From positions 62,001-126,000 of IMG/VR virus record IMGVR_UViG_3300027759_006101: a stretch of 64,000 nt of DNA; one strand, given 5' to 3'. Numbering within the stretch: position 1 is the stretch's first letter; each line of letters opens with the position of its first letter. Both the position numbers and the translations under genes were made by a program. Positions 1-64,000 of this stretch are shown here, one piece after another. The notes under the pieces were generated by a model, which saw only the letters and a program-made list of their open reading frames with translations, was not told the origin of the DNA and ran no database searches. The stretch is from a virus.

Positions 1-2334
1 GACTATAATAGTCTGAAGTATTCTGTAAATAGTACATTAGGTATGGGCTACACCACACTTAACTTACTTTTACGAAAAGGCACAAATCTAAATGAATCTT
101 TAGCTATGTTTGTTTTACGTGGAGATGATATCACGAGATTAGGATATCCATCAAGCGAACAGAGAGATTTGCTCCTTGATCAAATTATAGAGGCTAAACC
201 AGAATTACAATATTTTCAAGATCATACAAGTGTAATCAACTTAATCAGACGTGGTGAAGGAAATTTTTACTTACCGCAAATAGAAGAATATATTTATTCA
301 GGAATTGATGAAAGCAAAGTTTTAGAAGTTCTTTTTAAATTATTGTTACATGGTACTCCACAAGATAAAGTTGCATCATTATTATCTTTACTTCCTAACA
401 AATATAGACTAGCAGTTGCAATAAAAATAGATGAGTACAAAGATTTTGAAAACTTCTCTAAAATTATGGCTTCTAAACTGTATTCAAGCATATCTGAACA
501 TGATTTCAATAGTGAAACTTCTTTTCTTGCAAAATTAAAATCTTTCAAAACTTTTCTTGAACTAATTTACAGTAAAGGAGACGAATGTACTCCGCTTTTC
601 ATACAAATGGGGCTTGCAAAACCTGAAGTTATAATTAGATATTTAGAAAAAAATCCAGAAGACTTTGAAAAATTTTCTGAGGATATTTTAGATAGTCTTG
701 GTGCTGAAGTTAAAAATAAAGTTGTTAAAAATGGTGTTCAAGCAAAAACAAGAATACAAAATGATGGTTTTGCTGCTTTAGAAAAAGCACAATCAGAAAA
801 AGTTATTGAAGTTAAAAAAGCAACTGAAACTTCCCTTAACTGGGCATATGGTAAAAATCCAAATAAAGTGACTGCTCCTAATGGTATGTCTGAAAGTGAG
901 CTCAGACAGAAACAAAAAACAGATGAAGTTTTCGATAAATTTATGATTTCTTACGAAGACCGTATGAAGCAAGAATCACCTTTTGCTGGTGTCAGTGAAG
1001 AAAACATTGAAAAATATTCTGATCAAATGGTCATTATAGAGTTTAGCACTTGGGCTCTCAAAGATTTTATGAGAAGGAATAATATTCCTAAGTTGAAATT
1101 AGGTCCAGTTGATTTCACCGAAGAAAAATGGGGAGGATTATTTGTACCAAGATTTCCAACAAAGGATAGAGGTCCTGTTCCTGCAATCATTATCAAAACA
1201 GATATATGGCAACAATTAGCATATCACAAAGCATTAGCAGAAAATATAGGTATGGATGCTCAGCATTATCTTGAAGCAACAAAAAGACACGAAGTTGCTC
1301 ACGCCTTACAATATCTTCAGTCTGGTGATTTTTCATTGCAAGATTCTGTTGAATTAAATCCAGAATTAACTCCAGAAGAAGCATATATTGCAAACCCGTC
1401 AGAACTTTATGCAAGAGTTCACGGAGATATTCCTTATCTCTCTAAAATATTTGATGCTCATATTGGTAAATTAATGTCAGATCCAAAGATATATCAAGCA
1501 GCCAAAGAACAATGGATACTTGATATTCAAGACGAAATGGTTCACTTAATGTCTGGTGGCACTAACGCCAAAAGATTACTTGAGGATATGGAAACTGGCA
1601 GATTTGGTAGTTACACAACATCTACTGGTCAAACAATAAAATTATCAGATCCTCTTGAAGCAATTAATAAAATGTTGCAACGTCAAAGGAATAGATTAGA
1701 AATGATCTTCCATGAGACATTCCAAATTCAAGGAAGAAGAGATTATAGAAGAGGTTTAATAGGTAAAAAAAATCAACTTGCTAGACAAATTGAATCTTCT
1801 CCAATTGATAGTCCTGAAAGAACAAAATTAGAAAAAGAATTAAAAGAAGTGCAATCAAAATTAGTTGAATCTGGAAAAATGTTAATCTTTGACGTAAAGG
1901 ATGTTACTGAAGGAGTGATCGAAGGATACCTAGCAGATTACTTTGGTAAAATTGCAAAGGCCGTAGCAGATGGTTTGCTCACTACTGATGTTGTAAATCC
2001 AGAAGGTGAAGACAGAGTAAAAGAAAATGCTCTCTTGCGTGAAGATGCAAAAAAACAAGAGCCTCCAACAGCTAGAGATATAAAACAGCATTCAAGATTT
2101 CAAATTGAACAATCAGAACCTATCCCTAGTGGAAGAAAACTTGATGTTATATTGCCAAGGTATAAGGGTGAAGGAATGCCACCTGGAAATTTCCCTGGTT
2201 TTGAAAACGCTGAACAAGATGACAAGCAAGTTGATATTACTATAGAAAGAGAGCAAGAAGAAACAGAAGAAAAGACTGCTAGTGTCTACAACCATAGAAT
2301 ATCAATCAAACAAAAAGTCTTCTCCAAGTATTAA
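1..2334 (+). CDS. Large protein with HExxH zinc-metallopeptidase motif, 5' end outside window
   Basis: The reading frame is open from base 1, so the gene probably starts upstream; the first ATG inside the window is at 43 (763 residues from there). The N-terminal 250 residues are helical and repeat-like. A zincin motif HEVAH lies at 1288-1302, about residue 416 from that ATG. It is followed about 35 residues later by a Glu-containing segment (NPSELYARVHG) that could supply the third zinc ligand, as in gluzincins. The C-terminus is charged and ends with KTASVYNHR..., which resembles the YNHKLAQ start of the protein at 53184. The size, the solenoid-like N-terminus and the peptidase motif suggest a virion or co-injected protein; that is inference. 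The gene converges on the sigma gene to its right and overlaps it by about 33 bases, with no terminator visible. Confidence 0.7.
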   Translation, partial: DYNSLKYSVNSTLGMGYTTLNLLLRKGTNLNESLAMFVLRGDDITRLGYPSSEQRDLLLDQIIEAKPELQYFQDHTSVINLIRRGEGNFYLPQIEEYIYSGIDESKVLEVLFKLLLHGTPQDKVASLLSLLPNKYRLAVAIKIDEYKDFENFSKIMASKLYSSISEHDFNSETSFLAKLKSFKTFLELIYSKGDECTPLFIQMGLAKPEVIIRYLEKNPEDFEKFSEDILDSLGAEVKNKVVKNGVQAKTRIQNDGFAALEKAQSEKVIEVKKATETSLNWAYGKNPNKVTAPNGMSESELRQKQKTDEVFDKFMISYEDRMKQESPFAGVSEENIEKYSDQMVIIEFSTWALKDFMRRNNIPKLKLGPVDFTEEKWGGLFVPRFPTKDRGPVPAIIIKTDIWQQLAYHKALAENIGMDAQHYLEATKRHEVAHALQYLQSGDFSLQDSVELNPELTPEEAYIANPSELYARVHGDIPYLSKIFDAHIGKLMSDPKIYQAAKEQWILDIQDEMVHLMSGGTNAKRLLEDMETGRFGSYTTSTGQTIKLSDPLEAINKMLQRQRNRLEMIFHETFQIQGRRDYRRGLIGKKNQLARQIESSPIDSPERTKLEKELKEVQSKLVESGKMLIFDVKDVTEGVIEGYLADYFGKIAKAVADGLLTTDVVNPEGEDRVKENALLREDAKKQEPPTARDIKQHSRFQIEQSEPIPSGRKLDVILPRYKGEGMPPGNFPGFENAEQDDKQVDITIEREQEETEEKTASVYNHRISIKQKVFSKY

Positions 2335-2868
2335 CTTCATTTCTTCAAGAGCTTTTGAAAGTCTTTTAGAAAAAGCACCTTGAGTAATCCCTAAAGTTTG
2401 TGCGCATTCTTTTTGGTCTAACCCATCAAAGAAATAGACTTGGATTACTTCTCTATTTTTTTCGCTCAATTGTTCTAAAGCTTGATGTATACAAATTGCA
2501 TTGTCAATTTTATTGAAAGGATCTTGAGCTTCTTCTGGGAAGTAATCATCATTAGATAATTCTTCTTTTGGAAAATATTTATCAGTTGAGTATCTAAATA
2601 AATTGATGTCTATTCTTGTCGATAAGAAATAAGAAAAATAAGATAATTTAGGATCGTATTGTTCAATTAATTTTCTTAAAACAAAAATACAGTCACTTAA
2701 TATATCTTCTCTATGTAATGAAAGGCGAGATTCTTTTTGAATTATTCTTTTTACAGATGAAATAAAAAGTGGCTTATAAAATTCATATAATTCAAAAAGC
2801 GCAGAATCATTTCCAGCTTTGTACTTATATAAAAGCTTATTTATTTCATCGTAATTATTCTCGGCCAT
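2302..2868 (-). CDS. Sigma-70 family RNA polymerase sigma factor (small, ECF-like)
   Basis: 188 residues. The N-terminal half has the helical pattern of sigma region 2 (ALFELYEFYKPLF, then EDILSDCIFVLRKLIEQYDP). The C-terminal part is a region 4 helix-turn-helix: LSEKNREVIQVYFFDGL followed by CAQTLGITQGAFSKRLSKAL. No region 1.1 or region 3 is visible, so it is the short two-domain type. It would redirect host RNA polymerase to phage promoters. It is the last gene of the long minus-strand block, 7 bases after the probable delta subunit gene. The start is the ATG at 2868. No RNA polymerase core genes are in the window. Confidence 0.85.
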   Translation of the reverse strand: MAENNYDEINKLLYKYKAGNDSALFELYEFYKPLFISSVKRIIQKESRLSLHREDILSDCIFVLRKLIEQYDPKLSYFSYFLSTRIDINLFRYSTDKYFPKEELSNDDYFPEEAQDPFNKIDNAICIHQALEQLSEKNREVIQVYFFDGLDQKECAQTLGITQGAFSKRLSKALEEMKLILGEDFLFD

Positions 2869-2875
2869 ACAAGAA

Positions 2876-3877
2876 TTATACAGAGGCGAGTTTTGAAATT
2901 AATATTGGCACTGAATGATTGGCAGATCCACTGGTTCTTAAATCAACAATACTGTCAACAAGTAAAGTTATCATTTTTGAATACTGCTCAGAGCTATACA
3001 TATTTTCTTTGCTTGATTGTATGCGAATTCTTATAGGATTTTGAACTTTTACTACAAATGTAGGTTCCTTGTATTCATCATTTAAATACTTACCTAATAT
3101 GTCACGTAACTCAACAATTTCTTGAACTTCTGATAAAGGATGAAATTTTTTATTAGTTTCTGAAATAATAAGCATGAAATTCAGTTGGCTTAATAAAACA
3201 AGTAAGAATCCTTGTTCTCCCATAGAGTCAATAAGAAGATCTATTTTTGTTAAGCAATAATCTAAATTCTTATTCATCAGTTGTTCGATAAATTCGAATA
3301 TGTCGCATTCTTCATTGAAAGAGGCGTTTTGTATGTCACGTAAAAAAATCTTATCTGTGTAGGAAATTATTTTTTCTAATTCCTTAAAAAGAATATCAAT
3401 ATCATAGCAGATAATTTCTTTCTTGCTTCCAGATTGTTTTGATTTTATGCGTAAGACAGGGCATATTTCTAAAAGGTGATTTAAAGTTTCGCCGTTTATA
3501 TTTGCATTGTTTTTCAAAACATAATTATTTATATGACGTTTGAGAGCGTTAGTATCTCCCGCAAGAGGATAGCTACAATCGAAAATCAAGTTATTCTTTT
3601 TGGCTTTAGCTATAAGAGACAATCTTCCATCAAAGCTGTCGTCATCATATAAAATGACGTGTTTTATCCCTAGCTTTTCACTCTTTTCTTGAATAAGTTT
3701 TATGTCTTCATTTGTAATTTTTGTATGGACATATAAATTATCACTATCAAAAAATTTAGAATAGTTATTTATTATTTTATCTACATCATTGTCAAACAGA
3801 AGAACAAGATCAGGGAATTCTTCTCTAATCTTGTTCAGCGATATGGTAGTTGATCCGTAATAAATTCGTGGAAACAT
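2876..3877 (-). CDS. holA: Probable DNA polymerase III delta subunit (clamp loader, HolA-like)
   Basis: 333 residues from the ATG at 3877, which follows the dnaN stop directly (TAAaATG). A longer frame to 3922 would overlap dnaN and is less likely. The start (FPRIYYGSTTISLNKI), a middle domain with a Rossmann-like strand pattern, and a helical C-terminal third (IFEFIEQLMNKNLDYCLTKI, then LLVLLSQLNFML) fit the delta collar-domain pattern of HolA. There is no Walker A motif, as expected for delta. Its position directly after the sliding clamp gene supports the call. Identity is by pattern only; a divergent protein of another kind is possible. Confidence 0.6.
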   Translation of the reverse strand: MFPRIYYGSTTISLNKIREEFPDLVLLFDNDVDKIINNYSKFFDSDNLYVHTKITNEDIKLIQEKSEKLGIKHVILYDDDSFDGRLSLIAKAKKNNLIFDCSYPLAGDTNALKRHINNYVLKNNANINGETLNHLLEICPVLRIKSKQSGSKKEIICYDIDILFKELEKIISYTDKIFLRDIQNASFNEECDIFEFIEQLMNKNLDYCLTKIDLLIDSMGEQGFLLVLLSQLNFMLIISETNKKFHPLSEVQEIVELRDILGKYLNDEYKEPTFVVKVQNPIRIRIQSSKENMYSSEQYSKMITLLVDSIVDLRTSGSANHSVPILISKLASV

Positions 3878-3878
3878 T

Positions 3879-4976
3879 TTAGTCCATTGGAAAAAGGATA
3901 TGCTTGAAATTTTCAGCTTCAAGCATTAACAAAATAAAATCATTATGTTTAATAAAATTGAGTCTTAACTTTTTACCATCTAACAATTCTAAAACTCTGA
4001 TTAGATGAGAAGACACATATGATACGGATAAAACTTCATAATTTTCAACTTCTATGGTATCAACGACAGCATTTTTTTCATTACTTGTTGCTGAAACTAT
4101 AAGCTTATTGATGTCTAAGGTCAAGTTTATCATATGAGAATTGGCAATACTTGATACGAACTTGACACTCTTAACTAATGCATCTTTTTCCAAATCCAGA
4201 GATAAAAAGAAACTATCACTAAAAAACTGATTGAAATTAGAAAATATTTTTTCGTAATTATTCTTCTCAAGACTACAAGAAAGTTCTCCGCCATCCCAAG
4301 TTAAATAAAGTTTATTATTAAAGAGTGAAAAAACGACTCCTGGTATTTTGTCAATATAGTAAAGAATTACATCTGAGATAGTTTTAGAAATCAAGTAAGA
4401 TGACTGCAATTCGTACTTTTTACCAAATACACTTATTCTATGTTTATCAGAAGATTGAGTGTTAATTTTACCATCTTCAAAAAACCAAAGTATAGAAGTA
4501 TAAGGATGTTCATCAAAATCAGGAGCGCATGAAAAAGAAGTCATTTTAATGCTGTGAACAAAATCTTCTACTGTAATTTCCAAAGTTTCTTCATTATTTG
4601 AAAAACTAATTACAAAATTATCTACAGGAACAGTTGCTAAAGATACTCTGGTTTTCTTGTTACCAAATATAAGCAAATTGTCTTCAGGATTGTAAATAAA
4701 TTGAACTTCTTCTGTTGGAAAGTTACTAAGTGCATTAAAAAATGAAGAGATGTCCAATCCAAAAGTACCATTTTCTGTAGATTGAACATTCTTAAGTAAA
4801 AATTTTGAACTGCAGAAATTATTCTCTGACTGGACATAAAGTTTTCCATCAATTGCGTGAAAAATAAGACTACTTGACGCAGCTTTATTCTCACGCATTG
4901 AAAGCTTTGATTTTTCAACTTTATTCAGTAATGCAAAACATACAAGATGCTGTGCCTTATTCAACTTAAATTTCAA
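3879..4976 (-). CDS. dnaN: DNA polymerase III beta sliding clamp (DnaN)
   Basis: 365 residues, matching the usual clamp length of about 366. The start is chosen as TTG at 4976, overlapping the purA stop as TTGA, with AAGGA 8 bases upstream; this gives an N-terminus MKFKLNKAQ like bacterial DnaN (MKF...). The middle-domain motif SSDKHRISVFG matches the ATDGHRL-type signature. The C-terminus (FILLMLEAENFKHILFPMD) matches the end of DnaN, where partner peptides bind. It should form a dimeric ring that tethers the DnaE polymerase to DNA. The longer ATG frame from 5036 would run deep into purA. Identification is strong for fold and context, though sequence similarity looks low. Confidence 0.85.
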   Translation of the reverse strand: MKFKLNKAQHLVCFALLNKVEKSKLSMRENKAASSSLIFHAIDGKLYVQSENNFCSSKFLLKNVQSTENGTFGLDISSFFNALSNFPTEEVQFIYNPEDNLLIFGNKKTRVSLATVPVDNFVISFSNNEETLEITVEDFVHSIKMTSFSCAPDFDEHPYTSILWFFEDGKINTQSSDKHRISVFGKKYELQSSYLISKTISDVILYYIDKIPGVVFSLFNNKLYLTWDGGELSCSLEKNNYEKIFSNFNQFFSDSFFLSLDLEKDALVKSVKFVSSIANSHMINLTLDINKLIVSATSNEKNAVVDTIEVENYEVLSVSYVSSHLIRVLELLDGKKLRLNFIKHNDFILLMLEAENFKHILFPMD

Positions 4977-5968
4977 TGTAGTTGTCCTTGGAATTGGATA
5001 AATATACCAGGAAGTACCATACCAACTTCTTTCCAAATATTAGAAACAAATGTATCTTCATTTGCACAAGAAATCAACATATTGTTTTCGTAATAATTCC
5101 AAGCACTGTCAACTTGTCGAAGAACATCCATTTTGTTGACAACAAGCTTAGTGACACCATTCATTTGACAAGCAGTTATAACTTCTTGGATGTTTAGCCA
5201 GTCAATTTGTCTTGGTCGTCCTGTCGTGGCTCCATACTCTTGCCCAATTTCTCTGAGCTGCTCAAATCGCTCGTCATCTTTTTGGTATCCTTTAGCTCCA
5301 ACATAGGTAGAATAACACTTGATAACCCCGATAACATCCCGTACTTGCTTATAATTGAAACCATTATTTAATACTGCTCCTACTCCGGTGTTTGAAGAAG
5401 TGACATAAGGATAATCACCAAAATCAATGTCAAGCCAATATCCTTGAGCACCTTCAGCTAAAAATTTTTTTGGGGAAGAATGAATTAGACTGTACATATC
5501 AACGAGATATGGTGCTAATTCTGGAACATCTTTAGCACGAAGACCTGTACGACCAACTTTGTCTTTATAACAAGGGCCATTTCCAGTTCGAGTTGTTCCA
5601 ATAGTTGTATCTTTGGAATCTTCGTCAATATGTTCTTGAGTAATTATATGGGCGTTTTCTGCAATCTTCAGAAGCGTTGTGTCAAATCCAAATCCTTCAA
5701 GATACGCAAGTTCGTCAAATAATTTTTGCGTATTGATAACACAACCATTACCGATGACACTAGGAATGCCATGCAGAATACCACAAGGAACCAAATGTGT
5801 AACAATTTTCTCTCCATTGAGGTAAATTGTATGACCGGCATTTCCTCCACCGTTAAAACGGACAACGTAGTCATACTCACCTGATGCAGCCATTTGATTG
5901 GCTATTTTGCCTTTTCCTTCATCGCCATACTGCATACCGATAACTACATCAACAATTGAAGTTTCCAT
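4973..5968 (-). CDS. purA: Adenylosuccinate synthetase, short PurA/PurZ type
   Basis: 331 residues, much shorter than bacterial PurA (about 430) and close to archaeal PurA and phage PurZ. It would join IMP (or dGMP, for PurZ) with aspartate using GTP or ATP. The P-loop-like start GMQYGDEGKGK keeps the Asp that is catalytic in PurA and that is replaced in characterised PurZ enzymes. Also present are GGGNAGHT with the catalytic His, GTTRTGNGPCYKDKVGR, AEGAQGYWLDID, the TSSNTGVGA loop, ATTGRPRQIDW and the base-recognition motif NKMDVL. The retained Asp favours adenylosuccinate synthesis from IMP. It lies between a small tag-bearing gene and dnaN, and its stop overlaps the dnaN start. Its role is probably purine supply; see findings for the Z-DNA question. 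Confidence 0.9.
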   Translation of the reverse strand: METSIVDVVIGMQYGDEGKGKIANQMAASGEYDYVVRFNGGGNAGHTIYLNGEKIVTHLVPCGILHGIPSVIGNGCVINTQKLFDELAYLEGFGFDTTLLKIAENAHIITQEHIDEDSKDTTIGTTRTGNGPCYKDKVGRTGLRAKDVPELAPYLVDMYSLIHSSPKKFLAEGAQGYWLDIDFGDYPYVTSSNTGVGAVLNNGFNYKQVRDVIGVIKCYSTYVGAKGYQKDDERFEQLREIGQEYGATTGRPRQIDWLNIQEVITACQMNGVTKLVVNKMDVLRQVDSAWNYYENNMLISCANEDTFVSNIWKEVGMVLPGIFIQFQGQLH

Positions 5969-6006
5969 ATGCGTATCTTACTACATTGCAAGATTAATGG
6001 CAAGAG

Positions 6007-6630
6007 TTACAATTCTATATCTTTTTCTTCGTCAAAAAACTCTCTATCATCCACACCATTGAATTGAACATCAACGTGGGCATCAGGGAATTTAAGTCTT
6101 ATTTTGCTTATTGCTGCTTCTGTGTCGTAATCTTCTAATGGTAAATTAGTGGTGAAAACAACATCGTGAGAAATTTCTTCAGCATCTTCTTCCTCACTAT
6201 ACATATTCTCTAACCCAGGAATTGAAAGTTGGTCTGTTAGCAATTTGCCTTCTTTGTCAGAACCTTTTGATAGTGCTTTGAAAGATAAAGGGTCCATAAA
6301 GAAGAATTTCCAAACACCATTTTCAGGAAATAATAAAATTTGAGGATAAAGCTCAAAATGCCTTCTTGTTCCTTTGGATCTTTCAACAAGTTGTTCCATA
6401 GGATCTTTTGTTGGATCAACAGTAAACTTTTCATCACCAAGAATATCTATTGGATCTCTTCTTTCTTTTCTTGATTTAGTAAGTACAAAATCTGATAATG
6501 TTTCGGGATTTTTATATACTGTATCAAAGTCCAAATCAGATGGATCTATGGCAAGTTTAGTCAACTTATCTGCCAATTTGTGTCTTCCAATACTGTCTAA
6601 AAAAGAAGCAACTCTTAATAGTATTTGCAT
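6007..6630 (-). CDS. Unknown protein with N-terminal 'LADKLT' tag
   Basis: 207 residues, not recognised. The first 28 residues (LLRVASFLDSIGRHKLADKLT) match the terminal tag seen at the ends of the two giant proteins at 12637 and 15485 and at the start of the protein at 58255. The rest is acidic, with an Asp/Glu-rich stretch near residue 145 and an acidic C-terminus. It sits between the SigH-like sigma gene (stop 4 bases upstream) and purA. No catalytic motif is seen. The tag suggests that it goes to the same place as the virion-like tagged proteins, despite lying among replication genes. Confidence 0.7.
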   Translation of the reverse strand: MQILLRVASFLDSIGRHKLADKLTKLAIDPSDLDFDTVYKNPETLSDFVLTKSRKERRDPIDILGDEKFTVDPTKDPMEQLVERSKGTRRHFELYPQILLFPENGVWKFFFMDPLSFKALSKGSDKEGKLLTDQLSIPGLENMYSEEEDAEEISHDVVFTTNLPLEDYDTEAAISKIRLKFPDAHVDVQFNGVDDREFFDEEKDIEL

Positions 6631-6633
6631 AAT

Positions 6634-7317
6634 CTATTTTTTAGGTAGCTTGTGAGATACATCCTGTTTTTCGTCTTCTTTAAATTGAGTATAGACTTCA
6701 GAAGCTTTTTTTCTAATTCTTGTAAGTGCGTTGTCTACACATTTAGCTGGAACTTGTAGCGTTTGAGAAATTTCTTTGTATGATGAGTTTTGGCCATACT
6801 CAACAAAAATTTCCGCTTCTAATGATGTTAATTTATTTAAAAGCATTGTTGAATTGATTTCAAGTTCTTCTCTTACAATTATATCTTCAACTAGATTGAC
6901 TTCAGGAGATTCATCGAAGGGGTTTTTCTTATCAGGTATGTAATCTCCAAGTGAATGAAAATTGCCATCATCATTTAATATAAATGGAGCATCTAAAGAA
7001 ACTGAATCATTCAACGCTGAATTTTTCATTCTTTTTGCCGATGCTATGGCTGTTGCTAAATGTCTCTTGCAAACAAGATTGACACAAAAGTTTTTAAATG
7101 TAGTGTCTTTGGTGCAATCATAGGAATTTACAGCTTTAAATACACCTAATCTCAATTCTTGCATCACATCTTCTTTATCTCCGCCAACAATAAAAAAGTG
7201 AGGTGCAATTTTCTTGAGATCTGGTTCTACCATCTTGAGCAGTCTTTTAAATGCTGCTTGATTTCCCGCTTTTGCTCTATTTACTAATCTGACTATTCTA
7301 AAATCTTCGGTTGCCAT
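6634..7317 (-). CDS. SigH-like RNA polymerase sigma factor
   Basis: 227 residues from the ATG at 7317, chosen because GGGAG lies 6 bases upstream; an upstream start at 7344 is less likely. Region 2 (FIVGGDKEDVMQELRLGVFKAV, then FKNFCVNLVCKRHLATAIASAKR) resembles Bacillus SigH (FIVG-ADREDL-QEG--GLFKAI). An acidic linker with SLDAPF follows. Region 4 (LTSLEAEIFVEYGQNSSYKEISQ, then VDNALTRIRKKA) again matches the SigH style. It likely directs a set of phage promoters. It follows the clamp-loader gene by 36 bases. Confidence 0.88.
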   Translation of the reverse strand: MATEDFRIVRLVNRAKAGNQAAFKRLLKMVEPDLKKIAPHFFIVGGDKEDVMQELRLGVFKAVNSYDCTKDTTFKNFCVNLVCKRHLATAIASAKRMKNSALNDSVSLDAPFILNDDGNFHSLGDYIPDKKNPFDESPEVNLVEDIIVREELEINSTMLLNKLTSLEAEIFVEYGQNSSYKEISQTLQVPAKCVDNALTRIRKKASEVYTQFKEDEKQDVSHKLPKK

Positions 7318-7353
7318 CAAAACTCCCGAAGGCACTTTCTTCACTACATCTTT

Positions 7354-8415
7354 TTACGCATTTTCTTTTTCAGCGTATCTTTCAATTGTTTTGAGAACAC
7401 CTGTTGTTGCTACAATGTCCTCAGAAACCGTTTGCCTTATGTCTTTTGTAATGTTATACAGTTGTTCTGCAATATCAATAAGCAACAAAGTATTTACAGA
7501 TCTTGCTATATTTTCTATATCAACATCTCTTTCAACCTTTTTGGTCTTAATAACAACATACCTAAATGCTTCAATGAAATTTTGAGATGTTTCAAGCAGC
7601 AAATTACTTAGGCTTCTACCTTCAGAGTGAGATGCTTGGATAATACGGAAGGCATTAGCATAATTTTTTTGAATTATAGCGTAAGACAAATCAATAGAAA
7701 GTTGTTTGGGTGATCTGTCAAGTAACTCTCTAATATTATCTTCTGATATATCATTCATAGAAGCTTGTTCAAGAATAGAAAGAGCAGTTCTGGCACTTCC
7801 TTCGGCATCAGAAGCAATAAGATTCAATGCTTCATCATCATAAACAAGATTTTCTTTCTCGCAAACTTCACCTAATAATTCAACTAAATTTTGTTTATTC
7901 AATTTTTTCATCAAGAATGTTTGACAACGAGTATGAATAGCACGGAGAATTTTATGTGGGTCAGTTGTGCAAAAGAAAAACTTTACATAACTTGGCGGTT
8001 CTTCAGTAAGCTTGATAAGAGATGTTTGAGCTTGAGTGGTGAGCATCTGAGCTTCATCAAGAATAAAAATCTTATACTTACCTAAAGTTGGAGCAAGACG
8101 TGACAATTGAACAACATTTTCACGTATATGATCAACACCATTGTTTACTGCACAATTAATTTCATAAACATCTGGATGCTCATCGTTCAATACCATTTCT
8201 TTCAAATCAGCTTGTTCACTATTACAAAGAAGATGAGCTGAAGCAACACGAGCAAGAGTTGTCTTACCAGTACCAGGAGGGCCTGCAAAAATATAGGCGT
8301 GAGTAGTCCTATTATTCTTGATCTGTGTCTCAAGAATTTCTGCTGATTTGCTGCCCTTTATGTCTTTAAATGTTTTAGGGCGGTATTTATTGTAATAGCT
8401 TTGACTAATCATCAT
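7354..8415 (-). CDS. dnaX: DnaX-like clamp loader ATPase (gamma/tau type)
   Basis: 353 residues. It starts with YYNKYRPKTFKDIKG as in DnaX/RFC. Walker A is GPPGTGKTT, Walker B is the DEAQ form (FILDEAQML), sensor 1 is FFFCTTDP and the SRC-like arginine-finger motif is HTRCQTF. The zinc module normally found between Walker A and B of bacterial DnaX (four Cys) is absent, and the C-terminal tau extension is missing, so it is gamma-like. It would load the DnaN ring together with delta; no separate delta-prime gene is seen. The ATG overlaps the stop of the upstream gene; there are two adjacent Met codons (8415, 8412). Confidence 0.92.
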   Translation of the reverse strand: MMISQSYYNKYRPKTFKDIKGSKSAEILETQIKNNRTTHAYIFAGPPGTGKTTLARVASAHLLCNSEQADLKEMVLNDEHPDVYEINCAVNNGVDHIRENVVQLSRLAPTLGKYKIFILDEAQMLTTQAQTSLIKLTEEPPSYVKFFFCTTDPHKILRAIHTRCQTFLMKKLNKQNLVELLGEVCEKENLVYDDEALNLIASDAEGSARTALSILEQASMNDISEDNIRELLDRSPKQLSIDLSYAIIQKNYANAFRIIQASHSEGRSLSNLLLETSQNFIEAFRYVVIKTKKVERDVDIENIARSVNTLLLIDIAEQLYNITKDIRQTVSEDIVATTGVLKTIERYAEKENA

Positions 8416-8887
8416 CTTCCATCGGTAAAATTAAAGGTAAAGCGTGAGAGCCTTCTAACAAAGAAGGCAATCCATCTTTCAGCATCCAATAAGGACCAAT
8501 TCCAGCTCTTACAAAATATTCTGTAATAAACCCATAGTCCTGAACATCGAACGAACGAATTTTACCATCTTGTGAAGGACTGATGGAGTATAAACAACGA
8601 AAAATGATCCATTCTTTTTTAGATTGTTCTAATTCTTCCCATAGATCAGACCACACACCAAGACAATAAATTTTGCCGTTACCAAGAGATTGCAAAATTC
8701 CCCTAGCCCAAGATTGAGTTAGCCCCGACATAATATATGGCGGGGCATTCTTTCCTTTATATCCATCCATTTCTACAAAGTGAACTAAATCTAAATTTAC
8801 ATATCCAATGAATGGATAGTATTTAGAAACTAGTTTTTCTGCAATATCTTTGCATTCTTCGGACTCTATAAATTCTGGTTCACTCAT
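8405..8887 (-). CDS. Putative phage metallopeptidase homologue with lost zinc site
   Basis: 160 residues. The layout (CKDIAEKLVSKYYP at the N-terminus, then a strand region, then a helix followed by DGKIRSFDVQDYGFI and RAGIGPYW) resembles the small phage putative-metallopeptidase family, whose active helix carries HELxH followed by a 'hDv-dF' segment. Here the corresponding helix reads EWIIFRCLYSI, so both His and the Glu are missing. If the relation is right, it is a non-catalytic member. The start overlaps the upstream stop as ATGA. Family assignment is by eye only. Confidence 0.5.
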   Translation of the reverse strand: MSEPEFIESEECKDIAEKLVSKYYPFIGYVNLDLVHFVEMDGYKGKNAPPYIMSGLTQSWARGILQSLGNGKIYCLGVWSDLWEELEQSKKEWIIFRCLYSISPSQDGKIRSFDVQDYGFITEYFVRAGIGPYWMLKDGLPSLLEGSHALPLILPMEDDD

Positions 8888-9219
8888 AGCGATAACTGAG
8901 TAACTGCTACAACTTGATTGTTCTCATCACGAATTGCTGATGGTCCTGTATCAACACAGAATACATCTTCACGATCAAATGAAACAAAGTCCATTGTCAC
9001 TCTATTTACAATATAGTAAACTCCATCTTCAGGATCAGGTAGATTTACAATTTTTTCAAAGTGAGTTTCAACAATAGGAATCCCAGTCAAATAAGCAACA
9101 ACTCTTTGCTTTGTCTCTACGTGGCAAGGATTTTCACATCTTGGTAAAGTTGCGTGTCCTGAAATTGTAATATCATGCCCAATAAGATTTACAAACTTCT
9201 TAAATTCTGGATACATCAT
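8884..9219 (-). CDS. Conserved small phage protein ('NLIGHDI...TGPSAIRD' type)
   Basis: 111 residues. The pattern V-N-L-x-x-H-D-I near the start, a central IVNLPDPEDGVYYIVNRV and a final VDTGPSAIRDENNQVVAV match a widespread phage hypothetical family (usually 'NLTPH' at the N-terminus and 'TGP-AVRD--G-I-GV' at the end). Its function is unknown in the family. It is tightly coupled (ATGA overlaps) between the HAD phosphatase and the metallopeptidase-like gene, within the nucleotide and clamp-loader operon. Confidence 0.75.
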   Translation of the reverse strand: MMYPEFKKFVNLIGHDITISGHATLPRCENPCHVETKQRVVAYLTGIPIVETHFEKIVNLPDPEDGVYYIVNRVTMDFVSFDREDVFCVDTGPSAIRDENNQVVAVTQLSL

Positions 9220-9593
9220 AAATCTAAACCTGCTATGCCTTCGTTACGTTTTGGCTGATAAACAAATGCTGATTGGTCTCCATTGGGTCTCAAATCATTA
9301 ATGAGAACTCTAGAACCACCACCAATTCCCATCACCAATTGATCATAAACAATACCAGCATAAGAAAGTTGCTTGACTGTAACATCACGCAAGCTCTCTT
9401 TGCGTCCGGTAGTAAGAATGATCTTGTAGCCTTTACTATCCCATTCACGAACTTTATCTACAGATCCGTAAATAATTTTAGGTTGATATCCGGGCTTTGC
9501 AATTTCAGTTGGGTCACCTTGTTCCCAAAGTGTTCCATCTAAATCACAAAAAATAGTGTAATTCTTTGTGGCTTGATCAATATTATGTTCCAT
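9216..9593 (-). CDS. HAD-superfamily phosphatase
   Basis: 125 residues. Motif I is FCDLDGTLW (nucleophile Asp and general acid Asp). Motif II is in IILTTGRKES, and motif IV is a single-Asp VLINDLRP. The short cap-less form resembles small phage HADs and capsule-type phosphatases. The substrate is unknown; the position after dUTPase suggests nucleotide or sugar-phosphate dephosphorylation, which is inference. The start codon overlaps the dUTPase stop as TAATG. Confidence 0.85.
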   Translation of the reverse strand: MEHNIDQATKNYTIFCDLDGTLWEQGDPTEIAKPGYQPKIIYGSVDKVREWDSKGYKIILTTGRKESLRDVTVKQLSYAGIVYDQLVMGIGGGSRVLINDLRPNGDQSAFVYQPKRNEGIAGLDL

Positions 9594-10123
9594 TACTTAC
9601 CTGTACTACCTAATCCACCCTTACGAGATGTCTTGTCAGTTTCACCAAATTCTTCTACTTCAACCAATTCGTGAACTGCCAGTTTAGCGACAACCATTTG
9701 GGCAATTCTGTCACCATGCTTGATTGAAAATGGAATCTTATTGTGATTAATAAGAATCACCTTGAGTTCAAAATCTTCCCCATCACCACAATAGTCACTG
9801 TCAATAGTACCTGGAGTATTAAGGACAGTAACACAAAACTTAGCAGCCAAACCAGAACGAGGGCGTATTTGAATTTCATAGCCGTTAGGAATATTTACGT
9901 TCAAACCAGTTGGAACAATCAAAGTTGAATGCGGAGCAATAAGAGTTTGCTCTTCGTATGAGTCCTTAACCCAAGCGCAAAGATCGTAACCAGCAGCACT
10001 TTCTGTTGCTTTTTTTGGAATTACTGCTCCTTCACGAAAAGCCTTAATCTCAACTGTTGCTTTAGGTCCAGTTATATTGCTGGCTCCTTTTCCTGTAACT
10101 TGTCCACTAGCTGATGTAGCCAT
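9593..10123 (-). CDS. dut: dUTPase (trimeric dUTP diphosphatase)
   Basis: 176 residues. It hydrolyses dUTP to dUMP and PPi. All five motifs are present: AAGYDLCA (1), IRPRSGLA (2), VLNTPGTIDSDYCGD (3, with the catalytic Asp and a small insertion GEDFE after it), GDRIAQMVV (4) and RKGGLGSTGK (5). An unusual Ala/Ser/Gly-rich N-terminal extension of about 25 residues precedes the fold. It is the second gene of an operon running from 10442 down to the SigH-like gene and fits with ribonucleotide reductase for dTTP supply. Confidence 0.95.
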   Translation of the reverse strand: MATSASGQVTGKGASNITGPKATVEIKAFREGAVIPKKATESAAGYDLCAWVKDSYEEQTLIAPHSTLIVPTGLNVNIPNGYEIQIRPRSGLAAKFCVTVLNTPGTIDSDYCGDGEDFELKVILINHNKIPFSIKHGDRIAQMVVAKLAVHELVEVEEFGETDKTSRKGGLGSTGK

Positions 10124-10124
10124 T

Positions 10125-10442
10125 TTAAATACCTTCCTCGTTCTTAATCATATCTGTTGTAATTTCTTCGTCAGTTGGATTGAATACAAGAGACAAAGGC
10201 GTTTCACGATTTTTCAATGCAATCGTAAAATTGATCAATTCTCTTCCTTCTAAATATCTGTCCATTTTAGAAAGTTCTTTTATATCATCTAAACTTAAAA
10301 TAGCAGTATAAACTCTTTCGGACTTTAAATCTTGAAGTTGCAGCCAAATGTATTGAACAATTTTAGGATCGTCTTCAGTACCTTCGTCTTCCTTAAGCAC
10401 TGCATCAAGTATTTTTACTTCTCTAACTGTAGCTTTAGCCAT
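10125..10442 (-). CDS. Unknown small protein, first gene of the dut-dnaX operon
   Basis: 105 residues from the ATG at 10442 (MAKATVREVKIL); the frame stays open upstream to 10517, but that part crosses the divergent gene. The strand-rich pattern with an acidic patch (KEDEGTEDD) is not recognised. It may be a small beta-barrel protein. It is divergent from the MWYKSAQ gene across 39 bases that carry a direct repeat. No clear Shine-Dalgarno sequence. Confidence 0.65.
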   Translation of the reverse strand: MAKATVREVKILDAVLKEDEGTEDDPKIVQYIWLQLQDLKSERVYTAILSLDDIKELSKMDRYLEGRELINFTIALKNRETPLSLVFNPTDEEITTDMIKNEEGI

Positions 10443-10457
10443 AAAAGGATTATATAT

Positions 10458-10482
10458 TGTAAATAGTAAAATGTAAATAGTA
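10458..10482. promoter_or_regulatory. Direct repeat in the divergent intergenic region
   Basis: Two copies of the 11-mer TGTAAATAGTA (10458-10468 and 10472-10482), spaced 14 bases start to start, lie between the divergent genes at 10442 (minus) and 10482 (plus). The second copy ends at the ATG of the plus gene. A TAAAAT hexamer sits at 10467-10472, so the repeat overlaps a possible -10 element. It could be an operator or promoter element; the function is inferred. A third copy of the 11-mer occurs at 24-34 inside a coding region. Confidence 0.35.
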
Positions 10483-10823
10483 TGTGGTACAAATCTGCTC
10501 AAATGACCTTTATGCAATCCCCTGAAACAAATGAGGAATGGTTAAGCAGACATAAGGTTGAAAAAGATGGCGATAAATATGTTTTTTATCACGGGTCTAG
10601 AATAAAATTTACTGAATTAAGAGCAGGCTCATTACTTGCTACATCCCCTCAAGAAGCTGCAGATTTTGGCGATACAAACTTTTTCAACGATAGAAGAAAA
10701 ACTTTAATCATCTACAAAGTTTTAGTTTCTCCCGATGAAATAATCCCAGGCTTTTGGGCAAAAGTTAAAAATAATCATCCTGTAGAAATTTACTATAAAT
10801 TATCAAGAAAAAGTACATCATAG
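10482..10823 (+). CDS. Small ADP-ribosyltransferase-like protein with MWYKSAQ start
   Basis: 113 residues. After the N-terminal tag MWYKSAQ, residues 35-85 read KYVFYHGSRIKFTELRAGS, then LLATSPQEAADFG and LIIYKVLVSPDEII. This is the strand-H-G-[ST] / 'aTs-eeAa-fg' / 'vyeV-v-pd' pattern of ART-fold domains found in phage polyvalent proteins. The H of the H-Y-E type triad is present; the later catalytic residues are uncertain. It has no Shine-Dalgarno sequence and may be translated from a nearly leaderless mRNA (TAGT directly before ATG). It precedes the PcfJ-domain gene by 22 bases and is probably co-transcribed. Confidence 0.5.
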   Translation: MWYKSAQMTFMQSPETNEEWLSRHKVEKDGDKYVFYHGSRIKFTELRAGSLLATSPQEAADFGDTNFFNDRRKTLIIYKVLVSPDEIIPGFWAKVKNNHPVEIYYKLSRKSTS

Positions 10824-10845
10824 TTCACAATAAAGAGAAAAATAA

Positions 10846-12630
10846 ATGTGGTATTCTAAAACAATTTTAGCAGGAATTGAAGATGCGATTGAGGCCTTAA
10901 AAACAAAAGGCGTAAATGAAGAGATAATTAATTTTGTAACCAATCTTCCTGATGATAAAAAAGGTAAAGCTATTGGTGCGTTGAATCAAAATCCTTCTAT
11001 GATGATTGATGATTTGAAAAGTTTATTTCAATCCGGTTATAAGCCCTCAAGTCAAGAAAAGCAACTTGTTAAAGATTATGACCCAAGATTTCAAAGTTGG
11101 GCTTTGTATCAATATAAACTTTTGAGAGCTAATAAACTTACAGACGATCCTAATGACGACAGATGGGAATACAAGCAACCACTATCTGGCTATGCTGGAA
11201 TTAAAGACGATTTAGATGAAATTCACGACTTCTTTAGAGCACACACTTTAGACAATCCTAACTATAATCTTGGAACAAAATCATTCCAAGAAGCTTATGA
11301 TGACTCTGTTGAATGGCACAATGCTATGACAAAAAGAGGATCTGGAAAATTCTATTTACCATTTAAGAGAGATGAATCTGGAAATATAGTTGATGAAAAG
11401 ATTGTTCATAGATACGAAGATGGGTCTATGATGGTCAGAATAGACGATCCTAATGATTTAGATGTCGAAGGCAACTTTATGCATCACTGTGTAGGTTCAT
11501 ATGCAGATAGTGTAAAGTATGGAGACTGTACTATTTATTCCTTGAGAAATAAATATAATCTTCCTCAAGTCACAATTGAAGTAGACAAAAGTGGTGCAGT
11601 AAAACAAATCAAGGGACCAAGTAATAAATCTGTTGAAGATGATGAACAAGTAGAAAAAATTAAAGAATTTTTCGAAGGCAATGACAGTATCAAAAAAGAA
11701 TCTGGAGAAGGAATTGCCCATCAAAGAGCCAGAGATTGGTATCCTGCAGAAACTTATTGGGAAACAGGTCCAAAAGAAATTGGATATTCAATACACGAGT
11801 TTTCTTATGGTCCTTACTTAGCTGATTATGGTGATGGGTACGACAATACTCAATTTTCTCGTTTTGGTATTGGACCGACTGAATTTGACCAAGATGGATT
11901 TGGGAGAAAAAATCTTGAAAATGTTAATATGGATGAGTTAGTCAAAGAAACAACAGAAACGCTTGATAAGGGCTTAAGAGAGAAATACGAGTTAGATGAT
12001 TATAACTTTGAGAGATTAGCAGATATTATAGCAGAAGTTGGATATAATAAACTTGATTTAATGATTGATGATGTCTATGAATCAGAAGAAGATTTTTACA
12101 AGCAACATTCATATTATGTCCATAGATACGAAAATTACGAAGACTATAAAAAACAAAAAGCCCAACAAATACTAAGAAATAATCCATTGTTAGACTTAGT
12201 GTTTAATTTTGCAGAATCATTCAATCAGTTTTCAGAAAGTGTTAGAAATCCATATGACGATAAATATGAGCGTTTTGAAGATGAGAATGAATATGCAAAA
12301 AAAGCATTTGCGAAAATGCAAGATTCTGAATTTAGATTAAAAACAGAAATTGCTAAACAAGTTTATAATAACTATAGAGACAATCCAATAGTACAAAAAT
12401 TTCAAAATAAATTTGGAATGATATTTACTTTACCGGATACTACAGACATTCCTGAGACATACAAAGCACCAATGTCACTATTGACTAATACATACGAAGC
12501 ACCAACTCAACTAAGATTCCAAGATCTTCCAGAAGGTGGATCATTCAATTTAGCAAAGCATAGAAAAAATCAACAACAGAATCTTGAAGATGATAATTTA
12601 AAAATTCCTTTTGAAGATGATTTTGAATAA
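10846..12630 (+). CDS. PcfJ-like domain protein
   Basis: 594 residues. It starts MWYSK, like the other MWY proteins. A PcfJ-like core lies at about residues 190-265: FMHHCVGSYADSVKYG, then IYSLRNKYNLPQVTIEVD and VKQIKGPSNKSV. PcfJ-like domains occur in conjugative elements and in large polyvalent phage proteins; their biochemical role is not settled. The rest is charged, with Tyr/Asp-rich helices and an acidic C-terminus. A GAGA-type ribosome site sits upstream of the ATG. It converges on the giant gene at 12637 with only 6 bases between and no hairpin. Confidence 0.8.
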   Translation: MWYSKTILAGIEDAIEALKTKGVNEEIINFVTNLPDDKKGKAIGALNQNPSMMIDDLKSLFQSGYKPSSQEKQLVKDYDPRFQSWALYQYKLLRANKLTDDPNDDRWEYKQPLSGYAGIKDDLDEIHDFFRAHTLDNPNYNLGTKSFQEAYDDSVEWHNAMTKRGSGKFYLPFKRDESGNIVDEKIVHRYEDGSMMVRIDDPNDLDVEGNFMHHCVGSYADSVKYGDCTIYSLRNKYNLPQVTIEVDKSGAVKQIKGPSNKSVEDDEQVEKIKEFFEGNDSIKKESGEGIAHQRARDWYPAETYWETGPKEIGYSIHEFSYGPYLADYGDGYDNTQFSRFGIGPTEFDQDGFGRKNLENVNMDELVKETTETLDKGLREKYELDDYNFERLADIIAEVGYNKLDLMIDDVYESEEDFYKQHSYYVHRYENYEDYKKQKAQQILRNNPLLDLVFNFAESFNQFSESVRNPYDDKYERFEDENEYAKKAFAKMQDSEFRLKTEIAKQVYNNYRDNPIVQKFQNKFGMIFTLPDTTDIPETYKAPMSLLTNTYEAPTQLRFQDLPEGGSFNLAKHRKNQQQNLEDDNLKIPFEDDFE

Positions 12631-12636
12631 ATAAAA

Positions 12637-15492
12637 TTAAGTCTTTTTTCTTATCATATAGGTTAGTTTATCTGCTAACCTATATTCTTTTTTAAAATCT
12701 AGTTTTTGAGCAATTTTTAGCATAGATTTAACAGAAGCTAATACATCTTCATCATCTTCATCATCTTCATCATCATATTCATCTTCATCTTCTTCATCAT
12801 CTTCATCATCTTCATCATCTTCATCATCTTCAATGAGGTTTTGTTGATTTTGTGCTTGTGGTTGATATGGCCTGTTATATTGTTCTTGTCTATCTAATTG
12901 AAATTGTCTATATTCTTCCAATTTTTCTCTTGAAATATTTTGGAATAATTCTGGGTTTTGTTGTTTAAATTGAGGTGTAGTATTCATCAAAGGAATATAT
13001 TCTTTGAATAAATGTGGTTTTTGATTTGCAAAAATAGAAATCATACCAGGAGACAAATACTGTCGTGATGATTGTAAGATTTTGATAAAAGTTTGGTCCG
13101 AAAGTTTATTCAAAACCTCTGGATACCAAGAGATTAATGTTTCAAATTTACTCAAATCCCAAAAACTACTACTTAATTTTTCCAAAAGCTCAAATAATAA
13201 ATTTTCATCATTGTTATTACTAATTAAATTAACAATAAAAGTATTTGGCTTAAGAATTACAATACTTCTCCAAGCTTGACCAGAGTCTAAATATTCTCTT
13301 ATATTCTTAAAATATTTTTCATATTCATTAACATTTGTACGATCTAGCACAAAAGTCATCACGTCTTTACGTGCGTGTGACTTTACAATATTTACAAATT
13401 CATCAGAAGAAGATACTTCTTTTGGAAGATAATCAAAAAACATTGATAATCGTTGATATTGTTTGTCAGAATCTTCATCAACTTCATCTTCATCGTAGTT
13501 ATCATCATCTTCGTCACCTATAGGATGTAAAAGATGAATTTTTTTGAAAACACTACCAACTAATTTATCAAAATATTCGATTGATGTTTTCCAGAATTCA
13601 ATATTATTCTTATCATTAGCATTGACATCTGCATAATCATCCATCAAATAAATAATTCTTGTCAAATTATCCAAAATATTTCCAGGTTGAGATGGTGGAA
13701 GATTTTGATAATCTTTATAATCAAGATAATTTGCTTTATCTACTGCTTTGTAAACTATAAATTCAGGATCGTCCTTAAATTTATCAGGAACAATTTTCCA
13801 TAAATCCGACCATTTAGAAAGCTCATTAACATTAAAGAGCATGTCTATATTATATTTTTCATTTCTTGCTCTTTCTAATAATGGTGCTATTGCTTCTGGA
13901 ATTTGCAATAACAATCTTGTATTTTCTAAAGTTGGGTATTTTTTGTATACGCTTTCTATTCCTTTGATAATAGCTAACTTGTTTACAAATTCATCATTGA
14001 AATCTATTTCGGCATTATTATCAGTGTTTTTGAGTCCAATTTGAGGGAGAGCTATAGACCAGTTTTGAGGAAAATTTCTGAATTGCCCCCCTTTTGAAGA
14101 TCTATCTAAAATCTTTTGCTTTACTTCTTCATTATTAGTGTCAATATATTCGAGGAATGCAAAATTAGTATTTGCACCTTGTTCAACACCAGCAAGTTGT
14201 TGTTTTAAATAAGAATTTAGCAATTGTCTGTTTTTGCTAATTCTATCAGTTTGATTTTTTGGAAGAGTCAAACCAGTATTTACATATTGAACAAGAATAT
14301 TGTTTCCACCAGGAGTATCGAAAAGATAATTGAAAATTCTGTCAGGCAAAATCCAACCTGTTCCAATAAATTTAGACAAATATGTTTTTGCATCATCTGT
14401 CTCAACTATAATTTTTGAATACACTTCCTTAGAAGGATCATTGCCAAAAGGAATTTTAGAGACTATACGTTCTTCAGGTAAAATTAATGGATGATAACCA
14501 CGGACTTCATTTACAAAAGGAATAAATTTTCCTCTTTCTTGTAAAAAATATGCGTTATTTTCTTCAGGTGAAAATTTAATTTCAAATTTTCCCTTATCCC
14601 ACATTCTCAAATCTTCTTCAGTAAAGGGACTTTCACGTTTACCGTAAGCATAAGATTTTACATAATGAGATAATTCAGATATCAATCGCTCCTCTGGAGA
14701 TATGGGTTTGTTTTTTAAGATCTTTTCTTCTTTGCCAGTTTCAGGATTAATTGTTCGAGCGTCAATATTTACGCCTTTGCTCTTCAAATATTTAAGATAT
14801 GTTGGAATGTCTCTTCCGGTAATTGTTCGACCTTTGTACTCAAAAGAAATATCTTCAGTTAATTGTGGACCTGTTCTGTTAACTGTATCAGTGATTTTAA
14901 TATCTTTTGAATTATATTGCAATGCTACTTTTCTTACGTTAGATGTAGGAGGATTTTCATCCCAAACAATAAAAAATGTAGCAGCTTGATTACTTCTATA
15001 ACTTTGCCACATATTATTGGGGCCTTTGTAAGCTATACACCAAGAAGTATCAGCAGCTAAATCTTTGCTGTCCTGTGCTTTTTCTACCTTAAATATTTGT
15101 ATACCATCACCAGTCAAGACAGGAGTATGTTCCGAAATATCTGCTTCAGGTTGTACTTCTTGCTTTTTGACTATTGGGAATTTGCCGTGAACAAAATCTA
15201 TTAGCTCTTCTAAATCATTTAATTGATTATCATTTATAACAACAAAACTTTTAGATACTTTGATATTGGCTGGATTTAATTTTTTAATATTAATATATTC
15301 AGTAAGATGGCTAACAATATCATTAATAGCAAATTCATCAGAATCTCTTGCTAACATCCAAGCAGCAATAGGTTTAAAGACAGAACTATAATTATTTACA
15401 ATTTCTTTATAGCTGTTATAATCTTTTCCAACAGACTTGAAAATTGAAATAAATAATTCTTTATTTGCTATTACTATACGATTATTAAACAT
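12637..15492 (-). CDS. Giant 'WCIxYKG' domain protein with acidic tail and C-terminal tag (paralogue 1)
   Basis: 951 residues. Residues around 130-205 carry TSWCIAYKGPNNMWQSYRS, then TFFIVWDENPP and VRKVALQY. This module is shared with the next gene and is reminiscent of PcfJ-type 'C-x-G/A-Y' modules. Long helical repeat-like segments follow. Near the C-terminus is a run of about 30 Asp/Glu residues, then the tag KSMLKIAQKLD...YRLADKLT. The acidic run separates the tag from the body, as a flexible linker would. It is probably virion-associated or co-injected (inference). It overlaps the upstream paralogue by 8 bases (start ATG 15492). Confidence 0.75.
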   Translation of the reverse strand: MFNNRIVIANKELFISIFKSVGKDYNSYKEIVNNYSSVFKPIAAWMLARDSDEFAINDIVSHLTEYINIKKLNPANIKVSKSFVVINDNQLNDLEELIDFVHGKFPIVKKQEVQPEADISEHTPVLTGDGIQIFKVEKAQDSKDLAADTSWCIAYKGPNNMWQSYRSNQAATFFIVWDENPPTSNVRKVALQYNSKDIKITDTVNRTGPQLTEDISFEYKGRTITGRDIPTYLKYLKSKGVNIDARTINPETGKEEKILKNKPISPEERLISELSHYVKSYAYGKRESPFTEEDLRMWDKGKFEIKFSPEENNAYFLQERGKFIPFVNEVRGYHPLILPEERIVSKIPFGNDPSKEVYSKIIVETDDAKTYLSKFIGTGWILPDRIFNYLFDTPGGNNILVQYVNTGLTLPKNQTDRISKNRQLLNSYLKQQLAGVEQGANTNFAFLEYIDTNNEEVKQKILDRSSKGGQFRNFPQNWSIALPQIGLKNTDNNAEIDFNDEFVNKLAIIKGIESVYKKYPTLENTRLLLQIPEAIAPLLERARNEKYNIDMLFNVNELSKWSDLWKIVPDKFKDDPEFIVYKAVDKANYLDYKDYQNLPPSQPGNILDNLTRIIYLMDDYADVNANDKNNIEFWKTSIEYFDKLVGSVFKKIHLLHPIGDEDDDNYDEDEVDEDSDKQYQRLSMFFDYLPKEVSSSDEFVNIVKSHARKDVMTFVLDRTNVNEYEKYFKNIREYLDSGQAWRSIVILKPNTFIVNLISNNNDENLLFELLEKLSSSFWDLSKFETLISWYPEVLNKLSDQTFIKILQSSRQYLSPGMISIFANQKPHLFKEYIPLMNTTPQFKQQNPELFQNISREKLEEYRQFQLDRQEQYNRPYQPQAQNQQNLIEDDEDDEDDEDDEEDEDEYDDEDDEDDEDVLASVKSMLKIAQKLDFKKEYRLADKLTYMIRKKT
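12744..12831. repeat. Low-complexity GAT/GAA codon repeat (poly-Asp/Glu)
   Basis: Tandem ATCTTCATC-type units on the plus strand encode the Asp/Glu run of the minus-strand giant protein. Near-perfect 9-base periodicity suggests expansion by slippage. It is coding, not a separate element. Confidence 0.85.
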
Positions 15493-18400
15493 TGTATTTT
15501 CTCAATATATTTGTAAACTTATCTGCTAACTTGTATTGATAATTAAAATCTAATTTCTGTGCTATTTTCACCATTGATTTTACAAAGGCAGTAATAGGTT
15601 CTTCTTCTTCATCTTCTTCAGTTTCTTCTGACGCAAATGGATCAGGTAATTCTTCTTGTGTCCCAGGCGGTGTAGGTCTTTTGCCTTTCATCACTTTGCC
15701 AGTTTCTTCATCAAAATATCCAGTGCCATATTTTGATTTTCTTTCATATGCAAGAATTCTTGGAGCAAGGTTAGGATACATATGAACTAAAGCTGCCCTT
15801 ATTTCTGGCAATATATCCACATAAACATCTCTCTCTAAAATTCTCGTTTCAAAATATTTAGGATAATTTCTTAATAAATGCAATTGATGATTTAAATTTG
15901 GACGATTTCTAAAATAACTAAATATTCCTAAATTATAAAAATTTGGATCTTCTTTTACTTCTGGATAATGATGTGTATATATATCCAAAAATTCTAACAT
16001 AATATCTGGTGTAAAGTTGTTAAATGAATCAATTTCTTCATCACTAAATTTTCTTTTTTCAAGTATTTTTGAGAGGAATTCAAATGCATAACTTCTACCA
16101 CGATATAATACTCTGTAAAATTCAGATCTTACATTTCTTTCACCATCTAGAAATTGATTTATGTAGTCTTCATATAGCCAAGGTGTTTTTTCAATGTCTA
16201 TATTAGACATAAAATTCTTAGCAGAAATGCTGTTCATTCTTCTCTGCAAAAATTCTTTAATTTCAGGATCTTCTAAAAATTCTTGTGGAATAAACTTTAA
16301 AATGTTTGCAAAATCATTTTCACCAAAATTAAGTTCACTACCTATCCAATCAGCAAAATGATCTATATTCTTAAAGAAATTTTTCCAAAAATTTATATCT
16401 TGTATTGCATTTTGAAATTCTTGGATTGCATCTCTGAAATTTTCTTTTGCTTCATCACTCATCTCTAATTCTTCAAACTTCTTAAATAATTTGCCATCAT
16501 TATAAATAGCCCATAATAAAGTTTGATTTGCATTATTAGGAACAATTTCTTCTGGTCTATCTTTGTATGCGTAGTGTGCGTCTTTTAAGATTGTTTGTTC
16601 GTGTTCTTTAAGATCAAATGCAAAATTTATGGTTGGATTATCACTCCAATCAGAATGGTAACTTTCAGTAAATTCGTCATAATTATTAAAAGAAAATTCA
16701 CGCAAAACATCTACATTTTTAATTTGAGAAATTAACGAAAGATCAAATGGATCGTTAGAATTGTAATATTTAACAATTTTTTCGGAAGGTTTTGGACATA
16801 ATATTGAATACTTTACTTCTTCCAATACCCCAAGTTCTTTTGCTTTTTCAAAATCTTCTGCATTGAAACCAGTTGCCATTGCCACTTCTTTGATAAGTGA
16901 TTTATCCCCTGATTGCAATACGACATTTTTCAAATCTTGTTTTGGAAAAGCCGAAGTAAAATCTACTAAATCTTTATCTGTCAATCTATTTTTTGCATAT
17001 AATAAATATAATTCAGGAAATTTAGGATCTTCGAAAATAAAATTTCGTATACCATTTGGAACAAAAGTTTTTACAGTGCTAATATATTTTATCAACAAAT
17101 CTCTGTCGTTTAAATCCAACAATAAATCGGCATCAGCAGTTTCGGCGTATGTTGAACCTGATTGCAAATAGTCTTTTTCAATCAAAGTTTCAAGATAAAT
17201 TCTCAATAAATCTGGTTTTTTTCTTAAGTCTTGTCTAGCAACTTCATTTATACCGCCCTGTTTTTCAATTAATTGTTTAAATAAATCTTTTCTATTTAAG
17301 TTTATTAAATCAATTTGCATAAGAGGGCTAAATCTTCTACCAGCTATAATTTGACTTCTTAAGTATGAAGTAAGTAAATTTTTGTTATTTCTAAAAAATT
17401 GATATTGCGTTTCAGAAAGTTGCAAACCAGTGTTGACATATTTCATCAACAAATCTTCACCACCAACACTTCTAGATAAATATTCTAAAACTTCATCTTT
17501 TACACGTTTGCCTAAACCCATCCATCTCGAAGTATAGAATTTAGCATCAGGGTTATTAAGGATGTACGCAATACCAGATCTATCTGAAATCTCTTCTATA
17601 ATATCTAAACTATTTTTATCTATTCTTTTTATGTCACTATCTTCGCCATTGACTTTAGATTTTCCAGATTGCCATAAAAGAATATCTTCCACACCCAAAG
17701 CAGCTATATAATTGAATGTGCCATTTTGTAATCTTTCTTCTGTAGTTTTGGGTTTGTTCTTGAGAATTAATTCTTCTTGACCAGTTTCGGGATTTTGTCT
17801 TGTTGCCTGTAAATTAATTCCCTTACCAGTCAAGTATTCAGAATATTTATCCCAATCCCATCCATTTGAAAGTTGATGTCCTGTCATATTTGGAATGTCT
17901 GTTAATAAAACATTACCTGAAGCAAAATCAAGAGCAACTTTTCGTTGATTTTCTGTAGGAGGATTATTATCAAAAACTACAAAAAAAGAAGCATCGTGCG
18001 AATCTCTATAAGATTGCCACATATTATTTGGGCCTTTATAGCCGATACACCATCTTGTATCATCACCAACTAATCTTCTACCATCGTTGGCATCATTTAT
18101 CTCAAATATCTTAATGGAATTATCTTTATTTGCTACAACAGGAACATCTTCAATTTCAGTATTTTCAGCCTGTTTTTCAGCTTGCAAAATAGGAAATTGA
18201 GCGTGGATATATTCTGTTAGTTTAATTGCATCATCAAAAACTTTATCGTTTATTTTGACAGCTTTTGCGCCAACTGAATATTTAGTAATTCTTCTTGAGT
18301 CAATATATTTTTGTATAGCTTCAATATATTCATTTGGTTCAATATTACGGGCCAATAACCAAGCAGCAAATACTTGATACTTTTGATCATATTGCTTTAC

Positions 18401-18511
18401 TGTTTCTCTTAAGTCTTGATAATATTCTGCATCTTTGCCCAAATGATTACAAATACCTTGAATATCTTCTTTTATGCCAGCTGTAACAATCCTGAGACTA
18501 TACCTTTTCAT
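15485..18511 (-). CDS. Giant 'WCIxYKG' domain protein with acidic tail and C-terminal tag (paralogue 2)
   Basis: 1008 residues, paralogous to the downstream gene. Shared blocks include an N-terminal helical region with AAWLLARN, then TRWCIGYKGPNNMWQSYRD, SFFVVFDNNPP, RKVALDF and LTGKGINLQATRQNPETG. The middle is a long helical, repeat-like region. The C-terminus has a shorter acidic run (EETEEDEEEE) followed by the tag KSMVKIAQKLD...YKLADKFT. The order body, acidic linker, tag is the same in both paralogues, which argues that the tag is functional. No catalytic motif is recognised. The start is the ATG at 18511. Confidence 0.75.
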   Translation of the reverse strand: MKRYSLRIVTAGIKEDIQGICNHLGKDAEYYQDLRETVKQYDQKYQVFAAWLLARNIEPNEYIEAIQKYIDSRRITKYSVGAKAVKINDKVFDDAIKLTEYIHAQFPILQAEKQAENTEIEDVPVVANKDNSIKIFEINDANDGRRLVGDDTRWCIGYKGPNNMWQSYRDSHDASFFVVFDNNPPTENQRKVALDFASGNVLLTDIPNMTGHQLSNGWDWDKYSEYLTGKGINLQATRQNPETGQEELILKNKPKTTEERLQNGTFNYIAALGVEDILLWQSGKSKVNGEDSDIKRIDKNSLDIIEEISDRSGIAYILNNPDAKFYTSRWMGLGKRVKDEVLEYLSRSVGGEDLLMKYVNTGLQLSETQYQFFRNNKNLLTSYLRSQIIAGRRFSPLMQIDLINLNRKDLFKQLIEKQGGINEVARQDLRKKPDLLRIYLETLIEKDYLQSGSTYAETADADLLLDLNDRDLLIKYISTVKTFVPNGIRNFIFEDPKFPELYLLYAKNRLTDKDLVDFTSAFPKQDLKNVVLQSGDKSLIKEVAMATGFNAEDFEKAKELGVLEEVKYSILCPKPSEKIVKYYNSNDPFDLSLISQIKNVDVLREFSFNNYDEFTESYHSDWSDNPTINFAFDLKEHEQTILKDAHYAYKDRPEEIVPNNANQTLLWAIYNDGKLFKKFEELEMSDEAKENFRDAIQEFQNAIQDINFWKNFFKNIDHFADWIGSELNFGENDFANILKFIPQEFLEDPEIKEFLQRRMNSISAKNFMSNIDIEKTPWLYEDYINQFLDGERNVRSEFYRVLYRGRSYAFEFLSKILEKRKFSDEEIDSFNNFTPDIMLEFLDIYTHHYPEVKEDPNFYNLGIFSYFRNRPNLNHQLHLLRNYPKYFETRILERDVYVDILPEIRAALVHMYPNLAPRILAYERKSKYGTGYFDEETGKVMKGKRPTPPGTQEELPDPFASEETEEDEEEEPITAFVKSMVKIAQKLDFNYQYKLADKFTNILRKYNV

Positions 18512-18598
18512 AACATTTTTATTCCATTATTTAGTATACAGTTTCCTATTTTTAGCTTATCAGAAGGAACAAATAATTCTTGAATCAAATGAATTAGT

Positions 18599-19075
18599 AT
18601 GTGGTACAGAACAGCGCAATCAACTTACGAAATTCATCCAAAGGAAGATCAAGCCAGAAAATACTATGGTATTACTACAAATGCATACAAAGCTGGCTAT
18701 ATATTAAGAGATGGAAAATTTCTTGATTATTCTGAAGGGCAACCTGAAAGAACTTTAGACCATAGAGATATACAAAATATTATGGATGATCCTGAAGAAT
18801 CTAAAGGTGATAGATATTCTGATTATGTTGAACCATTTCTCAATCTAACAGGTGCAATTAGAGCTTCTTATCAAAATGGTGAATGGAGTGTTGACTTTAA
18901 TACAATTCCCACAAGCAATCAAATCAGTGAAATACTAAAATGGGTCATTCCAGGCAAATATTTCCATTATGATATAGAACCGCTTGGAATTAAAAGTTCT
19001 ATAGAAAATGCTAATAAAAGAAAAGTTGAGAATAAGCTTGAGGAAATAAGAAATCTTTTATCAGGTGTAATGTAA
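18599..19075 (+). CDS. MWYRTAQ-start protein with 'GYILRDG...LDHR' domain
   Basis: 158 residues. The N-terminus is MWYRTAQS, the short AQ tag. Residues 30-60 (AGYILRDGKFLDYSEGQ, then RTLDHRDI) match a domain common in phage and polyvalent proteins ('GyIl-dG--lD-S------DHR-I'). Its function is unknown; the conserved Asp/His could be catalytic. It is a single plus-strand gene between two minus-strand genes and ends in a strong terminator. There is no Shine-Dalgarno sequence; TTAGT directly precedes the ATG. Confidence 0.7.
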   Translation: MWYRTAQSTYEIHPKEDQARKYYGITTNAYKAGYILRDGKFLDYSEGQPERTLDHRDIQNIMDDPEESKGDRYSDYVEPFLNLTGAIRASYQNGEWSVDFNTIPTSNQISEILKWVIPGKYFHYDIEPLGIKSSIENANKRKVENKLEEIRNLLSGVM

Positions 19076-19092
19076 TTTCTTAAGTATACAAT

Positions 19093-19125
19093 AAAAAAAA
19101 GAGGGGATTTCTCCCCTCTTTTTTT
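19093..19125. terminator. Bidirectional intrinsic terminator
   Basis: A-rich run, GAGGGGA stem, short loop, TCCCCTC and a T run. It lies between the convergent MWYRTAQ gene and nrdA and would serve both strands. Confidence 0.9.
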
Positions 19126-21568
19126 ATGCTCCGCAGCTTTCGCAGTCTGGGTTATCTAGAGAACATACCTTTGCAGTAAAATCGGTAGAATCAAAATCCT
19201 TCATTTGTTCTACTTCTTTGGGTTTTTCTACTTCTTGGATTGATGCACTTGAAAGATCAATTCCAAGCCCCTTTAATGCTTGGGCTTTAGGCTTGACACG
19301 GAGATAATACATTCCAGTCTTCAATCCTAATTTCCAACCAAACATATGAGCAGAAGAAAGCTTGGATGCAGTAGGTTCAGCCATAAACATATTCAATGAT
19401 TGTGACTGATCGATAAAGAATGAACGATCACGAGCCATTTCAAGAATAGACTTTCCCTTCATCTCCCAGACTGTCTTGTAAACTTCTTTAATATCAGTTG
19501 GAATTTCAGGAATGTTTTGTACTGAACCATTCTCATTGAATAACTTTAATCTAACATTGTCACTCCAGATACCAAGGTTGACAAGATCTTCTACAAGATG
19601 CTTGTTGATTACAGCGTATTCACCACTCAAAGTATTACGCTTGTAGAGATTGGTAGTGAAAGGCTCAAAACACTCGTTATTTCCAAGAATTTGAGCTGTT
19701 GAAGCTGTAGGCATTGGGGCAACTAACAAAGAGTTTCTCAAGCCAAATTGCTTGATTTCTTCTTTGAGCGCTGAAAAATCCCACATACCGGAGAGATCAT
19801 TTTCAGTAAGTCCCCAGAGGTCATATTGTAATAAGCCTTGAGATGCTGGAGATCCTTCAAAAGACGAATAAGAGCCATACTTCTTTGCTAAATCCTTAGA
19901 TGCAGTAAGAGCAGCAAAATAAATTGTTTCAAAAATATCTTTGTTCAATTTCTTTGCTTCATCTGATTCAAACGGCAAGCCCATCATAACAAAGGTGTCA
20001 GCTAATCCCTGGACACCTAAGCCAATAGGACGATGCTTGTTATTTGAATTCTTTGTTTCAGGTGTAGGGTAGAAATTTACATCAATAACTTGATTCAAAT
20101 TGACTGTTGCTTGGTAAACAACTTCGTATAAGAATTTGAAATCATATCTGCGTAATTTTTTATCCTTCTCACGAACTTTGCCAGATGGAATGACAACATA
20201 CTTAGGAAGAGCAACAGAAGCAAGATTACATACAGCAATTTCACTCTTGTCCGTATATTCTAGGATTTCTGTGCACAAATTTGAAGATTTGATTGTTCCA
20301 AGATTCTTCTGATTGCTCTTGTAATTACATGCATCCTTGTAAAGCATATAAGGAGTGCCAGTTTCAACTTGTGAATCTAAAATCTTTTCCCACAATTCAC
20401 GAGCCTTGATAGTCTTAAGCGCTTTACCTTCAGCTTCATACTTCTCAAAAAGCTCAGTAAAAGATTTCTTGTCTGGAGAATCGTATGCATCAATTAAACC
20501 TGGAACTTGATCAGGAGAGAATAATGACCAATTACCATCAGCTTCTACTCGCTTCATAAATAAGTCAGGAATCCACATAGCTAAGAATAAATCCCTTGCA
20601 CGTAATTCTTCTTTACCTTGGTTCTTACGAAGTTCAAGAAAATCAAAGATATCTCCGTGCCAAGGCTCAAGATAGACAGCAATTGAACCCTTACGCTTAC
20701 CACCACCTTGATCAACGTAACGAGCAGTTTCATTGAATACCTTGAGCATTGGGATAATGCCATTAGAATATCCATTAGTACCCTTGATGTAACTACCCTT
20801 TGCACGAATCTTGTGGATGTTAATACCAATTCCGCCAGCAGACTGAGAAATTAATGCACAATCTGAAAGTGTCTTGTAAATGCCTGGAATACTGTCATCG
20901 TCAATATCGAGCAAGAAGCAAGATGAAAGTTGAGGACGATTCGTTGAAGCATTGAAAAGAGTTGGTGTAGCGTGTGTGAAAAGGCCTTGTGAAAGCATAT
21001 CGTATGTCTTTTGAACCATTTCCAAATTGTCACGCCAGATACCAACAGCAACTCTCATATAGAGATGTTGTGGAGTTTCTGCTGAGACATTGTCGATTTT
21101 AAGTAAGTAAGATTTGCGTAAAGTCATAAATCCAAAATAATCAAAATTAAAATCTCTATCATGAACAATCATTGCATCAAGTTCTTGAGAGTATTTCTGG
21201 ATGACAGCATAAACTTCATCAGAAATCATTCCAGCACTATCACCAGTCTTTGGATTGATGTACTCGTAGAGCTTCTTAGCAATTACAGAGAAATCTTTTT
21301 CGACATCTTTGTAAAGTGCCGTAATAGCAATACGAGCAGCAAGTTTGCCAAAGTCAGGGTGTACAGTAACCATAGAAGCTGCTGTCTCTGCACTAAGCTG
21401 GTCAAGCTCAGTGCTAGAAACGCCATCATAAAGCCCAGAAACAACTTTGGTGCTTACAATATCGGGATCTACACGCTCATTCAAGCCATATGTCAGCTTC
21501 TTGATACGTGAGGAAATCTTTTCTAATTTTACTGGCTCTTTAGAACCATTACGCTTAAGGATATCCAT
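19124..21568 (-). CDS. nrdA: Ribonucleoside-diphosphate reductase alpha subunit, class Ia (NrdA)
   Basis: 814 residues. The N-terminal ATP-cone (ILKRNGSKEPVKLEKI) is present, so allosteric activity control is likely. The catalytic domain includes the substrate-site Cys in QLSSCFLLD, the finger-loop region NLCTEILEY with the radical Cys and Glu, and radical-transfer tyrosines near the C-terminus (MYYLRVKPKAQ). The C-terminal tail ends CSLDNPDCESCGA, with redox-active Cys. It reduces NDPs to dNDPs with NrdB. Order nrdB then nrdA with 2 bases between. The sequence style is close to eukaryote-like class Ia enzymes. Confidence 0.97.
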   Translation of the reverse strand: MDILKRNGSKEPVKLEKISSRIKKLTYGLNERVDPDIVSTKVVSGLYDGVSSTELDQLSAETAASMVTVHPDFGKLAARIAITALYKDVEKDFSVIAKKLYEYINPKTGDSAGMISDEVYAVIQKYSQELDAMIVHDRDFNFDYFGFMTLRKSYLLKIDNVSAETPQHLYMRVAVGIWRDNLEMVQKTYDMLSQGLFTHATPTLFNASTNRPQLSSCFLLDIDDDSIPGIYKTLSDCALISQSAGGIGINIHKIRAKGSYIKGTNGYSNGIIPMLKVFNETARYVDQGGGKRKGSIAVYLEPWHGDIFDFLELRKNQGKEELRARDLFLAMWIPDLFMKRVEADGNWSLFSPDQVPGLIDAYDSPDKKSFTELFEKYEAEGKALKTIKARELWEKILDSQVETGTPYMLYKDACNYKSNQKNLGTIKSSNLCTEILEYTDKSEIAVCNLASVALPKYVVIPSGKVREKDKKLRRYDFKFLYEVVYQATVNLNQVIDVNFYPTPETKNSNNKHRPIGLGVQGLADTFVMMGLPFESDEAKKLNKDIFETIYFAALTASKDLAKKYGSYSSFEGSPASQGLLQYDLWGLTENDLSGMWDFSALKEEIKQFGLRNSLLVAPMPTASTAQILGNNECFEPFTTNLYKRNTLSGEYAVINKHLVEDLVNLGIWSDNVRLKLFNENGSVQNIPEIPTDIKEVYKTVWEMKGKSILEMARDRSFFIDQSQSLNMFMAEPTASKLSSAHMFGWKLGLKTGMYYLRVKPKAQALKGLGIDLSSASIQEVEKPKEVEQMKDFDSTDFTAKVCSLDNPDCESCGA

Positions 21569-21570
21569 AA

Positions 21571-22527
21571 CTAAAAGTCCTCATCAAATGAAATCTGTTC
21601 TTGAGCTTCGCCAACACCACTCTTTACATAGTCAGCAACACGTTTCTCAAAGAAGTTAGTTTTATTCTGCAGTGCAATGTTAGCCATAAAGTCAAAAGGA
21701 TTCTCAGTATTATAGACCTTTCCTACACCTAAGTCCATAAGGAGGCGATCAGAAACATATTCTAGATACTGCTTCATCAATTCAGAATTCATACCAATCA
21801 AAGAAACAGGCAGTGCTTCAGTGATAAATTCTTTCTCAATTGTAAGAGCCGAATCAATAATTTCAAGAATACGCTCACGAGAAAGCTTGTTCTCAATATG
21901 ATGCTTGTAAAGATGAACTGCGAAGTCTGTATGCAATCCTTCATCACGAGAGATTAATTCGTTTGAGAAAGAAAGACCAGGCATCAAACCACGCTTCTTC
22001 AACCAGAAAATAGAGCAGAAGGAACCGGAAAAGAAAATTCCCTCAACAGCAGCAAAAGCGATAAGACGCTCTACAAAAGACTCTGAACCAATCCATTTGA
22101 GAGCCCATTCTGCTTTCTTTTGAACAGCAGGAACAGTATCAATTGCGTTAAAAAGATGGTTTTGCTCTTCTTTGTCTTTGATATATGTGTCAATAAGAAG
22201 GGAGTATGTCTCGGAGTGGATATTCTCCATCATAATTTGGAAGCCGTAGAAAAATTTAGCTTCTGTGTACTGTACTTCGGCAACAAAATTTTCTGCTAAG
22301 TTTTCATTGACAATTCCATCAGATGCAGCAAAGAATGCCAGAACGTGCTTAACAAAATGTTGCTCTCCTTCATTTAGCTTTTCCCAATCAGTTAGATCTT
22401 GAGCTAGATCAATTTCTTCAGCAGTCCAAAAAACCTGCTGAGCCTTTTTGTAATAATCCCAAATGTCGTGATGTTCGATTGGGAATAAAACGAACCGATT
22501 CTTGTTCTCTTGTAATATCTTTTCCAT
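21571..22527 (-). CDS. nrdB: Ribonucleoside-diphosphate reductase beta subunit, class Ia (NrdB)
   Basis: 318 residues. All di-iron ligands and the radical Tyr are visible: Asp in FFAASDG, Glu/His/Tyr in ENIHSETY, Glu in AAVEGIFF, and Glu/His in RDEGLHTDF. The C-terminal peptide QISFDEDF is the usual docking tail for NrdA. The sequence ([38 protein letters not shown]) is strikingly like the eukaryotic R2 pattern. A strong terminator-like hairpin stands 13 bases upstream of the start, so expression may depend on read-through or on a promoter hidden there. Confidence 0.97.
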
Positions 22528-22539
22528 AATGTTTCGACA

Positions 22540-22579
22540 ATAAAAAATATCTGAAAGTAAACTATCAGATATTTTTTAT
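22540..22579. terminator. Perfect 15-bp hairpin upstream of nrdB
   Basis: The arms at 22540-22554 and 22565-22579 are perfect inverted repeats (ATAAAAAATATCTGA and its complement) with a 10-base loop. T-rich on both strands. It lies between the end of the gene at 22605 and the nrdB start. Terminator or attenuator. Confidence 0.75.
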
Positions 22580-22604
22580 CCCTTCCTTTTATTAGTATGA
22601 GGCT

Positions 22605-23042
22605 TTAAGTAAAATTTTGCAACTCTTCTGAGTCTATATTTTTGAGTTTTTGTATTATTACATCTAAATTCTTTTTATATAATCTATTTGCAATCATATA
22701 GTCTAAGAGAGTCTCTCTAATAATTTCAACATCTTCTTCCATACTACCGTCATAAATTTCACTGACTTTTTTATTAAAAGCAGTGTCTATCAAATGTTGA
22801 GCGTCTAGATTATCTGTCTTAAATCCACTTGGGTTCACATCTAATGAGGACAGCACAAAGAAACAATGAATTCCTTTAGCTTGTTCAATCAGAGTTTGCC
22901 AAGACTGGTTAACTGCACTATTTATATTCTGTTTTTTAGAAGAATTTTCCTGAAGATCAACCTTAATATTTCCGTCATTTCTTTTAGAAAAATAATCGGA
23001 TAAGAATTGTTTTTTCTGCTGAAGCCAAGTATATTTGTTCAT
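22605..23042 (-). CDS. Unknown protein downstream of the SpoVS-like gene
   Basis: 145 residues, not recognised. A Lys/Asn/Gln-rich N-terminus is followed by a helical C-terminal half (DVEIIRETLLDYMIANRLYKKNLDVIIQKL). The start at 23042 is 2 bases after the SpoVS-like stop, so it is translationally coupled. It is the last gene before the hairpin upstream of nrdB. No enzyme motif. Confidence 0.65.
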   Translation of the reverse strand: MNKYTWLQQKKQFLSDYFSKRNDGNIKVDLQENSSKKQNINSAVNQSWQTLIEQAKGIHCFFVLSSLDVNPSGFKTDNLDAQHLIDTAFNKKVSEIYDGSMEEDVEIIRETLLDYMIANRLYKKNLDVIIQKLKNIDSEELQNFT

Positions 23043-23044
23043 AT

Positions 23045-23431
23045 CTATAGGGCAAATTTTATATCAATTGCAAAGATTCTTGTAGATATTCCCTTAGTTT
23101 TTTTTCCAGCAACTTCTGCATGATATTCTGACTGTCTGCACACTAATACAGATCCATTTGTAAGGCTTTCAACTTCTCTACTTGCAAGCCTAAAAGCAGA
23201 CATTACAGAATTGAGAGCAGTAGGACCAACACTTAAAATTCTGACATATTCATGATCTTTCAAAACGTGCAAAATGCTTCTACTTAAACCTACAGGATCG
23301 GTTGGCCTTCTACTAGGGTCTTCACTGTTAGGATCTCCTCCTCGGGCCTTTAAGATTCTAGGGTCGTTAATTTTATTCTTTGATTTATCATTTGTTGCAA
23401 TAGTGCTAACAGGATCTTCTAACTTTTCCAT
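23045..23431 (-). CDS. SpoVS-like protein
   Basis: 128 residues. After a disordered, Pro/Asp-rich N-terminus of about 45 residues, the sequence SRSILHVLKDHEYVRILSVG, PTALNSVMSAFRLAS and then SVLVCRQSEY matches the SpoVS fold (in Bacillus: IGAGALNQAVKAVAIAR). SpoVS is a small nucleic-acid-binding-like domain related in shape to Alba; its biochemical role is not well known. It is placed between a sigma-like zinc protein and an unknown gene, all tightly spaced, which suggests a regulatory unit. Confidence 0.75.
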   Translation of the reverse strand: MEKLEDPVSTIATNDKSKNKINDPRILKARGGDPNSEDPSRRPTDPVGLSRSILHVLKDHEYVRILSVGPTALNSVMSAFRLASREVESLTNGSVLVCRQSEYHAEVAGKKTKGISTRIFAIDIKFAL

Positions 23432-23433
23432 TT

Positions 23434-24408
23434 TTAATTTTCCTCTAAGCCAATAATTGATAATTTTGACTTAATATTTTCTACAGCGTTATTGAACTCT
23501 ATAGCAGTGCAATTGTATAATTTTGAATCAAACTTCAATTTAGACGAACCGTTCAAAATATTGTTAATAATTTTTGTTTCGACATCAGACATTGTCAAGT
23601 TTAATAAATCATTTACTTTATTTGAATCTTTGATATTGTCGTAATAACAAACATCTTCATTTTCATCTTCCTCGGACATATAAACACTTAAAGCCCTTGG
23701 AGAAACTGTCTGATGGTTAGGATGCAACTCATTGAACTTTTGAAATAACATACTCGAGTGCTTTGAAAGAATATGTTTTTTAATTACGGCAGTTCTTTTT
23801 TCAATCATACATTTTTCACAAGCGCCATCAACTTTATCTTTACAATCATCTGAACAATCATATGATCTTGGCATTTTGTGATTTTTACAAAAAGGACATC
23901 TTTCTAAATCTTCTAAAATAATCCCTGTGTTCTTTAAGTGATCCCAAAGAATATGATGATGATGATTGAGGATATGAGTGGAAAGTGGATTTACCCATTT
24001 TTCACAAATTGGGCATTTTTGAGTTGGATTTCTTTTACCAGCATTGTCAGCTTTTACTAAGTTGATATAGTTATGCTGAAGCGCTCCAATAAAATAATTT
24101 TTGAATTCACCACTACCGCCATATCTAGAAATTTTTCTAGTATTGCGTGGTTTCCAATTTGATAAAACATTGCAGAATATTTTAATATAATCTGAGGCAA
24201 AATCTTCTTGAGAGTCGTACAAATAATGATACTGACTCCACCACTCTTGCATGTGTAAATAAGGAGGATAGAGCTTACAAACTTCTTTGTATCCTCTATC
24301 TATCTTCCATTTATTTCCGGTTAATAAAGAATCTTGATAACGAAGTATTGCCTTTTCTAAGTTTTCTTGATTTTTCAACTTAATTTGTTTTGTAATATCC
24401 TGTTCCAC
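23434..24408 (-). CDS. Sigma-like protein with inserted zinc fingers
   Basis: 324 residues from the GTG start at 24408 (AGGAG 7 bases upstream). Residues 40-125 look like sigma region 2 (SQEDFASDYIKIFCNVLSNW, then EFKNYFIGALQHNYINLVKA). Residues 130-215 hold Cys/His pairs: CPICEKWVNPLSTHILNH, CPFCKNH, CSDDCKD and CEKCMIEKRTAVIKKHILSKH, enough for two or three zinc sites. The C-terminal 60 residues (LTMSDVETKIINNIL, then TAIEFNNAVENIKSKL) have the spacing of sigma region 4. It could be a divergent sigma factor or a DNA-binding adaptor. A good promoter lies just upstream, so it starts a transcript with the SpoVS-like gene. Confidence 0.6.
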   Translation of the reverse strand: MEQDITKQIKLKNQENLEKAILRYQDSLLTGNKWKIDRGYKEVCKLYPPYLHMQEWWSQYHYLYDSQEDFASDYIKIFCNVLSNWKPRNTRKISRYGGSGEFKNYFIGALQHNYINLVKADNAGKRNPTQKCPICEKWVNPLSTHILNHHHHILWDHLKNTGIILEDLERCPFCKNHKMPRSYDCSDDCKDKVDGACEKCMIEKRTAVIKKHILSKHSSMLFQKFNELHPNHQTVSPRALSVYMSEEDENEDVCYYDNIKDSNKVNDLLNLTMSDVETKIINNILNGSSKLKFDSKLYNCTAIEFNNAVENIKSKLSIIGLEEN

Positions 24409-24430
24409 AGTAGAACTCCTGAATATTACA

Positions 24431-24458
24431 ATTATACTTTAATAACTTTAAAAGTAAA
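24431..24458 (-). promoter_or_regulatory. Sigma-70-type promoter for the zinc-sigma/SpoVS operon
   Basis: On the minus strand: TTTACT (-35, 24458-24453), 16-base spacer, TATAAT (-10, 24436-24431), then AGGAG and the GTG start at 24408. It overlaps the end of recJ. Confidence 0.6.
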
Positions 24459-24459
24459 C

Positions 24460-26250
24460 TTATGCTGATTTTATATCTTCTATTATCATCACCAGATTAT
24501 TATTACCAGACCAGTTATCAAGTTCAAGGGTGTAAACTACGTCAACTTTATCGCCTGGTTTGAATTCGTTACAAATATATCCACGTCTCCAAGCATTAGC
24601 AGAAACCCAAGTCTTTTCACCATTTGACAACTTAAGCTTAGCGTGTTTGCCTTGTGTAAGAGATTTAGCTTCAACAAGAGTCATATTCTTAGTGATGAAT
24701 ATTGGATTATGGTTTCCACTTCCAAAAGGAGATATTTTCGATAGATGAACATATGTTTTTATATTCAAATCACTAAAAGGCATACGAGCATCAATATCAA
24801 TAATTTTCTCACTACTTGGTTCACCTAATTTATCTTGAGCATAATTATTTAATGCTTTTCTCATTGCTGGAATATTGTCTATCGGAAGTTCAAAACCAGC
24901 AGCAAAAGCATGACCTCCACAAACAGTACTACCATCTGCTCTTTTCTTAAATAATTTCCAAGCTTCTTCTGACTTAAGAGCATCCAAGATATTAAAATCT
25001 CGAGTAGAACGACAAGAGCCTTTAGCATATCCATCTTTTTTAAATGAACAAACCAGAGTAGGCTTATTGTACATTTCTGCAATTTTGCCAGCAATAAGAC
25101 CAATCAATCCTGGGTGCCAATCTTCTTCACCCAAAATCAATATATGCTCTTTCTCTAAATCAAAATTTCTCTCAACAAAATCAATTGCCTGTTGAGTAGC
25201 TTTTTCTTGCTGTTCTTGGCGGCGAGTGTTAGCGTTGTTCATCTGCTTGGCTAGATTAGCTGCTGTAATGTCATCTTTTGAAAGCATCAAGCTCAAAGCA
25301 GTGCCAGCATCAGCAAGTCTACCTATGGCATTGATTCTTGGGCCAATTTGAAAGCCAATAGTCGTGGGAGTAACATCTTTTACTCCAGCTATACGAAGAA
25401 GTTCTTTGATTCCAGGTTTGTTACTGTTTGAAAGAATTGAACAGCCATAATTTACAATAACTCTGTTCTCATCAATCATTGGGGCAACGTCAGCAACAGT
25501 GCCTAATGCTGCAAATTCAATAAGTTCATCAACAAATTCATAAACATTAAGTTTACGATAACGGGCTAATCCGAGCATCAATTTAAAAGCAATTCCACAA
25601 CCAGCCAAATAATCAAATGGATAGCGCTCAAAACTATCTTTCTTATGTGACTTAAAATGCTCTCCTGGATAGAAAGGATCGTCTCTGTTAGGATTGACTA
25701 CTGCCATTGCTTCAGGCAACGATCCATCTTCACTAGGATGATGGTGATCAGTAATAATCAAGTCAAGATTTTTCTCTTTTGCATATGCCCCAGTTTCAAA
25801 AGCAACAATTCCACAGTCAACACTCATAAGAAGAGTTGCACCAGAAGCCAAAGCCTGATCGACAGAATGAATCTTGATATCGTATCCATCTTCCATCCTA
25901 TGAGGGACTTTGTATTCTATATTTGCTCCCATTTTTTCAAGAGCAGTAACAACAATAGCCGTAGAAGTAATTCCATCTACGTCATAATCTCCCCAGACAA
26001 ATATTTTCTCTCCAGAGTCAATTGCTTTACTTATGCGTTTTATAGCTATGTCAGCATCAGGCAAAGACATTGGGTTGTGAAGTTTTTTGATTTTCAAGTC
26101 AAGGAATTGCTCAGCTTTTTTCACTGAATCAATACCACGAGTCATCATAACTTGAGCAATTGACAATGGCACTTCAAGTTCACAGGCAAGTTCTTTGACT
26201 GAACTCATATCACAACTACGCATTTTCCAAACTGTTTCTATTTTATCCAT
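24460..26250 (-). CDS. recJ: Single-stranded-DNA exonuclease RecJ
   Basis: 596 residues. 5'-3' ssDNA exonuclease of the DHH family. DHH motifs: VWGDYDVDGITSTA (I), SVDCGI (II), ITDHHHPSEDG (III, the DHH triad) and LGTVADVAPM (IV). Then the RecJ-specific GPRINAIGRLADAGTAL and the DHHA1 motif GGHAFAAGFEL, followed by an OB-like C-terminus. Its size is normal for RecJ. It works with RecA/SbcCD in repair or recombination-dependent replication. The ATG start overlaps the primase TOPRIM gene by 8 bases. Confidence 0.97.
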   Translation of the reverse strand: MDKIETVWKMRSCDMSSVKELACELEVPLSIAQVMMTRGIDSVKKAEQFLDLKIKKLHNPMSLPDADIAIKRISKAIDSGEKIFVWGDYDVDGITSTAIVVTALEKMGANIEYKVPHRMEDGYDIKIHSVDQALASGATLLMSVDCGIVAFETGAYAKEKNLDLIITDHHHPSEDGSLPEAMAVVNPNRDDPFYPGEHFKSHKKDSFERYPFDYLAGCGIAFKLMLGLARYRKLNVYEFVDELIEFAALGTVADVAPMIDENRVIVNYGCSILSNSNKPGIKELLRIAGVKDVTPTTIGFQIGPRINAIGRLADAGTALSLMLSKDDITAANLAKQMNNANTRRQEQQEKATQQAIDFVERNFDLEKEHILILGEEDWHPGLIGLIAGKIAEMYNKPTLVCSFKKDGYAKGSCRSTRDFNILDALKSEEAWKLFKKRADGSTVCGGHAFAAGFELPIDNIPAMRKALNNYAQDKLGEPSSEKIIDIDARMPFSDLNIKTYVHLSKISPFGSGNHNPIFITKNMTLVEAKSLTQGKHAKLKLSNGEKTWVSANAWRRGYICNEFKPGDKVDVVYTLELDNWSGNNNLVMIIEDIKSA

Positions 26251-27007
26251 TGTTTTTTCTTATGATTATCTTATCTCTGCCCAATTCAATAGTTTCTAAA
26301 ATTACTTCATCTAATTTTGATAATGAGTTGTTTCTAGCAAGATCGTCTGGGTCCATACCATCACACAAATAAATACTAATTACATTTATTTGAAGATTTT
26401 TTATTGTTTCAATTGCTTTCTCTGTAGCTATTCTTCCAGGGTAATCACCATCCATCAATAAACAGATATTATCGCAATACCTTGAGGCTAGTGCTACTTG
26501 ACATTCATGTAGAGATGTGCCACATATAGCAGCAACATTTTCTATGCCTTTATCATACAATGAATAGACATCAAAATATCCTTCGGTTAATATGATGTAA
26601 TTTTTTTCTCTAGCTTTGTCTTTTGCTACATCAAGAAAAAATAAATTTCTATTTTTTTGATAAGGTTCATTAATCCATTTTCCTCTTTTCCACTTATCAA
26701 TTCTATCTTGGCATTTAGCAGGTTCATTGCCAAAGCTATTCCACATTGCTTCGATAGTTATCTCTTCTAATTCTGGAATTTGTCTACCAGCTAAAGCAAT
26801 AATTTCTCCGTATACATTTTTTATAGGAACAATTAATCTACCTTTTAGATAAGGAAAACTATATCTAGAGAACGGAGGACAAAAAGCTACCAATTTGTTT
26901 TCAGTAATCTTTTCTGAAAGATGTCTAGTTTTAAAATATTCTTGAACAACTTTATTTTCATCATAGTTGCGCAAAAATTGATTGTAGTTCAATTCAAAGC
27001 TGTTCAT
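26243..27007 (-). CDS. DnaG-type primase catalytic (TOPRIM) polypeptide without zinc domain
   Basis: 254 residues from the ATG at 27007. It carries the DnaG RNA-polymerase basic segment (LKGRLIVPIKNVYGEIIALAGR), then TOPRIM: ILTEGYFDVYSL (catalytic Glu), ICGTSL, LLMDGDYPGRIATEKA (DxD) and LCDGMDPDDLARNN. The usual N-terminal CHC2 zinc finger and the C-terminal helicase-binding domain are both absent. The zinc domain exists as a separate gene at 35884. It would make RNA primers together with that protein and the DnaB-like helicase. It is divergent from the Met/Pro-repeat gene. Confidence 0.9.
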   Translation of the reverse strand: MNSFELNYNQFLRNYDENKVVQEYFKTRHLSEKITENKLVAFCPPFSRYSFPYLKGRLIVPIKNVYGEIIALAGRQIPELEEITIEAMWNSFGNEPAKCQDRIDKWKRGKWINEPYQKNRNLFFLDVAKDKAREKNYIILTEGYFDVYSLYDKGIENVAAICGTSLHECQVALASRYCDNICLLMDGDYPGRIATEKAIETIKNLQINVISIYLCDGMDPDDLARNNSLSKLDEVILETIELGRDKIIIRKNNG

Positions 27008-27085
27008 CAAACAAATTGTATCATTAAAGGTAAGAATAATCATCTACAAAGAAATAAAGAATATCATTTTATTCAAGGTTTAAGA

Positions 27086-28456
27086 ATGGATAAATTTCAG
27101 AAACTTTCACAATTATCAAAAGAAATACAAATTTTAGAGACTGCAGGTAAAATTAAGGCAGCAGAAGTCCTTCATAAAAAATTCATCAAGGAATCACAAT
27201 ATATGATGCCACAAATGATGCCTATGATGATGATGCCTCAAATGATGCCTCAAATGATGCCTCAAATGATGCCTCAAATGATGATGGCAAGACCAACAGC
27301 TACTGTCGCTCCAGCTGCAGTAGCTAGACCAGTTGTCAATCAAACTCCAACTTCGGCACCTACACCAGTAGTTGCTCCAACTCCAGTACAGCAAGGGCAG
27401 ACAGGGCAAACTGGGCAAGTTACGCCTCCTGCTCAATCTACGACACCTCCTACTACACAGCCACCTGTAGTAAACCCACCTGTGACAACTCCTCCTCCTA
27501 TGCCTATTGATAAAGTTAAGAGACAATACGGTGATGGTCAATCAAAAAATGAAGAGTTGCAATATCTTGATAAAGAGAAAAGAAGACTAGAAGAATTAGG
27601 TTACAATGATCCCAAAAGCCCCTTTTATCAACAGTATCTGACTATTATTGGTATGATAAATAGAAATAAAGGCGGCTCAATAATCAAAAAGAGTGAAAAT
27701 ATGAACAAATTACAAAAGTTAGCACAATTAAATAAAGATATTGAATTATTAGAAAACGCTGGAAAGTTCAAAGCAGCTGAAATTTTACAAAAGAAATTAC
27801 TTAAAGAAGCACAAACTTTTGGTTATGGTGACACAAGTAGTAATTTTGATGCTCCTGGATATTCTGGACCAAGACAAGATATGCCTGACACATATGCAAA
27901 CGTAGAACTTAATGAACAAATAAGACAGAATTTAAGAAATAATAAACAACAAAATCCTTCAACTCAAACATCAAATCCTACTGAGTCTGATACAGCTAAT
28001 GTAAATGCTTTCAATGAAGGTATGTATGGTCAAATAAACCCTTTATCTTCAACTTCACAGCTTGATTACAAGACATTAATCAACCAAGCAAAAAATTACA
28101 TTGCGAGTGGTGATATGAATACAGCTGCTCAAATTAAGCAGCAAGCATTAAATTCTAGTATGACTCCTCAACAAAAAGCAGCGTTTCAACAGCAATACAA
28201 CACTATAGTTCAAAATTATTCCAATACAGCTAATAACCCTGAAGCATTTCAGTCGCAAGAAAATGCTCAGAATGCAATCGCTAAAGCTGCTCAATCACTG
28301 GGCATAAACACAAATGATCCACAAGCAATAAGAAAGAATGAATTAAAACTGAGAAGCAAATTACAGCAAATGGGATTACTAAAAGATAAAAATGTCCAAA
28401 GTTTACTAAGACAAATTTCTTTAAGAGGTTACTATATACAGAACCCTAATAAGTAA
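27086..28456 (+). CDS. Met/Pro-repeat protein with two internal tag copies
   Basis: 456 residues from the ATG at 27086 (AAGG 9 bases upstream); the longer frame to 26921 overlaps the primase gene. Layout: tag copy 1 (residues 1-38, KLSQLSKEIQILETAGKIKA), a MMPQMMPQ repeat, a Pro/Thr/Gln-rich linker of about 75 residues, a helical stretch, then tag copy 2 starting with Met 206 (KLAQLNKDIELLENAGKFKA), then a Gln/Asn-rich C-terminal half. The low-complexity linker and Gln/Asn richness suggest an extended structural or virion protein. It is a lone plus-strand gene ending in a strong terminator. Met 206 (27701) may be an internal start. Confidence 0.7.
   Translation: MDKFQKLSQLSKEIQILETAGKIKAAEVLHKKFIKESQYMMPQMMPMMMMPQMMPQMMPQMMPQMMMARPTATVAPAAVARPVVNQTPTSAPTPVVAPTPVQQGQTGQTGQVTPPAQSTTPPTTQPPVVNPPVTTPPPMPIDKVKRQYGDGQSKNEELQYLDKEKRRLEELGYNDPKSPFYQQYLTIIGMINRNKGGSIIKKSENMNKLQKLAQLNKDIELLENAGKFKAAEILQKKLLKEAQTFGYGDTSSNFDAPGYSGPRQDMPDTYANVELNEQIRQNLRNNKQQNPSTQTSNPTESDTANVNAFNEGMYGQINPLSSTSQLDYKTLINQAKNYIASGDMNTAAQIKQQALNSSMTPQQKAAFQQQYNTIVQNYSNTANNPEAFQSQENAQNAIAKAAQSLGINTNDPQAIRKNELKLRSKLQQMGLLKDKNVQSLLRQISLRGYYIQNPNK
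27230..27277. repeat. Four perfect 12-base tandem repeats (ATGATGCCTCAA)
   Basis: Each unit encodes Met-Met-Pro-Gln in the plus-strand gene. Degenerate units flank both sides. Recent expansion by slippage is likely. Confidence 0.9.
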
Positions 28457-28487
28457 TAAAAAACCCCTCTTTCGAGGGGTTTTTTAT
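28456..28487. terminator. Bidirectional intrinsic terminator
   Basis: Arms ATAAAAAACCCCTC (28456-28469) and its exact complement (28474-28487) with a TTTC loop. It lies between the convergent Met/Pro-repeat gene and recA. Confidence 0.92.
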
Positions 28488-29705
28488 TTAGTCTAACATT
28501 TCTTTTGCTGCAATATCAAAAGTAATTCCACCATCATCGTCATCGTCATCGATATCAATGTCGTCAGAAGATGGGCCTTTACTAATTGCTTCAACAAGAT
28601 CGGTAAGTGGTTTTCCAACTACTTTCAAGCGACCACAGATAAATTCAAATGCTGTAGTAGAATTATCATTACGAGTGCGCTTTTCAGGAGCTGGTTGAGT
28701 CATCAAAAGTTTACAGAATTCATATGCATCTTTAGATTCAATTACTTCTCCAGTGTCAATGTTCGTGTAAATAAACTTCTTACGAACCTCTTTGACGTAT
28801 TCAAATCCCTTAGCCTTAGCCTTATAGAGAAATTCATCAACAGGATTAGTAGTTTCATCATCAGTGAACATAATCTTGAATTCACCAGTGACACCAGGCT
28901 GACCATATCGAGTCTTCATAACAAGAACTTTGCTCTTGCCACCAATTACGACATCTTTACCTTCTGCATCTTTCTTGGTAACTTGTCCAGCAGCCCCATT
29001 AATCTTATTGATCCACAGACGCATATGAGTAAAGTAGTTCATAGCATTACCGCCAGAAGCAGTTTTTGCCATTGTCCCAGGCATTACTCCAGCACCCATA
29101 TAGAGCTGATTGATAAGTACAACAATAGTGCCCGATGCAGCAGTTTTAGCAGTTAAATCTTTGGTTAATCTTTTTACAAATCGTGCATGTAGTCCAATAG
29201 TCTGAACTTGCTCCATAGATTTTACTAATTCGTCATTTGGTATCATTGCTGAAATAGAGTCAACAATAATGACAGAATAGTCTCCTGTCTCAACCATAAA
29301 TTTGAGCAATTCACCATATTTTTCTGCGGATCCAACATTTTCAACAAGCAAAAGTTGAGCAGTGTTGACACCACAAGATAAAGCACGTAAAGGATAATAT
29401 GAATTCTCAACATTGAAGAAAGCACACTTCTTACCCAATTTTTGAGCTTCAGCAATTAACTTGTAACCAAGCCAAGTTTTGCCAGATTGTGATTCACCAC
29501 AAAATTCAATCAATGTACCAGCAGGAATTCCCATACCTGCACCAAGGATTGAATCAACTTCAAAAACACCTGTAGGAATAAATTCAATATTCTCTACATC
29601 ACCAGACTTAACACACTTCTCGTCAATTCCAAGTGCTTTAAGTTTTTGCTTTAGTAAACGCTCTTGATCTTTATCAATAGCTTCGTTTAGTTCTTTTCTA
29701 GCCAT
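28488..29705 (-). CDS. recA: RecA-family recombinase
   Basis: 405 residues. Strand-exchange ATPase. Walker A is GESQSGKT (bacterial RecA GPESSGKT, here with the Glu shifted). Walker B-like VIIVDSISAMIP follows, then the L2/allosteric segment VVLINQLYMGAGVMPGTMAKTASGGNAMNY with the conserved NQ. The N-terminus is short and helical. The C-terminus has a poly-Asp stretch (DDIDIDDDDDDGG), like the acidic regulatory tail of RecA. It is preceded by a probable ssDNA-binding protein and a possible mediator, as in T4-type recombination clusters. It may be transcribed separately, since a terminator precedes it. Confidence 0.93.
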   Translation of the reverse strand: MARKELNEAIDKDQERLLKQKLKALGIDEKCVKSGDVENIEFIPTGVFEVDSILGAGMGIPAGTLIEFCGESQSGKTWLGYKLIAEAQKLGKKCAFFNVENSYYPLRALSCGVNTAQLLLVENVGSAEKYGELLKFMVETGDYSVIIVDSISAMIPNDELVKSMEQVQTIGLHARFVKRLTKDLTAKTAASGTIVVLINQLYMGAGVMPGTMAKTASGGNAMNYFTHMRLWINKINGAAGQVTKKDAEGKDVVIGGKSKVLVMKTRYGQPGVTGEFKIMFTDDETTNPVDEFLYKAKAKGFEYVKEVRKKFIYTNIDTGEVIESKDAYEFCKLLMTQPAPEKRTRNDNSTTAFEFICGRLKVVGKPLTDLVEAISKGPSSDDIDIDDDDDDGGITFDIAAKEMLD

Positions 29706-29717
29706 GATTTATCCTCA

Positions 29718-29746
29718 AAAAGGGATGGAATAAATCCATCCCTTTT
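29718..29746. terminator. Intrinsic terminator between ssDNA-binding protein and recA
   Basis: Stem AAAAGGGATGGA / TCCATCCCTTTT with loop ATAAA (29718-29746). On the minus strand it lies after the SSB-like gene and just upstream of recA, so it could end the upstream transcript or partly attenuate recA. Confidence 0.85.
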
Positions 29747-29751
29747 ATCAA

Positions 29752-30735
29752 TTACTTAGTGCCCATCCAACCTAATGACAATTCATCATCAGAATCATCA
29801 TCATTTTCATCCTCATCAAAGACAGGTTTTGACACAGGCTTTTTCTTAGGCTCAGGAGCAGGAACTGACACTTCATCTTGATCTTCATCCACAGCAACAG
29901 GTGGTTTTACAGAGTAAGAAGATTTTACTGGAGCTTCAGGAACTTCAATATTTTCACCACGAGGAGGTGTAAATTTGAAAATCCTATCTAATGGATAACC
30001 ATAAGCAAAGAAATCTTCCCACTTTGGCATATTAGAATCATTCTTCCTATCTGCCTCGTAACCAAGACGCTCACGCTCTAAATCAGCAACTGAAGGTTCG
30101 CCTGCTTTACGTAAAAGCTCAACCATCTCATCAGTGATATAAGTTGGTTTACCCTCAAAATATAGAGTGTAATCAACAGAAAGAGGAGGCTCTTTGCCAG
30201 TAGCAGCAGCAGTAATCTTTACACAAGGAGAATTTCGGGTGCCATAATGACGGCCATCACCATCTTCATTTTCCTGATCTTCGTAATTCTGAATGGTTTG
30301 TTCAGCAACACGATTGAAGATGCTCTTACCTTTCTTGAGAATCTTAACTTCCCAGGTACCATCTTCTTGCTTTTCAAGAACATTCTGAGCATATTGAACA
30401 TTTCCAATATAACCCATTTTCTTCCAAGGACATTGAGAAACGTCATCGTTGCCAATTCGATTGAATGACTTGTTAAGATGAGCATCTGGAAATGGAATCT
30501 TCATAGTCTTTCCACGAAGTGAAGGATCATTGCCTGGGTTTGGAACATACACTTTATCAGTATATTCGATGAACATATAAGGGTCGCCAATGAGCTTTAG
30601 ACGGCGAACAACCTTAGGTGAATCTTTGACTGAAAGATTTACAAGAATATCTTGCAAACGAGGAAATGAGTTGCGAGGTGCAGAGCTGGCTGCTTGTTGT
30701 GCAACCATCTGAGATGCTGAAACACGTTTAATCAT
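29752..30735 (-). CDS. Probable single-stranded DNA-binding protein (T4 gp32-like role)
   Basis: 327 residues from the ATG at 30735 (GGAGA 5 bases upstream; the TTG/ATG further up is unlikely). The middle holds CPWKKMGYIGNVQYAQNVL followed by WEVKILKKGKSIFNRVAEQ and DGRHYGTRNSPCVKITA, a layout seen in phage gp32-like OB-fold proteins. The C-terminal 60 residues are Pro/Lys-rich and then strongly acidic (DEDENDDDSDDELSLGWMG), the usual partner-binding tail of ssDNA-binding proteins. The neighbours recA and dnaE support the role. No clear zinc site. Confidence 0.65.
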   Translation of the reverse strand: MIKRVSASQMVAQQAASSAPRNSFPRLQDILVNLSVKDSPKVVRRLKLIGDPYMFIEYTDKVYVPNPGNDPSLRGKTMKIPFPDAHLNKSFNRIGNDDVSQCPWKKMGYIGNVQYAQNVLEKQEDGTWEVKILKKGKSIFNRVAEQTIQNYEDQENEDGDGRHYGTRNSPCVKITAAATGKEPPLSVDYTLYFEGKPTYITDEMVELLRKAGEPSVADLERERLGYEADRKNDSNMPKWEDFFAYGYPLDRIFKFTPPRGENIEVPEAPVKSSYSVKPPVAVDEDQDEVSVPAPEPKKKPVSKPVFDEDENDDDSDDELSLGWMGTK

Positions 30736-30819
30736 AATTTTCTCCAATTGGGCTCTTCCGTCCCACACTTATAAGTTTACTTTGAATTTTTGGCTTTAGC
30801 AATAAGATTTTCAAAAAAA

Positions 30820-31596
30820 TTAAATTCTTGAATTTCTAGTCCGAACTGTAGCCTGATTCCTATTTATAGGAGTTTTATCTTTCGAAAAAAGATTGGACAT
30901 ACCCTCTTGATTGAAGGAATGATTGATTCTTGAAAGCGCTTGATGCTCTCGTAAAATTCTGTCCATTTGACTTGCTGCAAATTCAATATTTTTTAGATAA
31001 TGCTCCAAATATGTTAGCAGCCTTTTGGAGTTTGTCATCGGAATGACAAATGGGTGAACAGTGAAAGCAGCATTTGCTTCTTTATCTTTCGCTGTTCCTG
31101 ATGATAATCTGATAGCCATTTCTCTAAGATTTTTATGTGCTTGAGAAATCATTTCATAATGTGCATAAACTACAGAAATTATTTCTGTCAATCTGTTTCT
31201 ATATTGAACTTGTAATGCATATGAAGCAGAAAATGATTCAAAATCATAGTCATCTTTAGTAGGAATTGCAATATCCCATTTTCTAACTTCATTTCTAATC
31301 TCAAGTTCATCATAAATTGGCAAAAGACTAATAGCATCTTGCCAATTTTGCACTTCTTTAGCAAAACTTTCTTCGCTAATACCTTTGAGACGACTAACTA
31401 AATCTTTGGAAAAGTTAGGATCTTGCCAGGAAATACTTTCTGGCATAGGAGCCCAATCTAAATTAGCTACAAGGATAGAATTTTCTTCATCATATCCCTC
31501 TTCGCCCTCAGACTTAATGACAAAATCTTCATTGGCGTAGTCTGCATAATCATCAAAATCTAAATCTTCCATAGCATCCTCAATCGAATAATTCAT
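30820..31596 (-). CDS. Unknown helical protein between SSB and polymerase; possible UvsY-like mediator
   Basis: 258 residues. An acidic N-terminus (EDLDFDDYADYANEDF) is followed by long amphipathic helices (RNRLTEIISVVYAHYEMI, then LLTYLEHYLKNIEFAASQMDRIL). The helical C-terminal part and the position next to SSB and recA recall UvsY-type recombination mediators, but no diagnostic motif is visible, so the role is only a suggestion. Its start overlaps the dnaE stop by 17 bases. Confidence 0.45.
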   Translation of the reverse strand: MNYSIEDAMEDLDFDDYADYANEDFVIKSEGEEGYDEENSILVANLDWAPMPESISWQDPNFSKDLVSRLKGISEESFAKEVQNWQDAISLLPIYDELEIRNEVRKWDIAIPTKDDYDFESFSASYALQVQYRNRLTEIISVVYAHYEMISQAHKNLREMAIRLSSGTAKDKEANAAFTVHPFVIPMTNSKRLLTYLEHYLKNIEFAASQMDRILREHQALSRINHSFNQEGMSNLFSKDKTPINRNQATVRTRNSRI

Positions 31597-34500
31597 CGCT
31601 CAAAAGGTGATTGGAAACTCTTGCAGTGTTTAATTGTTTCTTTTCACCACTTACAATACTATCATAGGACATTGAGTTTTTTTCAGCAAGTTTTCTTAAT
31701 CTTAAGGCTTGTTTTTCCTCACGAGATCTATCTAAAACTAACTGGTCCCAATGTAAAAGAAAATCTTCTACATACTCAAATTCATCAGCATCAGGCAAAC
31801 AGCACAAAGCATTAGCTTCAGCTAGTGCAGCAACAGTGCCTCTATTAGGTCTTGCTCTGTAACAAAAATCTTTAATGTCTTCATAAGGCTGGCTTTCAAC
31901 AATTTCAACTGATCTTGTTCCAACTCCTTTGATAGTCGATAATGGAAGTAAAATTTCACCTTTTTTATTGACACTTGTCTCAACACCAGACTCATTAATG
32001 TTTGGGTTTTTGATAGGTATTCTTTCCATATCGCATTCTCTTCTTAAGACTGCAACTTTATCTTCATCAAGCCTATCAATTTGTATACAAGCAGCAAGCC
32101 ACTCAGAAGGGTAATAATTACGCAAATAAGCTGTGTAGTATGATAAAAGTGCATATGAGCAAGCGTGTGACCTATTGAAAGCATATCCTCCGAATTTTGC
32201 CATCAATGCAAGAACTTCATCAATCACTTCTTTAGATATTCCGTTTTCAGCACTTTTAGAAGCAAATAAACTACAAACCTCATCAAAATCCTTGCCAGAT
32301 TTTTTAGAAATAGCTTTGCGTAATTTGTCTACTTGCTGCCAAGTAAAGCCTGCCATATCACGAGCCAAAAACATTGCTTGCTCCTGATACACCATAATTC
32401 CGTATGTCACTGAAAGATGTTTTTCAATAATGGGATGAGCATATTGAATTGTTTCAGGATGCCTTTTACCTTCAGCATACTGTGGAATATAATCCATAGG
32501 ACCTGGACGATAAAGTGCTGCAACAGCAATTAAATCTTCAACACTAGAGGCATTGACATCTCGTAAAGCTTGTTGCATTCCTTTAGAAGCAAATTGAAAA
32601 ACTGAAGCTGTTTTACCTTTCGCATAAATATTCTTGAAAATCTTCTGGTCATCAAGATTTATTTTTTTGAAATCGATTTCTTTATTGTGAAGTCGTTTGA
32701 TATGTTGCAAACACAAAGAAACTTGCTGGAATGCTGCTAAGCCCAAAAAGTCATATTTTACAAGGCCTACACGTTCTACATTCTTCATATCGTATGCAGA
32801 ACACAAGTTGCCTTTTGAGTTTTCGATAGGTGCGTGATAAGAAATTGGTTCTGAAGATACAAGCACTCCAGAAGCGTGGACACCAAAGTTAGAAATAGTT
32901 CCAACTAAATGAATTGCATTATCAATTTCAGGTTTCCATTTCCTGTAGTACATCTTGAAATCTTCATTTTCAATAAGAGTATCTTCAATAGTAGAGCCTG
33001 GTTTTTTAGAAATCAATGCAGAGATATTTAGTGCCTGGTTATGAAAATCATCAGGATATTTTGCCTGAAATCTTTCGGATGATTTTAGACAACCAACAAC
33101 AGCGGCTTTTGCACCATATCTTCCCCAAGTACCAATTTGCGCAACGTGGTCATCACCAAAACGGTCTTTGGTCCAATCAATAACTTCTGAACGCCTAGAA
33201 TCGTCAATATCTGTATCAACGTCAGGAAGAGCAGCAACTTTAGAGACAATTAAACCAGACTCAGGCTTTTCATCAGTTATTCCTAATATATGAGCGGTCC
33301 AAAGTTGTGATTCATTCGTTTGGGTTTTTATGCCTAATTTAGCTAAACCATAAATATACGAAGACAAGCCTTGATTCTCTAATACCCACAATTCTTTTTC
33401 GATATCAGGTTCATACTTTTGATATTGCGGAAAATGCTCAAGCCACTTTTGAGTGTACTTCTTGAGTTTTTTAGTGTATGGAATTTGTTCTTGATCACCA
33501 TATTCAGAAAGAAATTGTGAATGTGGGAACTCAGAAATATCAATCTTGTATTGAGTGCCTCTTCCAGGATTCAAAAAACGTTCAAACATCAAGTTCCAGC
33601 GAACAGGATCTACATTGCAAACTTCAAGACAAAAGTTCACTAAAGAACCTACCCCAGAACCACGAATTCCAAAGTGAATATTCTTTTGTTTTAAGAATTC
33701 AACCATTTCTCTTTGAATTAAAAAATAGTCTGTAACACCCATATACCAAATTTGTTTAAGTTCATAATTCAAACGTTCAAGATATGTTCTATTAAATAGA
33801 CCGGCAGCTTTCAAACCATTCAAGCACAAGTAAGCAAGATACGCCTCATTATCTTTATGATAAGGAAGCTTTGAATTCTTAAATGCAGCAAATTCTGGAT
33901 TAGTGACTGGTACTTTTGCCGATGGTAATAAGTGAGGTACATCAAGCTTGAAAAAATCTTCCACCATCTCTGATATAAGTACAGAATTCTTCAAAGCTTC
34001 AGGAACTTGAGCACCAAATATTTTATGCATTTCATCATAAGACTTCAGATAAAATTGATGGCTGCCGTAAGCTTCTTTCTTACCGCCACCTTTTCTGTCA
34101 GTCCTAGAGTCACGTTGATCCCTCATTTGAATTAAGACATCGTGAATAGTCCAGTCTAATTTATCTAAATAATGAACATCATTTGAAGCGACCAATGGCA
34201 CATCAAACTTTTTAGCAACATTAAGTAAATGCTGCATATTGTGTTTTTGTTCTTCTATTCCATGATATTGAAGTTCAACAAAATATCTATTGCCAAAAAC
34301 ATTCTTGAAACGTGACGCAATTTTATTTGACTGTTCTAAATCTTCCTTGATTATAGATTGATTAAGTTCAGATGCTAAGCAGCCAGATAAAGCAATCACA
34401 CCTTCACTATGCTTTTCGATGCATCCCCAGTCTACACGAGGAGAGTAATGAAAAGCATCAGGATCATTACCAATAGCAGATAACGCTAATAAATTTTTAT

Positions 34501-34819
34501 ATCCTGTTTCATTTTGAGCAAGAAGGGTTAGGTGATTGAGTTTCTTTCGACGACCATCTTCTGTCTTGCTTTTATCAAAACGATCTTCACAAGTGTAAAC
34601 CTCAATTCCAACAATTGGTTTGATAGTTTCGTAGTCACATTTAACACGGCAAGCTTCAACAAATTCTACTGCTCCACCAAGTTTTCCGTGGTCAGTAATT
34701 GCAGTAGCTCTAAAGCCCATTTCTCGTGCTTTAAGGGCGTATTTAGCAGGAGTAGGAAGTGCGTCTTGTATTGAAAAATGTGTGTGTGCGTGAAGATGCA
34801 CAAAATCTTTATTACTCAT
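31580..34819 (-). CDS. dnaE: DNA polymerase III alpha subunit (DnaE family) with internal insertion
   Basis: 1079 residues from the ATG at 34819. The N-terminal PHP domain looks intact (HLHAHTHFSIQDALPT, TAITDHGKLGGAVEF), so metal-dependent proofreading is possible. The polymerase part has GIRGSGVGSLVNF, MFERFLNPGRG (residue 416), the catalytic Asp pair in PDVDTDID (residue 532), VYQEQAMFLARDMAGFT and KFGGYAFNRSHACSYALLSY. About 110 residues are inserted between the FLNP motif and the catalytic Asp motif, which normally lie about 10 residues apart. A helix-hairpin-helix (IKGVGTRSVEIVE) is near the end; the usual C-terminal OB and tau-binding domains appear missing. Confidence 0.95.
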   Translation of the reverse strand: MSNKDFVHLHAHTHFSIQDALPTPAKYALKAREMGFRATAITDHGKLGGAVEFVEACRVKCDYETIKPIVGIEVYTCEDRFDKSKTEDGRRKKLNHLTLLAQNETGYKNLLALSAIGNDPDAFHYSPRVDWGCIEKHSEGVIALSGCLASELNQSIIKEDLEQSNKIASRFKNVFGNRYFVELQYHGIEEQKHNMQHLLNVAKKFDVPLVASNDVHYLDKLDWTIHDVLIQMRDQRDSRTDRKGGGKKEAYGSHQFYLKSYDEMHKIFGAQVPEALKNSVLISEMVEDFFKLDVPHLLPSAKVPVTNPEFAAFKNSKLPYHKDNEAYLAYLCLNGLKAAGLFNRTYLERLNYELKQIWYMGVTDYFLIQREMVEFLKQKNIHFGIRGSGVGSLVNFCLEVCNVDPVRWNLMFERFLNPGRGTQYKIDISEFPHSQFLSEYGDQEQIPYTKKLKKYTQKWLEHFPQYQKYEPDIEKELWVLENQGLSSYIYGLAKLGIKTQTNESQLWTAHILGITDEKPESGLIVSKVAALPDVDTDIDDSRRSEVIDWTKDRFGDDHVAQIGTWGRYGAKAAVVGCLKSSERFQAKYPDDFHNQALNISALISKKPGSTIEDTLIENEDFKMYYRKWKPEIDNAIHLVGTISNFGVHASGVLVSSEPISYHAPIENSKGNLCSAYDMKNVERVGLVKYDFLGLAAFQQVSLCLQHIKRLHNKEIDFKKINLDDQKIFKNIYAKGKTASVFQFASKGMQQALRDVNASSVEDLIAVAALYRPGPMDYIPQYAEGKRHPETIQYAHPIIEKHLSVTYGIMVYQEQAMFLARDMAGFTWQQVDKLRKAISKKSGKDFDEVCSLFASKSAENGISKEVIDEVLALMAKFGGYAFNRSHACSYALLSYYTAYLRNYYPSEWLAACIQIDRLDEDKVAVLRRECDMERIPIKNPNINESGVETSVNKKGEILLPLSTIKGVGTRSVEIVESQPYEDIKDFCYRARPNRGTVAALAEANALCCLPDADEFEYVEDFLLHWDQLVLDRSREEKQALRLRKLAEKNSMSYDSIVSGEKKQLNTARVSNHLLSDELFD

Positions 34820-34860
34820 AACAATCCATTCTATAAGCGCCGTCAAAGACAGTCATTCAC

Positions 34861-35670
34861 TTATACGTAAGAGGACATCGTTTTATTATTATCAGATGTC
34901 AAACATCCATTTTTTGTATCATACTTCTTCTTGCTTAAATTGGCAAGAATACACTTATCAATTTCCCTCAGACATTTAGGCCTATACTTAAAAGGCAATC
35001 TATCCAGTCCATACAAATGGTAAGAATTGGGTATTTGCTTTATCAGTAAAAAACCATCTTCTTTTTTTATAATGCGAAGATTATACGGATGATTGTCATT
35101 AATAATTATTTTTGTAAGATTTTCTCTTTTTTGATCAAAAGACAATATTTCATAATTTTTCTTAGTCTTTACTAAGTTGCAATTATTCAAAGCATTCCTG
35201 ATTGAAGATTCACTAATATATAAAAATTTTTCTAATGAACTAATACTAATGGGAGAATCATTTTCATATCTAGCGGCAAAAATTGAAATGTAAAGCTCTT
35301 TGACATTTTTGGTACTAAAACCATCAATTACCGACAATGGGATTGCTACAGGTTTAGACCTAGTTACATTCGGATTTAGTCTGGATACTATTTTAGAAAT
35401 AGAAAAAAGACAAATCTTTTTATTTCTGATTTGTCCGTGAGGTTTTGTCCAATATAAATCTATTCCTAGTTTAAGTTTTTCATAAACAAACTTTGACTTA
35501 TAATTGAAAAGTTTTGTGCAGATATTAAGTAATTCCTTAACTTCAATTATGCCAGAACCATTGATATCAACTAATTTTGCAACATTCCAAATAGTAAAAA
35601 TATCGCACTCATTCTGTTTGATAATTTCTGGCAATAACTCAGGATTTACTATAAATGTTTTCTTAATCAT
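34861..35670 (-). CDS. Winged-helix protein, possible replication initiator or replisome organiser
   Basis: 269 residues from the ATG at 35670. The N-terminal half has paired helix-turn-helix-like segments (KLVDINGSGIIEVKELLNICTKLF; SPISISSLEKFLYISESSIRNAL). Later PNSYHLYGLDRLPFKYRPK recalls the 'LPN-Y' segment of phage initiator-type proteins. The position between the primase zinc gene, helicase and polymerase supports a replication role, but the function is not proven. No ATPase motif. Confidence 0.5.
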   Translation of the reverse strand: MIKKTFIVNPELLPEIIKQNECDIFTIWNVAKLVDINGSGIIEVKELLNICTKLFNYKSKFVYEKLKLGIDLYWTKPHGQIRNKKICLFSISKIVSRLNPNVTRSKPVAIPLSVIDGFSTKNVKELYISIFAARYENDSPISISSLEKFLYISESSIRNALNNCNLVKTKKNYEILSFDQKRENLTKIIINDNHPYNLRIIKKEDGFLLIKQIPNSYHLYGLDRLPFKYRPKCLREIDKCILANLSKKKYDTKNGCLTSDNNKTMSSYV

Positions 35671-35890
35671 CTTCTGCAAATTTTTCTAATTCTCGATTTA
35701 TACCAGAAGTTAATATATATTTATAAATTGATTCTTCAGTTAAATCTGGGAATGCTGTTATCATTATTTGCCTTAATAGTAACATTTTTTTAGCAGCAGA
35801 ACCAGTCAAAATTAAATTGACCGCAACTTCATCAGAAATATCTTTTAGTGATTCTTTAATTTGATTAAGATTGAAATTTGGTTTTAGCAT
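35663..35890 (-). CDS. Small unknown helical protein in the replisome operon
   Basis: 75 residues, all helical (LNQIKESLKDISDEVAVNLIL, KKMLLLRQIMITAF). It overlaps both neighbours by a few bases. Not recognised; possibly an accessory subunit of the helicase, primase or initiator. Confidence 0.6.
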   Translation of the reverse strand: MLKPNFNLNQIKESLKDISDEVAVNLILTGSAAKKMLLLRQIMITAFPDLTEESIYKYILTSGINRELEKFAEDD

Positions 35891-36522
35891 AATTTTAACT
35901 CTTTCGCTTTTTCAGATGACAAATTATTAAACTTCTTCCATTCATTACGAATTTTAGTATAATTTTTTTCAATGATTAGTTTATCCATCATTTTATAATA
36001 ATCTTCTGTCCAAGATAATATATCAGAATTAAAATTAAACTTTCTTTCAAACAGTTTTATCTTTTCAGCCATCAAAACTAAAAAATTACCTTCATCCATA
36101 CCACCAGGAAAATTATCAGAATTTTCGTTTCTTACTAAATAAGTTTTTATGGAATCTGAAAGTTCATTGACTAAAGACTTGAGCTCTAAATCAGAAGTTT
36201 CTACATCTAATTTAGCAAAGACAGAAATCTTTTGTATTGCCTCAATGAAGTTAAGATTCTCAACTTCTTGAACTAAACTTATTAAGTCACCCTTAGCATT
36301 ACATCCAAAGCAGTTGTAATTGTTGTCTTTTATGTTAACACCAAAAGATGGGCTTGAATCTTCGTGATTTGGCAAAGGGCAATTAGTATTAGCCCAGTCA
36401 CTACCATTTGAAAAGCTAAATTCACTCCCATAACAATCTTCCATAAACTCAACAATATTTGTGTTTTTGTTGAGTTTATCAATAAAAGAGCGAGTAATTT
36501 TTTCTTTCAAGACAGCATCCAA
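35884..36522 (-). CDS. Stand-alone primase zinc-binding domain (CHC2 type)
   Basis: 212 residues. A DnaG-type zinc ribbon lies near residues 40-80: CPLPNHEDSSPSFGVNIKD, then YNCFGCNAKGDLISLVQ, with C-x(3)-H and C-x(2)-C ligands and the GD-I-V motif. A helical C-terminal half follows. No TOPRIM domain is present; that is on the separate gene at 26243. The start is a TTG at 36522 inside the end of the helicase gene; no in-frame ATG lies nearby. It would select the primer start sites for the split primase. Confidence 0.88.
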   Translation of the reverse strand: MDAVLKEKITRSFIDKLNKNTNIVEFMEDCYGSEFSFSNGSDWANTNCPLPNHEDSSPSFGVNIKDNNYNCFGCNAKGDLISLVQEVENLNFIEAIQKISVFAKLDVETSDLELKSLVNELSDSIKTYLVRNENSDNFPGGMDEGNFLVLMAEKIKLFERKFNFNSDILSWTEDYYKMMDKLIIEKNYTKIRNEWKKFNNLSSEKAKELKLC

Positions 36523-38078
36523 TCTGAAACATCTAATTCTTCATCATTAGACATATCTATCTTCGCAATTTCTTCTTCGTCTATTTCTTTATTGTCAAAC
36601 ATTTCTTCAGAGTTGAAAGCATTAGTTTTGTCTTTGATTGGTGTTTTATCACTTGTTTCCTTGACTATTTTATTGCCTGTAGCTACTCCGTGAAGTCCCA
36701 TAATCTGCTGTTGTTCTTCTTCGTCAATTTCTTCAACTTTGTTGAATATACTATTGAGTCTGACAGGAAATGGATGAAACCAAGCATCACGCATTTTTAC
36801 AGGATGTAATACACAATAGCCTAAATCACGATTAGGCTCCATAGCGATAGCATAAGTACAAAGGTGCATCAAATTTTGACCACCTGAAGCTGCTGCTTGA
36901 TCATAACTCATAAACTTATTTGCGTCTTTAGATTTTCTAGAGTCACGAATAGTTTCTCTGTTAATCTGCTGTGCTGTAATTACTGGAATGTTATATCTTT
37001 TAGCAAGCAAGAATAATCCCTGAACAGCTTTTGATTGATTTTCCCAATCTTTTGAGCCATTAGGTGCATTTCTTACAGTCATATTTCCAATATAGTCAAC
37101 CACTAAAAGATCTGGTTTACCTTTTGTAGCAATAAGTTCTCGAATTTTTGAATCAATATAATCTGGAGTAGGATCTTCCATATTGACATCATATTCAAAA
37201 TATGGTCCTTGCTCTTGTTTTTTCAAGCCTTCTATAATTGTTTTAAGCTCGTCTTTTGATAAATTTGTACCTTTGATTTGATCATAAGGAATTTCAAAAC
37301 TCAATGCTATATGGCGTAACATACAAAGCCAAGCATTCATTTCAAAGGACATATATAGAACTTTTTTCCCACAAATCTTATTAGCGTGTAAAGCTGAATT
37401 AAGCATCATCACGGATTTACCTCCAGATGATGGCGCAAGAAAAACTACAATCTGTCCAGGCATCCATCCAAAAGTTTTATTGTCTATATTGGAAATGCCA
37501 CAATTGATACCCTTAAATAATTCAGGACTGTTAAGTCTCTTATTGTATTCATTTTCAAAGAATGTACTAGATTCAGTAACGTCAAAACTTTGCTTTTCGT
37601 TTACATAATCTAACAATTCATTATTGATCGATGCTAAACTGTTTTCGATAACATTAATAGCTTCTTTGATAGTATTGGTTTTAAGTTTACTAGCACTCTC
37701 TTGCAGTGAGCTTGAAAATATTTTTAAAGCTTGTCTATTTTTAAGTTGACTAGTAATTTCATAAAAATTATTTTCGTCTACATCGCAATCTTCTAGCAAT
37801 GACCACAAAGAAAAAAACTTCTTCCTATGACCAGACGGAATTTTCTTAGAATCAAGTGTGGACTCTAAGACTAAATCAGTAAATAAAGAATTGCTTACTT
37901 TCCAATAATCCATAATAAATGTGAATAATTGCTTAGAGTAAGAAATTATGTCACCATCTGCTTGAAATTCAAAATGCTCATCAGTTATATTTTTTGAAAG
38001 CAAACTTTCCATACACTTGAAGCTTTTAGTAATAGAGGCTAAGCAGTAAATTTCTAAATTTTTATTATCTAATTTCAT
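36507..38078 (-). CDS. dnaB: Replicative DNA helicase, DnaB family
   Basis: 523 residues. The N-terminal helical domain (about 1-180) is followed by a RecA-like motor: GQIVVFLAPSSGGKSVMM (Walker A), VLYMSFEMN, DLLVVDYIGNM (Walker B), VITAQQINRE, and ASGGQNLMHLCTYAIAME. The C-terminal tail is acidic. It would form the hexameric fork helicase, loaded by the DnaC/DnaI-like protein immediately upstream. The ATG overlaps that gene's stop as ATGA. Confidence 0.93.
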   Translation of the reverse strand: MKLDNKNLEIYCLASITKSFKCMESLLSKNITDEHFEFQADGDIISYSKQLFTFIMDYWKVSNSLFTDLVLESTLDSKKIPSGHRKKFFSLWSLLEDCDVDENNFYEITSQLKNRQALKIFSSSLQESASKLKTNTIKEAINVIENSLASINNELLDYVNEKQSFDVTESSTFFENEYNKRLNSPELFKGINCGISNIDNKTFGWMPGQIVVFLAPSSGGKSVMMLNSALHANKICGKKVLYMSFEMNAWLCMLRHIALSFEIPYDQIKGTNLSKDELKTIIEGLKKQEQGPYFEYDVNMEDPTPDYIDSKIRELIATKGKPDLLVVDYIGNMTVRNAPNGSKDWENQSKAVQGLFLLAKRYNIPVITAQQINRETIRDSRKSKDANKFMSYDQAAASGGQNLMHLCTYAIAMEPNRDLGYCVLHPVKMRDAWFHPFPVRLNSIFNKVEEIDEEEQQQIMGLHGVATGNKIVKETSDKTPIKDKTNAFNSEEMFDNKEIDEEEIAKIDMSNDEELDVSDWMLS

Positions 38079-38875
38079 CTTATATGCGGCAATCTAATTG
38101 ACAAACAATTGGTGACTAAAGAATTCCATCCAGAGCCAGAACTAATATTTGAAGTGCTTCCTAATACCATTAAAAAAATGGGTTTGCCAGAATTGAGTCT
38201 TGATTTGGCAAGTCTGTCCAAATTTTGAACAAAGTGAGGATGCGTGTAGCTATATTGTTCGATGCCATCTATAACAATAAAATCTAAGTTTTTGAATTCA
38301 TCATTGATAATTTCAAATTGTTCTTTTTTATCAAAGTCAGTAATGATGCTTATAAGGTCTGACCACTCGTAATATTTAGCAGTAAGATTTTTTCTAATTG
38401 CAGCCTGGACTAAGACAGAAGCAATAAATGTTTTTCCACTGCCACTTTTTCCATCAAAAAGTATAGAATGCAGCTTTGAAACAAGATTGCCAGAGTGTCT
38501 AATTTTGGGACATTCGTTATCTGCAATTAACTGCAATTTCTTTTCGTAAAACTTAAGAATTGTAAAAACTCTTTCACTTACTTGTTCTTCAGCTCCCAAA
38601 TCTTTACCAGCAGAATCAGTTCTCGTGTTCCAATCATCTAAAGTTTTGCCTATGTATAGCAATGGAACATTAGATTTACGATAGACGCTTTTGTAAAATC
38701 TTTCTTTTTCACAAGAACATAATACAGCTTTATCATTCTCAGATTTTGTATATCCTGTGTAGTTACAAAGAACGCAGCCTTTGCCTTCACTCATACGACG
38801 TAGTTTGTCTTTTTCGTTTAAGTTTTTAGTTGTGCGTTCTAAACCAAGTATTTCATCAAATGACACATCAGACAC
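38075..38875 (-). CDS. Helicase loader, DnaC/DnaI-like AAA+ with zinc finger
   Basis: 266 residues from a GTG overlapping the upstream stop (TAGTG). The N-terminal zinc site CVLCNYTGYTK...VLCSCEKERFY recalls the zinc-binding N-domain of Bacillus DnaI. The AAA+ domain has FDGKSGSGKTFIASVLV (Walker A) and LDFIVIDGIEQYS (Walker B). It would open or load the DnaB ring, next gene downstream. Confidence 0.88.
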   Translation of the reverse strand: MSDVSFDEILGLERTTKNLNEKDKLRRMSEGKGCVLCNYTGYTKSENDKAVLCSCEKERFYKSVYRKSNVPLLYIGKTLDDWNTRTDSAGKDLGAEEQVSERVFTILKFYEKKLQLIADNECPKIRHSGNLVSKLHSILFDGKSGSGKTFIASVLVQAAIRKNLTAKYYEWSDLISIITDFDKKEQFEIINDEFKNLDFIVIDGIEQYSYTHPHFVQNLDRLAKSRLNSGKPIFLMVLGSTSNISSGSGWNSLVTNCLSIRLPHIR

Positions 38876-40479
38876 TATAAATCATCCTCATCATTATTAT
38901 ATCTTCTTAAATCAGAATTACCATTACTAGCATTTCTAGCTCTTTCAGAAGCCCAAGCTCTCAGCAATTCAATTTCTTCTTTCATAAGTTTGGATATAGG
39001 TACAGATTCTTTCAAGGACTGAAGTATATCATAGGTTGTAATGTCTCTTTTATTATCACTAAAAGCTTCATACAATGCACTTTCTATAGCAGCTTCGATT
39101 TCAGCTCCAGTGTATGATTCGGATACATCTGACAATTTATCTAAGTCATAATGTTTTGGATTTCTAGCTCTTTTTTGAAGATGTATTTCAAAAATTATTC
39201 TTCTCTCAGAAAACTTAGGCAAATCAACAAAAAATATTTCATCAAATCTGCCTTTTCTTAAGAGCTCTGGAGGAAGTGTTGTTACATCATTGGCAGTAGC
39301 AACAACAAATACAGGCTCTTTTCTGTCTTGCATCCAAGTAAGCCAAGAGCCTAAAACTCTACTAGTAGTTCCGCCATCAGTTGAAGAAGATGCTCTACTT
39401 CCTGACATACCTTTATCAATTTCATCGCACCACAATATGCAGGGAGCAACACTTTCGGCAACCTTAAACACCTGACGCATATTTTGTTCAGAGCTTCCTA
39501 CAAGCCCTGAAAAAACTTTGCCCATATCCAGTCTTAGCAATGGGAAATTCCAAAATGAAGAAATTCCCTTAGCAAATAGAGACTTTCCAGCTCCTTGAAT
39601 TCCTACAAGTAAAATGCCCTTAGGATTACTAGGTAAGCCATATTCGACTGCTTCTCTTGAAAAAGCATCTTTACGCTTACTTAACCATATTTTCAAGCCT
39701 TCAAGACCACCAATACTATCCATATTGATACTCTCATCAATCCAGTCTAGAAGACCTGATTTCTTGATGATGTCTCTTTTTTGTTGAGATATAGTTTCAG
39801 GCAATAGAGAGGAATGCTTAATCATACAATATGTGCAAACTTGTTCACACTCAGACAAAGTAAGACCACGAAATGAATTTATAATATTGTCCTTCTCTTC
39901 ATTACTATAAGTTGTTTTGAATTTAGCAGACAAATCAGCTCGTTTACTTGCTCTTTCAAGCAAATTATTGATTTTTGTATTTATCTCAAACTTGGTTGGC
40001 AATGGGAAATCAATTAATGGCACAATCTTTTCAAGGTCATTAGGTAATTCTAAGACTGACGAAAGAATAATGATTGCTTTATTTTGGACAGTGAATTCAT
40101 TCGTAAGATTTTTGAGATGTCTTATGATTTTAATTTCTACTTGTCCCTTATAATTTCCAGACCCAAAAAATTTATTAAAGTCTTTAAGAACTAAAATACA
40201 AAATTTGTTTTTAGGAACAATTAAGTTTTGAAACCAAGAAAGAACTTCAGATTGGTCTAATTGTTTTTCAACTTCTTTTGTAGGCAAAAATTCAGGAAAA
40301 GTAGATTCTAATCCTGAAACAACGTCCCACTTTATAAGATCCCACGAAGTATCAGCTTTAGAACACATTTGCTCTAAAGCTGACAATACTCTGTTTTCCT
40401 CTTGAGAAACGATATAAATAACGGTTCTTTTGGACCTTACAAGAAGTTCAATTTCTTCTAACGTACTTATGCTATCCAT
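38875..40479 (-). CDS. Ycf46-like AAA+ ATPase
   Basis: 534 residues. The N-terminal half resembles a degenerate RecA/AAA fold with 'TVIYIVSQEENR' near residue 20, as in Ycf46 ('IY--T-EE-R'). The C-terminal AAA domain has GILLVGIQGAGKS (Walker A), LWCDEIDKGMSG (Walker B), VFVVATANDVTTLPPELLRKGRFDEIFF (sensor 1 and arginine finger region) and YTGAEIEAAIESAL (sensor 2). Ycf46 proteins of cyanobacteria and plastids have no firmly assigned biochemical role. Here it lies in the helicase-loader operon, with an ATG overlapping the upstream stop. Confidence 0.85.
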   Translation of the reverse strand: MDSISTLEEIELLVRSKRTVIYIVSQEENRVLSALEQMCSKADTSWDLIKWDVVSGLESTFPEFLPTKEVEKQLDQSEVLSWFQNLIVPKNKFCILVLKDFNKFFGSGNYKGQVEIKIIRHLKNLTNEFTVQNKAIIILSSVLELPNDLEKIVPLIDFPLPTKFEINTKINNLLERASKRADLSAKFKTTYSNEEKDNIINSFRGLTLSECEQVCTYCMIKHSSLLPETISQQKRDIIKKSGLLDWIDESINMDSIGGLEGLKIWLSKRKDAFSREAVEYGLPSNPKGILLVGIQGAGKSLFAKGISSFWNFPLLRLDMGKVFSGLVGSSEQNMRQVFKVAESVAPCILWCDEIDKGMSGSRASSSTDGGTTSRVLGSWLTWMQDRKEPVFVVATANDVTTLPPELLRKGRFDEIFFVDLPKFSERRIIFEIHLQKRARNPKHYDLDKLSDVSESYTGAEIEAAIESALYEAFSDNKRDITTYDILQSLKESVPISKLMKEEIELLRAWASERARNASNGNSDLRRYNNDEDDL

Positions 40480-41296
40480 TTAGGAACATTTCAATTTTAA
40501 ATCTTGGTTGTCCTGGGTAATCATCAGAGCGCCACCAAATTTCATTCTTAAATTTTGCTATATCTTGTTGAAATAAATTGCGCCAATCAAGAAGTTTGAA
40601 ATCTGAAGGGTAAGGTGAACGTGAAATAGATTTTTGGATAATGTCACTGAGTAGTTTTTTCTCTTGTGCGTTTCCCTTAGACATTTGAATAAATAAATTC
40701 TTCAATCCATTAGTTAAGTCTTGATCGTTAACTTTTTTGTATTTAGCATAATATGTGCTTGCTATTGGAATGCCATACTTGCTAAATAATTCCTTAGACT
40801 TACCCTCGGATGCTAATAGATGAACTTCTGGGAAAATATCTATAAGTGAAACAGAAGAATTTGACTTGATGACATCTTGAAAAAATCTATTTAAAAGATT
40901 AGGAAATTCAGCAAGTAAAAAATGGCCTGCTCTTTGCAAAACAATATTTTTATTTAAGAAACACCAATCAATAAATTTCTTGGTCCACTCATTCTTATCA
41001 AGATTATTTTCGGCCATAAAGTCCATAATGATATTGATTATTTTGTTGTCAGAAGTGTAAGTAATTTTGTATGCACCATCAAAAACTCTTTTATATTCTT
41101 GAGCAAAATAATCAGAGAAATGCTTAGGTGTCCAAAGTGCAACATCTTCTGGAATGTCTTTTGTTTTTACGGGTACAGTCTTTTTTCTTTGCCTTTTGTT
41201 AGCATTGAAAGGATTTGACAATTCACTTTGAAGAGGAACGTGTTGCATATAAATCGCCTTTACAAACTCAAATGTCGGATCGCTAACTGGTTTCAA
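40472..41296 (-). CDS. Unknown protein in the replication/repair operon
   Basis: 274 residues, mainly helical, not recognised. Basic N-terminal patch (NKRQRKKTVPVKTK), then helices rich in aromatic residues. The start is TTG at 41296, overlapping the Rad50 C-piece stop as TTGA, with GGTGGG 7 bases upstream. The tight coupling between the Rad50 piece and the Ycf46-like ATPase suggests a shared complex. Confidence 0.65.
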   Translation of the reverse strand: MKPVSDPTFEFVKAIYMQHVPLQSELSNPFNANKRQRKKTVPVKTKDIPEDVALWTPKHFSDYFAQEYKRVFDGAYKITYTSDNKIINIIMDFMAENNLDKNEWTKKFIDWCFLNKNIVLQRAGHFLLAEFPNLLNRFFQDVIKSNSSVSLIDIFPEVHLLASEGKSKELFSKYGIPIASTYYAKYKKVNDQDLTNGLKNLFIQMSKGNAQEKKLLSDIIQKSISRSPYPSDFKLLDWRNLFQQDIAKFKNEIWWRSDDYPGQPRFKIEMFLNG

Positions 41297-42018
41297 GGTA
41301 TACCCACCGTTTCATCTTCAAGCCCAAAATTTTGCATTTCTAAAATTTCTTCATGAGAAACTGATTTAATTTTTGCTATTCCATCTTCTTTGAAAGTCAA
41401 ATAGTTGACACTTGAAATCAATGAAAATTTGTCCGCAGAGTGTGATATCAATATAACTTGCAAATCCAATTCATCTATGTATGATTTCAAAAAAGCAAGC
41501 ATATTTGCCATTACAACATCTTTTGAAACAGCTGCTAAAGCTTCATCAAATATATAAATGCCTTTGTAGTCATTGTAAGTACCAAAAGCTATACGCAAAA
41601 GTACACTAATAATTTCCTGAAGACCACCACCATTAGAGCCCTTAATAGGTCTCATTACTCTTTTGCCATTGATGGTTTTTTCAATACAAGGCAAGATTGA
41701 AAATTGGCCAGAAAAGTCATCATCTTTAGAGTGAATTTCTTTTATCTCAAAAGAAAAGACATAATCATCACCATAAATTTTTTGGATAGCGCTTGTTAAT
41801 ATCTCTTCAATTGATGCAAGAGCTTTGAGACGAGTATCAGAAGCTCTTTGCCTTAAGAAAATTTGAGCTTTTTTTGTATTGCCCTTTTTATTCTCAAGAT
41901 TTTTTAAGTTATTTTCTTGCTCAGTTAATATGTTCTGTAAAGTATTACGTTCCGATTCCTGACCAATCAAATGTCTTTCAATCTTATTAATTTCTTTTTT
42001 TATTTCAGAAAATTCCAA
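41293..42018 (-). CDS. SbcC/Rad50 C-terminal ATPase piece
   Basis: 241 residues from the TTG at 42018 (AAGGAG 8 bases upstream). About 100 residues of coiled coil are followed by the ABC signature region (SNGGGLQEIISVLLRIAFG), Walker B (GIYIFDEALAAVS) and the H-loop (VILISHSAD). There is no Walker A; that is on the separate gene at 43254. It completes the Rad50 head when paired with that protein. It is the third piece of a split gene. Confidence 0.85.
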   Translation of the reverse strand: MEFSEIKKEINKIERHLIGQESERNTLQNILTEQENNLKNLENKKGNTKKAQIFLRQRASDTRLKALASIEEILTSAIQKIYGDDYVFSFEIKEIHSKDDDFSGQFSILPCIEKTINGKRVMRPIKGSNGGGLQEIISVLLRIAFGTYNDYKGIYIFDEALAAVSKDVVMANMLAFLKSYIDELDLQVILISHSADKFSLISSVNYLTFKEDGIAKIKSVSHEEILEMQNFGLEDETVGIP

Positions 42019-42019
42019 G

Positions 42020-42274
42020 CTAATCTCCTTGCAATTCTTCTAATTTAACTTCTATTTCTGATAATTTAGATTCTAAGTCAGTTTGCTTTCTGACAATAAG
42101 AGACTTTAATTCTTTTGGCTGGCAGTTATAATCAGTTTCACATTTTTGCACCAATTTATCGTGCTCAATCTTATACTTATTCAATTGCTCAGTAAGCAAT
42201 TGAACTCTTCCCTCAGCAGCTGATTTTTTTGATTTAAGTGCTTCAATTTGATCTAAAATTTCTTGTGCCGTCAT
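42020..42274 (-). CDS. Short coiled-coil protein, possible middle piece of split Rad50
   Basis: 84 residues, nearly all coiled coil (LDQIEALKSKKSAAEGRVQLL; LESKLSEIEVKLEELQGD), with two Cys in KCETDYNCQ. The position between the Mre11-like nuclease and the Rad50 C-piece, and overlaps on both sides, suggest it provides the returning arm of the coil. Alternatively it is a separate small SMC-associated protein. Confidence 0.65.
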   Translation of the reverse strand: MTAQEILDQIEALKSKKSAAEGRVQLLTEQLNKYKIEHDKLVQKCETDYNCQPKELKSLIVRKQTDLESKLSEIEVKLEELQGD

Positions 42275-43257
42275 TGTGTATTTACCTTTCTGACTGCTTC
42301 AACTGCTATTTCTGCAATATCATCAGAAACATCAGCTTTTTTAGCCATATCCTTAAGAGCCACCAGTTTATCATCAAGAGAAGTAAATTGCCAAGAGTGA
42401 GTTCTCATACTAGCAACTTTGAACTTAAATTCTTGAGTGTCTGATTTTTGTTCTTTAGCGATTTGAATTTCTTCCAATTTAAATACCTGATCGTAAGGCA
42501 ATGCAGATTTGAGTTTATAATATTCTTCGGAAATAATATCCCCATCCAAAGAATATTCTAATAATAATATTTGAATGTCTTTTTTCAAATTATCTTTAGA
42601 GGCTGAATATCTACTAATTGCACCAGGATTTATGAAGCGTTTTCCGTCACTTCTAACTTGCTCCATTGCGTGATGTATGTGACCTGAAATAACTAAGTTA
42701 GTATTTGGATGTAATGGAGTATTTTCAAATAAGAAAGTAAATTCTTCAAATCTATCTAAAGCTGTTGATATAGAAGCATGACAAACCCATATGATAGCCG
42801 AGGATGATGTCAAATAGCCCTCTTTTATATCCTTATCTAAGCTTGCGGTGTAATGAGCAAAAGATATACCTAGAGATGGTTCATAGCCTGTTTTGATTAG
42901 ATATCCAGCGTTTATTAGAGTACCTAAAGTTGTTTTTTCTAAATTACAAGAACTATCTAAATCGTGATTGCCTACACACACATAAATTGGAAATGACCAA
43001 GAGATATTTCCATTAGGCACACCCTTGAGAATGTCTAATGTTTGATTGCGTAATAATGGACCTACTTCATATGATTCGAATAAATCCCCGAGCAAAACAA
43101 CAGCATCAAGTTTTCGTTCTTCAGCTAACAATAAACACTCAGTCAGCTTTTTTTTGATTGCTTCACAATAATTATCAAGTCTGTTTTTTGGCTGTCTATC
43201 TGATAAATGAATATCGCCAATAAACATAACTCTCTTTGTTTTTATTTCGTTTTTCAT
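42271..43257 (-). CDS. sbcD: SbcD/Mre11-like nuclease
   Basis: 328 residues from the ATG at 43257, overlapping the Rad50 N-piece stop as ATGA. Calcineurin-like metallophosphoesterase motifs: MFIGDIHLSDRQ (I), VVLLGDLFESYE (II), YVCVGNHDLDSS (III), WVCHAS (IV) and VISGHIHHAM (V). It would form the nuclease of a Rad50-Mre11 complex for DNA end processing. Unusually, it sits between the split Rad50 pieces. Confidence 0.92.
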   Translation of the reverse strand: MKNEIKTKRVMFIGDIHLSDRQPKNRLDNYCEAIKKKLTECLLLAEERKLDAVVLLGDLFESYEVGPLLRNQTLDILKGVPNGNISWSFPIYVCVGNHDLDSSCNLEKTTLGTLINAGYLIKTGYEPSLGISFAHYTASLDKDIKEGYLTSSSAIIWVCHASISTALDRFEEFTFLFENTPLHPNTNLVISGHIHHAMEQVRSDGKRFINPGAISRYSASKDNLKKDIQILLLEYSLDGDIISEEYYKLKSALPYDQVFKLEEIQIAKEQKSDTQEFKFKVASMRTHSWQFTSLDDKLVALKDMAKKADVSDDIAEIAVEAVRKVNTQ

Positions 43258-44381
43258 ACAGGTTTTCCACAAGTATCACATAAGTCAAAATTTTCAGAAA
43301 GATATTTTTTCAAACGCTCAATCTCTTTGTTGCTTTCTAAAATAATTTTGTTTTCATCAGACGTGTTTTTTTCAGTTTCGCTAATACTATCAGATACTTC
43401 TTGCAAACATTCTTTAAGTTCATTAGCTAGAGTGTATTCTAATTGAAGTTTCACAGATTCTGAAATTAAGTTACCAATGGTTCCTTCAGAAATTTCAAAA
43501 TATTTTTCGTATTGCTTTTTGGACTTGAAAAAATTATCTCTTGCTTTAGAAATTTCTTCAATCATTTTCAATCCATCTTCTATATCACTGAATGAGTCTT
43601 CCAAAAGTGGTATAGATTCTGAGAAAAAATTAATTAGTACGCTCGTATGATTTATTTCATTTTTGCAGTCTCTAACTCTATTGATTAAGGTTGCAATATC
43701 ATTGAAAAAAGATTTGGCATCGTGTATGTATGTTTCACAATCTTGATATTTATTTATCAAATCATTTAGTTTTTCTAAACTTTCTAGCTTTTCATCAAGT
43801 CCTTCAAAAGGTTCTAATTTCTTTTTTGTATTTTCGATTTCAGTATTTGCTCTTTTAATATCACCAGAAATTTTATTTATATCAGAACCTAAATTTGATG
43901 CAGCTTCTTCTAAATCGTGAATGCCTAATAATCTGGAAATTTCCTTTGGTAGAGCTTCGTCGCTTAGATTGATAAGGAAAAGTTTATCTTCTTGATTGGC
44001 AAAAGAAAGAGCGCCAGTTGAAGTTTTAGGAATGTGACCGAGAAAGTCTAATGCTTCTTGTGGAAATTGTTTAGAGAATCTTGAATGTTTTTGTAATTCT
44101 TTACCAGCATATTGGAATTCAAGCTCATTAGTATCGCCCTTGATTCTTTTGTAGTAATCACCATTTTTAAAATTTATAGTGATTTGAGCGTTCTTTTGTC
44201 CATCTCTTACATCTTGTTTTCTAAAGATATCAAGAAATGCTGTTGAGAGGGATCTGAATAATCCAGATTTGCCACTATCGGAGCTTCCTGTTATCAAATT
44301 CAAACCTGGATATAGTTTGATGTGAGTATCTTGGTGATTTTGAAAATCCTGTATGCGTATTGATTCTATATGCCTATTCAT
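43254..44381 (-). CDS. SbcC/Rad50 N-terminal piece ending at the zinc hook
   Basis: 375 residues. Starts IESIRIQDFQNHQDTHIKL and has Walker A (TGSSDSGKSG, residues 31-40) and a Q-loop-like ALSFANQEDKLFLI. About 200 residues of coiled coil follow. The last residues are DLCDTCGKPV, a CxxC zinc hook at the extreme C-terminus. Normal Rad50 continues into the returning coil; here the polypeptide stops right after the hook. The partner half is at 41293. The start overlaps the upstream stop as ATGA. Confidence 0.92.
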   Translation of the reverse strand: MNRHIESIRIQDFQNHQDTHIKLYPGLNLITGSSDSGKSGLFRSLSTAFLDIFRKQDVRDGQKNAQITINFKNGDYYKRIKGDTNELEFQYAGKELQKHSRFSKQFPQEALDFLGHIPKTSTGALSFANQEDKLFLINLSDEALPKEISRLLGIHDLEEAASNLGSDINKISGDIKRANTEIENTKKKLEPFEGLDEKLESLEKLNDLINKYQDCETYIHDAKSFFNDIATLINRVRDCKNEINHTSVLINFFSESIPLLEDSFSDIEDGLKMIEEISKARDNFFKSKKQYEKYFEISEGTIGNLISESVKLQLEYTLANELKECLQEVSDSISETEKNTSDENKIILESNKEIERLKKYLSENFDLCDTCGKPV

Positions 44382-44863
44382 CGCAAAATTATTGTAGACA
44401 AAATATCTGGAAAATGCAAGTCAACAAAGTTAGATCTTGCCCTTAATATGCTAGAATTAACTTGAGTAACATCTGGAATTTCGATTTTGTACAGCTCTGC
44501 TTTATTAATCTTTATGGGAGAATTTTCTAAAGAGCAGCATTTAGATGATTTGCCATTGTGTATTTTATTGCAAGACATACAAGTAAAGTCATTGCTTCTA
44601 AAATGTGGAATGAAATATTGGACACTATAATTAATTTCTATCTTCTTAAATCGAATATAAGAACTGCCAGAAAAATCTTTATTAGTGCTGCAAATCTTAC
44701 GAAAGCTTGTTCCACTACATTCTACCAATATCGTTGCTGGAACCATTATAGAATAATCTTTTGTAAAAACAAGTTTAGTATCTGACAAAATTCCTGGGCT
44801 GGCTAAGCATCCTAAAATTTCGTTATTTGATATTATGAATCTGTGCAGAGATGGCAAAAGCAT
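44378..44863 (-). CDS. Unknown zinc-ribbon-like protein upstream of the Rad50 N-piece
   Basis: 161 residues from the ATG at 44863. A zinc-ribbon-like motif CMSCNKIHNGKSSKCCS is at about residues 105-122. The rest is strand-rich and not recognised. The ATGA overlap with the Rad50 gene shows coupling. It starts 2 bases from the divergent plus-strand gene, marking the right end of the minus-strand replication block. The upstream TATATTTATTTTCATA is AT-rich and may hold a promoter. Confidence 0.6.
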   Translation of the reverse strand: MLLPSLHRFIISNNEILGCLASPGILSDTKLVFTKDYSIMVPATILVECSGTSFRKICSTNKDFSGSSYIRFKKIEINYSVQYFIPHFRSNDFTCMSCNKIHNGKSSKCCSLENSPIKINKAELYKIEIPDVTQVNSSILRARSNFVDLHFPDILSTIILR

Positions 44864-44864
44864 T

Positions 44865-45062
44865 ATGAAAATAAATATAGACAGGGATATGTTGTTAACT
44901 GAATTATACGATTTACGGTCAGTTTTGGCTGAAGCATCATTAATTTCGGATGAGGCTAGAGTTGGCAAAGAAAAATTAGACAAAATTATAAATCTAATTA
45001 CAAATTGTCCTCAAGCTGAAGGCAACTCATCATATCCTAAGCCAAAGTTAAGGAGAGGGTAA
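44865..45062 (+). CDS. Small unknown coiled-coil protein
   Basis: 65 residues from the ATG at 44865 (MKINIDRDML). Helical, with a basic C-terminus (KPKLRRG). It overlaps the next gene by 1 base (TAATG). Not recognised. Confidence 0.5.
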   Translation: MKINIDRDMLLTELYDLRSVLAEASLISDEARVGKEKLDKIINLITNCPQAEGNSSYPKPKLRRG

Positions 45063-45301
45063 TGACACAGAATAGACTTAATGATTTGAATGAAAAAATA
45101 GAGAAAGAAACTATTTCTCTAAATGAAGTAGCTGAAATTTGTAGCGCTGCTTTAGAATCTTCCAGCAAGCATTCTAAAGATATCAAGAATATGCTTAAGA
45201 GTTTCGAAGAAAAATTATGTTCTTTAGAACAAAAAATCCAAGAATTAGAAGATAAATCTAATCTTGGATTTAGTGTAATTTTAGAAGATGAGGAAGACTA
45301 A
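45062..45301 (+). CDS. Small unknown coiled-coil protein
   Basis: 79 residues: coiled coil (LNDLNEKIEKETISL; LKSFEEKLCSLEQKIQELEDK) and an acidic end. Coupled to the gene before it. Convergent with the gene at 45298. Confidence 0.55.
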   Translation: MTQNRLNDLNEKIEKETISLNEVAEICSAALESSSKHSKDIKNMLKSFEEKLCSLEQKIQELEDKSNLGFSVILEDEED

Positions 45302-45765
45302 ACTTCCTCATCTCTAGTTTTAATTCTGACTACAAAAGGCTGGTCTGTTTCATAACTCGCCCAAGTATTAGAATCCAATTGATATACATCTGAGGATCCT
45401 GTATATGGACAAACAATATTGATATCGTCATCCATACTTTCGATAACTAAGTTTACAACTGCAATCCTATCTCTAATTTTTCTGTCAGTTGCTTCATTTG
45501 ATGTTGAGTCATAATCACTATCAATAAGCCCCAAAGAACGCTCACCTTCTTCTGTAAGGTCTTCATCATCAAAGTCATCTAATAAATCAATGTCATCAAT
45601 AGGCACTTCTATTTCTAACATTTGACCATCTTTCTCTACTAAAACAGTGTGAGTTTTCATATTGTGATAAGTATTATCAACATCCATCAATTCTGCTAAA
45701 GCTTCTTCTGATTGACGCTTAGCAGTAAGTTCATCTACTATAATGCCTTCTGTTTTTCTTTCCAT
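45298..45765 (-). CDS. Unknown acidic protein
   Basis: 155 residues, not recognised. A strongly acidic centre (DDIDLLDDFDDEDLTEEGE) and a strand-rich C-terminal part containing VCPYTGSSDVYQLD. It follows the exported-protein gene by 7 bases and converges on the plus-strand pair. No enzyme motif. Confidence 0.6.
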   Translation of the reverse strand: MERKTEGIIVDELTAKRQSEEALAELMDVDNTYHNMKTHTVLVEKDGQMLEIEVPIDDIDLLDDFDDEDLTEEGERSLGLIDSDYDSTSNEATDRKIRDRIAVVNLVIESMDDDINIVCPYTGSSDVYQLDSNTWASYETDQPFVVRIKTRDEEV

Positions 45766-45772
45766 AATATTC

Positions 45773-46618
45773 CTATGCCATATTATCAGTAAAATAATTT
45801 TTTAGTTGAAAATCTAATCTTATTGGGTAGTTCAATCCACCTAAAGGAATGAACGTAAATGTTTCAGCTTTGTTTTTTTCAACATAGACTGACAACACTT
45901 CATAAGTTTTTTTAGCTGGTAATAGTTTTGTCGTATGTATTATACCTCTATGAGAAAAAACAAGTATACCTTTTCCACCCCTTGGGGAAAATGAAAGTTT
46001 CAAAATTCCAGTCTGTTTTGGATATACTTGAATATTTATATTAGAGCCATACTGTCCATCAACTTTACCATCAATAATTTCACCAATATTAAAACTATTT
46101 TTTTGATCTAATGATAATGCAAAATTTTTATTTATTTCATAGTCAAGCTGATAAACATCTAGGCTATTTATTTTATTATTTTCATTACCGATTTTGCATA
46201 TGACATTTGTTCCCTTTTCAATTTCTCCTTCAAAAATTCCAGAAATAGTTTCTTCTGGTTCTAAGACAGAATATATATTAAGAAATGTGAATATGACAGG
46301 ATTTGTAAAAAAATTTTTTACCGCAAAAGCTCCTGCATATTCTGGGCTATTATGAGAACTAAATGATTTTTTCAGATTCTTTATTTTTTTATCTGATGTC
46401 ATATAAAATTTCTGATTTTTGTCAGTCCCATTTTTGTAATGGACAAAGTATCGAACTTTAGAATTACTTGTATATTTTTTTTGATGAAGTATTCCAGAGA
46501 TTTTAACTGTTTCGGGGTTATTCAAGTATAATAAATAATTATTATCCAAAGAATATAAAGATAATAGCAATACGACTATCGCCTTTACAGATAAGAAAAG
46601 TTTGTGAGTTAACGCCAT
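45773..46618 (-). CDS. Exported protein with N-terminal signal segment
   Basis: 281 residues from the ATG at 46618, chosen for GGGAGGA 6 bases upstream. The N-terminus THKLFLSVKAIVVLLLSL is a signal peptide or anchor. The mature part is beta-rich with little Cys (FVHYKNGTDKNQKFYM; FSPRGGKGILVFSHRG). It would act in the envelope or outside. It resembles a host-type secreted protein rather than a virion part; family not recognised. It is divergent from the 848-residue virion-like gene. Confidence 0.65.
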   Translation of the reverse strand: MALTHKLFLSVKAIVVLLLSLYSLDNNYLLYLNNPETVKISGILHQKKYTSNSKVRYFVHYKNGTDKNQKFYMTSDKKIKNLKKSFSSHNSPEYAGAFAVKNFFTNPVIFTFLNIYSVLEPEETISGIFEGEIEKGTNVICKIGNENNKINSLDVYQLDYEINKNFALSLDQKNSFNIGEIIDGKVDGQYGSNINIQVYPKQTGILKLSFSPRGGKGILVFSHRGIIHTTKLLPAKKTYEVLSVYVEKNKAETFTFIPLGGLNYPIRLDFQLKNYFTDNMA

Positions 46619-46724
46619 TGTTTCCTCCCTTAAGAATAACCTAACACACAATTATTTATTCTATATTGTAGGAGCAGAAACTTAGGGAGAAGAAAAAATA
46701 GATATATCACTTTCGAGTTCAACT

Positions 46725-49271
46725 ATGTTTAATTTCAAAAATTTCAAAACTGCCGCTGATTTAACAAAGAAAATCAATCCTCAAGACATTCCAGGAGCCA
46801 CTATTGAACAAAAGGCTGCCTATATTTCTGAGTACTTAGATAAAGAAATTGGCGAAAGATTAAAGTCTGGTGAAATAGACATTGATACCGCTTACAAACT
46901 TTTATCAGAGACTAAAGTTACTGGTGTTGCTGCAGACTTAGATTTTCTTGAAAAATATCGTTTCAACATTGCTCAATTACTTCAACAAGCAAGTTTTATA
47001 AAATCTGAAATGAGTGACACAGGATTAAATGTTGAACAAATTTCACAGTTGATTCTTAAGAAACTTCTGGAAAGAGTAAATCAAGTTTTTATTCCTGAAC
47101 TAGTTGAGCTTAACAGAACTGCTAAAAGGTCATCTGAAGAAGTTTTAAGACTGCTTTCAAACCTTACAACATACGAAGAGCCTGAACAAATCTCATCTAT
47201 CAAATTGTTTATTTCAAGAGAAATTGAACGTGAAATAAATGAAATAGTAAATGAATTCAAAGATATTAGAGAAAGAGCATTGAAGATTCGAGACTTCAAT
47301 GATTCCGATCTTTTGATTATGCTCACTCACACTCCCGTTGAATCTTTAAAAGTAATTTTTCCAGATAGAAGAAAAACAGGCGATACTCCATTACCGTCCA
47401 AATTTAATGATCCTGAAGTAGTAAGACAAGTAGAATTTGCCAACGATGAAGTTCAAAAGTTAGCAAGAAAAGTTACTTTAAAAGGCGATGCAGGATGGGC
47501 TAAAGTATTGGGTCTTTCTGAAAAATTACCTCAGGAAGAACTTGAAAAATGGAAGCGTTTGATTGAACATCCAATAAAGTTTAATCTTTATGAGATTGTA
47601 AAGAATGCTGGTTTGATGAGTGCTGGTTTAAGTGAAGACAGAACAGAAAAACCAGAAGCTGTAAGAAATGCAGGATTCAGAAATCCTGTGTTGAGAGAGA
47701 GATACTATTCTGTGTTTAGACCACAGTTAGATCCATCTACGGGTAGACCATTCTTATCAGAATCCGAAATGAGATATATGGATGAAAAATTTGGTGGTAA
47801 ATCTCCAAGTGAATTACCATTTGATATAGACGATAGATTAAACTTCATCAAAAGATCGCAGTCTGGTCTCAGAAATAAATATACCCTAGACAGACTGTAC
47901 GAATTTATTTCAGAAGGTTATGATGGGCAACAACTTAAGACCTTAGTCTTATCTAACAATATACCATTAGATCAAGCAGGATTGGCTATTCAGTTTTATT
48001 TTAGAGTAATTTGCAAAAGCGACAGAGACTTGTTCTTGAGAGACTTACGAACTTTGGGCCTTGAAGAACATTATGGCGCTTTGTCTGAAGTTGGATTAGA
48101 AGTAGACGAAAGTTATGAAGCTGTGAGATTAACTGTCAACTCCAATCAAGAATACAAAATAATCAAAGTTTTAAGAAATGAATTTGGCATTGATGCAGTA
48201 CCTTTTCCTGTTTTGATTCCTGTTCCTACTGACTGTCCAACAAATACTGAAAATTTTGACATCGACTTTATGATATTTGTAGATGTATTAGATTACATTG
48301 ACCCAGAAACATTTCAGCCAAAGATTACTCAAAAGGCAGTTTTTGTCGGAGAATATTTTGGCTTTAACAGTGACAAAGAAAAAGAGATAGTAGATAGGGG
48401 GCGTCCTTGGGTCACTCCTGAAGGAAAAGTTTTCACACCGGCACCTAAGATTAGTACAGTCACAGGAGAAGTCTTAAAAAGATATTCTCCATTAGAGCCT
48501 GGTAAAAAATCTAGAGAAGGCCATATTTACGACTTGAAGACTATGTGGAAAAAGTTTACTTATAACACAGTCTCTCACATAATGGGCGCAGATGCATTAT
48601 ATTTTGATGATGCTGACTTAAAAATTCCTTATAAGTCAATTGCTCAAAAGTTAGATGATAAGGACATTATTTACAATTATTCTGGCTGTTCAAATGCTAA
48701 TGACTTATGTAAGGCTAAAAAGATGATTGAAAACAGCACTGCATTTGAATTAAAAGAAAACTTAAATAATCCAGAATATCATCAAAGAAATGTTTATAAT
48801 GAAAAAAATAAATGTATTAGGCTTGTTGACAGTATTGTTATAAACTTCAAATTTCAAAAAGTATTGCGCAGAGTAAAAAAAGAATTTATTGGAAAAAGTG
48901 GATTTGATAGACAAACAATGTTCTTTCACAGAGAGTATATGGACTCTCTACGTAATAATGTTCAGAATGCGCTTAGAATATTAAGCAGTAATAAAGCTAG
49001 TATGCAAGAAAAACTTTCAGCTCAACAAGCCATAGAAAGAAATCAAGCTGAAATGAGAAGCTTAGAATATTCACCTCTTTATGCATTCAAACAAAGATAC
49101 GAAGAATTGCTAAAACAACCTGAAATTGCTGGAACTCTGAATCAATTAAATCAATTAAGAGAAGCAATTTTAAGTGAAGATGTAGAGCCAACTCTTAGCA
49201 ATGTTAGAGGATTGATGTTGCAAATTGATGAGGGAATTTTTGGTTTTGTGCCTAATCCTGAACAATCATAA
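46725..49271 (+). CDS. Large virion-like protein with possible PD-(D/E)xK nuclease core
   Basis: 848 residues. The N-terminus FKNFKTAADLTKKI resembles the AQ/AD tags. Residues 1-200 are helical and coiled. Around residues 500-560: FDIDFMIFVDVLDYIDPE, then KAVFVGEYFGFNSDKEKE. This 'D-I-D-F / V-G-E-Y-F-G / K' pattern resembles a restriction-endonuclease-like core. The C-terminal 150 residues are helical. It is the first gene of the main plus-strand late-type run. Its role could be a portal- or tail-associated protein or an injected nuclease; not certain. Confidence 0.55.
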   Translation: MFNFKNFKTAADLTKKINPQDIPGATIEQKAAYISEYLDKEIGERLKSGEIDIDTAYKLLSETKVTGVAADLDFLEKYRFNIAQLLQQASFIKSEMSDTGLNVEQISQLILKKLLERVNQVFIPELVELNRTAKRSSEEVLRLLSNLTTYEEPEQISSIKLFISREIEREINEIVNEFKDIRERALKIRDFNDSDLLIMLTHTPVESLKVIFPDRRKTGDTPLPSKFNDPEVVRQVEFANDEVQKLARKVTLKGDAGWAKVLGLSEKLPQEELEKWKRLIEHPIKFNLYEIVKNAGLMSAGLSEDRTEKPEAVRNAGFRNPVLRERYYSVFRPQLDPSTGRPFLSESEMRYMDEKFGGKSPSELPFDIDDRLNFIKRSQSGLRNKYTLDRLYEFISEGYDGQQLKTLVLSNNIPLDQAGLAIQFYFRVICKSDRDLFLRDLRTLGLEEHYGALSEVGLEVDESYEAVRLTVNSNQEYKIIKVLRNEFGIDAVPFPVLIPVPTDCPTNTENFDIDFMIFVDVLDYIDPETFQPKITQKAVFVGEYFGFNSDKEKEIVDRGRPWVTPEGKVFTPAPKISTVTGEVLKRYSPLEPGKKSREGHIYDLKTMWKKFTYNTVSHIMGADALYFDDADLKIPYKSIAQKLDDKDIIYNYSGCSNANDLCKAKKMIENSTAFELKENLNNPEYHQRNVYNEKNKCIRLVDSIVINFKFQKVLRRVKKEFIGKSGFDRQTMFFHREYMDSLRNNVQNALRILSSNKASMQEKLSAQQAIERNQAEMRSLEYSPLYAFKQRYEELLKQPEIAGTLNQLNQLREAILSEDVEPTLSNVRGLMLQIDEGIFGFVPNPEQS

Positions 49272-49273
49272 AA

Positions 49274-50197
49274 ATGGGAATTTATACTTCTACTCATATT
49301 GGTAAATGGCATTGGCTAAAATATGACGGCTATGCAATATTGACAGAGCAATTTTCTAGTCAAATTCAAAGAGCAATTCAGCCAAAGAAATTACTTATGG
49401 GTGATGGTGGAACTCACGTAATATCTCATAATGGAATTGAAAATACTGTATCTCTTCAGTCCAGCGTATTACTTAGAAATAGCCTTAGAGATTCTTTTAA
49501 GGGGCCAAACAATAATGATGGGCAATTGCATATTGTTGAAGCTCCTATGCAATCATCTTATTTATATAGAGATGTCTTTGATTTACTGATATCTGATTTT
49601 GAAAGAATCAGAGCATTTATAATTACATTTAATCCATACAATAATAGAACTTATGGCACTGGAATAGGTTCAAGAAATTTATTAACTTCTGCTTCTATCA
49701 ATATTTCTAATGGCGTTACTTGTTCACTAAATTACAATTGTTTGTTTGATCAGTTTGTTGAAATACAATTTGCAGATGTTTTCCCAACCAATTATGATTT
49801 TTTAGCCAGAACTGCTAAGAACTACGACTGTAAATTCTTTGTAACTGATGATCCAACAACATCATATAAAATTCTTTCTGCAGACATAAATATTAGTGTG
49901 AATTACAGCAAGATTTATCTAATAAATCAAGAATCAGAGTATCCATTATATGGACCAGAGACATATGATGTTTCTGGAACATTAAAAATACCTGCGCAAA
50001 ACTGGTACACAATTAGAAACTTTTTCAACGCAACCAACAATCGGCAAATGATAGCTAAAAAGGTTAACTTCTCTATTTTAGTAGGCACAAGATATTTAAG
50101 ATTAGGGCAAGTATTAGTTGAAGATAAAGTGGAATTCTCAATGTCTGATGGATTGATGACAGCTACAATTTCTTTCAAGGGTTTTGCGAGATTATAA
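49274..50197 (+). CDS. Probable tail tube or baseplate-type protein (paralogue 1)
   Basis: 307 residues, beta-rich. It shares its plan with the next gene: an N-terminal 'L--DGY-IL' segment (LKYDGYAILTEQFSSQI, MGDGGTHVIS) and the C-terminal YLRLGQVLVEDKVEFSMSDG then ATISFKGFARL. The repeated beta-rich design of two adjacent genes fits tail tube-like or adaptor proteins; this is inference without a diagnostic motif. The stop overlaps the next ATG (TAATG). Confidence 0.5.
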   Translation: MGIYTSTHIGKWHWLKYDGYAILTEQFSSQIQRAIQPKKLLMGDGGTHVISHNGIENTVSLQSSVLLRNSLRDSFKGPNNNDGQLHIVEAPMQSSYLYRDVFDLLISDFERIRAFIITFNPYNNRTYGTGIGSRNLLTSASINISNGVTCSLNYNCLFDQFVEIQFADVFPTNYDFLARTAKNYDCKFFVTDDPTTSYKILSADINISVNYSKIYLINQESEYPLYGPETYDVSGTLKIPAQNWYTIRNFFNATNNRQMIAKKVNFSILVGTRYLRLGQVLVEDKVEFSMSDGLMTATISFKGFARL

Positions 50198-51141
50198 TGC
50201 CAATTTTATCAACAGAATTATTAGCGAATTACTACACTCTTCTTTTGAATGGCAAAAGATATATTCTTGATTCTTGGAATGAGAATATGCAACAAGATGT
50301 TTCCGAAAAATCTTTTATTCAAGGAGACATTGGATCAAGAATAGTTGAGTTTTCTAATCCATTTCATCAAGCAACAATGAATGGGCCAATATTGATTCTT
50401 AAAGATTTAGATGCTGAATTAGATTATGCAGGAAATCAAAATCAAACTCTTAGAGATCAACCTACTGGTCTTTACGATATATACGACTTGATCATAGACA
50501 ACTTAAATACTATTTCAAGACCACTTGTAAATAATAGCAATGAATATATTGCACCAGAACTGCTACCCTTTTTTTTAGACAGTGCAACCATTTCCCTTAA
50601 TTCATCCGAAGTTAGTACTACTGCGACTATGACAAGTATCTATCCTAGAGGATTTATGGCAGATGACTTCTCGCTTACAACTCCTTCAACTGGCTATAAA
50701 CTCTACGGAGAAACTAGAATTATGGGAAGATTTGTAAAATTTTGGGATTTTAGATTAAGATTGTTTGGTGATCATTACGCTATGACTCAAGCAACAATTA
50801 ATGTAAAAGTAGTTTCTGAAAAAGTTACAAATATTGGAAATAATTTTACTAATGGAAACGTCACTCCTGATTTCATAATTACTGGATATTCTATATCAGG
50901 GGATGCAATGATTTCTATTTCCACACAACAATTACAAAGTTTAAGGTTATATCAAGGCCCAGGATATTTTAGTGTTTTTCAAAATTCAATAGGCTTGGGT
51001 TTGATTGACAATTATCGAGGCAATAGAGTTTTTGATTTTGGTAGTTTCTTAGTTCCTCCAAGAGTTGAATTTGATATGCGTTCAGGTCAATTAAATCAAG
51101 CACGAGTTTCATTTCAAGCATTTGTACGTCGGTCTTATTAA
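50197..51141 (+). CDS. Probable tail tube or baseplate-type protein (paralogue 2)
   Basis: 314 residues, related to the previous gene. LNGKRYILDSWNENMQQDV and GDIGSRIVEF near the start, and GSFLVPPRVEFDMRSG then ARVSFQAFVR at the end, align by eye with the corresponding parts of the first paralogue. Tandem duplication with strong divergence. Probably a virion structural protein. Confidence 0.5.
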   Translation: MPILSTELLANYYTLLLNGKRYILDSWNENMQQDVSEKSFIQGDIGSRIVEFSNPFHQATMNGPILILKDLDAELDYAGNQNQTLRDQPTGLYDIYDLIIDNLNTISRPLVNNSNEYIAPELLPFFLDSATISLNSSEVSTTATMTSIYPRGFMADDFSLTTPSTGYKLYGETRIMGRFVKFWDFRLRLFGDHYAMTQATINVKVVSEKVTNIGNNFTNGNVTPDFIITGYSISGDAMISISTQQLQSLRLYQGPGYFSVFQNSIGLGLIDNYRGNRVFDFGSFLVPPRVEFDMRSGQLNQARVSFQAFVRRSY

Positions 51142-51156
51142 TGTACAAGTCTTGAT

Positions 51157-51657
51157 ATGGACGAAATATTAAGATTTACAATTCCTGGCAATCCTGTTAC
51201 TAAAAAAACCCATCAAAGAATTATGCGTGTTGGTGGATATCCTCGCATTTTTCCCTCAAAACAATACGAAGAGTATGAGAAATATTGTAGATCTTATTGT
51301 TTGGATGTTTGGAAAAATCAAGGCAAAGAACCTATTAAATATGGTGTTGCAATTCAAATTAAAGTTTGGCTTTCTCGATGGATTCTTCCAGATCACGTTG
51401 GTATTTTGCAGTCTATTGGTGACATTCTAGAAAAATGGAGTGTTATTGATAATGATAAATATATTCATTGGACTGACACTGATGCAAATAATGTCCGTGA
51501 GCATTGGTTCCAAGGTATAGATAAGGAAAATCCAAGAATAGAAATAACAATCTTTCGCTTTAAACATCTTTACGAAGACTACACCCAGGAAAAAGATGAA
51601 AAAGAAGCTGCAAAGTTAGAAAGAAAAAAAATTAGAGAAAGCAAAAAAACTGGATAA
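51157..51657 (+). CDS. RusA-like Holliday junction resolvase
   Basis: 166 residues. The start IPGNPVTKKTHQRIM fits the RusA N-terminus ('ipG-P--KkR'). A central WILPDHVGILQSIGDILEKW then SVIDNDKYI corresponds to the RusA 'D-DN--K---DaL----v--DD--I' block, with first and later Asp present but the 'DN' replaced by 'HV'. A Lys-rich C-terminal extension follows. It would resolve branched DNA before packaging. The changed motif makes activity uncertain. Confidence 0.7.
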   Translation: MDEILRFTIPGNPVTKKTHQRIMRVGGYPRIFPSKQYEEYEKYCRSYCLDVWKNQGKEPIKYGVAIQIKVWLSRWILPDHVGILQSIGDILEKWSVIDNDKYIHWTDTDANNVREHWFQGIDKENPRIEITIFRFKHLYEDYTQEKDEKEAAKLERKKIRESKKTG

Positions 51658-51662
51658 TAAAA

Positions 51663-51935
51663 ATGATTATTATAGTAAATTTCGGAGTCAATGAAGACTT
51701 TTCCGAAACACCTCTATTAGATAATTTGTGGCAAACACTTTCAGTATGTAAATATTTTGAATCTTTGCCTGAACTTTGGAAATTAAATGATTTATATTCT
51801 GATAGTGTCTGTAAATATTTAGATATTAGAAAAACTCAATTAATTTACACAAGGCTTTGGGGAATTGATATCGATCAATCTAATAATGTTGGTCTAATTG
51901 CAAAAGAAAAATTCTATCCATTAATTAAGACATAA
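51663..51935 (+). CDS. Small unknown protein
   Basis: 90 residues, not recognised. Five bases after the RusA-like gene and followed by a terminator, so it ends this operon. Confidence 0.55.
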   Translation: MIIIVNFGVNEDFSETPLLDNLWQTLSVCKYFESLPELWKLNDLYSDSVCKYLDIRKTQLIYTRLWGIDIDQSNNVGLIAKEKFYPLIKT

Positions 51936-51964
51936 AAAAAAGCAGACAAAAGTCTGCTTTTTTT
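51935..51964. terminator. Bidirectional intrinsic terminator
   Basis: AGCAGAC / GTCTGCT stem with loop AAAA, flanked by A and T runs. Between the convergent genes ending at 51935 and 51980. Confidence 0.92.
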
Positions 51965-51979
51965 ATTTAGAAAAGAACC

Positions 51980-52312
51980 TTATGCATTTGGAACAATGAA
52001 GTGAGGCTCAGAATCTACAATTGTAAACTCTCCGGCAATTCCAAGAGGAGTTACAATTTCTCGCATTCGCTCTTGGAGAGCTGATGAATTCTCATTCAAA
52101 GCTTCATTAAGAGCATTGAGTTGTTGCTGAGCTTGTTGCAACTGGGATGCATATTGCTGAGCAACATTGACAAATTCAAGAACATCAGCCTTCTGAGCCT
52201 TAAGCTCAAGCAATGACTGGCGCATAGAAACCAACTCTAAATACTCATCGTGAGTAATTGTAGGGCGCTCTTCGCTTACTTCGACTTCTGAGTCAACTGC
52301 ATTTTCATCCAT
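51980..52312 (-). CDS. Small coiled-coil protein
   Basis: 110 residues. Acidic N-terminus, then a Gln/Leu-rich coiled coil (YASQLQQAQQQLNALNEAL), then a short strand tail. GAGG lies 11 bases upstream of the ATG. Possibly a scaffold-like or chaperone-like accessory protein; not recognised. It is alone on the minus strand. Confidence 0.6.
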   Translation of the reverse strand: MDENAVDSEVEVSEERPTITHDEYLELVSMRQSLLELKAQKADVLEFVNVAQQYASQLQQAQQQLNALNEALNENSSALQERMREIVTPLGIAGEFTIVDSEPHFIVPNA

Positions 52313-52329
52313 TTGTTATATAACCTCGA

Positions 52330-52341
52330 GATCAATTGATC
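52330..52341. promoter_or_regulatory. 12-bp perfect palindrome in a divergent region
   Basis: GATCAATTGATC lies between the divergent genes starting at 52312 (minus) and 52438 (plus). Candidate operator; also contains two GATC sites. Confidence 0.3.
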
Positions 52342-52377
52342 AAATTTATGTTACCTGATTTTTTTGTAAATGTAAAC

Positions 52378-52406
52378 TTGTTTTTTGTATTTTTTTCAGG
52401 TATGAT
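52378..52406 (+). promoter_or_regulatory. Sigma-70-type promoter for the PD-(D/E)xK nuclease gene
   Basis: TTGTTT (52378-52383), exactly 17 bases, TATGAT (52401-52406). The gene starts at 52438. Confidence 0.65.
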
Positions 52407-52437
52407 CGACATGTATGTTTATACAGAAAGTTGAAAT

Positions 52438-53127
52438 ATGAAAACAATTTTGCTTAGCCCGTCCGATTTAGCGTTCTTATATGAAGAAAGTCACTGGGGG
52501 TTTTATCAAAAGTACACTTCAGGTATCAAAAGACCTCCAGTCATTATACCCAAAGTTTTTACTACTATAGATGTTCTCACTAAGTTGACATTCTTGAACA
52601 AGAGTATGGTCAATTTTGACTCATCATTTCCTGATGCTTTACTTGTAGACGCTGACAAATGGGTTAAGAGCAAGTCTATTAGCAATCCAGATTATCCTGA
52701 TATCGAAATTTGTGTCAGGGGTAAAATTGATGGTTTATTGCGCTATTCTGATATGTCTCACAGTGTCATCGATTTCAAAACCTGTGAGATTAATGAGATA
52801 ACATTAGCCAAATACATCAGGCAATTGTCTTGTTATGCATACGCTTTGAGATACCCAAACTCTTCAATAGATTATTCAGTTTCTGTGAATGAAAAAATTG
52901 GATTGTTTGTTTTTCAACCCAATTCCTTTGATGTGACTCAAGAAGGAGCTGCGAATTTAAGTGGAGACTTCAAATATATCGAATACACCTGGGATGAAGA
53001 TGATTTTGTAGAATACATTAGAAATAAAATTATCCCTTTACTGGCTGGAAAAGAACCTGAGCCTAAAGAAAGTGATCCTTGTTGGGCTTATCTCAAGCAA
53101 TTTGGATTTGCTTACGAGGAAGAATAA
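52438..53127 (+). CDS. PD-(D/E)xK nuclease
   Basis: 229 residues. The core is VRGKIDGLL (Asp), SVIDFKTC (D-x-K) and KYIRQLSCYAYAL (Q-x(3)-Y), the RecB/Cas4-like nuclease order. No Cys cluster for an iron-sulphur site is seen, so it is closer to lambda-exonuclease or PDDEXK_1-type proteins. It has its own host-type promoter and terminator, so it may be expressed early. The likely role is DNA end processing or host DNA breakdown. Confidence 0.85.
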   Translation: MKTILLSPSDLAFLYEESHWGFYQKYTSGIKRPPVIIPKVFTTIDVLTKLTFLNKSMVNFDSSFPDALLVDADKWVKSKSISNPDYPDIEICVRGKIDGLLRYSDMSHSVIDFKTCEINEITLAKYIRQLSCYAYALRYPNSSIDYSVSVNEKIGLFVFQPNSFDVTQEGAANLSGDFKYIEYTWDEDDFVEYIRNKIIPLLAGKEPEPKESDPCWAYLKQFGFAYEEE

Positions 53128-53132
53128 TTTAG

Positions 53133-53166
53133 AAAAGAGAATTGAAACTATATCAATTCTCTTTTT
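53133..53166 (+). terminator. Intrinsic terminator after the PD-(D/E)xK nuclease gene
   Basis: AAAAGAGAATTGA / TCAATTCTCTTTT, 13-bp stem and T run. Confidence 0.88.
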
Positions 53167-53183
53167 GTTATAATTTATTTAGT

Positions 53184-54053
53184 ATGAAAACGACAACCAA
53201 AATTACATATAACCACAAACTTGCTCAATCTAAAGAAAGTTGGGAAACAAATTTCTTAAGTAAAATCAATAACGCTAATTCACTGTTATATTTAGCAGCT
53301 ATCAAATCAAATAATTATGCTAAGATAGATGATAAATATTACACAGAAGAAAACAAGCCAAAAATTTTATCAACTTTGGATGGCATTGTTAGCGCACCTT
53401 ACAACCAAAGATTTCACAAAGTATTTGAAACATTTTTAGCAGAAGCTAAAGCTAAACTTGATAGTAAAATTGCTGGAAATGCATCTGCAACTCAGTCAAC
53501 AAAACAGCAGCCAGCTCAACAACAGCAACAACCAGGTGTCGCAGTAAGTCAAACCCCAGATGGCAAAACTAAGTTTACTTCTAGTGTTCAAACATACGAA
53601 GGCGATCAAATAAGAGATATCTTTGCTAAAGCTCAACTTATTTTAGATAACGATCCTCAGCAGTTTAGACAGCTTTGGCCAGGATTGAGGAAACAGGTTG
53701 TTGCTCTTTGGCAGTATACTGACGATAATGAAAAAATTGAGTTTAATTCACAATTAAGAAATTTTGATCTAAAAATAAACTTGATGAATAATCCTCAAGG
53801 CGGAGACACTACATCAAGAGGTACTTTCTTCGCATACAGGTTTGAAGATCTAGTCCCTCAATTATATAACGCTCTTAGAATGAATGATGTCACGCAGGCT
53901 AATGATGTTGTCTCTAAAATTCAAGTATTGCGTGATAAAGACCCTCGTTATGAGCCATATATTACTGAAAGCAGAAAGTTGAATTTAGATATTTCCAGGT
54001 ATAATGGAAGAAATATAGGCACTGATGCTGCTAAAGTTAACACTATCAGATAA
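53184..54053 (+). CDS. Virion-like protein with N-terminal 'YNHKLAQ' tag
   Basis: 289 residues from the ATG at 53184; the upstream start at 53142 would lie in the terminator. The N-terminal KITYNHKLAQSKESW resembles the AQ tags. A Gln/Ala-rich linker (KQQPAQQQQQPG) splits two helical domains. No catalytic motif. There is no Shine-Dalgarno sequence; TATAAT sits at 53169-53174, so the mRNA may be almost leaderless. Confidence 0.65.
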   Translation: MKTTTKITYNHKLAQSKESWETNFLSKINNANSLLYLAAIKSNNYAKIDDKYYTEENKPKILSTLDGIVSAPYNQRFHKVFETFLAEAKAKLDSKIAGNASATQSTKQQPAQQQQQPGVAVSQTPDGKTKFTSSVQTYEGDQIRDIFAKAQLILDNDPQQFRQLWPGLRKQVVALWQYTDDNEKIEFNSQLRNFDLKINLMNNPQGGDTTSRGTFFAYRFEDLVPQLYNALRMNDVTQANDVVSKIQVLRDKDPRYEPYITESRKLNLDISRYNGRNIGTDAAKVNTIR

Positions 54054-54241
54054 TGCCTAAGCCAGTTGACGATTTAGTCAAAACTTTATTAGACGACCCA
54101 GATTTTTACCCCAAAAAAGGTACAGATGATAGGGAATCTACCGCTTGGGCAATTGCTTATTCACAATATAATAAAAATAAGAAAAGAAAAAAGAAGTCTT
54201 TTAATATGAAAGACTATCGTACAGCACAAAAACCAGACTAA
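54053..54241 (+). CDS. Small basic protein with C-terminal 'YRTAQ' tag
   Basis: 62 residues. An ESTAWAIAYSQYNKNK segment, common in small phage proteins, is followed by a Lys-rich stretch and the end MKDYRTAQKPD. The same YRTAQ string occurs as MWYRTAQ at 18599. The start overlaps the previous stop (TAATG). The stop codon lies in the loop of a terminator hairpin. Confidence 0.7.
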   Translation: MPKPVDDLVKTLLDDPDFYPKKGTDDRESTAWAIAYSQYNKNKKRKKKSFNMKDYRTAQKPD

Positions 54242-54252
54242 GTCTGGTTTTT
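54228..54252 (+). terminator. Intrinsic terminator spanning the stop codon
   Basis: AAAAACCAGAC / GTCTGGTTTTT, with loop TAA that is the stop codon of the previous gene. Confidence 0.9.
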
Positions 54253-54268
54253 TATTTATAATACCCTT

Positions 54269-54976
54269 ATGAGTACACTTTCAATTATTATGCTTACTAA
54301 TACTGTCAATGAAGATATCTTCAAGATGACTCAATACGCTTTAGATTCCTTGAATCAATCAATTGGTTCAGAAAATTTCAACGTAGTTTTAGTAGAGTCT
54401 AACAAAGAACATAATTGGAATTATAATCACGTTAATTTTTATTTGAAGCCTACCGTTGATTTTAATTACAATACCTATCTCAATATTGCTATAGAAAACT
54501 GTGATTCAGACTATATATGTATTTCAAATAATGACGTAAATTTTCACAAAGACTGGTGGCAAAAATTAGAAAAAGCTATGATAAGCAAAAATCTTGATAC
54601 AGCTTCTCCTAGATCGCCAACCGAACAAAAAGGCATCGTCCCTCACGCAGAAATCAAACACAGATATACGCCTGATTGTGTAATTAGGGAAGGATTTGAA
54701 TTAATTGTAAATTTTTGTGGTTGGTGCTGGGTGATGAAAAGGGAAGTAAAAGACTGGCTCTTTCCTTTAGATGAACAATTCTCATTTTTCTTTCAAGATA
54801 ACGATGTTATTATGAGATTAAAACAAAAGGGCTGCAAGCACGGACTAGTAGGTGGTTCTAAAGTTAATCATTTTGGTCAATCTTCTCACGGAATTTTTAA
54901 ATCTAGGGAAGACTGGTACAAAAATACATTTGGATTGGAAAAAGCATTTATAGAAAAATGGAGGAACTATTTATAG
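54269..54976 (+). CDS. Family 2-like glycosyltransferase
   Basis: 235 residues. GT-A fold pattern: LSIIMLTNTV at the start, a central ICISNNDVNFHKDWW (DxD-like NND), then FCGWCWVMKREVKDW and FFFQDNDVIMRLKQKG with an acidic catalytic pair. It could modify virion proteins, host surface polysaccharide or DNA. TATAAT at 54257-54262 is 6 bases from the ATG, so it may be leaderless. Convergent with a second glycosyltransferase-like gene. Confidence 0.8.
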   Translation: MSTLSIIMLTNTVNEDIFKMTQYALDSLNQSIGSENFNVVLVESNKEHNWNYNHVNFYLKPTVDFNYNTYLNIAIENCDSDYICISNNDVNFHKDWWQKLEKAMISKNLDTASPRSPTEQKGIVPHAEIKHRYTPDCVIREGFELIVNFCGWCWVMKREVKDWLFPLDEQFSFFFQDNDVIMRLKQKGCKHGLVGGSKVNHFGQSSHGIFKSREDWYKNTFGLEKAFIEKWRNYL

Positions 54977-54988
54977 TTCCTCCATTTT
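54958..54988. terminator. Bidirectional terminator between two glycosyltransferase-like genes
   Basis: ATGGAGGAACTA / TAGTTCCTCCAT with loop TTTA. The left arm is the 3' end of the GT2 gene. Confidence 0.88.
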
Positions 54989-54990
54989 GT

Positions 54991-55905
54991 TTACTTTGTG
55001 TGCAGTTTGATTTCTTTAAGGAAATGCTCGGAATTCTTGACTGTAGTATTATATCTAAGTAAATGTTCCATCATTTCATTTTGGAAATACTCGTAATTCT
55101 TATCAAGCCACTTTGGATCGTTCTTCTCGAAAAATGCAACCTTTGTCCATAGTGCTTTTGGAGCTCGCATCATTACATATCTTGGGCAGTGTGGAATCTC
55201 CTCAAAAAGAGGAACGCATCCATTAGCCATAATTTCATAATGACGCATACAGTCCCAACCAGCCTTCTTAGTTGTACGAGCGTATTTTGAAAATTTATAA
55301 TCCTGGTAGTACTCTACTTCTGTATTGTAAACATAAGTATTTTTGTTTCTTGGATCAATATATGCAATTCTTCTCTCTTTCTTTGCACCACTAGAGACTT
55401 TTCCAGTAGGCATTGCAAATTGAATTGGAAGAACATTCTTCATATGCTCTTGCAAATGAGCTTGCTTTTGATCTGGATACAACTCTCTCTTAAAATAAAT
55501 TGTCTCATCCTTGATTCTATCGTGGAATAAGTTTGTATCTTCACCATCAACATAAATGATTTGCTTCTTGTCATAAGTATCTAAAACAAGCTGCAAATGA
55601 TCCTGACATCGCCAAATGCTTCCATAAACGACAAGATCAAAAAATTTATTTTTAATCTTTCTGATGATATCTTCTCTATCAGTATTGTCTGAGGTGAGGT
55701 TTCTGCAAATAGTAAAACCCTTACCATATTCTGTTGCAAATTGATCATCTGAATAGTCAGAATACAAATGGTGTCGTTTATTACAATCTACAACATCGTC
55801 GCCATGCAATTCCTTAAGGCCCAAAAGCAAACAGTCATCTTGATAGTCTGTAAGCCAAGGGAATTGTGGAGACCTTTGATTGCCAGAGATATATAAAATT
55901 TTCAT
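54991..55905 (-). CDS. Glycosyltransferase-like protein (GT-B type)
   Basis: 304 residues from the ATG at 55905 (MKILYISG). The C-terminal half contains KKAGWDCMRHYEIMANGCVP and LFEEIPHCPRYVM, the 'G-d-mRhyEimA-GcvPl' block of exostosin-like or family 1 sugar transferases. The N-terminal half has a Rossmann-like pattern with VVYGSIWRCQDH. It faces the GT2 gene; both may act in one glycosylation pathway. Confidence 0.7.
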   Translation of the reverse strand: MKILYISGNQRSPQFPWLTDYQDDCLLLGLKELHGDDVVDCNKRHHLYSDYSDDQFATEYGKGFTICRNLTSDNTDREDIIRKIKNKFFDLVVYGSIWRCQDHLQLVLDTYDKKQIIYVDGEDTNLFHDRIKDETIYFKRELYPDQKQAHLQEHMKNVLPIQFAMPTGKVSSGAKKERRIAYIDPRNKNTYVYNTEVEYYQDYKFSKYARTTKKAGWDCMRHYEIMANGCVPLFEEIPHCPRYVMMRAPKALWTKVAFFEKNDPKWLDKNYEYFQNEMMEHLLRYNTTVKNSEHFLKEIKLHTK

Positions 55906-55932
55906 AAAGATATTGTACACTCCAAAGCAAAA

Positions 55933-56487
55933 TTAAGCTCTTACTTCAATTGTACATTTTATATCAACTTCGTAATCTATGCAAACAAGAATCAATCTTT
56001 CTAAAATTTTTAAGTTGTTTATCATTACAAGATTAGTCGGATCAGGATTCGATATAGAAATTAACTCTAATGCGTTTTGTATTTTTTTACTCATCACAAA
56101 CGGATTATAAGATTTATTTTTCATCAAATCTAATATAAACATCATTGGTAAAATATATTCAGATGAGATTTCTACTTTGTTTTTGGTGCTTGATAAATCG
56201 CAAGCAAAAATTTGAAATGAATAAGAAACTAACTCACTATCTTTGATTATATATTCCTTGCAGTATTCATGATCAAAATTTAACTCATATTCAAAATTAT
56301 TATCTTTCAATATACTAAGCCATTGTTCTAAAGTTCTTCGATTGTTTAATTCAATTAAATCTCCTAAAAGAGTTATCATAATTGAATTGTAATTAGGAGG
56401 AGAACTAATTTGGCCTTTCCATAAAATAAATTTTGGATCTACTTGAGTGACAGTATAAGGTTCAAAAATAAGTGAGGTGTAACTCAT
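55933..56487 (-). CDS. Unknown protein, possibly virion-associated
   Basis: 184 residues, mixed helix and strand, not recognised. An N-terminal strand region (SLIFEPYTVTQVDPKFILW) is followed by helices. It is placed 15 bases after the gene at 56503, likely in the same operon. No motif. Confidence 0.6.
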   Translation of the reverse strand: MSYTSLIFEPYTVTQVDPKFILWKGQISSPPNYNSIMITLLGDLIELNNRRTLEQWLSILKDNNFEYELNFDHEYCKEYIIKDSELVSYSFQIFACDLSSTKNKVEISSEYILPMMFILDLMKNKSYNPFVMSKKIQNALELISISNPDPTNLVMINNLKILERLILVCIDYEVDIKCTIEVRA

Positions 56488-56502
56488 ATATTTATTTTAC
56501 AT

Positions 56503-56967
56503 TTAAGAAATTATTTTTTCATAAGTCTCAAAAAATTCTTGAGCTGCTATCCTGTAAACTTCTTGATATGAAGGAGACGGAGAAACTATATAATCCCCAG
56601 TTTTTAGGGTCATTAATCTGCCCCATTTAGCTACAAATTCTAATTCTGAGCCATAGTATCTACAAGCTATAATTTTGCCCTTAGGAATATATACTGCGCC
56701 ATTTTCATAAAAGTAGAAAAATTTGTATCTACTAAAAAGCATATCACAAGGAACAATATATTCTTCTTGACATTCAGTATGCAAATTCTTAACTACAAAA
56801 TCCCCTTCTTTTGCATAATTTGTAGTTTCCAGGCCATCAGCAGTCCAAGTCTCTATATATTGATTTAAAGTGGCAGGATAGGCATAAATTAAACAAGTCT
56901 TGTAATATTCTTGCCCATTATCTCTTATTTCAGGAAAAAAATAAGAGTATGCTTCCTGTTGTGTCAT
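56503..56967 (-). CDS. Unknown protein behind the MWY leader
   Basis: 154 residues from the ATG at 56967, which overlaps the stop of a 29-residue leader reading frame (TGATG). It has many aromatic residues and Cys (YYKTCLIYAYPATL; EYIVPCDMLF; IIACRYYG). Not recognised. The TTG 3 bases upstream is an alternative start but less likely. Confidence 0.6.
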   Translation of the reverse strand: MTQQEAYSYFFPEIRDNGQEYYKTCLIYAYPATLNQYIETWTADGLETTNYAKEGDFVVKNLHTECQEEYIVPCDMLFSRYKFFYFYENGAVYIPKGKIIACRYYGSELEFVAKWGRLMTLKTGDYIVSPSPSYQEVYRIAAQEFFETYEKIIS

Positions 56968-57056
56968 CAAAGATCGCTTATTTTTGATTCAAGAGAATAT
57001 AAACTTGTTTCAGCTTCATCTTTGGAAATTGCTAATTTTATTCTTGAGTACCACAT
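56967..57056 (-). CDS. 29-residue MWY leader peptide
   Basis: Starts MWYSRIKLAI at 57056 and ends with TGA that shares its A with the ATG of the next gene. The start matches the MWY starts at 10482, 10846 and 18599. TATATAAAAGTT directly precedes the ATG, with no Shine-Dalgarno sequence. It could be a real small tagged protein, a leader that couples translation of the next gene, or the tag-bearing start of a gene broken by a frameshift. Confidence 0.5.
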   Translation of the reverse strand: MWYSRIKLAISKDEAETSLYSLESKISDL

Positions 57057-57154
57057 AACTTTTATATACTAGTTTGTTTCTTAATAACCCTAACAGAAGG
57101 AAAAAGGATTTGTTATTTTATAATAAATACTATATCTCTGTTTAGGATTTGTGT

Positions 57155-58252
57155 ATGTACAATAATCGAAACTATAAATTTTCTCAAAAATCAGTTGATG
57201 AAGGATTAGCTAATTTAAAAGATTACTTTCAGGGCGCAGGTGCAAAAACTGTTGAATCAACTGAAGCGCTTGCAATTTTGAGCAAAAATGGATTTAATGA
57301 TTTCCCTTCATTTACCAAAGGTCTACAAAACGGAGAAGCTAATGCTATAACTGCTGCAAAAGAACTATCAGAAAAAGTCTATGGAATAGCAAGTTATTTA
57401 TTGCCGTTCTACGCTGGAGATAGAGCTGTATCAACCATATTAAATAAAACAAATCCAAGAATAAATCCAACTACCAAAGTAAAGCTTCCATTTGAGCCAC
57501 CAACAAAAGGTGGTCCAGGATTACTTAAGAATATTGGCCTTGGAATGGCCGGAACTTTAGGCGCAGAAGGCGTTATGAGTGTTGCTGAAAATCTTAAAGG
57601 GGATTTGGCAATTTATAAAGACTATTTAGGTGATTATAATAAGGATTTAAATGCAATTCTTGAACAATATCCAAAAAATGAAGACATCAGCATACTTGTA
57701 GATTTGTTGAAAACTAAAGGACAAAAAGGTCTAAAAATTATTGAAGATGCAAAAAATCAAGTTGTTTCTAATAGAAAACGATATAAAATTGCAATCAAAG
57801 GCGAAGCTAATATTGGATCATACTTACATCAATTCTTATCTGGTGCAGCTGGTGGTGCAGCTGCTACAAAAACCTGGCAAGGCGCTCTTATAAGTGGCTT
57901 AGGAGATATGGCTTACGATATTGGCAAAGACGTTTATCATAATTTGCAAGACACTGATTATAAAGCTACAGCATATGCAGCAGAAGTTGTTGAAAAAGTA
58001 GAAAGTATGGCAAACCAAGTAGAAAAATATGACAGAGAGTTTGCTAATGATTTGAGAAATACTGCAATGCAATTTGAAGCCTGGTTTAGAAAAAATATTT
58101 ATAAAGTTTCAGAAAATAAATTAAACCCAGATTCCTGGAGAAATTATTTAGAAAAAAATGTATTTAATAAAAAAGACGAGTTAGAAGAAGTAGCAGATAC
58201 TTATCAAATGGATGAATATTTGAGATTAAAAAAAATGAATAAGGATATATAG
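57155..58252 (+). CDS. Virion-like protein with Gly/Ala-rich hydrophobic segments
   Basis: 365 residues from the ATG at 57155 (AGGA 8 bases upstream); the TTG at 57149 is less likely. N-terminal MYNNRNYKFSQKSVDEGL resembles the short tags. Gly/Ala-rich hydrophobic stretches (LKNIGLGMAGTLGAEGVMSV; FLSGAAGGAAATKTWQGALI) could be membrane-active or pack as helices. Helical, charged C-terminus. It precedes the tagged protein at 58255 by 2 bases. Possibly an injected or tail-associated protein. Confidence 0.6.
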   Translation: MYNNRNYKFSQKSVDEGLANLKDYFQGAGAKTVESTEALAILSKNGFNDFPSFTKGLQNGEANAITAAKELSEKVYGIASYLLPFYAGDRAVSTILNKTNPRINPTTKVKLPFEPPTKGGPGLLKNIGLGMAGTLGAEGVMSVAENLKGDLAIYKDYLGDYNKDLNAILEQYPKNEDISILVDLLKTKGQKGLKIIEDAKNQVVSNRKRYKIAIKGEANIGSYLHQFLSGAAGGAAATKTWQGALISGLGDMAYDIGKDVYHNLQDTDYKATAYAAEVVEKVESMANQVEKYDREFANDLRNTAMQFEAWFRKNIYKVSENKLNPDSWRNYLEKNVFNKKDELEEVADTYQMDEYLRLKKMNKDI

Positions 58253-58254
58253 AT

Positions 58255-59652
58255 ATGTCATTTACTGGATTAATAAAACAAGCACAACTAGCAGATAAAG
58301 TTGGAAATTATAAGTTAGCAGATATTTTGACTAACAGATTGATCAAAATCGCTAAAACTTCTCCTGTAAAAGTTTTTTTAGATGCACTGGACTTAAAAAA
58401 AGTAGTTGTTGATGCTGTAGGTGGTGCTAAAAAAACTATTGCACAAGTAGCTCAAAAATCAACATCAGACTTAATTTTATTATATTCAAAGCCTGCTGGC
58501 AAAGCTGAAGCCTTAAAAATCATAGATGAACTTGCCCTTCCAGTTAGAACTAAAGCTTCATTGATTAGAAAATTAGATTCAGGCGATGACAAAGCAATTG
58601 AACAGCTGAATAAAATTTTTACTGCTAAATATCAAGCGATGGCTGATGCTGGTTACAAAGTTGAAACCAAACTAGATCCTAAACTAGAACCTAAACCAGA
58701 AACCAAACTAGAGCCTAAGCCTGATGAATCAACTATTATAACAAGGTTAGACGAAATCACAAAGACTTTCAAGGGTAATAAAGAAGAATTAGTGGCAGAG
58801 CTCAAAAAGTTAGGGTTTACAGATGATGAAATAAAGGCAGCTGGAATTATTAAAGCTGATGGAGGACTAAACATTGTTAATGTCAACAAGCTTATCAACA
58901 ATGCATCTCCTGAAAGAGTTGTAGAATTAGAATTAAATGCTAGTACAATAAATATTGGCGGAAGAGCAACATCTTTAAGCGGTATGGTTTACGCTCAGTT
59001 AGCAGACTTACTAAGAAGAACTGATTTAAATCCTGCGGACCAAACGAAGATTATTAATAAAATTAAAATTCAATTGAGAAAAGATCCTAATTTGGTTGTT
59101 GACGAAGATTTAAGAAGATATTTCTCAGTTGAATTCCATTCACCGAGACCTCCAAAGCCTGACGCTCCAAAACCTGACGCTTCAAAACCTGACGCTCCAA
59201 CTACTCCAGGTTCTACTGCTGATGAGATAGCTGAAGGTGCATCCAATACTGGTAAAAAACCAAAAGACTGGAAAGCTTGGGCAATGCTTTTAGGAATTCC
59301 GGCACTATTAGCATTAGGATGGACCGTGTATAATGGTAAAATCGTCAATAAAGATACAGGTAAACCTATATCTGATGAGGAAGGAAACGGAGCTATGAAT
59401 AGGGCGGGTGCGGGAACAGGAGCAGGGACTGGAAAGTTCGACTCTAAAATGTACGATGATCGTATGAAAACAACTCCCAATCAACAAATGATGAAAGGTA
59501 ATAAACCTCAAGAGTTTGTTAATGCAAATAAAGACAAATACAAAACACAAAGAGAATTTTATAATGCAGCTCTAGCAGCTGGAGATGAAAACTTCGCAAA
59601 TAGTGTTATTGCTCTTGTTAAAAAAGATATGTCTTTGGACATTGAAAAGTAA
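58255..59652 (+). CDS. Tagged protein with proline repeats and one membrane segment
   Basis: 465 residues. The N-terminal tag LIKQAQLADKVGNYKLADIL closely matches the C-terminal tags of the giant proteins. Two Pro/Lys repeats follow: KLDPKLEPKPETKLEPK (about residue 140) and PPKPDAPKPDASKPDAPTTP (about residue 300). A hydrophobic helix (AWAMLLGIPALLALGWTVY) is near residue 350. A possible virion protein with a transmembrane segment. It ends at a strong terminator. Confidence 0.65.
   Translation: MSFTGLIKQAQLADKVGNYKLADILTNRLIKIAKTSPVKVFLDALDLKKVVVDAVGGAKKTIAQVAQKSTSDLILLYSKPAGKAEALKIIDELALPVRTKASLIRKLDSGDDKAIEQLNKIFTAKYQAMADAGYKVETKLDPKLEPKPETKLEPKPDESTIITRLDEITKTFKGNKEELVAELKKLGFTDDEIKAAGIIKADGGLNIVNVNKLINNASPERVVELELNASTINIGGRATSLSGMVYAQLADLLRRTDLNPADQTKIINKIKIQLRKDPNLVVDEDLRRYFSVEFHSPRPPKPDAPKPDASKPDAPTTPGSTADEIAEGASNTGKKPKDWKAWAMLLGIPALLALGWTVYNGKIVNKDTGKPISDEEGNGAMNRAGAGTGAGTGKFDSKMYDDRMKTTPNQQMMKGNKPQEFVNANKDKYKTQREFYNAALAAGDENFANSVIALVKKDMSLDIEK
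58662..58726. repeat. Lys/Pro/Glu codon repeat
   Basis: Imperfect repeats of AAACTAGAxCCT-type units encode the first K-L-x-P-K linker of the tagged protein; a second repeat (AAACCTGACGCTCC units) lies at 59153-59202. Coding low complexity. Confidence 0.8.
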
Positions 59653-59668
59653 GATTCAAATTAACAAA

Positions 59669-59698
59669 AAAAAGACCCTGATTACTCAGGGTCTTTTT
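59669..59698. terminator. Bidirectional intrinsic terminator
   Basis: AAAAAGACCCTGA / TCAGGGTCTTTTT with loop TTAC, between convergent genes; it overlaps the 3' end of the minus-strand gene. Confidence 0.92.
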
Positions 59699-60257
59699 CG
59701 TTAAAATCAAATTTCTGCTGTCCAGTAATTATTTCATCTAAAGTTTTACTATTATCAATTCCGTAGAGAAAAATACGCTTCAAAGAATCTAATTCTTTTT
59801 TTGACAAATCAAGCTTTAAATGAATAACAAGATTATTGAAATTTTCTTCAATTTCATCAGGAGTAAATATAGCATTATGAAGAGCAAACATTCCGCTTGA
59901 ATATCCTAAACCATATACCTCAGGACCAAAATCAAATTTATCATATAATAAGCCTCTGTATGAGCCTTTATGATTAAAATAATTTTCATATATGGTGTTA
60001 GTTATATGATAGAACAAAAGATGCTTAGTATCTGTATCTAATGTTTCAAAATATTCTTTAGCTTTTTTCTTATAATCTAATTCTGCGTTTACTTCAGCCT
60101 CAAGAAATTGTTGATACTCTTCTGATTTTAAATATTCAGAATATGATTTATAAGTTTTGCCATTCTTTTCAACTGGATTAGGATTCTTCACCATTGGATT
60201 ACCTGTACTTTCTCTTATTGAATCTTCTTTACGTTGTCTAATTTCTTCCCAAGTCAT
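59682..60257 (-). CDS. Unknown phage protein
   Basis: 191 residues. Helical; contains LLFYHITNTIYENYFNHKGSYRGLLYDKF and YSSGMFALHNAIF, broken here by loops. The 'GSYR-L-YD' segment is familiar from small phage proteins of unknown function. First half is Lys/Glu-rich coil. It is last in the minus-strand accessory block before the terminator. An AGGAG site precedes the ATG. Confidence 0.6.
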   Translation of the reverse strand: MTWEEIRQRKEDSIRESTGNPMVKNPNPVEKNGKTYKSYSEYLKSEEYQQFLEAEVNAELDYKKKAKEYFETLDTDTKHLLFYHITNTIYENYFNHKGSYRGLLYDKFDFGPEVYGLGYSSGMFALHNAIFTPDEIEENFNNLVIHLKLDLSKKELDSLKRIFLYGIDNSKTLDEIITGQQKFDFNEKDPE

Positions 60258-60258
60258 A

Positions 60259-60480
60259 TTAATCTTTTACAGGAGTAATATGAATGCACTGAGCTTCTTC
60301 TTTCCTCAATGCAATGTGACTTTCTCTACAGTTTACAACCATCATATCTGTGTGTTGTTTGTTCAAAATTTTAATCTCACAGCCAGGATTGAAACCTAAT
60401 TCAGAAAGTCTTAATCTGACAGTTCCGCAAATTGATTCAATCCTATAAGTTTCACCAGCAGAACCATCAAATAATGTCAT
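60259..60480 (-). CDS. FeoA-like SH3-fold protein
   Basis: 73 residues from the ATG at 60480 (1 base after the upstream stop). The pattern GETYRIESICGTVRLRLSEL, GFNPGCEIKIL, then HIALRKEEAQCIHI is that of FeoA ('G--g-I--i-G----r-rL-elGf-pG--i-vl', 'iaL---eA--I-V'). FeoA is a small SH3-like protein of iron transport systems. There is no FeoB nearby. It may be a repurposed regulatory domain. Confidence 0.75.
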   Translation of the reverse strand: MTLFDGSAGETYRIESICGTVRLRLSELGFNPGCEIKILNKQHTDMMVVNCRESHIALRKEEAQCIHITPVKD

Positions 60481-60481
60481 C

Positions 60482-60928
60482 TCACCACCACAATTCAAAC
60501 CAAAGTTTAGAAAGATATTCTACCGCTAACTTCACATCATCAGTAAGTTTTTTTCTTTCTTCAATATCTACTGAATTGAAATATTTATCAGAAACATAAT
60601 AATTTTCAAAAGCTTGAATGATAAATCTCAATTTTTCATCATAAGATTCTTCAGTCTCGCCAATAGGAATACCATTATTTACTTCAATAAATCTTTTTAA
60701 TCTAGGAATTATGAATAATGCCATAGTGCGATCCATATGCCAAGTTTCAGTGTCGTCAAATCCTCTTTCAAATCTTTGTTGACGATACTGCTCTTTTTTC
60801 ACAAGATCTTTTTCATAAACATCATCAGATACACTAAAACAAATATTATTTAGTCCCTCTGGCTTTATAGATAATTGCAAGTAGTCTTTTGATTTCTTCT
60901 GGGTCGATTTTGATTCTTTTTGGCTCAT
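60482..60928 (-). CDS. Conserved phage protein ('FDDTETW...PRLKRF' type)
   Basis: 148 residues from the ATG at 60928. The central block RFERGFDDTETWHMDRTMAL then FIIPRLKRFIEVNNGIP is typical of a widespread phage family ('FDD-etW-ld---a----PRLk-f'). Function unknown. The N-terminal 28 residues overlap a possible short gene in another frame. Confidence 0.8.
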   Translation of the reverse strand: MSQKESKSTQKKSKDYLQLSIKPEGLNNICFSVSDDVYEKDLVKKEQYRQQRFERGFDDTETWHMDRTMALFIIPRLKRFIEVNNGIPIGETEESYDEKLRFIIQAFENYYVSDKYFNSVDIEERKKLTDDVKLAVEYLSKLWFELWW

Positions 60929-60941
60929 CTTTATCACTCAT
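60846..60941 (-). CDS. Possible 31-residue overlapping small gene
   Basis: Starts MSDKDEPKRI at 60941 and contains IDPEEIKRLLAIIYK, a helix like those of small phage proteins. It overlaps the next gene in another frame by 83 bases. GGAA lies 8 bases upstream. Uncertain which frame is used in the overlap. Confidence 0.35.
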   Translation of the reverse strand: MSDKDEPKRIKIDPEEIKRLLAIIYKARGTK

Positions 60942-60960
60942 TTCAATTCCATTATAACAT

Positions 60961-60990
60961 AAAAAAGAAGGCTTTGCAGCCTTCTTTTTA
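60961..60990. terminator. Intrinsic terminator
   Basis: AAAAAGAAGGCT / AGCCTTCTTTTT with loop TTGC; ends the transcript of the gene at 60988. Confidence 0.9.
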
Positions 60991-61230
60991 TTTACTGAAT
61001 TCTTGAAAATATGGACAAGTTTGAAATCCAGCACCATCTCTCACCCAGCCATTGCCTTTACACTTTTCTTTACCTTTTCCCAAGCACTCACAAACTCCAA
61101 TAGGCTTGCCATTTCTGATAATCATATAATCAATTTTAGCTTGCTCTTCTGGCGTAAGGTCAAGAAATTCAGCAATTGATCCAACACGAAATCCAGCTTC
61201 TTCTAAATGCTTCTTCTTATCATCAGTCAT
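60988..61230 (-). CDS. Small Cys-rich phage protein
   Basis: 80 residues from the ATG at 61230 (MTDDKKKHL). An N-terminal FRVGSIAEFLDLTPEEQAKI segment, common in small phage proteins, is followed by CECLGKGKEKCKGNGW and FQTCPYFQ, four Cys that could bind zinc. The start overlaps the upstream stop. Confidence 0.65.
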   Translation of the reverse strand: MTDDKKKHLEEAGFRVGSIAEFLDLTPEEQAKIDYMIIRNGKPIGVCECLGKGKEKCKGNGWVRDGAGFQTCPYFQEFSK

Positions 61231-61642
61231 CAATATCTTCTTCTTCATCCTCTAGTTCATCTGCCATCAAAACAGCAGATAAATCTTCAGGGACATTATC
61301 TACAGTATAGCCTTTTTCATCAATTGATTCTGTATCATAAGAGTCTAATTGATCAAGCCAATCTCGATAATCATCATAAGTGTCATCAAATGCTTCTTGT
61401 AAAGTATCAAAATCGAGTGTGTATTCTTTTTTGTAGAACTTCATTGCTTTATCAAAAATTCCACAGTCTGAATCAATCTCAAGATAAGCATAACCATCTT
61501 CATTAAGTGGTTCTTTGCCATTGCCTAAATAAGAATATTCTGAAATTGCATCAAAAATATTCAAACTATCAAGTAAATCTAAACTTACTTTCCAGTAGTC
61601 ATGTCGATAACAGTCAATTGCTTGAACAATAATTTTTTCCAT
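61223..61642 (-). CDS. Unknown acidic protein
   Basis: 139 residues, very acidic C-terminus (ADELEDEEEDIDD). Tyr/Asp-rich middle (DTYDDYRDWLDQLDSYD). Not recognised. An acidic protein in an anti-defence-like block could be a DNA mimic, but nothing proves it. Confidence 0.6.
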   Translation of the reverse strand: MEKIIVQAIDCYRHDYWKVSLDLLDSLNIFDAISEYSYLGNGKEPLNEDGYAYLEIDSDCGIFDKAMKFYKKEYTLDFDTLQEAFDDTYDDYRDWLDQLDSYDTESIDEKGYTVDNVPEDLSAVLMADELEDEEEDIDD

Positions 61643-61648
61643 AATTAT

Positions 61649-61810
61649 TTATTTCCCTTTTTGGCTATTTTTAATGAGCTTGCTTATAATCTTAACTAGC
61701 AAGGCTATAATTACGCCAGGTATTGCAACTAAAACAACTAAAATAAAAGGTCCGAAAGGAATCAAAAGCATAGCAGCTGTGTTGAGAAAATCTTCATCAA
61801 ATGCATTCAT
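61649..61810 (-). CDS. 53-residue membrane protein
   Basis: Starts MNAFDEDFLN at 61810, with AGGAGG 8 bases upstream. A hydrophobic stretch (LLIPFGPFILVVLVAIPGVI and on) spans the membrane once or twice, followed by a basic end (KIISKLIKNSQKGK). Too short for the usual length cut-offs, but the ribosome site is strong. Function unknown. Confidence 0.75.
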   Translation of the reverse strand: MNAFDEDFLNTAAMLLIPFGPFILVVLVAIPGVIIALLVKIISKLIKNSQKGK

Positions 61811-61812
61811 AA

Positions 61813-62055
61813 TTATTCCTCCTTATCTTCTTCAGTATCCCAATAATCAATGTCCCAATCATCAGCAATTAGATCACTGGGGTATAAATCAAGAGTCAAA
61901 GACCATAATTCATACCTGCTTTCAATGTCATCCGGAAAACGTACAAGCACAAAACAAATTTCATCTTTGTCGTAATACATATATTTTTGTTCCCAGGAAG
62001 TTCTTGTGATTGGCTTGCCTTCCATTAAAGAATCTAATACTTCAGTGAATTTCAT
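61813..62055 (-). CDS. Tad2/DUF2829-like small protein
   Basis: 80 residues. MKFTEVLDSLMEGKPITRTSW at the start (broken after W) and SDLIADDWDI near the end match the Tad2/DUF2829 pattern ('tf-eAl--l--G--v-R--W ... DllA-DWev'). Tad2 proteins bind and sequester the Thoeris signal molecule; whether this one does is unknown. It overlaps the next Tad2-like gene by 14 bases. Confidence 0.75.
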   Translation of the reverse strand: MKFTEVLDSLMEGKPITRTSWEQKYMYYDKDEICFVLVRFPDDIESRYELWSLTLDLYPSDLIADDWDIDYWDTEEDKEE

Positions 62056-62266
62056 CTACTATCTCCCAATCATCTTCAAGAAAATCACCACTATCAAGAG
62101 CATCAAAAATACTAACATAGCTCTCAAATTTAGGATCATTTGGAACATATTCTGGGACTTCTTTGACATCAGAAAAATAAGCCCTGCACTTTATATCAGG
62201 CTCCCAAGATTTTCGCCTTAATGTAAAGCCATCTTCTAATTTATCTAATGCTTCTTTACCAGTCAT
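62042..62266 (-). CDS. Tad2/DUF2829-like small protein
   Basis: 74 residues. MTGKEALDKLEDGFTLRRKSW and FLEDDWEIVDE carry the start and end signatures of the family. The middle differs from the other copies. It is coupled to both neighbours by overlaps. Confidence 0.75.
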   Translation of the reverse strand: MTGKEALDKLEDGFTLRRKSWEPDIKCRAYFSDVKEVPEYVPNDPKFESYVSIFDALDSGDFLEDDWEIVDEIH

Positions 62267-62481
62267 TCTTCAATAACTTTCTTAAAAATATATTTTGCTT
62301 TCATTGGCAAAATAAGATATTGAACTGTAAGCCATTCTGTGACGCCTGATTTATGTTTTACTTTATTTTGAATTTCGTTATCTTTAACACGCCAAGCTGT
62401 AACGTTTGTACCGTCATCAATAGCTAAATAATATCCATCATTTAGTTTTTCAACAACATCAATAGGGATAGGTAGGCTCAT
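62263..62481 (-). CDS. Unknown small protein within the Tad2-like cluster
   Basis: 72 residues, strand-rich (YYLAIDDGTNVTAWRVKD). It could be a degenerate Tad2-like module, but the R-x-x-W and DDW signatures are not clear. Overlaps on both sides. Confidence 0.55.
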   Translation of the reverse strand: MSLPIPIDVVEKLNDGYYLAIDDGTNVTAWRVKDNEIQNKVKHKSGVTEWLTVQYLILPMKAKYIFKKVIEE

Positions 62482-62737
62482 TTTGTTTCCTGAAAGTTTC
62501 TCTTACATTTTTATCCCAAAGTAATTCAGACGCAAAACCAATAGTACCAGAATCAAAATGAACCCAGACAGTTTTACCATCATCAGATAGACTTACTTCA
62601 ATAATATCATCTTTATCGTATTGAAATTCTTCACAAAAAATAGATGCTATTTCGTGTAAATATTTTCTGAATCTGACAAAACTATAGATACGACCCTTAA
62701 CATATTCTTCACTATAAATTCTTTGATCAGTTTGCAT
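62459..62737 (-). CDS. Unknown small protein
   Basis: 92 residues. Helical start (YVKGRIYSFVRFRKYL) and a strand-rich end (VSLSDDGKTVWVHF). Not recognised. It overlaps the upstream membrane gene by 11 bases. Confidence 0.55.
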   Translation of the reverse strand: MQTDQRIYSEEYVKGRIYSFVRFRKYLHEIASIFCEEFQYDKDDIIEVSLSDDGKTVWVHFDSGTIGFASELLWDKNVRETFRKQNEPTYPY

Positions 62738-62915
62738 AAGTGTACCTAACCAGTAAACTAACGATAAATAATAACAAAGATATAATAATTAAGAGCTTAG
62801 TATTCATTTCAATAAAAGATTTGTCTTTTTCGAAAATAATTTTCCACACTCCAGCCATAAAGTAACCAACTAAAATAAAACATATAAAAGATAATGCTAA
62901 TAAAAGAATAGTCAT
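62727..62915 (-). CDS. Small two-helix membrane protein
   Basis: 62 residues with two hydrophobic segments (LLLALSFICFILVGYFMAGV and LLIIISLLLFIVSLLV) separated by a charged loop. A small inner-membrane protein; possible roles are superinfection exclusion or lysis control, but there is no direct evidence. Confidence 0.7.
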   Translation of the reverse strand: MTILLLALSFICFILVGYFMAGVWKIIFEKDKSFIEMNTKLLIIISLLLFIVSLLVRYTYAN

Positions 62916-62918
62916 AAA

Positions 62919-62956
62919 AAAATCCCTATAAACAGTATACTGCCTATAAGGATTTT
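62919..62956. terminator. Terminator-like hairpin
   Basis: AAAATCCCTATA / TATAAGGATTTT with one mismatch and a loop that holds the small palindrome CAGTATACTG. It lies after the gene at 62973 and before the membrane gene. Confidence 0.7.
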
Positions 62957-62972
62957 GTCAAGAAAATATATT

Positions 62973-63161
62973 TTAGACAAGTTGCCAAGTGTCTACTTTT
63001 ACATCTTCATCATTTAGATTTTTCTGCACCCAATTTGAGTTGCTGTCAAATTTCTTCATAATCTTGTTATCTTCAAACTTTATATAAACAAAATCAGAAT
63101 TTACAGGTCTTTTTGCAACAGAGCCATTCTTCACAGAAACCCACACATCATAAAAAGTCAT
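62973..63161 (-). CDS. Tad2/DUF2829-like small protein (divergent)
   Basis: 62 residues. MTFYDVWVSVKNGSVAKRP at the start and DVKVDTWQLV at the end fit the family's start and 'DW' end with changes. A divergent fourth gene copy in the cluster. Confidence 0.55.
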   Translation of the reverse strand: MTFYDVWVSVKNGSVAKRPVNSDFVYIKFEDNKIMKKFDSNSNWVQKNLNDEDVKVDTWQLV

Positions 63162-63202
63162 TTGTATCCACCTCTATTAGTATATTTTCAGAACAACACC
63201 TA

Positions 63203-64000
63203 CTAACCTTTCCTGTGTTCTTCTTGTATTTTATTTACTTCAGCTACAACATCCACAACTTCCCAATCATCAGCAATTAAATCTAAATAAATAATTTTAC
63301 CATATCTAGAATATTTACCGACACCCCAATCAGGATGCCAACTTTTACGTCTAATTGTTTTTCCCGCATTTAAATCGTCCAAAACATCTTTGAATGATTT
63401 ACTCTGCACCACCACCCAATCCTCAGCAAAAAGATCTACTGTGGTTATTGTAGATTCAGCATGGTCATATTTTTTAGGAAATAATGTAAGACTAGGATTG
63501 CCTTCTCTTGACATCATTTTGCCGTGCTCCAACATTTTTACAGCCCAATTAATATCTCTTTTAAGTTCTATATTATTTGTCTTAAGAAAACTATCAAAGC
63601 TACTTCCTATATGTTTATTCTCAACAGCATAAGGTAAATAATCTTCACCTAGATCTAAAGTATATGGGAAATTAGTCTTATCCAACTTAGCAGCTTTCCA
63701 AGTTTTGTCTTTATTTTGATGATGTGTAAAGTCTTTAACTTCAGCACCCCATTGTTTGGTTTCATAATAATATTTGTATGTCTTACCATTTACATAAGCA
63801 AAACCATACATTTGCCAGTTTGTACCATTTGAACGAGGATCTTCTTCTGCTAATAAACCATGGTAAATGTAGCATTCATGTTTTTGCATCATATCCATAG
63901 CAGCTGGAGTGTTATATTCACAATTTTCAATATTGCAATCGTAAATTTTACTCACACCCTTGACATTCATACTTTTACCTGTACGCTTCTCAAACTCACG
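63203..64000 (-). CDS. Protein with two Tad2-like modules, 5' end may lie outside window
   Basis: 255 residues from the ATG at 63970, but the frame remains open to the window end (REFEKRTGKS before the Met), so the true start may be further out. An N-terminal domain has CNIENCEYNT and HECYIYHG (possible zinc site). Module 1: INWAVKMLEHGKMMSREG ... VDLFAEDWVVV. Module 2: KSFKDVLDDLNAGKTIRRKSW ... LDLIADDWEVV (each broken here). A fusion of two family modules on one chain. Confidence 0.7.
   Translation of the reverse strand, partial: REFEKRTGKSMNVKGVSKIYDCNIENCEYNTPAAMDMMQKHECYIYHGLLAEEDPRSNGTNWQMYGFAYVNGKTYKYYYETKQWGAEVKDFTHHQNKDKTWKAAKLDKTNFPYTLDLGEDYLPYAVENKHIGSSFDSFLKTNNIELKRDINWAVKMLEHGKMMSREGNPSLTLFPKKYDHAESTITTVDLFAEDWVVVQSKSFKDVLDDLNAGKTIRRKSWHPDWGVGKYSRYGKIIYLDLIADDWEVVDVVAEVNKIQEEHRKG

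Follow-up and report, generated by a model that had tools for sequence, protein, structure and literature searches.

Two giant phage paralogues belong to a protein set marked by two interchangeable terminal tags

Gene content of a mobile, tagged island

The window analyzed here is a 64,000-nucleotide stretch of a giant phage genome (virus record IMGVR_UViG_3300027759_006101, positions 62,001 to 126,000). It contains an 8.6-kb island of five genes (10482-19075) bordered by dUTPase/clamp-loader genes and a ribonucleotide reductase gene. Two of the five genes encode giant paralogues, A and B, which are 29-33% identical and align over their length (Table 1). The earlier note described both giants as a WCI module with an RKVAL strand, helical repeats, an Asp/Glu linker and a tag, and the open reading frames, the alignment and a predicted model all agree with that description. 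Residues invariant between A and B follow the pattern DTxWCIxYxGxNNMWQxYR ... NPPTxxxRKVA, and the common C-terminal tag of ~33 amino acids reads FVKSMVKIAQKLDFNYQYKLADKFTNILRKYNV / SVKSMLKIAQKLDFKKEYRLADKLTYMIRKKT. The same tag ends both giants, as had also been claimed, and its recurrence is far above chance: 342 proteins have 20 terminal tag copies, and reversed or 10x shuffled proteins give zero tag matches at the same threshold. The predicted model of giant A (pLDDT 66) depicts N-terminal helices, an alpha/beta WCI region (~130-230), a helical array (321-928), the disordered linker (929-973) and a two-helix tag (974-1005). At this pLDDT, comparison of the giant A solenoid fold stays at helical-repeat background level (best Z 7.5, rmsd 5.9, 199 aligned residues), and fold searches with both predicted models return generic helical-repeat matches only. 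Sequence searches for the function of the giants in Pfam, PHROGs, NCBIfam, PADLOC and PDB were empty or noise.

Table 1 Features of the island and related elements in the window
Feature	Position	Strand	Description
ART-like protein	10482-10823	plus	113 aa (YVFYHGSRIKF...); N-terminal tag MWYKSAQ; weak PHROG match, 1.5e-4
Mobile cassette	10835-18551	both	PcfJ gene (plus), giants B and A (minus, convergent with it) and 40 bp upstream of giant A
PcfJ-family protein	10846-12630	plus	594 aa; N-terminus MWYSKTILAG; PcfJ domain at residues 122-267
Giant B	12637-15492	minus	951 aa; WCI module, helical body, Asp/Glu linker, C-terminal ADK tag
Giant B C-terminal ADK tag	12640-12738	minus	residues 919-951
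Direct repeat copy 1	12646-12769		tag-coding DNA of giant B; 124 nt, 73% identical to 15497-15620
Giant B Asp/Glu linker	~12739-12846	minus	precedes ADK tag
Giant B WCI module	14713-15135	minus	residues ~120-260; from alignment
Giant A	15485-18511	minus	1008 aa; WCI module, alpha-solenoid, Asp/Glu linker, C-terminal ADK tag
Giant A C-terminal ADK tag	15488-15589	minus	residues 975-1008
Direct repeat copy 2	15497-15620		tag-coding DNA of giant A; from sequence comparison
Giant A acidic linker	15593-15727	minus	residues 929-973; disordered in model; precedes tag
Giant A helical repeat body	15728-17746	minus	residues ~256-928; HEAT/ARM-like solenoid in predicted model
Giant A WCI module	17807-18154	minus	residues ~120-235; from alignment and model
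Conserved 40-bp element upstream of giant A	18512-18551	minus	ends GGAATAAAAATGTT-ATG
GYILRDG protein	18599-19075	plus	158 aa; N-terminal tag MWYRTAQ
N-terminal ADK tag of 207-aa protein (6007-6630)	6535-6630	minus	from tag count
N-terminal ADK tag of 465-aa protein (58255-59652)	58255-58356	plus	from tag count

Within the island, the PcfJ gene, both giants and the 40 bp upstream of giant A form a cassette whose homology limits in blastn, ~10835 and 18551, are identical in the close-relative loci L005-L009. The surroundings differ in the genomes of relatives, where the cassette sits within a cluster of tagged genes beside an ART-PolyVal protein. The cassette relocates as one unit. The effector-like island of ~8.6 kb proposed in the earlier note is discrete and mobile as a unit, and in relatives it lies beside a tagged ART-PolyVal gene; its extent needs revision in that the unit homologous in relatives is 10835-18551 and the tag occurs on far more proteins than had been noted. 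Giant B is absent from L008-L010, and giant A of L008/L009 ends in a B-type tag, a configuration in which giant B was apparently deleted by recombination between the tag repeats, judging from the sequences. A GAATAAAWA motif positioned 12-13 nt ahead of the start codon recurs at tagged genes and is strong for about seven of them. It was rejected as a promoter common to every tagged gene, being unenriched over the others (P 0.24).

Relationships of the WCI and PcfJ modules

The HHCVGSYAD module of the plus-strand neighbor matches Pfam PcfJ (PF14284) with 50.7 bits against a curated cut-off of 25 (E 2.3e-13), confirming the earlier reading of this gene as PcfJ-like. The cassette holds a genuine PcfJ domain, in a protein that differs from the family in being phage-borne, in its extra helical C-terminal half and in its MWY N-terminus. 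Every PcfJ orthologue in relatives also begins MWY. We know of no function for the PcfJ family.

A kinship between the WCI and PcfJ modules, suggested in the earlier note, is undetectable by profile comparison. The best hhalign probability is ~1% or less, control regions score equally or better with both narrow and widened alignments, and neither giant matches the PF14284 profile. The predicted order of strands and helices is compatible between the two modules and is the sole compatible feature found. The remote homology search did recover a distant relative of the WCI module elsewhere, namely gp40 (378 aa) of Salicola phage SCTP-2, which has the core ETRWCISxxGSDNxFxxY (hhalign E 3e-6; BLASTP 4e-7 for the single pair). 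Giants and gp40 have this core in common; the alignment extends over no other part of the module, and at its length gp40 has no room for a body of ~600 residues like that of the giants. A distant search seeded with gp40 found no further relatives, and a search of 84,980 bacterial/archaeal species genomes returned no relative of the WCI family.

A link to ADP-ribosyltransferases comes from the island neighbors. In the relative locus L048:13862-14947, a tagged island neighbor carries an ART-PolyVal domain (PF18760, the ADP-ribosyltransferase of polyvalent proteins; 41.6 bits versus a cut-off of 31.2, E 2.7e-10), and in L102 the ART-PolyVal protein (47.6 bits) is joined as a fusion to the body of the 113-aa ART-like protein. 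Such a tagged ART-PolyVal protein adjoins the cassette in relatives, and the present genome has one too. This neighbor, the large multi-part architecture and the predicted entry with DNA recall polyvalent proteins (PMC5512222), from which the giants differ in having no recognized catalytic or polyvalent-associated domain. No such domain was significant in either giant in Pfam, PHROG, NCBIfam or PADLOC, and the reading of the giants as polyvalent proteins in their own right is unsupported; PcfJ goes unmentioned in the polyvalent-protein paper (PMC5512222). Overall, the first interpretation of this locus is partly supported.

Two tag classes and their exchange on orthologues

Tag counts cover ~280 kb of the 358-kb phage record and 342 proteins, with HMM hits spanning the whole record. 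The ADK tag is a two-helix hairpin of ~33 amino acids (xxLxKIAxxLDxxxxYxxADKLTxIxxK) that can be N- or C-terminal. It lies at the ends of 20 of the 342 proteins (17 N-terminal, 3 C-terminal, 0 internal), terminal positions with a joint probability of about 1e-13. A second class, the N-terminal MWY[KR]xA(Q), occurs on 15 other proteins, the expectation for WY at positions 2-3 being 0.17 (P 2e-24); MWY is found nowhere else. No protein carries both tags, and together the two classes mark about a tenth of the examined proteins. Within the island all five genes are tagged (P 9e-6). Tag junctions often read [IL]A[QMED], and the consensus tag, a short query run with the filter on, had no match in isolate phages.

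Inspection of relatives reveals that the two tags substitute for each other on orthologues. Orthologues of one protein, recognized by 'DMSVP', have the ADK tag in L007/L093/L095/L097/L101 and the MWYRxAQ tag in L006/L096/L100, with an identical joining residue. Because each tag replaces the other on orthologous proteins, ADK and MWY appear to share one job. The residues of ADK are conserved between N- and C-terminal copies and between genomes, and ADK and MWY occur together in all seven further records retrieved through the ADK tag, as well as in G001. The giant can exchange its tag as well: in G010/G011 a WCI giant, with 26-31% identity to A/B across the WCI part, has MWYKFSK at its start and no detectable ADK tag; here too the giant gene and a PcfJ gene converge, the PcfJ proteins being 34-35% identical.

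Possible destinations of the tagged proteins

The tag pattern, substitutions included, is new indirect evidence for virion entry and suggests that proteins are sorted for uptake into the virus particle. Targeting to the head, injection and an effect on the host are inferred; we assign a probability of roughly 0.45 to the reading in which the tags resemble capsid-targeting sequences and bring host-takeover proteins into the head for injection. The giants would be part of a protein set sorted by short terminal tags, which would recruit their carriers into the assembling head in the manner of the T4 capsid-targeting sequence. Tagged effectors (WCI-solenoid giants, PcfJ, ADP-ribosyltransferases and others) would then travel inside the virion and be delivered to the host along with the DNA. 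In the giants, the acidic linker may hold body and tag apart as a flexible spacer, the solenoid may bind a host or phage target, and the WCI module would supply a conserved activity.

In T4, Alt and the internal proteins IPI-III carry a short N-terminal capsid-targeting propeptide. The likeness lies in a short terminal peptide on otherwise unrelated phage proteins, an ADP-ribosyltransferase included, and in a head maturation protease encoded in the genome here (phrog_18299, E 3.7e-20, L114:1855-5994). In contrast to T4, the present phage has two unrelated interchangeable tags, one of them a two-helix hairpin also usable C-terminally, and far more tagged proteins, with no processing site known for these tags. 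To our knowledge, C-terminal tags on non-protease cargo are unusual for capsid-targeting sequences, which we count against head loading. Propeptides of the giant phage SPN3US occur at the N-terminus and, in the case of its protease, at the C-terminus, and these terminal segments were proposed to direct proteins into the prohead (PMC7411985). The resemblance is one of terminal segments at either end of the protein in a giant phage; the propeptides on several SPN3US head proteins are 111-130 aa with a T4-like cleavage motif (PMC7411985), whereas the tags here are short and such a motif is not established.

Gene positions also count in favor of head loading, in addition to the tag counts, the swaps and these precedents. 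The head gene cluster (terminase, portal and head maturation protease) holds three tagged genes, at 50528, 56369 and 61590, and the DNA polymerase, RecA, clamp loader, ribonucleotide reductase and dUTPase of the same window are untagged. Counted against it are a NUDIX enzyme among the tagged proteins, which is unexpected in a virion, the failure to establish a cleavage motif common to the tag junctions, and the position of the window cassette amid nucleotide-metabolism genes.

Alternatively, the tags could attach proteins to a shared hub, or to a compartment built by the phage, in the infected cell, such as a replication compartment or membrane site, instead of the virion. Any docking system fits interchangeable terminal tags on otherwise unrelated proteins, and the NUDIX hydrolase and ART-like enzymes could act intracellularly. 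However, a replication compartment would naturally be expected to recruit the untagged replication proteins listed above, and the head cluster holds tagged genes; we regard this explanation as unlikely. Less probable still is a phage-internal regulatory or quality-control element (an oligomerization domain, or a chaperone or protease adaptor site) on effectors that are expressed early and produced within the cell. Helical hairpins are common oligomerization elements, a terminal peptide behind an acidic linker resembles an adaptor, and the phage encodes its own GroEL, but exchange of a 33-aa hairpin for the ~7-aa MWYRxAQ peptide is not predicted by such a role. The 124-nt direct repeat of tag DNA, and a giant B loss that resembles tag-repeat recombination with a B-type tag left on giant A, would suit tags that are seams of recombination or mobile coding pieces multiplied by duplication, with no shared function at the protein level; strictly terminal placement, residue conservation across copies and genomes, and replacement of ADK by an unrelated peptide at the same junction make this highly improbable. 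That the giants are ordinary hypothetical paralogues with a repeated domain, and that the virion/effector reading of the earlier note reflects a coincidence of neighborhood, accords with the lack of a recognized enzymatic domain and is scarcely credible for a cassette that moves as a unit and a convergent giant-PcfJ pairing that persists at ~27-35% identity despite tag exchange.

Returning to head loading, we tentatively propose a wider picture in which two unrelated, interchangeable tags form a virion-loading address code for injection, covering about a tenth of the examined proteome (both giants, PcfJ, polyvalent-type ADP-ribosyltransferases and numerous small proteins), in a clade of large uncultivated phages whose host is probably Armatimonadota. 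No two-code packaging system like ADK/MWY was present in the literature searched, where nothing relevant was found on PcfJ in phages or on similar tags. If the tags are virion-loading signals, the injected-effector complement of never-cultured phages would be readable from sequence, and laboratory systems could employ the tags to steer proteins of choice into phage heads. Host takeover would then offer a testable role for both the WCI family and the unexplained PcfJ family. Should docking take place elsewhere, two unrelated peptides that swap on orthologues still point to one receptor, which can be searched for.

Terminal tags and the tagged island

A profile of the ADK tag, a two-helix terminal tag of ~33 residues, returned 21 sites at E up to 10 against the whole record, 19 of them at E <= 1.1e-4. 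Gene calling on about 280 kb of the record gave 342 proteins, of which 20 carry this tag, at the N-terminus in 17, at the C-terminus in three (giant A, giant B and a 193-aa protein) and internally in none, a terminal placement with a joint chance of about 1e-13. Reversed and ten-fold shuffled proteins gave no ADK match at equal threshold, and a retrained second model recovered the identical 20, with one weak match (E 0.095) in the reversed set. The C-terminal tag that the earlier note ascribed to the two giants is present on both, but is not confined to them. The second tag, MWY[KRS], begins 15 proteins, and the 87,000 residues contain no other MWY; 0.17 genes would be expected to have WY at positions 2-3 (P 2e-24). 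The start pattern counts 13 versus 0 in the reversed control for this record and 30 versus 3 in control for five relatives. None of the proteins was assigned both tags.

Inspection of the island (window 10482-19075) reveals tags on all five genes, in order a MWYKSAQ start, a MWYS start, two ADK ends and a MWYRTAQ start (P 9e-6, given 35 of 342 proteins tagged overall). Its flanks, with dUTPase and clamp loader on one side and ribonucleotide reductase on the other, are untagged; the tags delimit the island.

Features of the window and record (coordinates in the window, bases 62001-126000 of the 358,269-base virus record, unless marked record)
Feature	Coordinates	Strand	Remarks
Outer gene, left of PcfJ/giants	10482-10823	plus	small
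PcfJ gene	10846-12630	plus	594 aa; convergent with giants
Giant B	12637-15492	minus	951 aa
Giant A	15485-18511	minus	1008 aa
Outer gene, right of PcfJ/giants	18599-19075	plus	small
193-aa protein	record 298703		C-terminal ADK
Sigma-factor-like gene	2302-2868	minus	Sigma70_r4 match
Sigma-factor-like gene	6634-7344	minus	by eye only
Adenylosuccinate synthetase-like protein	4973-5968	minus	331 aa; under every curated cut-off (PurA 280 vs 402, PurZ 121 vs 300)
Protease-like protein	L114:1855-5994 (record 43855-47994)		1379 aa; head maturation protease match over the first ~240 residues; N-terminus MYRVAKGG, reminiscent of MWYR tag
Portal	L114:6118-8499 (record 48118-50499)		C-terminal extension resembling REase_MTES_1575/DUF559 nucleases
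Type IV pseudopilin	L048:16190-17086 (record 142190-143086)		within the tagged island at record 137.9-152 kb
GroEL, phage-encoded	L052:8976-10589 (record 214976-216589)		full-length

The giants are paralogues (29-33% identity) whose genes overlap by 8 bases and which share the invariant core DTxWCIxYxGxNNMWQxYR...NPPTxxxRKVA...TD..N.TG. An AlphaFold model of giant A made with 15 relatives (pLDDT 66, pTM 0.40) predicts helices at the N-terminus, a WCI region of alpha/beta type, a long run of short helices (321-928) and a disordered acidic linker ahead of the two-helix tag. Foldseek and VIA-align returned only generic HEAT/ARM-like matches for the giant folds, at background level; gp40 of Salicola phage SCTP-2 is a distant WCI relative. 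The plus-strand neighbour, earlier called PcfJ-like, proved to be a real PcfJ protein (PF14284, E 2.3e-13). The suggested kinship of the WCI and PcfJ modules may hold: they have a C[IV]G core and the predicted strand/helix order in common, but profile comparison was non-significant and no better than for unrelated regions, even with widened families. Both PcfJ and the giants duplicate lineage-specifically, with two tandem PcfJ genes at L011:4406-8008 and three tandem giants in record G001 (C1:34.1-42.5 kb), each C-tagged.

Tag substitution and cassette mobility

Comparison of orthologues indicates that ADK and MWY tags replace one another. The DMSVP family, which adjoins PcfJ in relatives, is ADK-tagged in L007 (...YKLADKLDRIAQ followed by DMSVPYYRYP), with an equivalent arrangement in L093, L095, L097 and L101, and begins with MWYRKAQ, MWYRLAQ or MWYRFAQ ahead of DMSVPFYRYP in L100, L006 and L096; bodies are 49-82% identical. 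The two divergent records G010 and G011 encode WCI giants of 780-784 aa, with 26-31% identity over the WCI part, that begin with MWYKFSK, show no detectable ADK tag and are again convergent with a PcfJ gene that bears an MWY tag (34-35% identity). For one ADK-tagged protein, there is an orthologue that differs at the N-terminus. Seven further records fetched via the ADK tag all have MWY starts and several ADK tags; since only two of the seven encode a WCI giant, the tag system is wider than the giants.

Close relatives share the order NUDIX(MWY), MLKKS, ART-PolyVal(MWY), MEEFF, ADK gene(s), DMSVP, then PcfJ(MWY) convergent with giant B and giant A, followed by pseudopilin and HAD. In this genome, the relatives' island lies at 137.9-152 kb (record) without PcfJ and the giants, which are located at 72-80 kb (record) instead. 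DNA similarity begins at 10827-10840 and stops at 18551 in each close relative reaching those ends; the 40 bp preceding giant A (ATAGGAAACTGTATACTAAATAATGGAATAAAAATGTT-ATG) are near-identical in relatives, and DNA farther out is unrelated. L008-L010 lack giant B, and giant A of L008 and L009 terminates in a tag of the B type, the outcome to be expected had tag-coding repeats recombined and deleted B. In L008-L010, giant B appears to have been lost across these direct repeats of tag-coding DNA (12646-12769 and 15497-15620, 73% identity).

Upstream elements and host

At eight genes of the record, including giant A (window 18512-18525), GAATAAA[AT]A precedes the start codon by about 12-13 nt; it is absent from most tagged genes. 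Seven of the eight are tagged if g231009, whose divergent ADK tag was judged by eye, is counted, and otherwise six (Fisher P 5e-7 or 2e-5, values that follow post hoc choice of the motif). The element may act as a promoter or mark the start site, possibly for leaderless starts. Separately, TTGTCAA / TATGATATACT-like boxes, resembling an early sigma-70-type promoter, recur 5' of small untagged genes at 155-162, 175-187 and 197 kb (record).

The pseudopilin, also found in the flanks of L005-L012, L093 and L094, has prepilin and H-X9-DG motifs. Because its best relatives are in Armatimonadota metagenome-assembled genomes, the phage probably infects Armatimonadota; this one gene is the best host clue.

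Proposed function of the tags

Most tagged proteins scanned have no match, the exceptions being NUDIX (E 1.5e-17) and ART-PolyVal (E 2.7e-10), each MWY-tagged. In L102, an ART-PolyVal protein runs on into a homologue of the left outer gene's product (66% over 110 aa, beginning right after that product's MWY), and these fused homologues link the ART-like product to polyvalent-type ART. The head cluster of this record (terminase, portal, head maturation protease) contains tagged genes, MWY at 50528 and 61590 and ADK at 56369; the tail-fibre-like block (242-278 kb) and the window replication genes carry no tags.

That unrelated tags are swapped on orthologues is read most simply as one sorting machinery that would recognise both. 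In T4, Alt and internal proteins are loaded via a short targeting propeptide at the N-terminus; here too, the tagged clients include an ADP-ribosyltransferase. In the giant phage SPN3US, propeptides at the N- and the C-terminus are proposed to direct proteins to the prohead (PMC7411985). These precedents, the ADP-ribosyltransferase client and the tagged genes in the head cluster make loading of clients into the phage head the best candidate, which we hold tentatively at a probability of roughly 0.45. The main rival, that the tags are an intracellular docking address, is rather unlikely, and the untagged replication proteins count against an address in a replication compartment.

Terminal head-targeting peptides are already known. 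The open-access literature yielded no description of two interchangeable tags on about a tenth of examined proteins whose clients include C-tagged giants encoded in a mobile cassette. With virion loading itself putative, what is new here would be the two interchangeable tags with giant clients.

Follow-up and report, generated by a model that had tools for sequence, protein, structure and literature searches.

The window analysed here, a stretch of 64,000 nucleotides, belongs to a 358-kb phage record and carries four contiguous genes of interest on its minus strand, as defined by open reading frames and sequence. The first encodes a Rad50 N-piece of 375 aa (43254–44381) consisting of ABC-ATPase lobe I, a long helical arm and a zinc-hook end. 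It is followed by an Mre11/SbcD nuclease of 328 aa (42271–43257), a small coil subunit of 84 aa (42020–42274), helix-loop-helix by homology, and a Rad50 C-piece of 241 aa (41293–42018) made of a short arm and ABC-ATPase lobe II. The Mre11 ATG at 43257 shares an ATGA with the stop codon of the N-piece, and the coil ATG at 42274 shares another with the stop codon of Mre11. The C-piece starts with a TTG at 42018, 1 base past the TAG of the coil, and is preceded on the same strand by an AAGGAG ribosome-binding site (42025–42030). This gene order and the separate start of each piece, with the ATGA overlaps and the AAGGAG, had been pointed out in the preliminary description and were confirmed by the reading frames, motifs and sequence. 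The same description left open whether Rad50 is in two pieces or three. Because the coil constantly accompanies the module in relatives, three pieces (N, coil and C) are counted rather than two. Genes for an AAA-ATPase, a DnaC-like loader, the DnaB helicase and PolIII alpha lie downstream of the module. A promoter scan of the locus gave no usable result.

The N-piece matches Pfam AAA_23 (E 8e-10) and PHROG 16465 (E 1e-28), and the best PDB matches of its profile are the N-half chains of Pyrococcus Rad50. In the AlphaFold2 model (mean pLDDT 82.7), lobe I is followed by helices 155–192, 195–299 and 301–364 and then by the hook loop. The Walker A motif GSSDSGKS occupies residues 32–39 (44265–44288, minus strand); G32, G37 and K38 are invariant in 67/67 N-pieces, and the Q-loop glutamine is present in 66/67. 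As first noticed from the letters alone, the protein halts just past CDTC: its C-terminus reads FDLCDTCGKPV, and CDTC (residues 368–371; 43269–43280, minus strand), 4 residues ahead of the stop codon, directly follows the arm helix in both the sequence and the model. Among 70 distinct N-pieces from viral contigs, the window included, 67 have a CxxC no more than 30 aa from the C-terminus, compared with 22 of 516 other ORFs of 250–600 aa in the same loci. Exactly one CxxC, 2–28 aa from the end, is found in 65 of 67 N-pieces, and C368 and C371 are invariant in N-piece alignments of 24 and 22 sequences. The motif thus sits at the tip of the arm, as the zinc hook does in Rad50/SbcC, and is predicted from sequence to form such a hook here. 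No return arm continues the chain beyond it: the stop codon comes 4 codons past the CxxC, and the return parts are encoded apart.

The second gene product is a Metallophos protein (Pfam, E 5e-9) whose profile matches solved Mre11 with E 3e-15. Its phosphoesterase residues D15, H17, D58, H98, H160 and H195 are invariant in 8 relatives, so that the nuclease partner characteristic of Rad50/SbcC is encoded inside the module itself. The coil ORF was found with an HMM in about 40 loci, and in all 22 loci initially scored as coil-less a coil ORF turned out to lie close to the module. The C-piece matches PHROG 15167 (E 9e-25), a profile that is itself a 211-aa stand-alone, and its own profile matches the solved Rad50 C-half chain 3qkr_B with E 2e-13; a scan of the collection with the window C-piece alone as query returned no matches. 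It carries a signature-like NGGG (residues 129–132; 41623–41634), a Walker B DE (residues 158–159; 41542–41547) and the H-loop histidine 193 (41440–41442), all on the minus strand; the Walker B and H-loop had been recognised earlier. Across 61 C-pieces, the three signature glycines are kept in 58–59, the Walker B D in 61 and E in 60, and the H-loop histidine in 55. The position of the signature serine varies (R in 20, S in 12, N in 6), the window having N. Because this serine is missing in most members, ATP hydrolysis may differ. An SMC protein was considered and rejected, as there is no globular hinge between arms and the arm ends at CxxC followed by a stop; RecF and RecN were excluded, since a CxxC and an Mre11 partner are present.

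The split is no error and is not confined to this phage: it is found in dozens of distantly related ones. A search of relatives for the identical arrangement, proposed in the preliminary description, recovered N-pieces 46–53% identical to that of the window in three loci (L002, L004 and L018), and also split contigs that are far more distant. These contigs answer the objection of a single continuous frame on re-sequencing, which the description named as grounds for abandoning the idea. In every split locus with a complete region the C-piece is separately encoded, with a small coil gene alongside; none of the split loci joins N to C in a single gene. Gene order differs (N-M-coil-C, N-coil-C-M, or Mre11 fused to the N-piece, the last in two loci, L055 and L060). 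The parts are also present in three named phages and in one 485-kb uncultured phage; culturable carriers include Bacillus phage vB_BboS-125 and Microbacterium phage Magritte. The 358-kb record yields a single AAA_23 match and none to phrog_77, the single-chain phage SbcC family. Judged by the tree of lobe I and lobe II, the split may have had a single origin.

Long coiled-coil genes often show artefactual frame breaks, and the genes here come from metagenomic contigs; this could suggest that the split was introduced in assembly, the gene being truly one frame, or that the gene is decaying into a pseudogene in this phage. However, N and C flank an entire nuclease gene, the overlaps and the ribosome site are intact, the catalytic residues are retained, and the same split recurs in other contigs, in 66 further distinct N-pieces and in the records of named phages, vB_BboS-125 among them. 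The conservation of the arrangement across independent records already refutes this explanation, to which we give almost no credence. It is just as improbable that one chain is restored through recoding, an intron or protein splicing. In two loci (L025 and L041) the stop codon of N is followed immediately, without a change of frame, by the coil ORF, and an AP2-domain gene lies between the pieces in one relative, both of which could fit such a restoration; the in-frame coil also supports the trans reading, in that it would be expected if the coil continues an ancestral chain. In the window, however, a complete Mre11 gene in a different frame stands between N and C, a scan of 40400–45200 against Rfam gave no significant intron, and there is no room for an intein half because the N-piece ends just 4 aa past the hook.

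We conclude that the locus probably encodes an Mre11-Rad50 (SbcCD) module of four genes, three of which specify polypeptides that together make up Rad50 by meeting in trans. The motifs of one Rad50 head are divided without overlap, Walker A and the Q-loop on N, and the GGG signature, the Walker B DE and the H-loop on C. This division of a complete head, conserved in 61–67 relatives, supports the trans reading, as does the fact that the parts keep together even where the genes are reordered. The ATPase lobes of the N- and C-piece would be able to work only by meeting in trans. The N-piece (lobe I, long arm and CxxC) and the C-piece (short arm and lobe II) would form one ABC-ATPase head, with Mre11 at the base of the arms and zinc-mediated dimerisation through the N-piece hooks. 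The coil, of about 80 aa, would replace the hook-side part of the absent return arm and pack on the N-arm. By analogy with T4 gp46/47, the complex would process DNA ends in the recombination and replication of the phage. For a model as one chain we chose locus L041, whose pieces fall into a single frame once stops are translated as residues. Folded as N, coil, linker and C, it gave a pTM of 0.34, which counts neither for nor against assembly, with predicted coil helices at 487–534 and 539–562. MAFFT mostly misplaced the mixed N, coil and C pieces against one chain; in the alignment used (A14) the coil rows are partly misplaced.

Solved heads also support the trans reading. PDB entries 1f2t, 1ii8, 3qkr and 9a9j each contain one head whose N and C lobes are two chains (A and B), as proposed for the split module, and the A and B chains of 1f2t, 1ii8 and 3qkr are among the best matches of the N- and C-profiles. 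In these four entries the two halves were constructed in the laboratory, the protein itself being one chain in nature, whereas the phage division is natural and falls at the hook.

Arm lengths were then compared. The preliminary description suggested that the two arms assemble in trans. The cut just past the hook and the need for the lobes to meet in trans both stand, but not a simple re-pairing of two matching arms. In intact phage Rad50/SbcC (n=5) the distance from Walker A to the hook exceeds that from the hook to the signature by 47–73 residues, compared with 63–318 (median 133) in the split loci and 119 in the window, the coil being counted as fully extended. In the window, where the arms do not match in length as those of Rad50/SbcC do, the N-arm exceeds coil and C-arm together by about 50 residues; in other loci the difference reaches about 200. 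Only the shortest N-arms show a balance like that of the intact chain: in this class, tail, coil and C-arm give a median offset of 60, within the 47–73 of intact phage Rad50s, a match that favours the trans reading. Against it, the N-arm is too long for a 1:1 return arm in most members, window included. One way to account for this excess is for the N-pieces to form an N:N coiled coil where the arm lacks another partner, with the hooks closing the same dimer and coil and C-arm covering the base only. The near-continuous long helices modelled for the window N-arm would suit such a pairing, which nevertheless leaves the constant presence of a coil of near-constant size unexplained, and we regard it as quite unlikely.

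Across members the N-arm grows from about 150 to about 350 residues, L080 having a short arm and L063 a long one, whereas coil and C-arm each remain nearly constant. Self-similarity of the N-arms peaks at 47 aa (mean z 3.1 over 63 arms and 5.5 over the 18 long arms), with a harmonic at 94, the long arms being made up of 47-aa repeats; the window N-arm shows no such peak. The medians of the excess classes, which were binned by eye, fall near 0, 1, 2, 3 and 4 units of 47, and the stretch ahead of the coil loop has a median length of 47 residues (20 coils in which the loop motif was found). Quantisation of N-arm length, striking by eye, was dropped, as it was not significant once like lengths were collapsed (p 0.11, best period about 52); therefore only sequence periodicity is claimed. 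Rad50 reach might conceivably be set by part number, the N-arm being a string of units of about 47 aa and several constant-size coils substituting for the return arm, a proposal we hold only tentatively. If true, phages would change the hook-to-head distance by gaining or losing units of about 47 aa, with the C-piece unaltered. A refinement compatible with the trans reading would have each repeat of about 47 aa bind one coil, so that arm length reflects repeat number and coil stoichiometry rather than a return arm. The self-similarity peak, strongest in long arms, the lengthening of the N-arm alone, the class medians and the 47 residues before the coil loop all point this way. The failed quantisation, the by-eye classes and the missing peak in the window speak against it, and duplication can create repeats without any partner; such tiling is a speculative and rather unlikely refinement.

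The three-part module shares with T4 gp46/gp47 and E. coli SbcCD the ABC-ATPase lobes, the CxxC hook, a long helical arm and an adjoining Mre11 gene. It differs from single-chain Rad50/SbcC in its three polypeptides, C-terminal CxxC, unequal arms and a GGG signature usually without serine. The accessible part of an earlier study describes Mre11/Rad50 fusions in Mimivirus and others, and fusions without one SbcC P-loop segment in Bacillus phage 0305phi8-36 and Anaerostipes (Yoshida et al. 2011, PMC3175470). Going by that published description, L055 and L060 appear to share the latter architecture; the remaining proteins in the accessible part are fusions, not splits, and the missing SbcC half is not traced there. 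According to the available portion of a jumbo-phage survey (PMC7824862), SbcC is near-universal among these phages, and their PolIII alpha and RNA polymerase beta/beta' are divided into genes thought to reassemble. These are, like the split Rad50, phage enzymes in separate genes; no mention of a split SbcC was found in that portion. Nor was a split phage Rad50 found described in the open literature searched, subscription journals being outside its scope.

Textbook accounts present Rad50 as a single chain running out to the hook and back. Our results suggest that this protein can be built from parts. Phage genes annotated as 'exonuclease', 'ATPase' or 'hypothetical' would be explained as parts of one complex. 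A natural Rad50 without a covalent return path in many phages would show that the hook and the head lobes need no single-chain link, and hook-head signalling would become testable using separately mutable parts.

Four consecutive genes on the minus strand of the window encode the parts of a Rad50 and its nuclease partner. The N-piece (44381-43254; 375 aa) carries a Walker A motif, GSSDSGKS, and ends in FDLCDTCGKPV. It is followed by Mre11 (43257-42271; 328 aa), a small third Rad50 part termed the coil (42274-42020; 84 aa) and the C-piece (42018-41293; 241 aa), which holds NGGG, the Walker B motif FDEA and the H-loop histidine. The preliminary description had Rad50 in separate pieces with Mre11 between them, each with its own start, and this organization is borne out: ATGA overlaps occur at both the N-piece/Mre11 and Mre11/coil junctions, and the C-piece begins at a TTG with AAGGAG close upstream. 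Pfam matches AAA_23 in the N-piece and Metallophos in Mre11, and profile searches with the N-piece, C-piece and Mre11 hit chains from solved structures of Rad50 and Mre11. The N-piece and C-piece belong to PHROGs families 16465 ('exonuclease') and 15167 ('ATPase', 211 aa), and the coil of a relative matches 18563 ('unknown'); none of these labels names part of a divided Rad50. The 358,269-base record, of which the window is bases 62001-126000, is possibly incomplete; it yielded no second Rad50, with a single AAA_23 match and none to phrog_77, the phage family of single-chain SbcC. The ABC signature of 61 C-pieces (window 41623-41634) keeps its three glycines and usually lacks the serine, an ATP-contacting residue in ordinary Rad50.

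Viral contigs were scanned with the aligned pieces as query, giving 55 loci with C-pieces and 50 with N-pieces. After removal of near copies, 70 distinct complete N-pieces were retained, that of the window included. The same split is found in related phages: the last CxxC lies at most 30 aa from the C-terminus in 67/70 N-pieces (2-28 aa, median 10, in the 65 measured), compared with 22 of 516 other ORFs of 250-600 aa from the same loci, and in split loci the N chain never carries the C-piece. The three N-pieces without such a terminal CxxC are L114, where an unsplit 649-aa chain carries CxxC in its middle, and L097 and L101, whose hooks are altered. A coil ORF was detected by HMM in about 40 loci; in a second pass, all 22 loci with N-piece, Mre11 and C-piece but no first coil match had a coil-like ORF nearby (76-107 aa, E from 2e-10 to 0.015). 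The split Rad50 is real and conserved. Its parts are present in Bacillus phage vB_BboS-125, Microcystis phage Mvi-JY20, a 485-kb uncultured phage and Microbacterium phage Magritte (N gp155, Mre11 gp228, coil gp245, C gp2), and beyond these four in hardly any of 50,697 phage records. C-piece relatives were also found in Brevibacillus, Paenibacillus and Sutcliffiella genomes.

The order N-Mre11-coil-C is shared by the window and many other loci, and a Bacillus-type group has N-coil-C-Mre11. The pieces are separated by an AP2-domain gene in vB_BboS-125, in the 485-kb phage by a 377-aa gene that looks sliding-clamp-like on inspection alone, and by a 245-aa gene without Pfam match between coil and C-piece at L005:7229-7966. 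The Mre11 ORF of vB_BboS-125 is intact but unannotated in its record (L007:4424-5404, corresponding to NC_048735.1 22423-23403). In two contig loci (L055:5147-7270 and L060:4369-6579) Mre11 is fused before the N-piece: one polypeptide combines the two and terminates at CxxC, and separate genes encode the coil and the C-piece. Passages of Yoshida et al. 2011 describe Mre11/Rad50 fusions and note one SbcC P-loop segment missing in Bacillus phage 0305phi8-36 and Anaerostipes (PMC3175470). The two fusions resemble these and are likely of the same kind as the 0305phi8-36 protein. According to passages of a jumbo-phage survey, SbcC is near-universal and PolIII alpha and RNA polymerase occur in split form; a split SbcC is not mentioned in these passages (PMC7824862). 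The open-access papers searched gave no description of a split Rad50, which is a variant of a known system, Mre11-Rad50.

The model of the window N-piece has good local confidence (mean pLDDT 82.7, pTM 0.37) and runs from lobe I through helices 155-192, 195-299 and 301-364 to a short hook loop; its top structural matches are Pyrococcus Rad50 N-half chains. In loci L025 and L041 the coil ORF is in frame with the N-piece and begins right after its stop. For L041, N-piece, coil and C-piece were modelled as one chain, with stop codons read through and the intervening stretch as linker. The best structural match was Rad50 7zr1_D (E 1e-14), and the model is uninformative on packing of the parts (pTM 0.34). 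The core of our working model, a Rad50 assembled in trans from separate pieces, is quite probable. The N and C lobes would join into one head, much as the deposited Rad50 heads 1f2t, 1ii8 and 3qkr each comprise an N and a C chain, and Mre11 would bind at the base. Zinc would be bound by the terminal CxxC of two N-pieces; in ordinary Rad50 the hook is known as a stable dimerisation module (PMC6969161). The coil would replace the portion of the return arm nearest the hook, and in longer N-arms the remainder may be covered by extra coil copies or N:N pairing.

The N-arm, taken as the stretch between the end of lobe I and CxxC, spans 148-352 residues across 65 loci (216 in the window); in the same survey most C-piece arms measure 61-78 residues and most coils 75-94. 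In five intact phage chains the Walker A-to-hook distance exceeds hook-to-signature by 47-73 residues. With the coil counted as extended, the excess in split loci is 63-318 (median 133). The idea of two matching arms holds in part: the balance of intact chains is reached in the shortest-arm class alone, and the window has an excess of 119 against 47-73. A 47-residue repeat was detected in long N-arms (z 9.7 in L063 and 6.1 in L041; mean z 5.5 over 18 long arms, with a harmonic at 94) and not in the N-arm of the window. Tandem repeats of about 47 residues are seen in the N-arms of L063 (6062-7525, for example), L041, L023 and L059. The excess per length class, with classes set by eye, is about 0, 1, 2, 3 and 4 times 47; a test for quantisation on collapsed lengths was not significant (p 0.11).

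In a two-lobe tree, the window falls with L002, L004 and L018 at a support of 100. One group, with support 88, takes in 59 of the 61 split rows. A single origin of the split would be compatible with this tree, which bears weakly on the question because the branches of intact chains are very long.

Upstream of the N-piece and overlapping it by ATGA, a gene at 44378-44983 (minus strand) encodes a CxxC...CC cluster and has no Pfam match. L002, L004 and perhaps L005 have a homologue at the corresponding position; the gene is possibly a further component. Immediately after the C-piece lies a 274-aa gene (40472-41296, minus strand) with no significant family match and with homologues likewise placed in L002, L004 and L005. 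A terminator-like hairpin of eleven pairs, AGATGAGGAAG...CTTCCTCATCT, is found at 45286-45313 (plus strand) with converging genes on either side. The neighbourhood of the module includes an AAA-ATPase, a DnaC-like loader, DnaB and PolIII alpha, which fit a role for the split Rad50 in phage replication and recombination.
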